A stretch of DNA of 35,633 bases, taken from positions 1 through 35,633 of the forward strand of contig JAGOLX010000059.1 of NCBI GenBank assembly GCA_017993835.1, read 5' to 3'. How positions within the stretch are numbered: position 1 is the first letter of the stretch; every line of letters starts with the position of its first letter. The notes beneath the pieces are model-generated. The model was not told where the DNA came from. It saw only the letters and a program-made list of their open reading frames with translations, and did no database searches. Source of the DNA: Phycisphaerae bacterium. GTDB lineage: Bacteria > Planctomycetota > Phycisphaerae > Sedimentisphaerales > Anaerobacaceae. Positions 1 to 35,633 of this stretch are shown here, piece after piece. A program made the position numbers and the translations under genes.

Positions 1-604
1 GGACCTGTTCGTGGAGCAACACATCCACAAACTGCAGCGACGGATCACTCCGAGCGGCAATCACGTCCAGTTGGATCACGACAGAATGCAGGGCTGGTTC
101 ATACTGGCCGCAGATAGAGGGCCCCAGATTGCCGGCGGTTCCGACGGAAGGCAGTAGTGGGGCGACGCCGTAGGATCGGATATATTCTATGGCCCGACGG
201 ATCAACACTCCGTTTTCCCCCTGAAGCCATTCTGTGAGCATGTCACCGAACTTGCGTGCGGCAATTGACGCCTTCTGTAAGGTCAGGCTATTGCCGATTA
301 TGGCTGCCAAGCTCTTGGCGTGACTGCGAGCAAGGGGAGAGGTGAGATGTTCTGTCTGGACCAGGGAGACGATTCGCTCCTGGACGGCACGTGAGAAAAC
401 AACAGGGTCGATAGCATTGGCGACAGACATCATGTATGGAAACAGACCCTGAGTTAGCCGTTCATACTCCTGCAGTTCTTCCCTGGTCCCCGAGACGCAT
501 TCGCACCGAACCAGCGCATTCTTGAGGATGGTCACAGGTGTCACATGGATTGTACACCCGCCAATCTCAAAACAGAACTGAGCGTCGTCCGCACTTGCCT
601 GCAT
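1..604 (-). CDS. Unknown protein, C-terminus beyond the left edge; possible zinc peptidase
   Basis: An uninterrupted frame of 201 codons starts at ATG 604 and runs off the window. AGGAAG lies about 13 nt upstream of the start, and the stop of the preceding gene is 18 bp away, so it belongs to the same leftward operon. No signal peptide or membrane helix is evident. The protein is mixed alpha/beta, with an Ala-rich helical middle. The last visible residues are FVDVLLHEQV. If the next codon, outside the window, encodes His, this would complete an HExxH zinc-peptidase motif (HEQVH) on a typical helix. That is an inference from four of five motif residues. I do not recognise the family otherwise. 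Confidence 0.75.
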   Translation of the reverse strand, partial: MQASADDAQFCFEIGGCTIHVTPVTILKNALVRCECVSGTREELQEYERLTQGLFPYMMSVANAIDPVVFSRAVQERIVSLVQTEHLTSPLARSHAKSLAAIIGNSLTLQKASIAARKFGDMLTEWLQGENGVLIRRAIEYIRSYGVAPLLPSVGTAGNLGPSICGQYEPALHSVVIQLDVIAARSDPSLQFVDVLLHEQV

Positions 605-622
605 GTGTGTCGTGTCTTCCTG

Positions 623-2587
623 TCACTTCATCCTGTGTCTTTTCGGTTCCTGTTTGCCTTTTCGTTCGTCGGCCTTGCCTTTCGTGCCGTGTCGCGTCGT
701 CGCATCGGAGGCCGGCTTCGCCTGAGTGTGTCGTCTCAACCTTGACATGCTGCGCCTCAACGTGCGAACCATCGCACCACATACCGCTGCCAGCAGGACA
801 AGACCGGCAGGAACGACGTATACCAGTGGGATGACGGGGTGAACGGTGACAGAGGCCGCCGCGCTCTGCCCGGCGCTATCCAGCACACGCACCAGCATCT
901 TCCCACCAAGGGGATGACGCAGTTGGAAAGCGACACCGTCTTTGACATCGCAGGGCAGCGCCTCCATTCCCGGGCAGGACTCGATCGTTGCGGCGTAAGG
1001 CGGCATGCCGCCGCGTACAGGTATGCAAAAGACGGATTTCTGGAAGAACAGGGCATCCACACGCGGTACATCGGCGATTGTCAGAGGGCTGGGGTGTTCC
1101 GCAGGGAGGACGCGCAAAACGCAGTCGTATTGTTGCCGTTGCTCGTCTGCGGATGTGGCCGTGACTGTAAACTGCGATGTCCCGGCTTCCGACATGCTGC
1201 TGGCGAGGATAACCCCATTGGCGTCTGTTATGATCGAGTTCGGGAGTTCTCCAGTGAATGTGAAACGGACAGGTTGGTCGCCACCCTCTGCCACAAAGCG
1301 ATACTCGTAGGGCTGGTTCTGCACCGCCATGGGTGGGTGGGGCTCGATGAACCTCAACGGCGGAATGCTCCGCGGGGATACGTGCAGCGTGAATACATGC
1401 GATGCCTTCCCAATTTCGCGGACCGACTCGCCGGACTGCGTCCGGACAGGAGCGGTCACCGATAGCGCGACGGTGATATTCCACGACCCACTCTCTGGGG
1501 GGGTGGCCGAAAGGTGACAAGCCACCTGGCCGGTGTTCTCCCATCGTAGCCATGGCGGTGCTCCGGAAACTGTCCATTGTGTATCCGCGACCAGACCACC
1601 TGCGCACAGAGTCGCTTCGAAGGGCTGCCCCGCCGTGGCGGCCGGCAACCGGTCCCCGACCAGAAATGGACTGCAGGGAGGGGGAACTACGATGAAGTTG
1701 CCGCTTGCCTGTTTCTGTGTGCCCACGGTATCCTCCAGGGTGACCAAGAACGGGTACTCACCGAGATACGTGGGAGTTCCGGCGATCCTGCCTTCCTCTG
1801 GAATCACGGTCAGTCCCGGCGGCGGGGAAGCCTGCCATTGAGTCTTCCATTTGTACGGCGGGCGACCACCCTCGGCTGCGAAGTGGGCCACATAGGGGTG
1901 ACTGAACGTGGCTTCGGACAATCTCGCCGAAGTAATTCGCAGAGGAACGGCAAGTGCCCGTGTTTGGCTGTGGAACTGATGCTGGTCTGTGGCGTCTGTT
2001 TCGTCACATACAATGACTTGGATATCGAATTGGCCTTCGGTGGTTGCGGTTCCCATTAGGCGACATGTTCCGGCTGCATTGTCAATCTGTGCGTCTATGC
2101 CGGGGATCCTGCTGATCCATCGCACGTCCCACTTCAGTTTCCCTTCGCCTCCATTGGCTGAAAACCCGATGCTGATCGGCTCATCAATCGGCAAGGGCGG
2201 GATGGCTGATTTTACCAATGCCAGAGGCCGGATAGCCGGTCGGATACGGAGCCGGAACTGGCTCTGAAGCGGATCCCCGATTTGTCCGGTCAGAGTAACC
2301 GAGAATTCGAGCGGCTTCTGTGTAACTGTGCGGGGAGTGCCGCGGACCCGAGGGCCATCCGCGGTCAGCCAGTCAGGGAGTCCCCGCCATTCGGCTTTGA
2401 CCGGTTCGACCAGTCCCTGATAGACAACCGCATATTCGTAGGCCACTCCGACGCGCGCATCAGGCAGTTCTCTGGGCGCACCGCAGGCCTGCACGGTCAT
2501 CCCAAGGACCAACAGCAGACGGCACCCGGCCCCATTCCTTGTGGTTGTGACCGGCACGCGCGGAAGAGGTTTGGCGCAATTGTGCAT
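623..2587 (-). CDS. Secreted, membrane-anchored multi-Ig (He_PIG-like) protein
   Basis: 654 aa, with AAGGAGAA upstream of ATG 2587. A hydrophobic segment (residues 23-34) ends in VQAC, with Cys35 as a possible lipoprotein-type processing site, although the lipobox is imperfect. The body is a series of beta-sandwich modules with the putative-Ig (He_PIG) signature: 'GG.PPY', then 'LP.GL', then 'G.I.GTP...G.Y.F.V...D'. Clear copies lie near residues 60-110, 215-300 and 415-490. One C-terminal transmembrane helix (about 588-607) precedes a very basic tail of about 47 residues. The predicted layout is an extracytoplasmic Ig rod with a cytoplasmic tail. Such domains usually bind proteins or glycans. 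The neighbouring envelope protein and the two caspase/FGE proteins of this operon carry the same module, which suggests a shared complex. Export and topology are predictions. Confidence 0.85.
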   Translation of the reverse strand: MHNCAKPLPRVPVTTTRNGAGCRLLLVLGMTVQACGAPRELPDARVGVAYEYAVVYQGLVEPVKAEWRGLPDWLTADGPRVRGTPRTVTQKPLEFSVTLTGQIGDPLQSQFRLRIRPAIRPLALVKSAIPPLPIDEPISIGFSANGGEGKLKWDVRWISRIPGIDAQIDNAAGTCRLMGTATTEGQFDIQVIVCDETDATDQHQFHSQTRALAVPLRITSARLSEATFSHPYVAHFAAEGGRPPYKWKTQWQASPPPGLTVIPEEGRIAGTPTYLGEYPFLVTLEDTVGTQKQASGNFIVVPPPCSPFLVGDRLPAATAGQPFEATLCAGGLVADTQWTVSGAPPWLRWENTGQVACHLSATPPESGSWNITVALSVTAPVRTQSGESVREIGKASHVFTLHVSPRSIPPLRFIEPHPPMAVQNQPYEYRFVAEGGDQPVRFTFTGELPNSIITDANGVILASSMSEAGTSQFTVTATSADEQRQQYDCVLRVLPAEHPSPLTIADVPRVDALFFQKSVFCIPVRGGMPPYAATIESCPGMEALPCDVKDGVAFQLRHPLGGKMLVRVLDSAGQSAAASVTVHPVIPLVYVVPAGLVLLAAVCGAMVRTLRRSMSRLRRHTQAKPASDATTRHGTKGKADERKGKQEPKRHRMK

Positions 2588-2606
2588 GACAAGTTCTCCT
2601 TATCGG

Positions 2607-3977
2607 TCAGCGAATCGCCGGCGTCGGAAGTGGCTCGATGATTCTCCACGTACCCTCGGCGGTCGTACTCTGCAGGGCTTCATTGCCGCCAGCCAGTGAT
2701 GCAACACGCACCTGTACTTGATGCTCACCGACCTGAGTGGGTATGCCGTAGATTCGTCCGGATTCACGATCGATCTGAATGCCAGGCGGCAGCTTCAGAC
2801 CCTCGAAGACAGCACGCCCGGGGCCCCCCTTGCAAAGACAGACCGCCGACACTTCGCCGCCCGTGCGGGAATACGGCGGCAGCTGCAACTCGGCCTCGAT
2901 GGGCCGTCTGATATCGAAGGTGGTTATCAGTTGCTGATACGGAGTCCCCAAGGTCTGCTTCGCGTTTCTCGCCCGTTCCCAGTCGCCGGCAGGGAATTGG
3001 CGGTCCTTGATCTCGATGGCAACGGAATACGTGCCGGCCTTCTCAGGCACTCCCGAAATGGTCAGGTTCCTGCTATCCCATTTCAGGCCCGGAGGCAGTA
3101 CGCTGGTTCTCCCTTCATAGGGTTCGATGCCTCCCCGGACAGAGAGGGCCACAACCATCCGCGTCGTCAGTGCCCCTGCATTGCTGGGGGGACAGTAGGC
3201 TTGGAGCGGATACTCGTTTGGGTCATATCCCTGGGAGTCGGACAGCAGAAGAAGGGAGAACACCCTGCAAACCGCGCAGTGGGCGTCGACACCCTGCCCT
3301 TCCCCAGGTTCCGGCAGGTCACGCCAATCAGGACTCCATTCCCTGTAGAAGAAGAACCGATCAGAAACCAGCTTTTCTGCCTCCGGTGCCCCCGCCCGGG
3401 AATCGAGCCTGGCGAGAGGAAGCTGGAATTCATCAACCAACCGGTCGTCCGGGATGACCGCGTGCAATTGATCAAAAACAACGGCGGTCAGTATCAGAAA
3501 TGCCCCGGTCTTCCAGGCGTTCCTATCTCCATTGCGCAGTTGTCCACTCAATGTGCCATCCGGCGAGAGAGTCAGTGTTCCCAGATCAGAGAAGACGAGC
3601 CTATCCGCGGCCACAGATCGGTCAATTGCGGCTTCTATCGCAGCCGGACGATCAAGATCCCCCTTGGCATCCCTGGGGATCAGCACGGCGCGGATCGCGG
3701 CATGTTTGCGCAGGGCGCCACTCTTGCTGACCAGATGGCGCTGGAATGGATGGAAGAAGGGGGCTTGGCCCAGGCTGATCTCGTTCGCGTCCATTCCGAT
3801 GTGAACGGCCACGACATTGTCACGGAGAATGACCGGAAGCCGATGGCTGGAACTGGCACCCGCACAATCGTCCCCACTGAACATCCACACGGTCAAGAAT
3901 GTCAGGACCCCTGCCGTGCAGTACTTGATGACGCTGCTCCGTCGACGCTGTCCAAGACTGAGGCGTGATAGGTCCAT
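2607..3977 (-). CDS. Membrane-anchored protein with ExbD-like periplasmic region and Ig domains
   Basis: 456 aa from ATG 3977, which has AGAGAGAGG upstream. A longer GTG start at 4133 would lie inside the ExbD-like gene, so I rejected it. One N-terminal transmembrane helix (residues 16-34) leads to an extracytoplasmic region. Residues of about 45-130 (VAVHIGMDANEISLG, then IRAVLIPRDAKG, then AIEAAIDRSVAADRLVFSDL) resemble the beta-alpha periplasmic domain of ExbD/TolR, which is an inference from pattern. Two He_PIG-like Ig modules follow (about 275-360 and 370-450), with 'LPPGL' and 'ISGVPEKAGTYSV' hallmarks. It lies 100 bp after the 57-aa ExbD-like stub, and the two may together do the work of a normal ExbD. 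It is probably a partner of the ExbB-like channel further upstream. Confidence 0.82.
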   Translation of the reverse strand: MDLSRLSLGQRRRSSVIKYCTAGVLTFLTVWMFSGDDCAGASSSHRLPVILRDNVVAVHIGMDANEISLGQAPFFHPFQRHLVSKSGALRKHAAIRAVLIPRDAKGDLDRPAAIEAAIDRSVAADRLVFSDLGTLTLSPDGTLSGQLRNGDRNAWKTGAFLILTAVVFDQLHAVIPDDRLVDEFQLPLARLDSRAGAPEAEKLVSDRFFFYREWSPDWRDLPEPGEGQGVDAHCAVCRVFSLLLLSDSQGYDPNEYPLQAYCPPSNAGALTTRMVVALSVRGGIEPYEGRTSVLPPGLKWDSRNLTISGVPEKAGTYSVAIEIKDRQFPAGDWERARNAKQTLGTPYQQLITTFDIRRPIEAELQLPPYSRTGGEVSAVCLCKGGPGRAVFEGLKLPPGIQIDRESGRIYGIPTQVGEHQVQVRVASLAGGNEALQSTTAEGTWRIIEPLPTPAIR

Positions 3978-4077
3978 ATAGTAGTACCTCTCTCTTATAA
4001 GACGGATTCTGAATCGCACTGCCCCGCTTCTCGGCTGTTCAACACGGCGCCTAGGCACTGTGTCTTTCTGGTTTCCC

Positions 4078-4251
4078 TTACCTGATGTCGACGAAGTCAG
4101 GCGGATCGTAGTGTGACTCCGACGGCAGCACAACTGCCATGTAGATCATTAGAAAAACAAAGAAGGTGATCATCAGGTTCATCACAACGTCGACCAGCGG
4201 GGAGATCAGGTTCGCCTCCCCGCCATCCTCAAATAGCGCGCCTTTTGCCAT
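4078..4251 (-). CDS. 57-aa ExbD/TolR-like membrane stub
   Basis: A very short gene: ATG 4251, with AAGGAAAG about 8 nt upstream, 17 bp after the zinc-ribbon gene and ending TAA. A short polar N-terminus with NLISPLVDVVMNL leads directly into a single transmembrane helix (MITFFVFLMIYMAVVLP). This matches the N-terminal signature of ExbD/TolR/MotB-type stator subunits (I.PLVDV...LLIFF), including the Asp at the helix start that these families use for proton coupling. About 14 residues follow the helix, so the usual periplasmic domain of about 100 aa is absent. The ExbB-like gene is three genes upstream in the same operon. It is too good a signature match to be chance, though being this short it is easily missed by gene callers. 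Confidence 0.8.
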   Translation of the reverse strand: MAKGALFEDGGEANLISPLVDVVMNLMITFFVFLMIYMAVVLPSESHYDPPDFVDIR

Positions 4252-4268
4252 CTTCCACTTTCCTTTCT

Positions 4269-5123
4269 CTATTCTCTCACGCGGAGCACCGCGTAGAACG
4301 ACTCTCTGGTCGCGGGACGGGTTCCCTGGACAATCCAGCCATCAGGGCATTCGTCCGGCACTTGGACTGTCTTGGCACACACACAATCCTCTGCCGGATT
4401 GTGGTTGCAGCTGGCGCATCCGTACTGCCCCGGGTGCTCTCGCATGAACTTTGCAATCATCCCTTGGGGCAATGCCGCAAGGTTCTCCGCAGTCATGTTG
4501 TTTGCCATGGTGGCGCCGACATCGACCTCGAGGCGCCGCGAGGCGGGCAGCTGATTGATTTGCTCCATGACCCTCCCGCGCAGCAGCCCCTCGCGGGCGC
4601 GTTGGCTGCACTTTGGACACACGATGTGCCCCTTGCCCCCAGCGTCACCACCACATTTGTCGCAGTTGACGGAGAAGTAACGCGTCTCCTCACCGAAGTT
4701 GTCCTCGGACACAGGGAAGACTTCCGCTTCTCGCTGGGCGTGGAATCCGATGGCTGCGATGACCGCGTTGAGAGGCAATGGCGTTTGGGGCTGCGTGAGA
4801 AAGGCACCGACCAGCTCGCGCAGGTCAGGGAGCACCTCAGTGATGAGGGGGCCGTAGGCCTGAACTGCGTCCTCCACGGCCCGATCCACGCTTTCCTCGG
4901 ACGGCCGTCGGGGCAACGGCTGCTTATTGGCGCACGCCCATGCAGCGTCGTCGAGCATGTCACGCAGATCGGGATCGTTTGTGGTCTGCAACGCATGCTG
5001 GAGCAGCAGCAGATCATTGACCTGCTGTTTCCCATCGGAAAGCGTATGCAGGAGTCTCAGGTAATCGCGGCTCTCGCGGAATTGCTCCAGTGCCTGCCGA
5101 AGTGTGTCCTGGCTGATGCCCAT
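4269..5123 (-). CDS. Cytoplasmic protein with zinc-ribbon and Cys-rich motifs, unknown function
   Basis: 284 aa from ATG 5123. TAGGAGCC is 8 nt upstream and the preceding stop is 2 nt away, which indicates tight coupling. A GTG start at 5147 would overlap the upstream gene and has no better ribosome binding site. The first 145 residues are helical, with no signal peptide. A zinc ribbon follows, with CDKC at residues 154-157 and CPKC at 169-172. A second Cys cluster, CASC (236-239) and CVC (247-249), is near the C-terminus and could bind another metal. I do not recognise the family. Its position between the 671-aa unknown and the ExbD-like stub suggests a cytoplasmic accessory of the channel complex. 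Confidence 0.85.
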   Translation of the reverse strand: MGISQDTLRQALEQFRESRDYLRLLHTLSDGKQQVNDLLLLQHALQTTNDPDLRDMLDDAAWACANKQPLPRRPSEESVDRAVEDAVQAYGPLITEVLPDLRELVGAFLTQPQTPLPLNAVIAAIGFHAQREAEVFPVSEDNFGEETRYFSVNCDKCGGDAGGKGHIVCPKCSQRAREGLLRGRVMEQINQLPASRRLEVDVGATMANNMTAENLAALPQGMIAKFMREHPGQYGCASCNHNPAEDCVCAKTVQVPDECPDGWIVQGTRPATRESFYAVLRVRE

Positions 5124-5125
5124 GA

Positions 5126-7141
5126 TCAGGCTCCTATCTTGTCCCACTTCACGTTCAATGAGTGCGGATCACTGCATCCCACTTCGTACTTCCGCGCCAA
5201 TTCGCTGGCCTGGTTCTGAAGTTGCTCATCATCAACAGCATCCTGATAGACGCTGTTCCTGAAGTCTCGGGCCAGAGCGGTCGTTCGTGCGGGATGGGGG
5301 TATTTCCTCCACCACTCGCCGACGTGTTTCTTTTCAATCTGGTTTGCCAGATGAGTCATCTGTCCATAAACGTAGATTCTCGCCTGTTCCTGGGCCTGTT
5401 CCGGCGAGCAGGTCATCAGATTCGTAAGACGGTCGACGTCGCCGAGCAGTACCTCGATGCCGAAAATGAAGGCGAGGTATTGATCTCTGGTTACGACGAC
5501 GCGGGGTTCCAGGGCTCTGCGCCACTCCTGGACCGTCCAATGTGCGTCCGTATTGCTGACCGCGTTGATCTTGACACACCATTGTTCGATGTCCGCATGT
5601 CTCTTGCCACGGCTAATGACGGCGCCTCCGGATGTTCCGCCGGTGAACGGCAAGGCCGGGAATTCATATGACTTCCCGCTAATCTTGTCATGCATGACCG
5701 TACGGACCGCATTGACTCGGCCGTCCTCGTCGGTGCGCAGTGTCATGGTCGCATAGAAGTTCGTCTTCCCGCTGTTATCGTGGGCCGGTGCGAAACGAAT
5801 GTTCCTCTGGGCAAATCGATAGGTGATTTCCAGCGTATCGAAGTCGACACATCGTGTGTAGAAAAGCACCTCCAGGTCTTCGCTCTGAGTCCTCGGCAGG
5901 CAGAACATGCGGGAGGTTGCTTCCGTGTCGGCGGAGGCCCCACGCACCATCACCAGCGTGCCGATTCCCTCCTTCTGACCGACAGGGCGGATCAACACGC
6001 CACAGTCATAGGGGACACACGGAGGCGCCTTGACCAATTGGAACGCGCCGAGCGCGGCTTGGGCATCGGAGTCGCCGCTTTCACCGGGCCGGCCCAAGCC
6101 GCCAAGCACGCGCCCGAGAGATCCTCGCACCGCAGGCCAACGCAGGGTACTGCCGTGCGATACCAGTATGGTGCCGGGACCTTCGATTCCCTTGTGTTTC
6201 AACGAAGCCCGCAAGAAGTTCACAGGGGCGACGAGCAACATGGTGCGAAGTCCCGCCATCTGGCTTTTGTCCAGGTCATGTTTCCATTGACCGAAGACCA
6301 GAGGAAACGAAGGTTCCTCCTGCAGGACCGCCTGACACAATCTGGGGGAGGTCTCCTTAATCCAATCGTGGAACTTCCGGGCGTCGGCCTTCGTCCAAGA
6401 CGGGCTATCGGGAATCGTACCCTTGACATTCTCGGCTAACCATCGGGCGGTCATCGCATACCAGGTCTCAAGGGAGTTGGTACGCAGGACGCTGTCGAGG
6501 CCCAGCTTGGCCATGTCGGCGGCGTCACCGCTGGGGAAGCTCCGGCGGCCGACGCGCAGCTCGGAACCCCAGTGTACATCGATCAGCGGGGCTGTCGGGA
6601 TCTCCCCGTTGCCGAAGTGAAGCATGACGGAGGCATGATACGGAACCGTGGAAACCTTCAGCGTGCTCAGGAGTTCGCCGATATGGGCGAGCCTGTCCCG
6701 GGCGGACCTCGAAACATAGGGGGGCAGTACCAGAACAACGTGGTTCACTTCCCCCATGACTACGGTGACCACCTCGACAGACTGGTTCAATGCCTTCACG
6801 AGGCGGTCGAGGTATTCGGCAAACGCAGTCGTCATGGCGTCGCTGTCGACGCCGACCGAGACTCGGGGGGTATTCTCGCCTGCACGGAAGGCCGGAGTTT
6901 TCCAGTCGGCAGTGTTCCCGGATGCGTCCGATTCCCGCTCAGCAGCTTCGCTGAGCAGATTTAACAGATGCTCCACCGACATGGAGGCCGTCTGCATTCC
7001 ATCACTGCACGTGATGGATACCTCCGTGGGAAGCATTAGGTCCTTCACCATGCTGGCCAACAACTTGGGAGGCAGGTGCGGGTCGGGGCAGATTCCTATG
7101 TGCGGCTGAGTGCCGGTCAGAACCAGAGATATGCTGCTCAT
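5126..7141 (-). CDS. Large unknown protein, possibly with a Hsp70/actin-like fold region
   Basis: 671 aa from ATG 7141, with GGAGACC 7 nt upstream. A longer ATG at 7231 would overlap the ExbB-like gene by 59 bp and lacks support. It is soluble, with no signal or membrane segment. Residues of about 95-175 run 'AFAEYLDRLVKALN', then 'HVVLVLPPYVSRSARDRL', then 'STVPYHASVMLHFGNG'. This resembles the order in Hsp70/StbA-type ATPases, where a helix is followed by a 'VPA.F...QR' strand and 'EP.AAA..G'. The match is weak and I give it as inference only. A GGTSGGAV string near residue 501 recalls the G-x-S-G-G of trypsin-like peptidases, but no His/Asp partners are evident. Conservation in the operon next to the ExbB-like gene suggests a core, not accessory, role. 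Confidence 0.8.
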   Translation of the reverse strand: MSSISLVLTGTQPHIGICPDPHLPPKLLASMVKDLMLPTEVSITCSDGMQTASMSVEHLLNLLSEAAERESDASGNTADWKTPAFRAGENTPRVSVGVDSDAMTTAFAEYLDRLVKALNQSVEVVTVVMGEVNHVVLVLPPYVSRSARDRLAHIGELLSTLKVSTVPYHASVMLHFGNGEIPTAPLIDVHWGSELRVGRRSFPSGDAADMAKLGLDSVLRTNSLETWYAMTARWLAENVKGTIPDSPSWTKADARKFHDWIKETSPRLCQAVLQEEPSFPLVFGQWKHDLDKSQMAGLRTMLLVAPVNFLRASLKHKGIEGPGTILVSHGSTLRWPAVRGSLGRVLGGLGRPGESGDSDAQAALGAFQLVKAPPCVPYDCGVLIRPVGQKEGIGTLVMVRGASADTEATSRMFCLPRTQSEDLEVLFYTRCVDFDTLEITYRFAQRNIRFAPAHDNSGKTNFYATMTLRTDEDGRVNAVRTVMHDKISGKSYEFPALPFTGGTSGGAVISRGKRHADIEQWCVKINAVSNTDAHWTVQEWRRALEPRVVVTRDQYLAFIFGIEVLLGDVDRLTNLMTCSPEQAQEQARIYVYGQMTHLANQIEKKHVGEWWRKYPHPARTTALARDFRNSVYQDAVDDEQLQNQASELARKYEVGCSDPHSLNVKWDKIGA

Positions 7142-7172
7142 CGTCAGGTCTCCACGTTGCCGAAGGATTCGT

Positions 7173-9704
7173 TCAGCCGTTGCGAGAATAGACACTGCCG
7201 TCCGCACATCCGACAAAGATGAAACGGCCATCGGAGGAAGCCGTCAATGCGGTGATCAGACGCGGATAAGCAACGGTCTTGGATTCCGGCTGTTTGCCGT
7301 CGCCGCCGTCCAGGCGGACCAGGACCAACTCCGCGGAGTCTCGCAGCACAACGTAGACGGTCTTGTTGCTCGAATAGGCCAGATGGGCGATTTGCCCCCG
7401 ATGATCCAGTTGACACTCGCGCTGGAGGCTTCCTTTGTCCAGGGCAACAGTGCCGATCTCTCGCTCCTGTGAGGCATAATGCAGAGCGCCAGTGGAATCA
7501 AATGCCAGGGCCGTGACATTGGCTCGGGCCTTGATGCACCGCATGGCCGGCTTGCCGTCGCCCGGGGAGGCCACGACGATGTTCGTCGATCCGCCGCTGC
7601 GGAGGGCGAATGCATAGGTCCCGCCCTGGAAGACCGCTTCGCCGGCAAGTTCCCCTTCCAGGAGATCGCCGATTTGGCGAGGGGTGTCCTGTTCGCTTTC
7701 CAGCAGGAGAGCAAAGAGCCCGATCTTGCCGCCCTGGCCTATGCCCACCTCTCGGGCGAGAAACAGCAGCCACCTCAGTTCTTTGATCTTCAGGAAGGCG
7801 ATACGCTCGCTCAGCACCTCATGGTCGCCCAGGAACGTCGCGGCACACTTCACCAAGGGCTGGGCCGGCAGCAATTGCTGGGCTCTGTGCAACTGCCAGG
7901 GGTCTGCAGGGGCAAAGGGCATGTACACGCCAAACCGGGAAGCCTCCGTCCCCTGACCGCAGGAGAATCCCAATCCGGCGATCCCCATGGGCACGCGCTT
8001 GCGGTCGGTCTCATGGGGCAGCAACTGCCCATTGATTGTCTCATAACACCCGGAAACAAGCTCGGATTCGCCGGTCGTATGATCGGTGCCTCGAACGATG
8101 GCAAATGCGGCCGGACTGGCTGCAATCTGGCACACAGGTTCCTCAGCGGGCGAGATGACCAGACGACCCCGATTGATGACGTCGTCCGTGCCGTTCTCCT
8201 CAGATCGCGGCAACTTCTCAAGGATCTCTTCGGTGAGCGTGCGCATCCAGCCGATGGTCTCCGCGTGCTGACGCTCAGAACGATAGCGCCCTTGGACTTC
8301 CATGGAGTGGGTCTCGCCCGTTTCCTTATCCGTGGTGTAGACAATGAGATCAGTGTAATGGTTTCGATCATCATACCCTACAATCTGATAGATATGGTGC
8401 ATGAGGGCATTGTGGATGCCGTACACTGCCTCTGTGGCAATCTTGATCATGCGACGGACTCCCTGCAGGGCCGGAATCGGCTCCTCGCCTTCCTTGCCCG
8501 GTTCGAACAGAGCCTTCCCGAGCGATTCGTGCAACTCATGCAGCATGCGATGGACGGCCTGCAGAGTCGGAATCGGCTTCTCACCGTCCTGGGATGTCTC
8601 GAACAATGTCTCCCGGAGCAGTTCGTCCAGTTTGTGCAACAGAGGGACACGTTGCCCATTTTCATCCTGGACCATCAACCCGTCCGCGATCGTCTTGAGC
8701 AAATCCTCCTGGGGAAGCAGGTTGATGGTTTCCTCGCTCCATTTGTCGACCTGGGCGATGACCGCCATCGCATTGCGGCGAAGATGAAAGCGGAACAACG
8801 CCGTAAAGGCCAATCCGAGCAGCCCGAAGAGCGTTGTCATGAAGGCCAGGACGAGGCCATCGAACCCCAGCATGAATTGGCTCATAACGGCATCGGTCAA
8901 CCTGTTGGCCTCGAAGAGTTGGTGCATACCCCAGCGCAACGCCACCACCGCATCCGAAACACCGAGCACAGTCCCGATGAATCCGAACACCGGCAGCACA
9001 AACTCGATGAAGACCAGTGGGAATATAACATAGAGAGCCTCAGCCTGTTCGAATTGCGAGTAGGCCTCATTGGCCTCCCGGCACAACTGGCGGTTGGGCT
9101 CTCTGCTGTAGTGTTGCTGGAGCTTGCGAAGACGATCCATGAACCGGTCGTTGCCCCCGATTCTCTCGATGACCTGGTCGACGTTGTCTACCCCCGTCTT
9201 GCGCAGTTCGACCATCTGTGCGGCGACGCGCTGGAACCGGTGTGACGCCAACCAGGGGTGCCAGCTGGGGATTAGCCTTCCCTGGCGTACACCGAGCGTA
9301 TAAAGAAGTCCGGTCGTGAATCCAAGGAGAATAGCATATTGCACCCATCCATTGTGGAAGGCCTGAGACACCCAATAGGCAGAGGCCGTGTGCGAAATCC
9401 ACACGGTCGTCCCGTTCTTGAAGCCTCGGAGCTTGTTGAGTTCATCCTGCGACTTGCTCGGATAGATCTCCCTGAACGCCTCTTGCAGGTTCAGTTCTGC
9501 GGGCGCCTGGCGAATCTCTCCCCCCACATAACGATAGACCCAGTTCTGGTACCGGAACAGCGCGGTAACGCCAATCGTGGCCAGAATGACGCATACCAGC
9601 AGCAGCTTCGCCGCCCGGGCGATCGCGGAAAAGTCCGGTTTGGGCCGGCGGCCTTCATTGCTCTGGGGGGATACTGTGCTGCTTTGAGTTGTCTGGTTCG
9701 CCAT
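7173..9704 (-). CDS. MotA/TolQ/ExbB-family proton-channel protein with C-terminal propeller-like region
   Basis: 843 aa, with GGGAG 7 nt before ATG 9704. Transmembrane helices are predicted at about 33-50, 121-139, 224-250 and 281-305. The last two carry the family hallmarks: 'FGFIGTVLGVSDAV' (239-253) and 'DGLVLAFMTTLFGLLG' (282-297), as in the pore helices of ExbB/TolQ/MotA and ZorA. Between helices 2 and 3 lies a cytoplasmic helical loop, as in ExbB. After the pore there is a long helical cytoplasmic stretch (310-500), then repeated four-strand blades (about 640-843, 'ALAFDSTG', 'ASSDGRFIFVGCADGSVY') typical of WD/PQQ-like propellers. ExbB is usually about 240 aa, so this is a large fusion. 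It would form the proton-driven stator with the ExbD-like stub and sense or transmit an envelope signal. Confidence 0.88.
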   Translation of the reverse strand: MANQTTQSSTVSPQSNEGRRPKPDFSAIARAAKLLLVCVILATIGVTALFRYQNWVYRYVGGEIRQAPAELNLQEAFREIYPSKSQDELNKLRGFKNGTTVWISHTASAYWVSQAFHNGWVQYAILLGFTTGLLYTLGVRQGRLIPSWHPWLASHRFQRVAAQMVELRKTGVDNVDQVIERIGGNDRFMDRLRKLQQHYSREPNRQLCREANEAYSQFEQAEALYVIFPLVFIEFVLPVFGFIGTVLGVSDAVVALRWGMHQLFEANRLTDAVMSQFMLGFDGLVLAFMTTLFGLLGLAFTALFRFHLRRNAMAVIAQVDKWSEETINLLPQEDLLKTIADGLMVQDENGQRVPLLHKLDELLRETLFETSQDGEKPIPTLQAVHRMLHELHESLGKALFEPGKEGEEPIPALQGVRRMIKIATEAVYGIHNALMHHIYQIVGYDDRNHYTDLIVYTTDKETGETHSMEVQGRYRSERQHAETIGWMRTLTEEILEKLPRSEENGTDDVINRGRLVISPAEEPVCQIAASPAAFAIVRGTDHTTGESELVSGCYETINGQLLPHETDRKRVPMGIAGLGFSCGQGTEASRFGVYMPFAPADPWQLHRAQQLLPAQPLVKCAATFLGDHEVLSERIAFLKIKELRWLLFLAREVGIGQGGKIGLFALLLESEQDTPRQIGDLLEGELAGEAVFQGGTYAFALRSGGSTNIVVASPGDGKPAMRCIKARANVTALAFDSTGALHYASQEREIGTVALDKGSLQRECQLDHRGQIAHLAYSSNKTVYVVLRDSAELVLVRLDGGDGKQPESKTVAYPRLITALTASSDGRFIFVGCADGSVYSRNG

Positions 9705-9844
9705 TCTTCAACTCCCATTTCCGACAGACTGTACGATCAGCAAGCGAGCTCCTTCGCGGGCCCGTGATGTCACTACTCTATTGTTGAAGACAACATCCGC
9801 TGACTATTCTTTCAATCCATGCGTTTCTTTCTGCATCTCCCGCT

Positions 9845-12697
9845 TCACAGGCCTCCCTCGCAGGGGGACTCCAGAAGAACATAACGGAAACCCACGTCCC
9901 CCCTGCGAAAATCGAAAGCACCACCGTCGTTGGCAATACCGCTCCGGTACCAGTTCTGGGCAAGGTGCCGGCAATCTGTGAGCCAACTGCCCCCCCGCAC
10001 TTCCAATGGGCCCACCCACTCGTGCACATTGCCAACCAGATTGTAGACGCCGTGCTTGCTCTGGCCCTCGGGCAGATCGAAGACTGGCACCCGCTTGCCC
10101 CACCCCGAGGTGATTTCGTTGCAGAACTGCAGGTTGAAGTCGCCTTCCCAGGGAAACCGACGATGCTCGCCCCCCTGGGCAGCCGCCAACCATTGCTCCG
10201 GCGTAGGCAAGCAGTAGATACCCCCCTCTGTACGCGACTTCCACAGACAGAATGCGTGCGCATCTAGATAGCTGACGTTGACCACTGGGAGATAACGTTG
10301 GTCGTGAGGGAAGGGCAGAGCATCTTCGCGTAGTTTCCACCCTGCCGGTCGACGGTGTCCGGTGGCTTGGACAAACTCCCAGTACTCCAGATTGCTCACG
10401 GCGCACCTGGCCATGCGAAAACCAGGAACGGATTTCTCCGTGTCATCGTCGATTTGCACCTCCCCGTCGGGAATGACCACCAAGCTCTGCCCCCGGCCGA
10501 GCATCGGATCGAGGTCGATGACGTCTCGGAATCCCAGCCAGTCAAAACGCGTTTCGCCTGCCTGGCCGGCGGTTTCATCCGCGTGAAACAGCACACCGAC
10601 CTCCCGACTATCCCGGGAGATGATTCCGGAGATCGAAGTATCCCGAAAGGAGCCGCCACGAAAGACTTGTGCAAAGGCATTCCGTGCGGACCAGTACACA
10701 CGCCGATCCACCCACTCGGCAGCGTTGCCGACCATATCACGGGTACCGGTCCGGCTGGCGTATTGACTGTCGAAGGTGTCGACCGGGGACAAGTCGTTAC
10801 TCCGGGGACCACCGCACACATTACATTTCTCCTGGTCGAACTCGTTTCCCCAGGGGAACAGGAACCCCTGGCCGCCATCCGCGGCGACTTGCCACTCACG
10901 TCCGGTGGGCAACCGAGTGCCCTTCCACTGGAGATACTCGGACAACGCCTGATAGCTAATGCAAGTCACCGGCTTCCTCCAATCCTCCGGCGTGCTCGGC
11001 GGCCACCGCGACAGCGGGATGTGCGGTTTGTTGGTCTCGTCGAGAAAACGCTGCCAGTCGCGCGCGGTTACCGGGTACTTCTTGATCAGGTACGGCTGCA
11101 ACTCCACCTGCGCGTGGGGCGCAACGGAGACGATCTCATCGAGAAGTTGATCGGCGGCACCCGTCGTGGCGGCGTTCAGCGCCGCCTGCAAAACGTTGAG
11201 ATTCATCCGCCCCGCCGCAGCGATCCGTTTCATGTCGTTCTGAATGATCTCGCAGATGGCCTGGATGGTCGCGGCGTCTTTCCTGCACCCGATGGAGTAC
11301 GTGCCTTTCTCAACGTGACAGTAGTCCTGGCGATTGTAGACAACGAGCCGCTTGCGTCCTTGGCAGTCACGACCGGCGCTGTCCGTCACGTGGATATCGA
11401 TCATCCGGACGATCGGACCATTGTCGCCGGACAGCGGCGTGCCACCCCCTCCCATGCTCGGGACAATCCCGTGAATCCGGATCGTGTCCGAATCGCATCG
11501 CTTGTCATACTCAAGGCCCTCCGGAAGTCCTTCCACCGTGACCTGGAACGGTGCCATGCCCCCCCTGATCCGAAGATTGCCGCTGTAGGATTCGCCTCGC
11601 CTGCAAAGAGCCAGCGGGTGGTCCTCCAAGGAGGGGGGGGGCGATTCTCCCAGACGGACGTGCACCGTCACCGTGTGGCATACCTTCTCCCCGGTCCGAC
11701 CGTTCTTGGCGGCAATCTCGATGTCGAAATCTCCCGGATACTGAAAGACGAGTTCGACCTCGCCATTAAGGACCTTCATCCTGGCCGTGGGGAGTCCGGC
11801 AAGTCGCGGGTGGGCTGTCCATTCAATCTCATCAGCTTTGGTCTCTTCCAGACGGACCGGCACCCGCAGCAGCTCGCCGGTCGCGCAGTGGTACTCTGGG
11901 CAGACCTCAAAGCCGAAACCAGGCCGTCGGATCTCGAATGGGAAGACCCCTGCGCCGACTGTGACAAGGGAGGAGACAAACACGGGGTGCACTTCGACCG
12001 TATGGCCCTCCAGCGAGATGGCGACTTGGGCATGTTGCTCGATGTACGCGGCCAGTGCTTCCGGTCTGAAGGACGCGCCTTCAGCCGTCTCACGTTCCAG
12101 ATAGTCGACCAGCGCCTGGGCAAAGGGGCTGCAACCGCTTGGGCTTCCGGGCAGACGATCCAGCGTGACTGTCTCGTCATTCGTAGCCGCATACAGGGCG
12201 GCGTGCTTCTTTGACATGATCATGCCAGGCAGGGCGGCGGGCGCCGCGGCCATGCCGGCGTAACAGCAGTTCAGAAAGCACATGACGTGCATGCAGGGAA
12301 GCGTGGCCAGGGTGCTGAACAACGCCCGGTACATCAGGTACGTGCCAGGCTGGCCATACTCAGCGGAATGCGGAAGAATATACCCGGGACTATCCGGAAC
12401 GCCGTGTCCGGAAAAGAAGAACATGAAAAGGTCTTCTGGGTGAAGGTAACGTCGTGCCTCGTTGATGGCCTGAAGAACCTCGGCGCGCGTTCCATGCCCT
12501 TGAGGCGCAAGAGGCCTAGGGCCACCTCCAACCGATGTGGATGATCCGTTGGAATACAGAAGCCTTCCATCGGCATTGTACAGAGTGCGAAGGACACGAT
12601 ATACGCTACAGGCATCGTTCACCGCACAATGCAGGTTTGGAATAGCGATCTGACCGCCGTAGTCATCAACGCCGACGCTCAGGACATAGATTTGCAT
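9845..12697 (-). CDS. Caspase-like (C14) peptidase with Ig module and two FGE/C-type-lectin domains
   Basis: 950 aa, with GGGAG 9 nt upstream of ATG 12697. An N-terminal caspase-like domain (about 1-200) has FFSGHG (His98) and LNCCYAG (Cys145). The Asp two residues before the catalytic Cys in most family members is Asn143 here. A beta-sandwich and a He_PIG-like module (about 330-470; 'GGMAPFQVTVEGLPEGL') follow. Two FGE-sulfatase/C-type-lectin-fold domains come next (about 525-725 and 725-945), with 'RLPTGREWQVAADGG', 'PWGNEF', 'MVGNAAEW' and 'RGGSWL...VGFRYV'. No signal peptide is visible. It is paralogous to the upstream gene, 74 bp away. FGE-fold domains often act as ligand-binding receptors, so this may be a recognition-protease fusion. 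A 140-bp gap separates it from the ExbB-like gene; I see no clear hairpin terminator there. Confidence 0.92.
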   Translation of the reverse strand: MQIYVLSVGVDDYGGQIAIPNLHCAVNDACSVYRVLRTLYNADGRLLYSNGSSTSVGGGPRPLAPQGHGTRAEVLQAINEARRYLHPEDLFMFFFSGHGVPDSPGYILPHSAEYGQPGTYLMYRALFSTLATLPCMHVMCFLNCCYAGMAAAPAALPGMIMSKKHAALYAATNDETVTLDRLPGSPSGCSPFAQALVDYLERETAEGASFRPEALAAYIEQHAQVAISLEGHTVEVHPVFVSSLVTVGAGVFPFEIRRPGFGFEVCPEYHCATGELLRVPVRLEETKADEIEWTAHPRLAGLPTARMKVLNGEVELVFQYPGDFDIEIAAKNGRTGEKVCHTVTVHVRLGESPPPSLEDHPLALCRRGESYSGNLRIRGGMAPFQVTVEGLPEGLEYDKRCDSDTIRIHGIVPSMGGGGTPLSGDNGPIVRMIDIHVTDSAGRDCQGRKRLVVYNRQDYCHVEKGTYSIGCRKDAATIQAICEIIQNDMKRIAAAGRMNLNVLQAALNAATTGAADQLLDEIVSVAPHAQVELQPYLIKKYPVTARDWQRFLDETNKPHIPLSRWPPSTPEDWRKPVTCISYQALSEYLQWKGTRLPTGREWQVAADGGQGFLFPWGNEFDQEKCNVCGGPRSNDLSPVDTFDSQYASRTGTRDMVGNAAEWVDRRVYWSARNAFAQVFRGGSFRDTSISGIISRDSREVGVLFHADETAGQAGETRFDWLGFRDVIDLDPMLGRGQSLVVIPDGEVQIDDDTEKSVPGFRMARCAVSNLEYWEFVQATGHRRPAGWKLREDALPFPHDQRYLPVVNVSYLDAHAFCLWKSRTEGGIYCLPTPEQWLAAAQGGEHRRFPWEGDFNLQFCNEITSGWGKRVPVFDLPEGQSKHGVYNLVGNVHEWVGPLEVRGGSWLTDCRHLAQNWYRSGIANDGGAFDFRRGDVGFRYVLLESPCEGGL

Positions 12698-12771
12698 TCT
12701 TCATGTCTCCCTTGCCGATAGCGCACGTCTCATCATTCCGTTGCCTATGAGGCAACGCTGGTTCTCCAATC

Positions 12772-15453
12772 TTATCCGTTTTTGTTCTTGACCGGTGGAT
12801 CCCAAGTGAAATAGCGGAATCCCACAGCAGGACCTGCGCCGGCATTTGGTGTGATGAAATCCCCCGGCGACTGAATGCCGTGCAGCCAGCTTCCCCCAGC
12901 GGTCTGGTTGGGTGAAACCCATTCGGCGGCGTTCCCGACCAAGTTCCAAGCCCCACAGACAGCCCGTCCCTTGGGGAGTTCAAAAACAGCGATTGTTCCC
13001 CCGTACCCCGACGGGGGATGGTTGCACAGACCCTCGTTATATTCGTCACCCCAAGGGTATTTCTGAGGGCGATCTCCCCTCTCCGGGTGTGGCTGGTGAA
13101 CCGCCAACCGCCAAAGGGATACGTTCATAGGTTGGCATCGGACCCCCAGCTTCGCGCTCTTCCATCGACAGAACGCCTGCACGTCCTGCCAGGTGACATT
13201 CACGACCGGATGAAAGCGAAGGTGAAATGGAAAGAACCATTCATCGTGGTTCGACCAATGGCTGGGTCGGTCGTGGCCGCTCTCACGAACGAATTCCGCA
13301 TATTCCCAGTTTGAGACCTGGTACCGCGCAAGATAGGCGTCCCACTCGCTGAACACATCCGGCGCCCAATCGAGTCTCAAGGTAGCCTTCTTCAATTTCA
13401 CAAAGCCCTGCTGAAAAGGCGGGGCCTGCGCCAATTCGATGACATCGCGAAAGCCGGTCAACGGCGGCAGCGGCCTCGGCGCCAGACGAATTCTCCCCTG
13501 GTTCACATCGAGATGTCCCGGGATGGCATGCCTCAAGCGGCAGCCAAAGCATGTTGTCAGGTTGGCGCCGCCGTCCGCTGCGCTTCCACCCATTCGGGCG
13601 AAGCAGGGCTGGTTCGTCTCGTCCCAAAGCACGTGGCCGGTCAGTTCCCATGTGTTGCCGACGAGGTCCTCGACCCCGTAAGGACTCCTGCCCTGGGGAT
13701 GCTGGTCCACGCGGGTCACAAAGAATGACGGATTGCTTCTCACTGTCTCGGGCCGGTAGGCGCCGCGATGCTGCTCAACACAGGTGCAGAGGTGGGGAAG
13801 GAAGTCATCGCCCCAGGGAAACAACCTTCCGTCCGTGCCTCGCGCCGCTTTCTCCCACTGGAACCGACTGGGCAGGCGGGTATTGTGCCAGTCGCAGAAG
13901 GCTTCCACATCCCGTCCCGTGAGACCCGTCACAGGGAGTTCGCCTTCGCGCCGCCAGAATCCGACGTCGTCCAAAGCCTTCCACTGCGAAGAAACCCCGG
14001 GATGGCTGCTTTGTTCCACAAAGGCCCGCCAGTCATTGTTCGTCAGAGGATGCCGACGGATGAAGAAGAGCGGCAAAGTCACCGCGCCTGCTGGAAGATG
14101 CTCCGCAAGGTCCTCCCTGACCTGCGCGGAGACTTGCATGTTGTTCAGAGTCTGAGTTCGCCTGGCGGAAGGACTATAGCCAAACTGGAATTCGCCGGCC
14201 GGGACGGCGACATACACGTCCGGATCAATGATCGGTATGGCAAGTCGTTCTCGCAGTTGCTCTCCCTTACCGTCCGTGGCGCATAGGACAAAAACGTGCA
14301 AGCACCCGCCGGCGAACGCCACGTCGGTGTCCACTCGCCCATACACTTCCCCGGAGGCGGACATGTCCAGCCCGCGAGGTAATCCTTCGGCTTCGACGTG
14401 CAGCGGCGGAACACCGCCTGTGATCTCGATCGAAGCACGGTAGTCCTTCTGCACGTGGCATACCGGCAGGTACTTGGTCTCCAGCAGTATCCTCTCGGCC
14501 TTGTTCACGGGCACGACAGTCCTCGGCTTGCTGGCAATTCTGGAAGGGTCCCCACGTGGCCCGAGCTTGTTCAGGAATATCGTTGACGTTCCCACGATTC
14601 GCGCCACAGGCTGAAGAGGGACTTGCCTCCCGTTGACAGCGCGAACGGTATCGATGCGATTGCGAACGCCATGGTAGATCTTGCCGTGAATCTCGGCGGG
14701 GATCAGGCTCGTTCCGGCGGGCATCTCTTGAAGGATGGTAGCCAATGTGTCGCCAAATGGACTGTAGGAGGACCAACGACCCGATGACTCATCGTACCAT
14801 GTGTGGAATTGGTCGGGAGCCACGTTGAACGCGTCGGTGGATGCGAAAGAGGCCATGGTGGGTTCCAGCAGGATCCGGGGGACTTCGCCCTGATTTCCGG
14901 CGCCGCCTCCGGCCAATGCTGCTTCTCCCAGGACCTTACATATATCGCGGGTCACAATGCCTGAGAAACAACAGTCGAAGAACAACAGCTTGTGCAAGCA
15001 CGGTAGTGCCTCCAACGCCCCGAAGAGCGCAGGGTACATAAGGTAAGTATCGTAGCGATTCAGTGCGGTACCGTAGGGAAGAAGGAAACCCAGCCCCTGC
15101 TCTTCGGTTCCGTGGCCGCCGTAGTAGAATAGGAAGAGGTCTTCCGGCCTGCTTTTCTGCGTTAGATTCCAGATGGCTTGCTCTATATCCGCACGGGTAC
15201 CATCACCCTCGATGCAGGACTCGAGGGTCTGATTGCCGCCAAGTTCTGCTTCGTACTTGCGGACCTCTTCTCGCTCGGCAAGAAGGCAACCGTCGAAGCC
15301 AAACTGGTCTCTCAACAGGTGAAAGATCCGGCATGCATCCGCAACCGGCGTCTTCAGAGCAAGGAGGGGGGCCTCGTAGGAATTGGCCCCGACCACGATC
15401 ATGAACCGTCGGGCATAATCGCTGATGTAGCTGTTGTCGGCAGATTGTTCCAT
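12772..15453 (-). CDS. Caspase-like (C14) peptidase with Ig module and two FGE/C-type-lectin domains (paralogue)
   Basis: 893 aa from ATG 15453, preceded by GGGAGAACC. The caspase-like domain (about 15-250) has a full dyad: YYGGHG (His114) and FFDCCFSG (Asp160, Cys162). A He_PIG-like module follows at about 325-410 ('GGVPPLHVEAEGLPRGL'). Two FGE-like domains follow: about 415-690 ('LPSRFQWEKAARGTDG', 'FPWGDDF', 'VGNTWELTGH') and 690-890 ('YPWGDEYNEGLCN', 'LVGNAAEWV', 'AGGSWLHG...VGFRYF'). The domain order is the same as in the downstream gene, so they arose by tandem duplication and diverged. The active-site Asp is kept here but lost in the downstream copy, which hints at one active and one altered peptidase. 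It is likely the effector, or the activator of effectors, of the channel module. Confidence 0.92.
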   Translation of the reverse strand: MEQSADNSYISDYARRFMIVVGANSYEAPLLALKTPVADACRIFHLLRDQFGFDGCLLAEREEVRKYEAELGGNQTLESCIEGDGTRADIEQAIWNLTQKSRPEDLFLFYYGGHGTEEQGLGFLLPYGTALNRYDTYLMYPALFGALEALPCLHKLLFFDCCFSGIVTRDICKVLGEAALAGGGAGNQGEVPRILLEPTMASFASTDAFNVAPDQFHTWYDESSGRWSSYSPFGDTLATILQEMPAGTSLIPAEIHGKIYHGVRNRIDTVRAVNGRQVPLQPVARIVGTSTIFLNKLGPRGDPSRIASKPRTVVPVNKAERILLETKYLPVCHVQKDYRASIEITGGVPPLHVEAEGLPRGLDMSASGEVYGRVDTDVAFAGGCLHVFVLCATDGKGEQLRERLAIPIIDPDVYVAVPAGEFQFGYSPSARRTQTLNNMQVSAQVREDLAEHLPAGAVTLPLFFIRRHPLTNNDWRAFVEQSSHPGVSSQWKALDDVGFWRREGELPVTGLTGRDVEAFCDWHNTRLPSRFQWEKAARGTDGRLFPWGDDFLPHLCTCVEQHRGAYRPETVRSNPSFFVTRVDQHPQGRSPYGVEDLVGNTWELTGHVLWDETNQPCFARMGGSAADGGANLTTCFGCRLRHAIPGHLDVNQGRIRLAPRPLPPLTGFRDVIELAQAPPFQQGFVKLKKATLRLDWAPDVFSEWDAYLARYQVSNWEYAEFVRESGHDRPSHWSNHDEWFFPFHLRFHPVVNVTWQDVQAFCRWKSAKLGVRCQPMNVSLWRLAVHQPHPERGDRPQKYPWGDEYNEGLCNHPPSGYGGTIAVFELPKGRAVCGAWNLVGNAAEWVSPNQTAGGSWLHGIQSPGDFITPNAGAGPAVGFRYFTWDPPVKNKNG

Positions 15454-15521
15454 GGTTCTCCCATCCGATTAGGCACATCCACGCACGCGACTAAGATCAG
15501 ATCGTCCATGTCGGATTCTGG

Positions 15522-15848
15522 TCAATCGCCCCACGGGGACGAGTCAATCCCATTGGCCTGCAAATGACGCCTCTGGGAACCGTTGTCATCAGGCTGGCTC
15601 TCCCCAGCAATGATGAGATCTGCATTCAGAGGACAGATACAGCCCAGAGAGTTGCACCAGCGTTGCTGATTGTAAGGCATTTCGTTGTGTATGACAACCG
15701 TGGAGTTGATGTCCCTGCCCGATTTTCCAGTGATCAGTCCGATGCCGCTTTCGGCTGCCGCAGATTCGTGATATCTCAGTGATCTCGTACTCAATCCGAG
15801 AATAGCGTTCTCCGTAAGTCCCATCTTCCAGTAGATCCTCGCCATCAT
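15522..15848 (-). CDS. Small unknown protein
   Basis: 108 aa from ATG 15848, with GGAG 8 nt upstream; a GTG start at 15899 is also open. The reading frame has ordinary-looking codon use. It contains 'ARIYWKMGLTENAILG' and 'GIGLITGKSGRDINSTVVI', with two Cys in 'RWCNSLGCICPL'. I do not recognise it. It lies between the decayed HEAT-repeat frame and a caspase gene, in a stretch with other broken genes, so it may itself be a remnant. The remaining bases from 15849 to 16008 hold nothing I can identify. Confidence 0.4.
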   Translation of the reverse strand: MMARIYWKMGLTENAILGLSTRSLRYHESAAAESGIGLITGKSGRDINSTVVIHNEMPYNQQRWCNSLGCICPLNADLIIAGESQPDDNGSQRRHLQANGIDSSPWGD

Positions 15849-16008
15849 GCGCGTGTCTCCAGCTTCAAAGTCAGATCTCCGATGTTTCTGCAGCACCACT
15901 GGGCTGCCCCATGCCCGGCCCCGTATTGCAGGTTATTCGCGTCCTCACCGTGATTCGCGAGAAATCCCCCTCAAACACAGTCCACAGAGACGTGTCTTCC
16001 CGTGTTCG

Positions 16009-16464
16009 TCAGATGCGACCTTCATTATTATGACGACAGGACGCCAAGCCCTGCGCTGCGGCTTTACGAACATCTGCGTTTGCGTCTCCCAGCGTGTAGA
16101 TCAGAAGCCATATCGCTCGCTCGTCTCCAATCCGCCCCAAAGCCTCAGTCGCTCCCAAACGCAAACATGCATCGCAATTCGCCAGAATCCGGATCAGGGG
16201 GTCCATTGAGCCCCGCCCCAGTTGTATGAGGGCCTCAGTTGCAGTCTGGCGGACATCTAACTTCTTGTCCGAGAGCAGACCTGCCAAGCGTGTCGTTGCT
16301 CGTGCGTTGCCAAGGCGTCCAGGGCTCTTGCTGCCGCCTGGTGTACGGAGCTCGCACCATCTCCCAGCGCCTGGATCAGGGGCGCCACTACGCGGAGACC
16401 CACAACTGCGCCATTTGCATATGGAGTCGAGCCTCAAAGCGTGCTGGTCTTTTGTTCGCGTCAT
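16009..16464 (-). pseudogene. HEAT-repeat protein gene with two compensating frameshifts
   Basis: The frame from ATG 16464 starts 7 bp after the membrane-protein stop. From about residue 55 it encodes PBS-lyase-type HEAT repeats: 'LLSDKKLDVRQTATEALIQLG', 'LIRILANCDACLRLGATEALGRIG', 'YTLGDANADVRKAAAQGLA'. The first repeat is missing in this frame but is found in the neighbouring frame between about 16305 and 16420 ('VVAPLIQALGDGASSV' and 'HQAAARALDAL'). A shift out of and back into frame has therefore scrambled residues of about 13-52. Intact, it would be a scaffold of four or more HEAT repeats. The frame also ends abruptly after the fourth repeat. Either the gene is decaying or the assembly has indels. 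Confidence 0.7.
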
Positions 16465-16471
16465 GAAGAGG

Positions 16472-17413
16472 TCAACTCTCAGGTCGCAAAGCCATTGTCA
16501 TGATCTTCGCATTGTACAGCAAGGCGGTTGCGGCAGCTATGATCAGAAGCACCACACCAACCGCGGAAGTAAGAGGCGCCTCGGCAATCAAGCAGGCCAA
16601 GAGCAGGTCCGCGCCTGTGTAGACAGCCAGTACGAAAGCATTTGTCGCGTTGGATTCCTTTCGCACCATCGCACGAATGAAGCCGATGCTGAAGACAGGC
16701 AATAGAAGAACCACGATTGCCCAGGCGCCTGCTCGGTGCAGCCACCATGTCCTTCCCGTACCTTGTCCAACGACCGCCTGAACGAATGAACCCAAGAGGC
16801 CGTCCTCGTAGTACCGTCGTGAAAACACCGTGGTCCCTGAGGCTGTGTCGATGAGATTGACCTCAACGTCAAGCTTGGCTCCCCGGGGGTACGACTCGAA
16901 GGCGTGGATTGTACCCCAGACGACGCCTTGCACGTGAAGTCGTCTGCCATGGTTAGCCGCCTCTCGATGACTGGCGTAGGAGTGGAAACGCAGATTCAAA
17001 AGCCCTCGAAGCTTCTCTCCAAGGGTACGATCTCGTAGATCCAAAACGCCTCGGCGCTCGATGGCCATCCGCAGCTGATCCGTGAAATAATCGGTAGCAT
17101 CATTAGTGAAGTGCGTCATTGCCCCCAGACGGATCGATCCTCGGCATTGCCTAAGGTCCTCCACAATCTTCGGAATGACCTGGTCCGCAGCCCGCTGGCG
17201 AGCAGCGTCTATCTCCGGTCTTCGGGGGCCAAGTTTGTCCCAGCCAAACCAGGCGATCACAGCAATGAGAAGCAAAGGCCCAAATCTCGGCAAGACATGG
17301 TGCGGTACGACCATCAAGAGCGGAGGGCCAACCTTGGACAACAGCATCTTCGGGGCCCTAATGAGGAAGATGGGACGACGTGTCGGGGTGTGTTTCAGTT
17401 TATCTCGGATCAT
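16472..17413 (-). CDS. Membrane protein with CsgG/FlgO/LpoB-like domain
   Basis: 313 aa from ATG 17413, with GAGG 8 nt upstream; the GTG at 17515 overlaps the truncated caspase and is rejected. A hydrophobic N-terminal segment (about 38-58) leads to a soluble domain (about 70-210) with 'RLRMAIERRGVLDLRDRTLGEKL'-like content: helix, then 'VQGVVWGTIHAF', then 'KLDVEVNLIDTASGTTVFS'. This is the order seen in CsgG/FlgO/TolB-N-type proteins (an 'oldest-ranked-name' helix, a 'vtG.i' strand, and 'v.l.D..tG.iv.s'). Three more helices (about 218-237, 248-265, 275-295) finish the protein, which ends 'NAKIMTMALRPES'. A frameshifted homologue with the same ending lies at 32541-32822, again beside a caspase gene. 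Function unknown; possibly an envelope sensor. Confidence 0.75.
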   Translation of the reverse strand: MIRDKLKHTPTRRPIFLIRAPKMLLSKVGPPLLMVVPHHVLPRFGPLLLIAVIAWFGWDKLGPRRPEIDAARQRAADQVIPKIVEDLRQCRGSIRLGAMTHFTNDATDYFTDQLRMAIERRGVLDLRDRTLGEKLRGLLNLRFHSYASHREAANHGRRLHVQGVVWGTIHAFESYPRGAKLDVEVNLIDTASGTTVFSRRYYEDGLLGSFVQAVVGQGTGRTWWLHRAGAWAIVVLLLPVFSIGFIRAMVRKESNATNAFVLAVYTGADLLLACLIAEAPLTSAVGVVLLIIAAATALLYNAKIMTMALRPES

Positions 17414-17498
17414 GATCTGTCCTCGTATAGAGAAATACTGTAGTGCAACACTAGTGTTCCATTCCTTTCTTCTCATCAACCTACGACAGTTGACCTGG

Positions 17499-17852
17499 CT
17501 ATCTCTCAGGACCAAGTAACAGCGCGAAATCTTTCACATGAGCATCTGCCTTCTGTTCCTGCGCACCCGTGCCCTGCCCTCGACCATTCTTCTCAACGCC
17601 ATGACCCCCGAAAAAGAAGAGGAACAGATCCATCGCGCACAAGTCGACGGCGGCACCCAGAGTGGTGCCGATGTTGACCAGAAGCGACTCATCATCGCCG
17701 CTATTGTCAGCGAGTACCCGGACGTGATCGAATTCCCACCCCTCCCGGAGTCGCTGGGCCAACGCTGTGGCGTTGGCACACGCGAACTCCACCCGAGAAA
17801 CCACTTTGTCCCGGTAGTCCTCCACTCCGATGATCGAATACCCTGCGGCCAT
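17499..17852 (-). pseudogene. Truncated caspase-like domain (His half only)
   Basis: 117 codons from ATG 17852. They show the first half of a caspase-like (C14) domain: 'YSIIGVEDYRDKV', then 'ATALAQRLREGWEFDHVRVL', then 'DLFLFFFGGHG' with the catalytic His at residue 84. Soon after, the sequence loses similarity and stops. The strand with the catalytic Cys is absent in all frames of the 86 bp before the next gene. The start lacks a convincing ribosome binding site. It is most likely a deletion remnant of a fifth caspase gene on this strand. An inactive decoy or regulatory half-domain is possible but unsupported. Confidence 0.7.
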
Positions 17853-17939
17853 TCATCTTGCACTACAGCGGTGACATTCTGCTTGTTGTGGTCAATTAGC
17901 AATCGATTGGGAGGCGTCCTTCTTCCTTGCACACAGCAA

Positions 17940-18065
17940 TCAATGGCGATTATTACTCACCTGGTTCACATACAAACCATTCGGATATAGCTGCAATAAC
18001 GCGCGTTGAAGAATCGCCGGCGCACTCTTGACCTCGGCAAACAACTTTTCTTCCTCTCCCCGTTT
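17940..18065 (-). pseudogene. In-frame continuation of the caspase-repeat gene beyond a TAG stop
   Basis: The frame of the 505-aa caspase protein continues past the TAG at 18066-18068 for about 41 codons to TGA at 17940-17942. It encodes a fourth copy of the C-terminal repeat: 'EEEKLFAEVKSAPAIL', then 'LLQLYPNGLYVNQV'. The conserved repeat shows that the stop is recent, or is read through, or is a sequencing error. Confidence 0.75.
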
Positions 18066-18680
18066 CTACGATTCCTCTGCCTCTTGCCTGCGTTCTTGTT
18101 CGATTTCGTTGGTCTCTCTACACTTGCGGTCCTCCTCGGCTTCTACTCGCTTGCGCGCGTCCTCTGATTCCCCGCGTTTTCGTTCAAGGTTCTCCTTCGC
18201 GACCCGGCGGCGTACTTTCTTAGCTTGGTGGACGTACCGCCCGTCAGGGTACAACTGTATGTACCGTTCGCACAACGGAATCGTCGGCGCGCTCTTGACC
18301 TGGCCCCAGAGCTGGTCTTCCGCATAGCGTTTCTGAGCTTTCTTCTTTCCCCGACGTTCTTGCTTGGCCTTCTCCTCAGCTACCTGGCGACGGATCTCTT
18401 TCACCTCGCAGACGTGCAGACCACGAGGGTATAATTCCAGGTAACGCTTGCACAGAGGAACCCTCGGATGAGTCTTGATCTCCGTAAAGAGCTGATCCTC
18501 CTTTCTGCGTCTCCGCATTATCTCTGCCTCCTTGCGGTTGCGCTCTATCTCTTCCGTCATCCGGTGATGGACCTCTTTCACCTCGGTGACGTATCGTCCG
18601 CCTGGATACAATTCCAGGTAACGCTCGCACAGGGGAACCTTTGGTGCCGTCGTGATCTCCGCGAAAAGCTGATCCTCCTC
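17958..18680 (-). repeat. Four protein-coding tandem repeats of about 180 bp
   Basis: The C-terminal repeats of the caspase gene are visible at DNA level, with near-identical stretches such as 'ttccaggtaacgct' around 18435 and 18611. Spacing is about 177-180 bp for the first three units. The fourth unit, beyond the stop codon, is further off and more diverged. Confidence 0.75.
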
Positions 18681-19583
18681 TCTGTGTCTCTGTGCTTTCT
18701 CCAGTTCCTTGTGCACACGTTCTGCCTCTTCTTCTGCTCGGCGACGTTCCTCAGCAAGCCCGCGATCTTCTGTCTTGCCAGCCTCGCGGAGAAACACGTT
18801 GCGGAGATACGTGGTTCCTTCCGGCCAGGGGCGCTGCAGACAGATATGGCTTTGCCGGCGATGCGCCTGCTCCTGCGTCCACTCTGCGCAGCGCTCGCAC
18901 GCCGCATCCACCCAGTCTGACAATGTCCGCACATTCTCCGATCTCAGCGACTCCATGAGGTGATAGGCGAGTACTCCCTGTCTCAACTGCTCTGGATCCT
19001 CCTGACTCATCCCTTGCGGCTCACAGCCATACAGGACGCCAACCGTATGGGACGGGCCGTCAGCCGGCTCTCGTCGTTGGGCCGTCACAATATCACGGTG
19101 GAGGCAGGCGCCATCCGTTGCTTCATCCGCACCTCGATGACCTTGGTATACCGGCGGAATGTTTCGGCAGGCATCGAAAATTAGGAGCGTTCGTCGCGGA
19201 CCGAAGTCCCGGCTGTGCAGGAATTGCACGAGCCAGCCCACCAGCAGCGAGCCAGCCGCATGCTCGAGCGTCGCACCGTAGCAATGTAGGTAGTACTGCC
19301 CGCTGAAGTGCGTTGTCGTCCCGTGCCCGGCAAAATAGAAAAGAAACAAGTCATCTGGTTCAAGTCGTTCGCCGTTCAGCGTCCCGCTGGTCAGCGATTC
19401 TTCGAGCGTGGCCTTGGTAGCCTCAGCCCCCAGCAACTGGCGAACATTGAATCCTAGTTCCGTTCGGAGCATGTCGCCCAGTTTTCTTGCGTCGTCCTCG
19501 GCGAACAGCAGGGACGGCAGCTCTGTATCCCCCGTATCGCGACGAGGTATGTTAACTCCGATCAGTAATGCGTGCTTCTTCAT
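18066..19583 (-). CDS. Caspase-like (C14) peptidase with charged coiled linker and 'YLxxYPxGxY' repeats
   Basis: 505 aa from ATG 19583. The caspase-like domain (about 1-265) is complete: MKKHALLIGV at the start, FYFAGHG (His87) and IFDACRN (Cys139). A highly charged helix (about 270-302) leads to three repeats of about 60 aa (302-345, 361-403, 421-463). Each contains 'EDQLFxEI..AP.VPLCERYLELYP.GRYV.EVK' and is separated from the next by Arg/Glu-rich coiled linkers. A fourth repeat lies in frame beyond the TAG stop. Repeats with 'YL..YP.G.Y...A' are common as C-terminal tails of bacterial caspase and related multi-domain proteins and may mediate assembly. No signal peptide is visible. The ribosome binding site is weak. 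Without the fourth repeat the protein may still be functional. Confidence 0.85.
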   Translation of the reverse strand: MKKHALLIGVNIPRRDTGDTELPSLLFAEDDARKLGDMLRTELGFNVRQLLGAEATKATLEESLTSGTLNGERLEPDDLFLFYFAGHGTTTHFSGQYYLHCYGATLEHAAGSLLVGWLVQFLHSRDFGPRRTLLIFDACRNIPPVYQGHRGADEATDGACLHRDIVTAQRREPADGPSHTVGVLYGCEPQGMSQEDPEQLRQGVLAYHLMESLRSENVRTLSDWVDAACERCAEWTQEQAHRRQSHICLQRPWPEGTTYLRNVFLREAGKTEDRGLAEERRRAEEEAERVHKELEKAQRHREEDQLFAEITTAPKVPLCERYLELYPGGRYVTEVKEVHHRMTEEIERNRKEAEIMRRRRKEDQLFTEIKTHPRVPLCKRYLELYPRGLHVCEVKEIRRQVAEEKAKQERRGKKKAQKRYAEDQLWGQVKSAPTIPLCERYIQLYPDGRYVHQAKKVRRRVAKENLERKRGESEDARKRVEAEEDRKCRETNEIEQERRQEAEES

Positions 19584-19607
19584 GGCAGTGTCACTTCTCA
19601 GTGGAGA

Positions 19608-19700
19608 TCAGGCTTCTTCGGTTTCAAGTTGCTTGAGCTGCTTCTCCGTCTCTGGCGAGAGCCTCACAAGGGTCTCGGTTTCGTCGGTGAGTTCCGCCAT
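19608..19700 (-). CDS. 30-residue peptide frame upstream of a caspase gene, or tail of the preceding frame
   Basis: ATG 19700 opens 30 codons ending TGA, 24 bp before the caspase start at 19583. The peptide begins MAELTDETETLVRL and is very acidic. It is in the same frame as the FGE-truncated caspase at 19746-21194, 15 codons after that gene's TGA, so it may instead be the severed tail of that protein. A similar 24-codon frame, beginning LAELTEEQ and containing LCPEIEKK, sits upstream of the caspase at 34766, with about 10 of 22 positions identical. That recurrence argues it is more than chance. Confidence 0.4.
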   Translation of the reverse strand: MAELTDETETLVRLSPETEKQLKQLETEEA

Positions 19701-19745
19701 TCTTGAGTACGTCTCCAATACTCTGACGAGTCGCTTCACGGTCCA

Positions 19746-21194
19746 TCAGTCTGCCAATTCGATCTTCGGCAACCGGCGCTTCACACCCGCTCTCTTTCCT
19801 GACTTGCGACAAAACGCAACAGCATCGTCCCATGATACCGTCTCAACCGGACGATCACCTCCTTTGAAATGGCTTGGCCTATTCTGCATCGCTGCCTCCC
19901 ACTGCGCCTGGGTTGCCTCATAGATCCCCATGTAGAAGCCCTTTATCCGCTTGACTCGACGCTGCGGTCCCTCATTGATGCCCCGGCCCTTCTCCTTGTT
20001 GGGGCTGCCCATCAGGGACTCCCCAGGGGGTATGAAGATCATTTCCATGGTCACACCCCAACTCAGGCACATCGACTTCTTCAGCGGTACGCCCAGAGCC
20101 TCAGCCGCAGCACGCTGCACTTCCTGAGCCTGCTCCGGCGTCATAGGGAAAGGTGCCTCTATGATTTCTATCTTTGGGTCCTTCGTTGGGAGTCCGGGGC
20201 GATTGAATGCAGCCTGAGACGATTGGTTTTGCTGTTTCCTCCCCGCCGGTGTAGTGGCACACTTATAGCAGCACTGCCATCCCTCTACGAGGTGGTCCTG
20301 GCACAGATGGTCAAGCTTACAGATCTGGCATGTGCGTGTCTCCTCAATACCATTCTGCACCCCACACAGCGGACATAGGACTTGCGTACGTCGCTCAGCA
20401 GACCGTGACAAGTCTACTGTTGTTTCCTTTCTTGCGCACGGTGGGACCCTATCAATGTGCAGAGGGGGTTCCCCCACCCCAGTTGTCCCGGAGCTGACGA
20501 CAAGCCGCTCCGTCCTGCCCAGGGGGCCGTCCCACCAGGGGGACTGGCGGATGGCTCGCTTGTTCTGGGTACACCACTGGCTCATCAGGTCGGCGGTGTT
20601 GTCCGCCCAGTCGAAGGCAGACAGGGAGCCGCAGTGCTCCCACAGGTATGTCAGCAGCGAATGGGTCAGGAGGCCGCAGCCCAACTCCTGGAACTCGTGG
20701 CCGACCTGGTCGAGGCCGCAGCCGTAGATGACCTCGACGCGCCGAGTCCCCTGGCATACAGCCTTGATATCGCGCAAGGAAGGATCGTCGAGGCCGCCGC
20801 CCCGGACGCCCTCGCTGCGGCAGGCGTCTAGAATCGCCAATACGTGGTCGTATTCGAAATTGCGTCGCCACAGACGCGAGAGATCACCGAGCGACAGCAT
20901 GCCGTAGCTGCTGGCGTCGGTGTCGCAGAGGTACAGGTAGTAGTGATCCCCCAGGTGTCGGTCATGACCGGCGCAGATGAAGACGAACAGATCGCCCCGC
21001 CCGGCGCTGCGCACGGCCTTTTCAATGTTCGTCCGGGTCGCCCGCGAGCCCGTCAATACGTCAGGTTTGACGCCGCAGCGATCCTCCATCAGTCGAGCCA
21101 TCGCCTCTGCGTCGGCCTCTGCATACAGTAGGGACCCGAGCTCGCCGTAGTCGCGAGGGTCGTTGACACCGATGAAGACACCACTACTTGCCAT
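19746..21194 (-). CDS. Caspase-like (C14) peptidase with zinc finger and truncated FGE domain
   Basis: 482 aa from ATG 21194, with GAGG 9 nt upstream. The caspase-like domain covers about 1-235. It has the Cys motif ILDACRS (Cys125), but the His motif reads CAGHDRH (His77) where GHG is usual. A Cys-rich segment (CPLCG, CQICK, then CQDH and CCYKC, about 275-315) should bind zinc. The N-terminal half of an FGE-sulfatase/C-type-lectin domain follows (about 385-480; 'MEMIFIPPGESLMGS', 'YEATQAQWEAAM', 'PVETVSWDDAVAFC'). The frame stops at TGA just after 'RRLPKIE', where the family has 'RLPTEAEWE' and another 150 or so residues, so the lectin domain is cut. The TGA is followed in frame by an acidic tail. 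It may be damaged. Confidence 0.83.
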   Translation of the reverse strand: MASSGVFIGVNDPRDYGELGSLLYAEADAEAMARLMEDRCGVKPDVLTGSRATRTNIEKAVRSAGRGDLFVFICAGHDRHLGDHYYLYLCDTDASSYGMLSLGDLSRLWRRNFEYDHVLAILDACRSEGVRGGGLDDPSLRDIKAVCQGTRRVEVIYGCGLDQVGHEFQELGCGLLTHSLLTYLWEHCGSLSAFDWADNTADLMSQWCTQNKRAIRQSPWWDGPLGRTERLVVSSGTTGVGEPPLHIDRVPPCARKETTVDLSRSAERRTQVLCPLCGVQNGIEETRTCQICKLDHLCQDHLVEGWQCCYKCATTPAGRKQQNQSSQAAFNRPGLPTKDPKIEIIEAPFPMTPEQAQEVQRAAAEALGVPLKKSMCLSWGVTMEMIFIPPGESLMGSPNKEKGRGINEGPQRRVKRIKGFYMGIYEATQAQWEAAMQNRPSHFKGGDRPVETVSWDDAVAFCRKSGKRAGVKRRLPKIELAD

Positions 21195-21222
21195 GGCTCA
21201 GGTCCTCGGCACAGGATGAATG

Positions 21223-21924
21223 CTACCTTCTGACCTCCATCTCCAGCAGGCCGTACTCCCAATGCTCCGGCCGTATCTTCTCGCCGTCGAAGAGCTTTGG
21301 CTTTCGGATTATCGGCCCCACGACGGCTGATCCCCGGGTCGGACACCTCGAAAAGACGTCGTAACCCGCCATTCTGGGGTGCAGATCCTCGATCTGAAGA
21401 ACGACGTCGTCATGAGTCACAATCGCGAGCAATCGCTCGGGTTTCCCCGTTTCCGCCGTCGTCGGCCCGTCTTCGGTGAACTTCGCGACAGGGATATCGC
21501 AGTGTCTTTTCGAAGGGACCCAGAAAACCGCCCCGGCCGGTTCGAAGTTGTTGGGATACTCTCGGGAAGGAAAGAGCTTCGCACACCGGCCGCTGGTTCC
21601 CAGGTTGAACAGGTGCACGTATCCGTCGCAGGGCATCTTGCCATGGAACTCGACGTACTCTCCCACGCTCAGGAACTCGGTCTGCTCCCAGGTTATCGAT
21701 CCGTCGGACGGCGGGAGAGTCCCGGGGGTGTCAGGGAGATCCGAATTGCCGCCGGCGCCGGGGCGGTAGGCGCCGCCCGCCACGAAGCCCCTGCTGGCAG
21801 GCAGCTCGGGGGGGCAATGGATGACGCACAGGTCAACAGCGCCCTCGGGGCCTTTGGTCACACGCAGCATCTCGAGGAAGAACTCGATGATACCGTGATT
21901 TCTGCTTGCCTGAGATACCTTCAT
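21223..21924 (-). CDS. DUF4384-domain protein
   Basis: 233 aa from ATG 21924. The ATG at 21930 abuts the GGAGGG, whereas 21924 has it at proper spacing. It is a soluble protein. Residues of about 85-190 match the DUF4384 pattern: 'LSVGEYVEFHGKMPCDGYV', then 'LFNLGTSGRCAKLFPSREYPNN', then 'VFWVPS', then 'ERLLAIVTHD'. DUF4384 often accompanies caspase-like peptidases in bacteria; its role is unknown, but it is a beta-rich domain thought to bind or recruit partners. The gene is sandwiched between the sigma-factor partner and a caspase gene (28 bp), so it was probably co-transcribed with both. A second DUF4384-like domain ends the first protein of the rightward train. Confidence 0.85.
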   Translation of the reverse strand: MKVSQASRNHGIIEFFLEMLRVTKGPEGAVDLCVIHCPPELPASRGFVAGGAYRPGAGGNSDLPDTPGTLPPSDGSITWEQTEFLSVGEYVEFHGKMPCDGYVHLFNLGTSGRCAKLFPSREYPNNFEPAGAVFWVPSKRHCDIPVAKFTEDGPTTAETGKPERLLAIVTHDDVVLQIEDLHPRMAGYDVFSRCPTRGSAVVGPIIRKPKLFDGEKIRPEHWEYGLLEMEVRR

Positions 21925-21942
21925 CCCCATCCCTCCGCCTTC

Positions 21943-22575
21943 TCATTTGACCTCGACGCGTATCTCGGTAGAGCCGTCCTGCCAGGAGACCTTGAACACG
22001 TATACCCCGGCGGCGAGTACCGGGAACCGCACCAGATCAAGAGGGCCTATATCAGTGGCCCGCACAATCGAGCGACCGCCCGTGTCGAGCCGCTCGAACG
22101 TAAACGGCCTGACGGGGACCTTGTCCGCCTGCCGCAGAACCTCGACCTCCATCTCTATCCCGCCCTGCTGCCGGTAGGTGGCGACCTCGACGGCATAATC
22201 CCCCACGTTCTTGGAGATATGGCTCAACGGTCCTCCGGGGCCTTCGCGTGCGACCGTTCTTGCCCCGCGGAACTGGGCGGACCGCACGGTGGCAAAGGCA
22301 TAGTCGTCCCCCCCTAACAAAGACGCGATCAGACCATCGGCCCGATATAGAAGCTCGCCTGCGAGCGAGAAAACGACCTCGATGGGACCAGCCCCTGGGG
22401 CGGCCTCGGCCAACCGACGCTCGCAAGCCGCCGCGCGTCTTATGGCCGCCAGGAAGTCGTCCTTGAGGTAGTCATATCGCTTCAGAAACTCCTCAGGTGG
22501 GTCGTCCATGTTGGCCAACTCATGTATGGCCCACTCTGGAAGAGACTGTGAGCTATCAGGATGGTGTGTATTCAT
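21943..22575 (-). CDS. Unknown protein co-transcribed with the ECF sigma factor
   Basis: 210 aa from ATG 22575, with TGAGG 7 nt upstream and the sigma-factor stop 9 bp away. A helical N-terminal half (about 1-75, 'EEFLKRYDYLKDDFLAAIRRAA') leads to a beta-rich C-terminal half ('GVYVFKVSWQDGSTEIRVEV' at the very end) that looks like an Ig-type sandwich. There is no transmembrane segment and no zinc-binding HxxxCxxC motif, so it is not a classical anti-sigma factor. Its tight coupling to the sigma gene still makes a regulatory partner likely. I do not recognise the family. Confidence 0.8.
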   Translation of the reverse strand: MNTHHPDSSQSLPEWAIHELANMDDPPEEFLKRYDYLKDDFLAAIRRAAACERRLAEAAPGAGPIEVVFSLAGELLYRADGLIASLLGGDDYAFATVRSAQFRGARTVAREGPGGPLSHISKNVGDYAVEVATYRQQGGIEMEVEVLRQADKVPVRPFTFERLDTGGRSIVRATDIGPLDLVRFPVLAAGVYVFKVSWQDGSTEIRVEVK

Positions 22576-22584
22576 CAGACAACC

Positions 22585-23247
22585 TCATATCCTCTCATCG
22601 AATATCGAATCCAGCCTGGCATTCACCTCGTGTTTCATCCTATAGATAATCACGGATACCGTAGTCAAGGGCATATTGAACCTCTCGGCGATTTCTCTGT
22701 GCATGTATCCCTGCAGATAGAGACAGAAGATCTCCGCCTTTTCTTTCTTGTAGGACTTCAGAATATCGTTGAGGATTCCCGCCAGTTCCCTGGCGTAGAC
22801 CTCCGACAGCGTGTCGTGGAAGCCGGCGATGACTTCCCGCAGGTCCTCCCCCGACATGTCGCCGTCGGCGGGAGTGGGGTCCAGAGCGACCTCGCGGCGC
22901 GCTCTACGTCGTCGCTCGTGATAGTGGTTGATGGCACGGTGAAATACGCTCGCGAACAGGTACTTGTGCCAGGATTCGATCTTCAGAAGCTCCTCGCTGG
23001 GTAGACGCCAAAGCGCGAGAACGACGTTCTGAACAATATCGTCTATATCCGCGTCCTGGATTCCATGTTTCGTAGCGAGAATGCGGGCGAGTTTGTACGT
23101 GAGAAGCCGGACTTGCCGCCACAATTCCTGTGCTGCTCCCTCATCACCGTTGAGAGCTTCATCGGATAGACAACGCAGCCGCAGATCTGCCTCTTCTCTT
23201 CGAGGATCCGGCACCATCCCCTTCTTTGCCTCCCGAGGTTTCGACAT
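22585..23247 (-). CDS. ECF-type RNA polymerase sigma factor
   Basis: 220 aa from ATG 23247, with AGAGG upstream; an in-frame TTG at 23355 is less likely. Sigma region 2 lies at about 30-115 ('WRQVRLLTYKLARILATKHG', 'DADIDDIVQNVVLALWRLP', 'WHKYLFASVFHRAINHY'). Region 4 lies at about 150-215, with the helix-turn-helix 'HREIAERFNMPLTTVSVIIY'. Region 3 is absent, as in ECF factors. It is the first gene of the leftward train and faces the rightward train across a 440-bp gap, so it is well placed to drive both. A transmembrane anti-sigma gene is not adjacent, and the immediate neighbours are the unknown 210-aa protein and the DUF4384 protein. This arrangement is like other caspase-linked sigma operons. 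Confidence 0.93.
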   Translation of the reverse strand: MSKPREAKKGMVPDPRREEADLRLRCLSDEALNGDEGAAQELWRQVRLLTYKLARILATKHGIQDADIDDIVQNVVLALWRLPSEELLKIESWHKYLFASVFHRAINHYHERRRRARREVALDPTPADGDMSGEDLREVIAGFHDTLSEVYARELAGILNDILKSYKKEKAEIFCLYLQGYMHREIAERFNMPLTTVSVIIYRMKHEVNARLDSIFDERI

Positions 23248-23303
23248 GGCTGAAGACCTCTTCACATACACAGGTTGTTGAAGACACCGTGAACTCCTGA
23301 GGA

Positions 23304-23331
23304 TATCATACCGCCTTGCGGCGGGAATGCA
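23304..23331 (-). promoter_or_regulatory. Possible promoter of the sigma-factor operon
   Basis: On the minus strand, TTGCAT (23331-23326) and TATGAT (23309-23304) are separated by 16 bp, 57 bp before the sigma-factor ATG. The -35 match is weak and the -10 match good. A perfect inverted repeat fills most of the spacer, which would suit an operator. Assignment is by pattern only. Confidence 0.35.
23310..23323. promoter_or_regulatory. Inverted repeat CCGCC-TTGC-GGCGG in the promoter spacer
   Basis: A perfect 5-bp palindromic arm pair with a 4-base loop sits between the candidate -35 and -10 elements of the sigma operon. It may be a protein-binding operator or a short hairpin. Being short, it could also be chance. 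Confidence 0.35.
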
Positions 23332-23455
23332 ATTACCACCTTCGGGGGAGCTCAATGAGAAGGCCGCATTCCCCGGAGGTAATGTGTTAACATACTGCTG
23401 TCAAAGGACTTAAAGAACGGCTGGGGCCGGGCACACCCAGAACGTAAGTGGTTGC

Positions 23456-23484
23456 TTGAGAATCTCCCCTCCTCGTGGTATAGT
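23456..23484 (+). promoter_or_regulatory. Possible sigma-70-type promoter of the rightward train
   Basis: TTGAGA and TATAGT, each matching the consensus in five of six bases, are separated by exactly 17 bp, about 205 bp upstream of the first rightward gene. The rest of the 23248-23689 gap holds no open frame I can support. It is the only long non-coding stretch in the window and separates the two divergent trains. Confidence 0.45.
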
Positions 23485-23689
23485 CTGGTCAGCTTTCGTG
23501 GAGGACGCAGGTTGATTCGCTCGCTATGGATCACAGGATCGGAACACCAGGGGTGCTCGGCATCAGTCCGCATCTGTCTTCTCGACCGTCGATTGTAGGT
23601 GCAACAGCGATTTCTGAAAGAAAACGGCATATTGCACGGTCGTAGCAGTGTGTGGACATTGCAGGTTTGCGGTCTAAAGGAGTTGGAGA

Positions 23690-25336
23690 ATGGAGGTCAT
23701 CCTCAAGAAGATTGAGCCCATTCCAGTCCGGATGGGTTTTGCGGATCTGCCGAAGCGGGGGTGGAGGAAGCCCCGACATCTTTCCCTCAGGTCCGATCAA
23801 GTCGCTCTGTCGGCGAATGGCCAAAGGGTCGAATTCCATGCCTCCGGCGGAGAGCACACAATCGACCTCGAACTTCGTCCAGACATGTACGCTCTCGTCG
23901 TAAGCCGGGAGATCGACTTATCCCTGGATCTGCCCGAGTGTCAGTTCGCAAATGGAACAGGCAGGCTTACGCTGTGGGCCTCCGCCAGATTTCTCTCCCC
24001 GACTGCCGATCCGGCCTTGCACCCGATTGTCCAGGGCATCACGGGAGTACTCGATGAGAACACCTTTCGAGAGGCCCTTGAACACTGTCTCTCCAAAGGA
24101 CTTGCCAAACCCCTGAACGAAATTCTCCACCAGACGTCCTACGAGTCTGGCTCCAGGCGGCTTATGTGTATTTCGGAGGCTCTCTCGGGATTTGTCCGGA
24201 GATCAGACGTACAGAAGACCCTGCTGTCCGATGCCGGTCTGGAGCTGGTACGTGACATAGAACCGCTGGAGGCTGCCTGTTCGAGACAGGATGAGGCGCA
24301 TGACCGACAGGAAGCCGCACGCAGGTGGCGAGAAGACGAGAGACATGCAGCTGAGAAGAAGCTAACAGAAATGAACATGGCCGAGGCCGTCAAGAGGGCT
24401 AAGAGCCAGGTCCAAGTCCAAGAAATACTCGATGAAGCGGAAAGGGAGAAGGCCGAGCTCGTCCGCCGACGAATCGTCCTGGATGGGCAGCTTGAGGCAC
24501 ACCGTGCCCAGGTATCAATGGAGACCGAGGAACTAAGGCTTGCCCTTCAACACAAAGCCGTGGAGAAGGCAGAGCAAGAGGTCGAACTCGTTCGCGCCAG
24601 GATCAACGCCAAACGGCAGAGTCAGGAGGCCGTGACTCGATTATTGACAGGCCAGCAAGCTTTGCAGGAACAGATCGATCAGTTTGCCCATCTGATCAAG
24701 GCCCTCTCGCACAAAGCGAGTTCCCCCTGGGAGATTGAAAGACCGCTGGCTCTCGTGGCCACGTGGAGAGCTTACCGTAGAACACAAACTGACAACTCCA
24801 TGCCCGTGCTGTTCCGGCCGGCGATTCAGAACGGGACGCGACTACCCAGCGGAACATGGTTGGATCTGTCTGCTACCGTGTCGCACGACGCCTATATATA
24901 CGTCCTTGTGAAAAGCTCGAACGGCCTTTGGCAGTGTCTGGTCCCCGATGCGGATCGCATCATGGGCGGCTTGACCCGTCCGAATCGGCAGCCTGCCAAT
25001 CAGCAGGTTGTCTGGCCGGGTACGAACAGCAATGCAGTCCCCGCAGGCCACGAGAACATCCCGTACTGGAGACTCGATGACGCTGTTGGCTGGGAGCATG
25101 TCCTCGTCGCAGCATCGGTGACGGAGATCGATATAAAGGGGCTTCTCAACCAGGATGAAACCCTCCAGGACCTTCGCTCACGAGGGGTGCCCCTGCTAAG
25201 CCGAGGATTTGCTTCGGGTGGCTCAATTCGAAGGTCGCGTGTACCAGTCGCGATTGGGCCAGACATGCGAGAGACAAGGAATTGCCTCGTTGGCGACGGG
25301 TGCGTAGTGGATGAGATCGTAATCGAACACTATTGA
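23690..25336 (+). CDS. SPFH/band-7-like coiled-coil protein with C-terminal DUF4384-like domain
   Basis: 548 aa from ATG 23690, with AAAGGAG upstream. The N-terminal ~200 residues ('ELRPDMYALVVSREIDLSL', then 'ENTFREALEHCLSKGL', then 'SDAGLELVRDIEPLEA') follow the SPFH/band-7 pattern, in which a beta region is followed by helices and a 'GlELv.I..I' strand. A long charged coiled coil (about 200-345) follows, as in flotillins and prohibitins. Residues of about 384-475 resemble DUF4384 ('LPSGTWLDLSATVSHDAYI', then 'VLVKSSNGLWQCLVPDA'). There is no N-terminal transmembrane helix. SPFH proteins organise membrane patches and recruit proteases. As the first gene of the rightward train it may be the membrane platform for the ESCRT-like proteins. 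The SPFH assignment is by pattern. Confidence 0.75.
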   Translation: MEVILKKIEPIPVRMGFADLPKRGWRKPRHLSLRSDQVALSANGQRVEFHASGGEHTIDLELRPDMYALVVSREIDLSLDLPECQFANGTGRLTLWASARFLSPTADPALHPIVQGITGVLDENTFREALEHCLSKGLAKPLNEILHQTSYESGSRRLMCISEALSGFVRRSDVQKTLLSDAGLELVRDIEPLEAACSRQDEAHDRQEAARRWREDERHAAEKKLTEMNMAEAVKRAKSQVQVQEILDEAEREKAELVRRRIVLDGQLEAHRAQVSMETEELRLALQHKAVEKAEQEVELVRARINAKRQSQEAVTRLLTGQQALQEQIDQFAHLIKALSHKASSPWEIERPLALVATWRAYRRTQTDNSMPVLFRPAIQNGTRLPSGTWLDLSATVSHDAYIYVLVKSSNGLWQCLVPDADRIMGGLTRPNRQPANQQVVWPGTNSNAVPAGHENIPYWRLDDAVGWEHVLVAASVTEIDIKGLLNQDETLQDLRSRGVPLLSRGFASGGSIRRSRVPVAIGPDMRETRNCLVGDGCVVDEIVIEHY

Positions 25337-25364
25337 CAGTACTGCAGTTCGGGAGCAGCTTCCT

Positions 25365-25712
25365 ATGGGAGCGCCGATGAAGACGGAAAATATGATGGCC
25401 TTGATCAAAGACCCGAGACTATCTGTCCGGGCAGATGAACGCGAAGAATTACTGGGCCAAGTCATGGAGCAGAATTGGGACTTCGAGTGCCCCGAGGTGG
25501 TCATCATGCTGGCAAGAGACATCGATCCCATGCAGCCGGGTGGCGAGTGTGGCCTTCCGCGAGTTTTGCAGGGCGCATCCTGGAGTCGCCCGGTGGTGGG
25601 CCTCGGCTGCGTAGCTGTGATGAGGTTACGGCTGGCAGACCTCCTTGAAGTTCTGTCATGTGAATACGTTGACAGAATTGAGGGTCGCGACAACTATCAT
25701 CCGTTGGAGTAA
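25365..25712 (+). CDS. Small unknown protein
   Basis: 115 aa from ATG 25365; an internal ATG at 25377 also has GGGAG upstream, so the start is uncertain by four codons. It is mostly helical, with no signal, membrane or metal motif. It contains 'DPRLSVRADEREELLGQVM' and 'CPEVVIMLARDIDP'. It sits 28 bp after the SPFH-like gene and 34 bp before the subtilase, so it is co-transcribed. It may be a protease inhibitor, adaptor or substrate of the following subtilisin, but nothing in the sequence shows this. Confidence 0.65.
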   Translation: MGAPMKTENMMALIKDPRLSVRADEREELLGQVMEQNWDFECPEVVIMLARDIDPMQPGGECGLPRVLQGASWSRPVVGLGCVAVMRLRLADLLEVLSCEYVDRIEGRDNYHPLE

Positions 25713-25746
25713 GCCGGAGAAGTACCTGCTGTGTTGAGAGGAATCT

Positions 25747-28113
25747 ATGAGTTGTGTCATTGAGGAGAGTCTAACGAGGGGATTCCAGGGGTTCCGAGAC
25801 GCCGTGTTGCGTGGCGATTTGGATTCCGTTGAGCGCTTGGGGTATTCGGACGAGCGTGTACCTGGTGTCGTGAAGCCTCGCCTGGAGGCATTGAAGCCAC
25901 TGATGTCGCTCCGTGTCGATGCGTACAGTAGCATCGGGTCGGCGCTTGAATCGCTAGCCGAGGCACTGCCGCCGTGCTACTGGTATCCGGTGATCCTTGT
26001 CTTTTCTGGGGCCCAGGACCGGGCGAGGGCCCAGGAGCAGCTTGCTGCAACGGGGGTGCCTCTGGACGATTCCGGCCGGGGCCGCTACTTGAAGCATGTC
26101 AACATGATCCGCGTGCCTGTCCCTCCGATTCATAGTGCGTTGGACTGGCTCTGTAGATTCGAAGGGGTCGTCCTTCTGGGGGACGGATCCCGACGTATCA
26201 CCGTGCCACCCCTGCCGGGGCTGACCATTCAGATGCCAGTCGGCCCGTGGCAGGCCATGAATATACTGATGATAGGTTCCCAGGGGAGATCCTTCGATAT
26301 CAACCGGCTCAAGCAGTCTGTGCGTGTGGCCATCATTGACACGGGTATCGACGCGGAACACCCTGCTTTTGACGGGGTCGTGGAGAGACAAGTGGATCTG
26401 GCCCAGACGGGTCTTGGGCCAGTGGACCCGGTCGGCCATGGCACATACGTCGCAGGCATCATTGCGGGAAGACCGCCCGAGGGCCGACCCGAGCTTTCTG
26501 GGGTTGCCCCGTTCGCGAGTCTCGTGGATCTGCAGGTGTGGACCCCGTCGGGGCTCCCGTTGGATGTCCTCCTGGACGCCGTGGGGGCGGCCATTGAGGA
26601 ACGGGTTGATGTGCTGAATATTAGTCTCGGTGGGCATGAGGCCACGACGGGCAAGTCGATCTTGTCGATGGCTGTCCAGAGTGCGGCCCAACACGGCATC
26701 ATATGCTGTGTCGCGGCGGGCAACGATGGGGACACAGAATACAGGAGAATCAGTACCCCTGGTGATGCACCGGACGCCATCATGGTGGCCGCCACGACCC
26801 TCGATGGCAGAAGAGCAGAATTCAGCAGTATGGGCCCATCCGACAATCCCGAATACACGGGCCCCAAACCCAATGTCGCCGCCCCGGGCTGCGGAGTCAT
26901 CTCGGCGCGATCCCAATTCAGCATGGCAGAAGCCGTTGGTCCAGACTGCCGCTATGCGGTCATGCATGGCACGTCGGTAGCAACGCCTATGATCGCCGGC
27001 GTGGCGGCTCTCGGGATCGCTGCACTCCACATGACAGGTAAGGGAATTGACGGAATTGACGGCGTACGGCGGTTCCGCAGCGTCTTGGCAGCGAGTTGCC
27101 GGGACATGTTCTCGGAGGGGGGGGATTCTGTCGGGGCCGGTATTCCACAACTTCCGGTATTGTTGGACAATCTGGGTTGCCCGTTCGATGACATCACCGG
27201 CCGGTTCTCTGCTGTCCACGTGCCGCTTTCTCCATCCGCCCAACTGGCATCTTCCCAATCCCACCCAGCCGTTGATGCATCGACGAGGGACGAAACGCGT
27301 GGCTTGAATTGGGAAGGCTATCGGGATACCGAGCAGCGCTTCATTGCCGCAATCCGCTGCAACGTTCAGCAGCACACCCGGGACATGGTGCGCGAGTTGG
27401 CAGGAACTGAAAGCCTTCCAGTATCTGATGATATGATTGAGTTGCGAAATGAGGCGATGGCTATCCGGACCGAAGCAATCCGCGCCGGGGTCGAGTTCGA
27501 GGATCGCGCGCTTCCGGACAACAGCGAGCTGTGGATCACGATCCGGGGAAGGAAGTTCATGGGCGCGAGGCCGGTCTTCTATCTGGGCATCAAGAGCATC
27601 GCCGCATGGATGGCCTTCAAGGATCTCGGCAAGATGACTTGGGGCCACATCGCCCAGAAGATCTCTGATTATACAACTCGTCAGCGCAAAGAAGCGGGAG
27701 AGACACCGTGCGCGTTCGTCCTGTTCTCCCCCAAGCCCTGGGATCCGGAGGTCGTGGCGAGTTCGCCCTCCGATGCAAGGGCCCCGCTCTTCTGGTGTTT
27801 CCACACGGAGACGGGTCAAAACGGATCCTGGTTCTCTCTGGAGAACCGCGATGTCGGCTGGCACACTTGGAAGGCTCTTACGCCGATGACAGAGCAATTC
27901 CGACTGCAATGGTGTCGAGATCGTCTTCTGGAACAGACAGAATTACTGATTCCCGGAGGCATCATTGCACTGGATGATCTCGCCGTGGGTCTAGGTCTTT
28001 CCGAGACGGTGACAGAACACCTTGTCCAGGAAATTGAGAAGCAGGGCCGCGGACAATTCCTGCTGGAATCCGGGTCAAGCGGCAAACAATATGTCCAGCG
28101 TGCAGGAGTATGA
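25747..28113 (+). CDS. Subtilisin-like serine peptidase (S8), cytoplasmic type
   Basis: 788 aa from ATG 25747, with AGAGG 6 nt upstream. The catalytic triad is complete: Asp198 (VAIIDTG), His231 (GHGTYVAGIIAG) and Ser410 (HGTSVATPMIAGVAAL), with the oxyanion Asn326 in AAGND. No signal peptide precedes it. Residues of about 1-185 form an unrelated N-terminal region that may include a propeptide-like fold (about 55-165). The catalytic domain ends near 470. A C-terminal region of about 300 aa contains a beta-rich segment (about 555-690) and a winged-helix-like end ('LDDLAVGLGLSETVTEHLVQ'). Most S8 peptidases are secreted, so the lack of a signal suggests an intracellular target or autoproteolytic switch. 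It is 3 bp from the next gene and in the same operon as the ESCRT-like proteins and caspases. Confidence 0.95.
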   Translation: MSCVIEESLTRGFQGFRDAVLRGDLDSVERLGYSDERVPGVVKPRLEALKPLMSLRVDAYSSIGSALESLAEALPPCYWYPVILVFSGAQDRARAQEQLAATGVPLDDSGRGRYLKHVNMIRVPVPPIHSALDWLCRFEGVVLLGDGSRRITVPPLPGLTIQMPVGPWQAMNILMIGSQGRSFDINRLKQSVRVAIIDTGIDAEHPAFDGVVERQVDLAQTGLGPVDPVGHGTYVAGIIAGRPPEGRPELSGVAPFASLVDLQVWTPSGLPLDVLLDAVGAAIEERVDVLNISLGGHEATTGKSILSMAVQSAAQHGIICCVAAGNDGDTEYRRISTPGDAPDAIMVAATTLDGRRAEFSSMGPSDNPEYTGPKPNVAAPGCGVISARSQFSMAEAVGPDCRYAVMHGTSVATPMIAGVAALGIAALHMTGKGIDGIDGVRRFRSVLAASCRDMFSEGGDSVGAGIPQLPVLLDNLGCPFDDITGRFSAVHVPLSPSAQLASSQSHPAVDASTRDETRGLNWEGYRDTEQRFIAAIRCNVQQHTRDMVRELAGTESLPVSDDMIELRNEAMAIRTEAIRAGVEFEDRALPDNSELWITIRGRKFMGARPVFYLGIKSIAAWMAFKDLGKMTWGHIAQKISDYTTRQRKEAGETPCAFVLFSPKPWDPEVVASSPSDARAPLFWCFHTETGQNGSWFSLENRDVGWHTWKALTPMTEQFRLQWCRDRLLEQTELLIPGGIIALDDLAVGLGLSETVTEHLVQEIEKQGRGQFLLESGSSGKQYVQRAGV

Positions 28114-28116
28114 GAG

Positions 28117-28695
28117 ATGGGACAATGGCTTAGGCGGATCTTGGAGTTGTTGAGAATCCTTGATAGGAACAGTGGAAACAGTGAGGATACTCCCATCTCT
28201 GCAGAGGAGTGGAAGGCCAAACTATCTGCCCTGCAGCAGGACGAGTACGAGTACTCGAAGCGATTGGCCAATCTTGACATCGCCCGTGAGCAGCTCAAGA
28301 AGCGACTGGACGATGCGCAGGCGAGGGGCGAAAAGGACTTCCAGCTCGATCGCTATCGGCACCTGTACAAGGAGGCTGACGCCAACTTCGAGACCTTGCG
28401 GCGGCAGGTCGACGGGATCCGGACGAACGTATCCAGGCTCGCGGACCTCGTACGCATGTGGGAAGAGAAGTTGCGGGCCGGATTGGTGATCGACCCGGAG
28501 CAGTATCATCGTGAGGCCAGAGAGCTGTACACTGCTATTCAGACTCGGCAGGAGCAACTCCGAGAGATAGAAGTCTCGCGGTCCGTACTTGCAGAGACTC
28601 GGGACACAGCCTTCAACGGTGGACCTGTTTCCTCAGACGAGTTTAAGGTCGACCTTGGCGAGGTCACGAAAGACAAGGCTCCGGAAGTGGAGTGA
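28117..28695 (+). CDS. Coiled-coil protein linked to the subtilase and ESCRT-like genes
   Basis: 192 aa, with GGAG 8 nt before ATG 28117 and the subtilase stop 3 bp away. An amphipathic N-terminal helix ('GQWLRRILELLRIL') leads to an almost wholly helical, heptad-rich body (about 28-160). An acidic tail follows ('DEFKVDLGEVTKD'). The amphipathic start followed by long helices is the general shape of PspA/ESCRT-III-type proteins, like the next gene, so it could be a distant third member. Sequence similarity is too weak to claim this. A linker or regulator of the membrane module is the simplest guess. Confidence 0.78.
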   Translation: MGQWLRRILELLRILDRNSGNSEDTPISAEEWKAKLSALQQDEYEYSKRLANLDIAREQLKKRLDDAQARGEKDFQLDRYRHLYKEADANFETLRRQVDGIRTNVSRLADLVRMWEEKLRAGLVIDPEQYHREARELYTAIQTRQEQLREIEVSRSVLAETRDTAFNGGPVSSDEFKVDLGEVTKDKAPEVE

Positions 28696-28818
28696 ATATC
28701 TTGGTGAGAATGGCACACTGAATTGGCCCGATCTCGTGAAAGAATGGGGCCGTGGTTGTGGTCCTGGAGTATAGCGAAACGGAACACCAACGATCGACAG
28801 ATACTTAGGGGTGAAACG

Positions 28819-29481
28819 ATGGCACAGGAAAGCAACTCTTTACTGGGAAGAATCGCAGGTCTGTTCAGCGGGAAGGTCGACGTCGAGAAGCTTAAGAGAG
28901 AGCTCAAAACCCAGAGTCGGGATATTGAGAAGCAGATGCTCGGTGTTGAATTCGACATGAGGGCCAAAGAGGCCCAACGAGACGAGGCCATCCGCAGGGG
29001 TGTGGAGGCTGCTAGACAAGGCAGGACGGTGGAGAAGCAGAAGTGCGCCATGCGGATCCAGATCGTGAACACCCATCTGGAGCAGATGAGGCAGGGCTAT
29101 GCCATGATGGCAAAGACCCAGTGTGTGGCGGAATTGGCCAAGATGCAGCTCGAAATGGCCACCCCCGGAGGAGCGCTCGATGCAGTGAAGAGACTTCAGA
29201 TTCTGCTGGCTGGCAAGGAGCTGGGTGGGATCTTAACTGATACCCAACTGGACTACGAGACATTCCAGCGGGAGGCCGCCAAGCTCTTTCACAGCGTTAC
29301 GGGCCAGATCGAGGCAGGTGACGTCGTGACACTCACTACCGATAACCCCTACGTCAACCTCCTGGATGAACTGGCTCAGGCAGAAGTCAAAGGAGATGCG
29401 GACGGTGCAAAGATGGTGCGTGAGAAGATGCTTCGCCCCGCCAAAGAACAGTCAGGATTCGATTCGCTACTGGACCTCTAA
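28819..29481 (+). CDS. ESCRT-III/PspA-like helical membrane-remodelling protein (copy A)
   Basis: 220 aa from ATG 28819, preceded by AGGGGTGAAACG; an in-frame start at 28723 has no ribosome binding site. An amphipathic start ('LLGRIAGLFSG') leads to a long basic helical hairpin ('VEKLKRELKTQSRDIEKQML', then 'EAIRRGVEAARQG', then 'MRIQIVNTHLEQMRQGYAMM'), then further helices and an acidic C-terminus. This is the shape of the ESCRT-III/PspA/Vipp1 superfamily, whose members polymerise on membranes. The next gene is a Vps4-like ATPase, the very partner that remodels ESCRT-III polymers in archaea and eukaryotes. That context is the main support, and the fold call needs profile comparison. It is about 80 bp from the ATPase gene. 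Confidence 0.75.
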   Translation: MAQESNSLLGRIAGLFSGKVDVEKLKRELKTQSRDIEKQMLGVEFDMRAKEAQRDEAIRRGVEAARQGRTVEKQKCAMRIQIVNTHLEQMRQGYAMMAKTQCVAELAKMQLEMATPGGALDAVKRLQILLAGKELGGILTDTQLDYETFQREAAKLFHSVTGQIEAGDVVTLTTDNPYVNLLDELAQAEVKGDADGAKMVREKMLRPAKEQSGFDSLLDL

Positions 29482-29562
29482 GTCAGACATCGTTGAACAC
29501 TGAAGACACGCGAAACGGCCAGAGATTCGTATCTTCACGGGCAGATATGGAGCATAGGGAAG

Positions 29563-30756
29563 ATGTTGGGCGAACAGATATATGTCGATCAGTTGCGGCG
29601 GAAAGCCCATGAAGGACTCGATGAGGCCGAGCGCAGGGAGATGGCAGGCGACTTGACCGGGGCCGCTCAAGCATATCGTCAGGTCGCCGTGATGATTCGC
29701 CAGATGGCTGAGAAGGTCATTGTGGCTGACGATCGGGTCCGGCTCTTCGGCAAGGCAAACCAGATCGACCAGAAGGCGGATCTCCTCGAAAAAGGTAAAA
29801 AGGTGGCCGCCGATGCAGCAGATCGCCACAAGGGCGTTCTGGCAGCTGAGGATGAGTACAAAGCGTCTGTCGATGAACTCATCTTTCGGTCGACGGTAAC
29901 TTGGGACGACATTGGGGGGATGGAGGAACTCAAGGGTTCGTTGAAATACGCCATGGGACTGGCCATAGCCAAACAACCCGATGGTGTGCGACTGGACAGT
30001 CCGTCGCGATTCCTGCTCTACGGTCCCCCGGGGACAGGGAAGACTCTTCTGGCTGCGGCGTGTTCGAATATGCTCGGCGCGACCTTCTTTAACGTCAAGG
30101 CATCCGATCTACTGAGCAAGTATTTCGGTGAATCGACCAAATTGATTTCCGCCTTGTATGCGCGAGCTCGTAGTGAGGCCGACGTAGGCGCCTCCTTGAT
30201 CTTCATCGATGAGTTTGAATCTCTCTGCCGTAAGAGCAGCGGTGATGATTCCGGCGCAGAACGGCGGATTCTGTCTACATTTCTGGCGGAGTTGGATGGG
30301 TTAGAGGAGAAAGGCCAGGTGACGAAGGTCATCACAATCGCGGCAACGAATCACCCCTGGGACATCTCTGAGCCCGTCCTGCAGCGTTTCGAGAAGCAGT
30401 TCCTGGTGGATTTGCCGGATGAGAAGTCGCGAGAAACGATCTTCCGGATTCATATCGCGGGCAAGGGACTCAGTCTGGCTGGTGACGTTGGCTATGCTAT
30501 CCTGGCGAAGAGGACGCAAGGTTCTTCCGGCCGCAGCATTCAGCATGTCTGCAAAGACGCCGTCGAGACGATGGTCCGTGATATGAATCGGGATCTTGCT
30601 AACAGGGTGGATACCCGATCGATCGGCGACCACACGATTAAGTACCGATCCCTGACTGCAGCGGACTTCGAGGGTCCTTTGTGTAAAGCCCGTCCCCGAA
30701 TGAAGCAGGAGGACGTTCTGAAGTATCGGACGTGGGCCCAGGAGTGCGGGGGATAA
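29563..30756 (+). CDS. Vps4/katanin-like AAA ATPase with MIT-like N-terminus (copy A)
   Basis: 397 aa from ATG 29563, with AGGGA close upstream. Residues 8-80 form a three-helix MIT-like region ('AERREMAGDLTGAAQAYRQV', then 'LFGKANQIDQKADLLEKGK'). The AAA domain follows: Walker A GPPGTGKT (154-161), pore loop SKYFGEST (185-192), Walker B LIFIDE (212-217) and sensor-1 ATN (261-263). The stretch 'NHPWDISEPVLQRFEKQFLV' is close to the Vps4/katanin/spastin clade ('ATN.PW.LD.A..RRF.KRIYI.LP'). It is not like MoxR or ClpX. Vps4 uses MIT to bind ESCRT-III tails and ATP to strip or remodel the polymer. The flanking ESCRT-III-like genes fit that role. Confidence 0.9.
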   Translation: MLGEQIYVDQLRRKAHEGLDEAERREMAGDLTGAAQAYRQVAVMIRQMAEKVIVADDRVRLFGKANQIDQKADLLEKGKKVAADAADRHKGVLAAEDEYKASVDELIFRSTVTWDDIGGMEELKGSLKYAMGLAIAKQPDGVRLDSPSRFLLYGPPGTGKTLLAAACSNMLGATFFNVKASDLLSKYFGESTKLISALYARARSEADVGASLIFIDEFESLCRKSSGDDSGAERRILSTFLAELDGLEEKGQVTKVITIAATNHPWDISEPVLQRFEKQFLVDLPDEKSRETIFRIHIAGKGLSLAGDVGYAILAKRTQGSSGRSIQHVCKDAVETMVRDMNRDLANRVDTRSIGDHTIKYRSLTAADFEGPLCKARPRMKQEDVLKYRTWAQECGG

Positions 30757-30802
30757 GGCTTGGCCGGCAGGCTGGTAGCATGTGGAAGACACGAGGATTG
30801 AT

Positions 30803-31429
30803 ATGGGCATGTTGACTTGGCTCACAGGAGACTTCATGAAGCTGTTCAAGACACAAGAGGAACGCCGCATCGAGCGGAACATCCAGGTGCAGAAAACGCT
30901 GGGGCTGTTTGTATCGCGGATCAGGAAACTCAGGAAGGAGGAGGTAGGCTACCTCAACGCTGCGGTGGAGGCCAAGCGCGTCAAAGGAGCTCAACAACTG
31001 GAGCTGGCGAAAAGGGCTTTCAAAGAGACCCTCGCCCAGCGACGCCGACTGGATCACCAGCTGCTTACCCTCAAGATTGCCGTGCAAATGAAAGAGCAGG
31101 CCGAGTCTCAGGTTTCCTTCGCTGAAGCGCTCCAGAACGTCAGCAGGACGATCTCCGACATGTTTACCGCCACGAACATGGCGGAAGTCCAAAAGCAGTT
31201 TGAAATGGCGATGGCCAAGGCCAGGTCGATCGAGGAACGTACCGACCTGTTCCTGTCCAGCGCATCGACAACGATGTTTGGCGAATCGCTTGGGGCGGAT
31301 GAGATCGTAACAGATGCAGAAATCGACAGGCTCGTCGATTCCGCAGCTGCAGAGGCAGAGAATGCCACGGATGCGCAGATCGATGCCGGCATGGATGAGA
31401 TCAAGAGGGAACTGGCGAAGGGCGAATGA
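30803..31429 (+). CDS. ESCRT-III-like helical protein (copy B)
   Basis: 208 aa from ATG 30803, with GAGG 6 nt upstream; a GTG at 30782 is less likely. A hydrophobic/amphipathic start ('MLTWLTGDFMKLFK') leads to a basic long-helix hairpin (about 18-100; 'EERRIERNIQVQKTLGLFVS', 'KRVKGAQQLELAKRAFKETL'). A CHMP-like middle follows ('ALQNVSRTISDMFTAT', 'MAEVQKQFEMAMAKARSIEE'). The C-terminus is acidic with helical ends ('DAEIDRLVDSAAAEAE', 'MDEIKRELAKGE') that could serve as a MIT-interacting tail. This basic-to-acidic, five-helix shape is that of eukaryotic and archaeal ESCRT-III. Its stop overlaps the next ATPase start by 4 bp (ATGA), so the two are translationally coupled, as expected for partners. 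Confidence 0.8.
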   Translation: MGMLTWLTGDFMKLFKTQEERRIERNIQVQKTLGLFVSRIRKLRKEEVGYLNAAVEAKRVKGAQQLELAKRAFKETLAQRRRLDHQLLTLKIAVQMKEQAESQVSFAEALQNVSRTISDMFTATNMAEVQKQFEMAMAKARSIEERTDLFLSSASTTMFGESLGADEIVTDAEIDRLVDSAAAEAENATDAQIDAGMDEIKRELAKGE

Positions 31430-32538
31430 ACCAGCAATTGTCCACAGACTTGTACCGGAGGCACTATACACGGGGCATTGCAGAGTATCGCCGCGGCAAC
31501 ATGGCTGTGGCGAGACAATGCCTCCTGAAAGCTTCCGAAGTACTCTTCCAGATGGCCTCTGCAACCAGTGGCCCCCTCCGAGAGGCCCGCAAGGTCAAGG
31601 CCCGGCAAATGCTGGACTTTGCCAAGTCGATAAGAAACGATCCCCAGCCGGGCGTGCGCCGCGCGGCAACCCTGGACGAAGAGTCGTCCGAAGGCCAGAG
31701 CAAGGGCGATCTGTGGATTGTCACAGAGCTTCCGGTCGTGAGGTGGGATGATGTGGCGGGCCTGGAGGATGTTAAGGCGGTTATCCGTAAGAGGGTAGTA
31801 TACCCTTTTCAGAACCCAACAGTGACAAAGAAGTATCGGAAACGAATCGGAGGCGGGGTACTCCTTTACGGGCCCCCAGGCACCGGCAAAACGATGATTG
31901 CCAGGGCCATTGCCAACGAAGTCGGCGCGACCTTCTTCTCCGTGCGGTGCAGCGACATCATCAGTAAATGGGTGGGCGAAGCTGAGCGCAATCTCAAAGA
32001 GCTGTTCGCGACTGCACGCTCACGGCCTCGCTCTGTGGTCTTCATGGACGAGACTGAGGCATTGGTTCCCCGGCGGGGTGGGAATTCCACAGTCATGAAC
32101 CGGGTGATTGCCGAGTTCCTGGGGCAGATGGATGGGATTCAGGGACGCGATCAGGGCATCCTGCTCCTGGGGGCAACCAATCGACCGTGGGACATGGACG
32201 AGGCTGCATTGCGGCCTGGACGCTTCAGCGAGTTGATCTATGTTCCTCTTCCGGACTTCGCGGCACGCAGGCAGATCATGGCTCTGTCACTTGACGGGAT
32301 TCCGCTGGCCGAGGACGTCGACTTGGATGAGATCGCTCGGCAGACCGAAGGTTATAGTGGAGCAGATCTCGCCGACGGAGTGTGTGAAGAGGCGAAGGAC
32401 GGGCCATATGAACGAGAGATTGCCTCAGGCATTCTTCAGAGGCTGGAGGCGTCTGACCTCGAACGGGCAATCGCCAAGGTCCGTCCCTCAGTCAGGAATG
32501 ACCGTCTGGAGCAGTACAAGCTGTTTCGGCGACGATAG
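31426..32538 (+). CDS. Vps4-like AAA ATPase with MIT-like N-terminus (copy B)
   Basis: 370 aa; ATG 31426 overlaps the stop of the ESCRT-III-like gene. The N-terminal ~70 residues are three helices of MIT type ('GIAEYRRGNMAVARQCLLKA', then 'REARKVKARQMLDFAKSIR'). The AAA domain has Walker A GPPGTGKT (149-156), pore loop SKWVGEAE (180-187), Walker B VVFMDE (204-209) and sensor ATNRPWDMD (250-258). The region after the sensor reads 'AALRPGRF', closer to Cdc48/FtsH-type AAA domains than copy A, so the two ATPases have clearly diverged and may serve different polymers. It probably works on copy B of the ESCRT-III-like protein. Confidence 0.9.
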   Translation: MNQQLSTDLYRRHYTRGIAEYRRGNMAVARQCLLKASEVLFQMASATSGPLREARKVKARQMLDFAKSIRNDPQPGVRRAATLDEESSEGQSKGDLWIVTELPVVRWDDVAGLEDVKAVIRKRVVYPFQNPTVTKKYRKRIGGGVLLYGPPGTGKTMIARAIANEVGATFFSVRCSDIISKWVGEAERNLKELFATARSRPRSVVFMDETEALVPRRGGNSTVMNRVIAEFLGQMDGIQGRDQGILLLGATNRPWDMDEAALRPGRFSELIYVPLPDFAARRQIMALSLDGIPLAEDVDLDEIARQTEGYSGADLADGVCEEAKDGPYEREIASGILQRLEASDLERAIAKVRPSVRNDRLEQYKLFRRR

Positions 32539-32540
32539 TG

Positions 32541-32822
32541 ATGTGGTTTGGTGTTCCTGAATACGGGCTACCACATATGGGAACTGACGATCAGTGTGCA
32601 TTTTATGGACGTCTGGCTTCCTTCGACGTCAAACGGAAGCATCATGTTTCTGAGCACCAGGAGGAATGTGTTCATACTACCGCGGGTACGTTCCTGGCTT
32701 GGCTGTTGGTCAGAGCAGCGGTGGACTCCTGGTGGACGGTCATGGTCTTCATCCTGGCGGTTGCTGGTGTATTCGCCCATAACACCCGTATCATAATGTT
32801 CGCATTGAGGCTGGAGACATGA
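32541..32822 (+). pseudogene. Frameshifted fragment of the CsgG/FlgO-like membrane protein
   Basis: The open frame ends with two transmembrane helices and '...HNTRIIMFALRLET'. It aligns without gaps over the last 48 residues to the membrane protein at 16472-17413 ('YNAKIMTMALRPES'), with about one third identity by eye. The part before it does not match in this frame, but a neighbouring frame (32575-32690) reads 'STSNGSIMFLSTRRN', similar to 'DTASGTTVFSRRY' of the other copy. The N-terminal half is missing. The end overlaps the caspase start by 4 bp, so translational coupling to the caspase may be why this piece persists. Confidence 0.65.
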
Positions 32823-33817
32823 AGCGGTTTGCACTACTCATTGGTATTAATGGTTATAGACCACTATCGGGCCTGATGCCGCTGAAGTATGCGGAAGCCG
32901 ATGCTGCCGCTCTGGCGGACCTCCTCAGCGAGCAATGTGGCTTCGAGACAACGACCCTCCTGGGGCAACAAGCGACTCGGGATGCAATCGAGGAGTCACT
33001 GTTTTCTGCTGGCCAGGGAGACATCTTTCTGTTCTTCTTTGCTGGGCACGGCCAGATGCTCTCCGGCCAGTACAAATTACATCCGGTTGACAGTACCGCC
33101 AGCGGGTTGCGGAGTCTGTCCTTTCCTGAATTAACGCGTCACTGGCAGTGTGAGCTCGGATATGAACGAGTTCTGGCGATCATCGATGCCTGCCGTAGCG
33201 AGATGTGCGGCGTCCGTGGTTCACGCGGATTCGAACCAGCAGCGTCCCGGGACATCAGCACATCAATTCAGGGTAATAAATGGATCGAGGTTCTTTACGG
33301 TTGCTTGGAAGGACAGGTCAGCTACGAGGTGGATGACTTCGGCCACGGTCTCATGACTAGGGCACTCATGGAGATCATCGGTAATCCACCAGGCGAGCTG
33401 GATACGAATACCCTGTCCGGAGCGGCCGCAGACTGGATGCGAGCCTGGTCAAGAAGTGATCAACAAGCGCGGTTCCAGGAAGTCTCCCGGTATCACAGAC
33501 CATCCTTGACCGAGAGGATAATATTGCGATCTTCTCTCGATGAGATCCATCCTCCGAGGCTGGTTTCCCTGCACAGTGGTGTCGGCTCTGATACGCAGCC
33601 GGCTATTCGGCCAAAGACAAAGCCTGAATCACAAGGCGTGACCACGACTGGCACAGACACGAAGCGGGATCCCCGTGTTCCAGGCCAGACGCCTCATCCG
33701 AGGCCAGAGTTGGGTGCCAAGCCGCCCAAAGGGTGGAATCCTGGAGGAGTTGCCAAGAGAACGCAGAAACGGCTCAATGGACCTGACCCGTTTCCAGGAA
33801 ACAAGCCCAGTGTATGA
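32819..33817 (+). CDS. Caspase-like (C14) peptidase with a disordered tail ending in a PPKGW motif
   Basis: 332 aa; ATG 32819 overlaps the preceding frame (ATGA). The caspase-like domain (about 1-245) is complete: MKRFALLIGI, FFFAGHG (His77) and IIDACRS (Cys125). It is closest to the caspase at 19746-21194: 'RVLAIIDACRSE' here against 'HVLAILDACRSE' there, and 'IEVLYGCLEGQVSYE' against 'VEVIYGCGLDQVGHE'. The tail (about 250-332) is rich in Pro, Lys and Thr and looks disordered. Near the end is 'GAKPPKGWNPGG'. The next protein ends in 'GCEPPKGWKGR', so the short motif is shared. No signal peptide or membrane segment. Probably the active protease, or a zymogen cleaved in the tail, of the rightward train. 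Confidence 0.92.
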   Translation: MKRFALLIGINGYRPLSGLMPLKYAEADAAALADLLSEQCGFETTTLLGQQATRDAIEESLFSAGQGDIFLFFFAGHGQMLSGQYKLHPVDSTASGLRSLSFPELTRHWQCELGYERVLAIIDACRSEMCGVRGSRGFEPAASRDISTSIQGNKWIEVLYGCLEGQVSYEVDDFGHGLMTRALMEIIGNPPGELDTNTLSGAAADWMRAWSRSDQQARFQEVSRYHRPSLTERIILRSSLDEIHPPRLVSLHSGVGSDTQPAIRPKTKPESQGVTTTGTDTKRDPRVPGQTPHPRPELGAKPPKGWNPGGVAKRTQKRLNGPDPFPGNKPSV

Positions 33818-33873
33818 ACGGACCCTCTCGCCCAGGAGTAGCATTGAAGTGACGCGTATACAGGAGGTGACAA

Positions 33874-34614
33874 ATGAAAGAAGGTCTATTTGAATTCAGT
33901 GTTTGGGTTGACGGCCGTCCTGTGCCTGAGCACTTGGACGGGGTAGGGGGCATTACATGGATCCAGGGGGTCAGAGAACAAGAGTTTGCACTCCATGTGC
34001 AGAACGCCACCAATAATCGCGTTCTTGCGGTGGTGAGTGTCGATGGTTTGTCGGTCATGGATGGCAAACCAGCGAATTATAGCTCGGGTGGGTACATTCT
34101 CTCCGGAGGCTCGCATATTCTGATTCCTGGGTGGCGTCTGGATAACAACAGTGTCGCGAGATTTGAGTTCGGGGTCTCTGCTGAAGGCTACGCTACACTG
34201 ATGAACCAGTCGCCCAGGAACATTGGCGTCATAGCATGCGCCTTTTTCGCAGAAGCACCAACGGTTACAGACATAGACTCAGGGGATATGCTTGCGTCCC
34301 GCCGTATCGACTCCCCAGCATCCCGTGAGATGGGCTCCTTAGCATCCCGCGTGACGGACTTGCTCGCGTCCCATGACAGCTCAGGCACAAGCAAGTCTTC
34401 GACAAGACCAGGGGTAGAGACGACCACGGACAACATCGCTGTGAAGTTCGGCGAAAAAGCCACGCACAAAGTAGTCGTAGGTTCCTTTGAACGTGCATCA
34501 GACAAGCCGGAAGCCCTGCTATCTGTACGCTATGACACAGTCGATGGCCTGAGGGCTCGTGGGATCGGCTGCGAGCCGCCAAAAGGCTGGAAGGGTAGGT
34601 TCTCACGCCGATAG
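33874..34614 (+). CDS. Beta-rich protein of unknown function with minisatellite linker and PPKGW tail
   Basis: 246 aa with an ideal AGGAGGTGACAA before ATG 33874. The N-terminal ~130 residues form a beta-rich domain: 'FSVWVDGRPVPEH', then 'FALHVQNATNNRVLAVVSVD', then 'GLSVMDGKPANYSSGGYIL', then 'PGWRLDNNSVARFEFG'. I have the impression of a widespread bacterial family of unknown function with this 'VDGL.V.DGKPA...GY.L' pattern, but cannot name it. A repeat linker (about 139-170) and a Thr/Lys-rich segment lead to a C-terminus with 'EPPKGWKGRFSRR'. The shared PPKGW motif with the upstream caspase suggests that both bind the same partner or are processed alike. It could be a substrate or cofactor of the caspases. 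Confidence 0.8.
   Translation: MKEGLFEFSVWVDGRPVPEHLDGVGGITWIQGVREQEFALHVQNATNNRVLAVVSVDGLSVMDGKPANYSSGGYILSGGSHILIPGWRLDNNSVARFEFGVSAEGYATLMNQSPRNIGVIACAFFAEAPTVTDIDSGDMLASRRIDSPASREMGSLASRVTDLLASHDSSGTSKSSTRPGVETTTDNIAVKFGEKATHKVVVGSFERASDKPEALLSVRYDTVDGLRARGIGCEPPKGWKGRFSRR
34288..34383 (+). repeat. 24-bp in-frame minisatellite, about four units
   Basis: Four successive 24-bp units encode MLASRRID, SPASREMG, SLASRVTD and LLASHDSS. The core GC(A/G)TCCC recurs every 24 bp. It forms a short flexible linker in the beta-rich protein and may vary in copy number between strains. Confidence 0.7.
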
Positions 34615-34652
34615 GCTTCGTACTGTCCGCGAGAAGCTACGTTGGACAGGCT

Positions 34653-34727
34653 TTGGCCGAGCTTACGGAAGAACAGAAGGCTTGCGGAAGTCTGTGTCCC
34701 GAGATTGAAAAGAAGAAGCTCAGGTAG
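34653..34727 (+). CDS. 24-residue peptide frame similar to the one at 19608-19700
   Basis: TTG 34653 opens 24 codons ending TAG, reading LAELTEEQKACGSL, then CPEIEKKK. A GGA lies a few bases upstream of the start. It sits 38 bp before the caspase at 34766, as the similar 'MAELTDE' frame sits before the caspase at 19583. Whether it is translated is unknown; both may be remnants of a once longer gene. The rest of the 34615-34765 gap holds nothing else I can identify. Confidence 0.3.
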   Translation: MAELTEEQKACGSLCPEIEKKKLR

Positions 34728-34765
34728 TCTGAGCTTGGAAAGGCCTGATGTCAAAGGCGACACAC

Positions 34766-35633
34766 ATGAAGAAGTACGCACTGGTTGTAGGAATCGGTGT
34801 TTACGACGATCCGGAAATTACGAACCTGAGCTTCGCAGCACAGGACGCACAGGATATGGCGGCGTGTCTTCGGCACGTGTGTGGATTCGAGGACGTACGT
34901 CTGTTAGTCTCTGACGGCGATCTGGAGCCGGATCATGTAAACATTGTCGATGCGTTGCACAACATTGCTCCACTTACATCGAAAGATGACCTCTTCTTGC
35001 TCTACTTTGCCGGGCATGGCATCCAAACGAGGGCTGGCACCTACCTGCTGGCATCGAATTCCCGGATCCGCATGCCGGAACTTGCATCCCTATCGATGAA
35101 TCTACTAACGGACTGCCTAGGGTATATTGAGGCCGCTAGTCGAGTGTTGATCCTGGACGCGTGCCGGAATGACCCGCATCAGGGTATGGGCGATGCAGAT
35201 AATCTCCTCACACGCGAGTTCAGTCGAGATATCATCGCCCTAGCTAAGACACCCGTGGCCGAAGTGGTGCCAGCAACTTGCGTATTGTTCTCTTGTTCAG
35301 AAGGTGAGCGGGCATGGGAGTGGCCGGATCAGAGGCACGGGGCCTTCACGCACTACCTCCTGGAGGGCATCCGAGGGGCGGCGTTCGATACACAGCGTCG
35401 TCTGACGATTCAGAGCTTGGGGCAATATGTAGAAGAGCAAGTCCGCCGATGGTCGCACAAGACTGGGAAGCCCAGACCTCAGACCCCTTGGGCCCAACAA
35501 CTAGGCTCTTTACGGCCGATTGTGTTGACTGACACGGCACCGAGCACGCAGACTGACAAGCCGGCTCCACCAGGCGAAGCCTATATCGAGGCAGCCGAGC
35601 AGGGACATGCATGGGCTCAGACCAACCTGGGGG
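34766..35633 (+). CDS. Caspase-like (C14) peptidase with Sel1 repeats, C-terminus beyond the window
   Basis: 289 codons from ATG 34766. An in-frame ATG at 34748 is possible, but MKKYALVVGI matches the start of the other caspases. The caspase-like domain is complete: YFAGHG (His84) and ILDACRN (Cys133), with the substrate-pocket region 'VLFSCSEGERAWE' conserved. A short Pro/Thr linker (about 248-268) is followed by 'EAYIEAAEQGHAWAQTNLG', the first Sel1-like repeat, so a Sel1 array probably continues to the right. Sel1 repeats are scaffolds for protein binding. No signal peptide. As the last visible gene of the rightward train it is separated from its neighbour by 151 bp, so it may also have its own promoter. 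Confidence 0.92.
   Translation, partial: MKKYALVVGIGVYDDPEITNLSFAAQDAQDMAACLRHVCGFEDVRLLVSDGDLEPDHVNIVDALHNIAPLTSKDDLFLLYFAGHGIQTRAGTYLLASNSRIRMPELASLSMNLLTDCLGYIEAASRVLILDACRNDPHQGMGDADNLLTREFSRDIIALAKTPVAEVVPATCVLFSCSEGERAWEWPDQRHGAFTHYLLEGIRGAAFDTQRRLTIQSLGQYVEEQVRRWSHKTGKPRPQTPWAQQLGSLRPIVLTDTAPSTQTDKPAPPGEAYIEAAEQGHAWAQTNLG

Follow-up and report, generated by a model that had tools for sequence, protein, structure and literature searches.

The window analysed here (a Phycisphaerae contig stretch of 35,633 nucleotides) carries an operon at 23690-32538, for which ORF and gene calls, made on GC-rich loci with a codon model, placed all the operon genes named below on one strand with short gaps. 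The original prediction of two pairs of a helical protein and an AAA ATPase in a single operon was borne out, whereby the genes are real, share one strand and encode ATPases with intact AAA motifs. The Rfam search found no RNA families in the window, no kinase was found in it, and neither kinase nor phosphatase genes were found adjoining the operon. The features are as follows:

16472..17515, minus strand: homolog of family c19, which adjoins SPFH and kinase genes in related ESCRT loci
22585..23355, minus strand: ECF-type sigma factor, divergent from the operon (Pfam Sigma70_r4_2, 1.8e-4; Sigma70_ECF, 6e-4)
23690..25336, plus strand: first operon gene, 548 aa, long charged coiled coil (weak DUF4384-like C-terminus, Pfam E 0.012)
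25365..25712, plus strand: 115-aa protein without Pfam match (ORF and codon model)
25747..28113, plus strand: fusion of an S8 subtilisin (residues 190-424; Pfam S8, 7.5e-40) with a C-terminal c4 region (wH-type, ESCRT-associated)
27313..28101, plus strand: c4 region within the S8 gene, residues 523-785 (c4 HMM; hhalign 93.9%, 255 columns)
28117..28695, plus strand: 192-aa coiled-coil protein in the slot of c3, the third helical protein of relatives (by position)
28819..29481, plus strand: E1, ESCRT-III-like protein 1, 220 aa (c2 HMM, 1.1e-5)
29563..30756, plus strand: A1, Vps4-type MIT-AAA ATPase, 397 aa (Pfam AAA, 4.9e-36; Vps4_C, 4e-4)
29563..29847, plus strand: predicted MIT domain of A1 (AF2 three-helix bundle; match to Vps4 MIT 4niq)
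30782 (GTG) or, likelier, 30803 (ATG)..31429, plus strand: E2, ESCRT-III (Snf7/CHMP3-like) protein 2 (Snf7 in orthologs, PDB profile, AF2)
31426..32538, plus strand: A2, second MIT-AAA ATPase, 370 aa, RPGRF-type, separate clade (Pfam AAA, 8.3e-40)
32541..32822, plus strand: 93-aa ORF with one hydrophobic segment, between A2 and the caspase (codon-model gene call)
32819..33817, plus strand: caspase-like peptidase, C14 (Pfam, 3e-21; FAGHG and DACR dyad)
33874..34614, plus strand: 246-aa protein without family match (ORF call, Pfam)
34748..35632, plus strand: second caspase-like gene, truncated by the window end (FAGHG and DACR; resembles the caspase at 32819)

The S8 protease expected upstream has its catalytic motifs in place (DTGI at 198, HGTYVAG at 231 and GTSVATP at 408), and the caspases expected downstream were likewise recovered with family match and dyads. 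The C-terminus of the S8 gene matched the c4 HMM at E values from 2.7e-5 to 9.9e-7 and appears homologous to the protein preceding the ESCRT-III genes in relatives. The start of A2 overlaps the end of E2 by 4 nt; the 93-aa ORF, overlooked in the earlier reading, begins 2 nt past A2 and shares a 4-nt overlap (ATGA) with the caspase start. Because this ORF abuts A2 and overlaps the caspase start, the caspase at 32819 is probably cotranscribed with the ESCRT operon. Caspase-FGE genes were seen both in the window and in one related locus, L022.

Two assignments were not borne out by sequence and profile comparison. The gene at 23690-25336, previously read as SPFH-like, gave no Band_7 (PF01145) match, and its hhalign score to the SPFH proteins of related loci was below 2%. 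SPFH genes do occur in relatives' loci, though unconfirmed for the window gene. The 192-aa coiled coil at 28117 was considered as a c3 ortholog, but hhalign to c3 gave 0.2%, with no sequence similarity.

ESCRT-III-like proteins and their ATPases

Profile searches and structure models both indicate that E2 is a relative of ESCRT-III. Taken singly, E2 and E1 of the window had no Pfam match. Among the 34 E2 orthologs, Snf7 was matched in 27 and the next family in 3, whereby the Snf7 matches lay below the Pfam cut-off in the two genomes with the cut-off displayed. Searched against all PDB sequences, the E2 profile had CHMP3, CHMP2A and yeast Snf7 as its top seven matches (E 5e-5 to 0.4). The AF2 model of E2 (pLDDT 77.9) consists of helices 8-14, 18-59, 63-120, 126-157 and 171-207; the helix order and the hairpin of ESCRT-III are thus present in the predicted structure, as had been foreseen for this protein. 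With this model, the top ten Foldseek matches were all CdvB, CdvB2 or CHMP2A-CHMP3, with CdvB2 and CdvB as the best ones, albeit at weak E values of 0.04-0.3. By structure score (Z) alone, however, BAR and bMERB domains outrank ESCRT-III, and the fold match was therefore not relied on alone.

Profile comparison by hhalign with 39 Asgard ESCRT-III proteins gave 96.4% for E2, 96.5% for the E1 family (c2; 192 collinear columns) and 92% for c3, while the shuffled, reversed and unrelated-family controls all stayed below 6%. This agrees with the predicted kinship of both proteins; E1 belongs to a family that matches Asgard ESCRT-III along its full length. Its variants c18 and c34 matched poorly when compared individually. 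The C-terminal tails of the ESCRT-III proteins are acidic and helical, and E2 has a conserved acidic tail that ends in an amphipathic helix; read by eye, the tails do not follow the strict MIM1 pattern.

The helical proteins might instead be of the PspA type, or other coiled coils, standing beside generic AAA ATPases rather than ESCRT proper. PspA (4whe) does superpose on E2 over 105 residues at 3.0 A with Z 8.7, and BAR domains score higher. PspA/Vipp1, the bacterial members of the ESCRT-III superfamily, share the superfamily fold with E2, but as a rule they have no Vps4 or MIT partner, and E2 matches Snf7 rather than PspA_IM30. Indeed, PF04012 (PspA_IM30) was missing among the matches of 34 E2 and 19 E1-type members at E 0.1, and no PspA was detected in the window's genome. 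With CHMP/Snf7 as the PDB sequence matches, an MIT domain on the neighbouring ATPase and direct archaeal counterparts, we consider this explanation very improbable.

Both ATPases retain Walker A (GPPGTGKT) and Walker B (FIDE, FMDE) and match Pfam AAA, with weak matches to Vps4_C. The best NCBIfam family of A1 is CdvC, under its cut-off. Since the Pfam MIT search detected none on the ATPase N-termini, MIT identity was decided by fold. The A1 N-terminus was modelled by AF2 as a three-helix bundle (pLDDT about 95 for residues 11-70) and superposed on the Vps4 MIT domain 4niq of the PDB over 82 residues at 1.5 A (Z 11.4); as modelled, it folds as a Vps4 MIT domain. In hhalign comparison with Asgard MIT profiles, A1 scored 91% and the A2 N-termini 78.8%, so that the MIT-like N-terminus proposed earlier holds by fold for A1, and A2 resembles MIT by profile. 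In the tree, A1 groups with archaeal main-clade Vps4 (SH-aLRT 97), and A2 forms its own clade (SH-aLRT 96) beside Vps4 and outside Cdc48 D2, as placed by a quick tree with few outgroups. A2 represents a second MIT-ATPase clade, new here.

An AAA ATPase with an S8 protease also makes up the anti-phage system IetAS, and the locus could be such a pair with the helical proteins incidental. A1 and A2 match IetA (6e-28 and 3e-32), and the S8 protein matches IetS (4e-17), but the NCBIfam IteA/IteS cut-offs were missed by far (91.3 and 109.8 against 510 bits; 47.5 against 900 bits), and CdvC and CDC48 are better matches. Moreover, loci without any S8 gene keep the MIT domains and the ESCRT-III partners, which contradicts a pair. 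MIT and ESCRT-III are not known to be part of IetAS. We hold this reading to be even less probable than that of PspA-type proteins.

Distribution and kinship of the operon

E2 was found in 56 of the 392 sampled genomes of the phylum (Planctomycetota by 16S) and is missing from most; among near relatives the distribution is patchy (3/148). The phylum was assigned from the 16S of its other genomes, as none was recovered from the window's own. As expected for an arrangement not unique to this contig, dozens of genomes share the gene order: in 28 complete E2 neighbourhoods, c4 and E1 were each present in 28, c3 in 27 and A1 in 25, and the order wH-type protein, helical protein, E1, Vps4-type ATPase and E2 was nearly invariant. 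The linkage of ESCRT-III with a Vps4-type ATPase is therefore conserved. Partners in the planctomycete loci were the wH-type protein (28/28), SPFH (15/28) and a Ser/Thr kinase (10/28). The hairpin, the MIT fold and the recurrence of gene order were the three points on which the original prediction had staked itself, and none of them speaks against it.

Two Chloroflexota and a Thermococcus plasmid carry this gene set as well, and the operon is therefore the bacterial branch of the "main clade" ESCRT system known from archaea. With the E2 HMM, a 188-aa protein encoded near Vps4 in Thermococcus was matched at 6.5e-21; the E1-type HMM gave 3e-35, and the c4-type HMM matched, by sequence only, a Thermococcus 607-aa protein and a 663-aa protein of locus L005 (9e-9 and 2e-8). 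In one of the Chloroflexota, Chlorohelix, the operon lies on a circular plasmid with a kinase and a PP2C gene. Although an A1 query retrieved a related Chloroflexota plasmid operon, E2 was absent from PLSDB plasmids and IMG/VR, and a mobile origin was not adopted. The E1 profile matched 0 of 299 Bacillota genomes, a weak negative as no positive is known there.

Such genes could also have entered bacterial assemblies as archaeal contaminants, and the closest contig match is filed under a methanogen MAG, though that contig seems chimeric. However, the breadth of occurrence in the phylum, partly on contigs up to 2.45 Mb, the Chlorohelix plasmid, and the ECF sigma factor and caspase-FGE genes flanking the window operon make contamination exceedingly improbable.

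The main clade loci (Makarova et al. 2024, PMC10936438), exemplified by the Thermococcus peptonophilus plasmid NZ_CP014751, share with the operon an MIT-bearing Vps4, two to three ESCRT-III-like proteins and an upstream coiled-coil c4 homolog, which may correspond to the arCOG09748-type protein with a C-terminal wH of those loci; E1, E2, c4 and A1 are directly homologous. A Ser/Thr kinase and a PP2C phosphatase occur in many, not all, of these loci (both in Thermococcus and Chlorohelix), and the kinase is shared with some bacterial relatives, whereas the window operon has neither beside it. It differs further in its bacterial host, in the extra ATPase clade A2 and, for the window, in the joining of a subtilisin to c4 and in its coupled caspase. 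The statement that no named system has this content thus needs qualification, as the archaeal loci share most of the core. The "Meth_adaptin" loci of the same survey combine ESCRT-III, Vps4 and a zinc-ribbon SPFH protein, as do the related loci L022 and L023; no adaptin-type protein was noticed here.

That survey held Vps4 and ESCRT-III systems to be confined to archaea and eukaryotes and absent from bacteria (PMC10936438), which is contradicted by the two core ESCRT parts, the ESCRT-III filament proteins and the Vps4-type motor, in one bacterial operon, as judged from a search of published papers. Transfer of VPS4-like ATPases to bacteria has been described, where a TPR/6TM gene is reported to have taken the place of snf7 (PMC11237479); the archaeal-type Vps4 is common to those cases and ours, but ESCRT-III is retained here. 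Snf7 homologs carrying a TM segment are also mentioned for bacteria, next to AAA+ ATPases and transporters (PMC11237479); the gene set there is a different one.

Proposed function and alternatives

Overall, the operon very probably encodes a bacterial ESCRT system, as supported by homology, the modelled folds of E2 and of the MIT domain, the recurring gene order, the distribution and kinship with archaeal loci. We infer that it serves membrane remodelling through membrane binding, polymerisation, disassembly, two-motor staging and protease gating. E1 and E2 would form polymers at the cytoplasmic membrane, on its inner face, by means of an amphipathic helix at the N-terminus and the hairpin of helices 1-2/3. 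The filaments would be nucleated by the wH-type region c4, the archaeal counterpart of which has been likened to ESCRT-II. The MIT domain of an A1 hexamer would grip the acidic helical C-terminal tails of ESCRT-III and extract subunits from the filament; A2, as second MIT-ATPase, probably acts on another subunit or stage. In the window, the fusion of c4 with a cytoplasmic subtilisin may link the assembly or disassembly of filaments to proteolysis, and translational coupling extends to a caspase downstream of the ESCRT genes. The most likely task would be membrane repair or budding under the control of a signal, to which this lineage has added a proteolytic stress or cell-death output.

A division machine replacing FtsZ, like Cdv in Sulfolobales, was also weighed. 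FtsZ is absent in 40 of 40 ESCRT-positive genomes tested, and crenarchaeal cells are divided by ESCRT-III/Vps4. However, of 40 genomes of the phylum without ESCRT, 36 likewise lack FtsZ, and the other four have weak, sub-cut-off matches. Since FtsZ is absent with or without ESCRT and E2 occurs in a minority of genomes, the system is neither needed for nor an explanation of FtsZ loss. Moreover, kinases, SPFH and proteases do not belong with a division machine, and though the ESCRT-III and Vps4 families are common to Cdv (CdvA/CdvB/CdvC) of Thermoproteota and the operon, no CdvA was recognised here and co-occurrence does not support a division role, which is improbable.

The subtilisin fused to a wH-type protein and the coupled caspase are new and confined to the window; a subtilisin was seen in no related locus, and caspases occurred in 2 of 43 loci. 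Because fusion and coupled caspase occur only in the window, the protease link is local: the predicted bacterial ESCRT-III/Vps4-type operon with two MIT-ATPases stands, and the protease tie as its general property does not. These same genes could mark a conflict or cell-death module, in which the ESCRT core would serve immunity by delivering or limiting a membrane insult, with the subtilisin-wH fusion and caspases as effectors. The caspase-FGE genes, the patchy distribution, matches to PADLOC caspase and subtilase models, and the caspase-rich conflict systems of multicellular bacteria (PMC7159879, PMC8195603) are consistent with this. Yet most loci have no protease genes, the conserved core holds no effector, and the PADLOC matches reflect generic AAA, S8 and caspase similarity, so that such a module appears unlikely.

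Returning to the ESCRT reading, we propose, tentatively, that bacteria have full, regulated ESCRT machines served by two MIT-ATPases of their own, A2 being a previously unrecognised second disassembly motor, and that in some lineages an ESCRT-II-like nucleator fused to subtilisin and coupled to a caspase may let polymer turnover gate, or be gated by, a proteolytic cell-fate switch. Planctomycetota have unusual internal membranes, and the phylum is known for its lack of FtsZ. The ESCRT operon is widespread there in conserved order, with rarer copies in Chloroflexota, and would give bacteria an ATP-driven ESCRT beyond PspA/Vipp1. It offers a simple system for probing ESCRT roles outside cell division and endosomes, with the second MIT-ATPase and the subtilisin-wH fusion as new designs open to test.

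Gene content of the operon

The window carries a series of plus-strand genes, in a 6.37-Mb host genome that is 99% complete and has E2 in a single copy:

23690-33817, +: whole series, beginning with a 548-aa protein, a 115-aa protein, an S8 protease (subtilisin) and a 192-aa coiled coil
28819-29481, +: E1, ESCRT-III-like protein, 220 aa
29563-30756, +: A1, first MIT-AAA ATPase, Vps4-type, 397 aa
30782 or 30803-31429, +: E2, second ESCRT-III-like protein, 208-215 aa
31426-32538, +: A2, second MIT-AAA ATPase, 370 aa, its start overlapping E2 by 4 nt
32541-32822, +: 93-aa ORF with one hydrophobic segment, possibly a membrane anchor, sharing 4 nt with the start of the caspase gene
last gene, +: caspase

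Pfam recognised AAA in A1 and A2, S8 in the protease and caspase in the caspase gene, no family in the window's E1 or E2, and at most a weak DUF4384 in the first gene. The SPFH label originally given to this 548-aa protein is unproven; its sequence is not recognisably SPFH. Upstream, at 23456-23484, lies a sigma-70-like promoter with an extended -10 (TTGAGA-17-TATAGT, 10/12); such sites occur in the region at chance expectation.

The subtilisin was absent from every other locus examined and caspases occurred in only one other, so that the proposed tie to proteases is a local one. Residues 523-785, the C-terminus of the subtilisin, correspond to c4, a wH-type ESCRT-associated protein (hhalign 93.9%, HMM about 1e-6), which is a stand-alone gene in most relatives in contrast to the fusion in the window. 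The minus strand upstream holds a homolog of c19 (a protein adjoining SPFH and kinase genes in related loci) and several caspase and FGE genes; three genes of the caspase cluster (9845-21194, minus strand) are fused to FGE-sulfatase-like domains. Related putative conflict proteins are reported in other work to be targeted by diversity-generating retroelements (PMC10907252). A conflict role is possible in the window lineage, not as a general function.

ESCRT-III-like proteins and their ATPases

E2 is an ESCRT-III protein. Scanned singly, 27 of its 34 family members matched Pfam Snf7 (best 3.7e-6), while no other family appeared in more than 3, and the seven top matches of the E2 profile among all PDB chains were CHMP3 (5e-5), CHMP2A and yeast Snf7. 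The AlphaFold model of the window protein (34-row alignment, pLDDT 77.9) has a short N-terminal helix, helices of 42, 58 and 32 residues and a C-terminal helix, which is the ESCRT-III order, and 109 residues of its hairpin align with Asgard ESCRT-IIIB at 1.9 A. The ten best Foldseek matches in the PDB were CdvB2, CdvB and CHMP2A-CHMP3, at E-values of 0.04-0.3, which are weak; BAR domains outscore ESCRT-III overall in structure comparison, and therefore the fold by itself would not settle the identity. An hhalign comparison with 39 Asgard sequences of ESCRT-III, gathered with Pfam Snf7, scored E2 at 96.4%, the E1 family (c2) at 96.5% across 192 collinear columns, and a third helical protein, c3, at 92%. 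As controls, shuffled or reversed versions of the alignments stayed below 6%, and so did five other families from the same loci. Window E1 belongs to c2 by HMM (1.1e-5), and the variant sub-families c18 and c34, low alone against Asgard, are yet tied to c2 at 85-89%.

The MIT-like start proposed for the ATPases agrees with profile matches to the Asgard Vps4 MIT domain (A1 91%, A2 79%) and, for A1, with the predicted structure. Its isolated N-terminus was confidently predicted as a three-helix bundle, matching mainly MIT domains in the PDB (NRBF2, yeast Vps4, MITD1, katanin), with 82 residues at 1.5 A and Z 11.4 on Vps4 MIT and Z 11.3 on Sulfolobus Vps4 MIT. In a quick ML tree, A1 joins the Vps4 proteins of the archaeal main clade (97) and lies away from those of Asgard archaea, and A2 forms a separate clade (96) between Cdc48 D2 and Vps4. 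In two loci, L022 (7865-9043) and L023 (10588-11769), Asp-Asp replaces Asp-Glu in the A1 Walker B (FLDDFES); the first motor there may therefore be slow or altered. Three others (L068-L070) carry an extra AAA-like gene 5' of A1 (363-383 aa, cluster c25); no Walker A was found in the two checked, L068 and L069, and the product is perhaps an inactive partner ATPase.

Gene order and counterparts

E2 is rare in near kin of the window genome (3/148) and was found in 56 of 392 genomes sampled across the phylum. The phylum is assigned by kinship as Planctomycetota: two genomes of the sampled phylum match the PLA46 site in their 16S perfectly and two more differ from it at one position, while no 16S was found in the window genome itself. 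Genes of 42 E2 neighbourhoods were called with a codon model and their proteins clustered; neighbours of E2, on the same strand and within 10 kb, were counted in those loci that extend 6 kb or more on both sides of it (28 of the 42). The order recurs across these and is not peculiar to the window contig: c4 and an E1-type protein accompany E2 in 28/28, c3 in 27/28 and A1 in 25/28, with SPFH (15/28), A2 (14/28), c19 and a Ser/Thr kinase (10/28 each) as partial partners. A complete example, L066, reads c4, c3, E1, A1, E2, A2, SPFH-type protein, c19, kinase. The SPFH label of this family comes from its similarity (HMM 1.6e-15) to the L022 protein, itself with a Band_7 match (7e-13). On one contig filed as a Methanoregulaceae MAG (L004, 2523-5442), an archaeal CDC48 turns at its second Walker A into an A1 copy (81% identical), followed by E2 (87%); it is most likely an assembly chimera.

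Querying PLSDB with A1 returned a plasmid of the Chloroflexota member Candidatus Chlorohelix (45% identity), which encodes Vps4, proteins of E1 type and c4-like type, PP2C and kinases. It also returned a Thermococcus plasmid with the order 607-aa coiled coil, 198 aa, 201 aa, kinase, Vps4, PP2C, 188 aa. Bacterial HMMs matched its 198-aa protein (3e-35), its 188-aa protein (E2 HMM, 6.5e-21) and, with a c4-type HMM, the 607-aa protein (7.6e-9). In one further Chloroflexota genome, a single run of genes encodes c4, E1, A1, two SPFH-like proteins and a kinase. E1 occurred in only 2/400 Chloroflexota and 0/299 Bacillota genomes. By eye, the c4 homolog of a Chloroflexota locus (L152, 108-1322) starts with an apparent excisionase/MerR-type helix-turn-helix, a hint of some link to DNA or regulation.

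Possible function

In the best supported mechanism, the MIT-ATPases would remodel a polymer of ESCRT-III that sits on the inner membrane. The central claim of the original prediction, a bacterial operon of ESCRT-III/Vps4 type, stands. Homology, fold and linkage were demonstrated, and membrane action would follow from the protein families. Since ESCRT-positive and ESCRT-negative planctomycetes alike lack FtsZ, a role in cell division is not favoured. In the window genome, neither FtsZ (TIGR00065) nor PspA (PF04012) was detected; PspA is also missing from 8 of the 11 ESCRT-positive genomes tested, a count covering positives only, and its absence would fit a membrane-stress role.

A published survey of ESCRT systems (PMC10936438) states that the pairing of Vps4 with ESCRT-III does not occur in bacteria. 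Another (PMC11237479) reports bacterial Vps4 genes whose snf7 partner has been displaced, as well as Snf7 homologs in bacteria that carry a TM segment and lie near other AAA+ ATPases. No published description of the present system was found in the literature searched, preprints being outside that search. The operon adds a bacterial branch, new components included, to a type of system that was already known but believed to be missing from bacteria.
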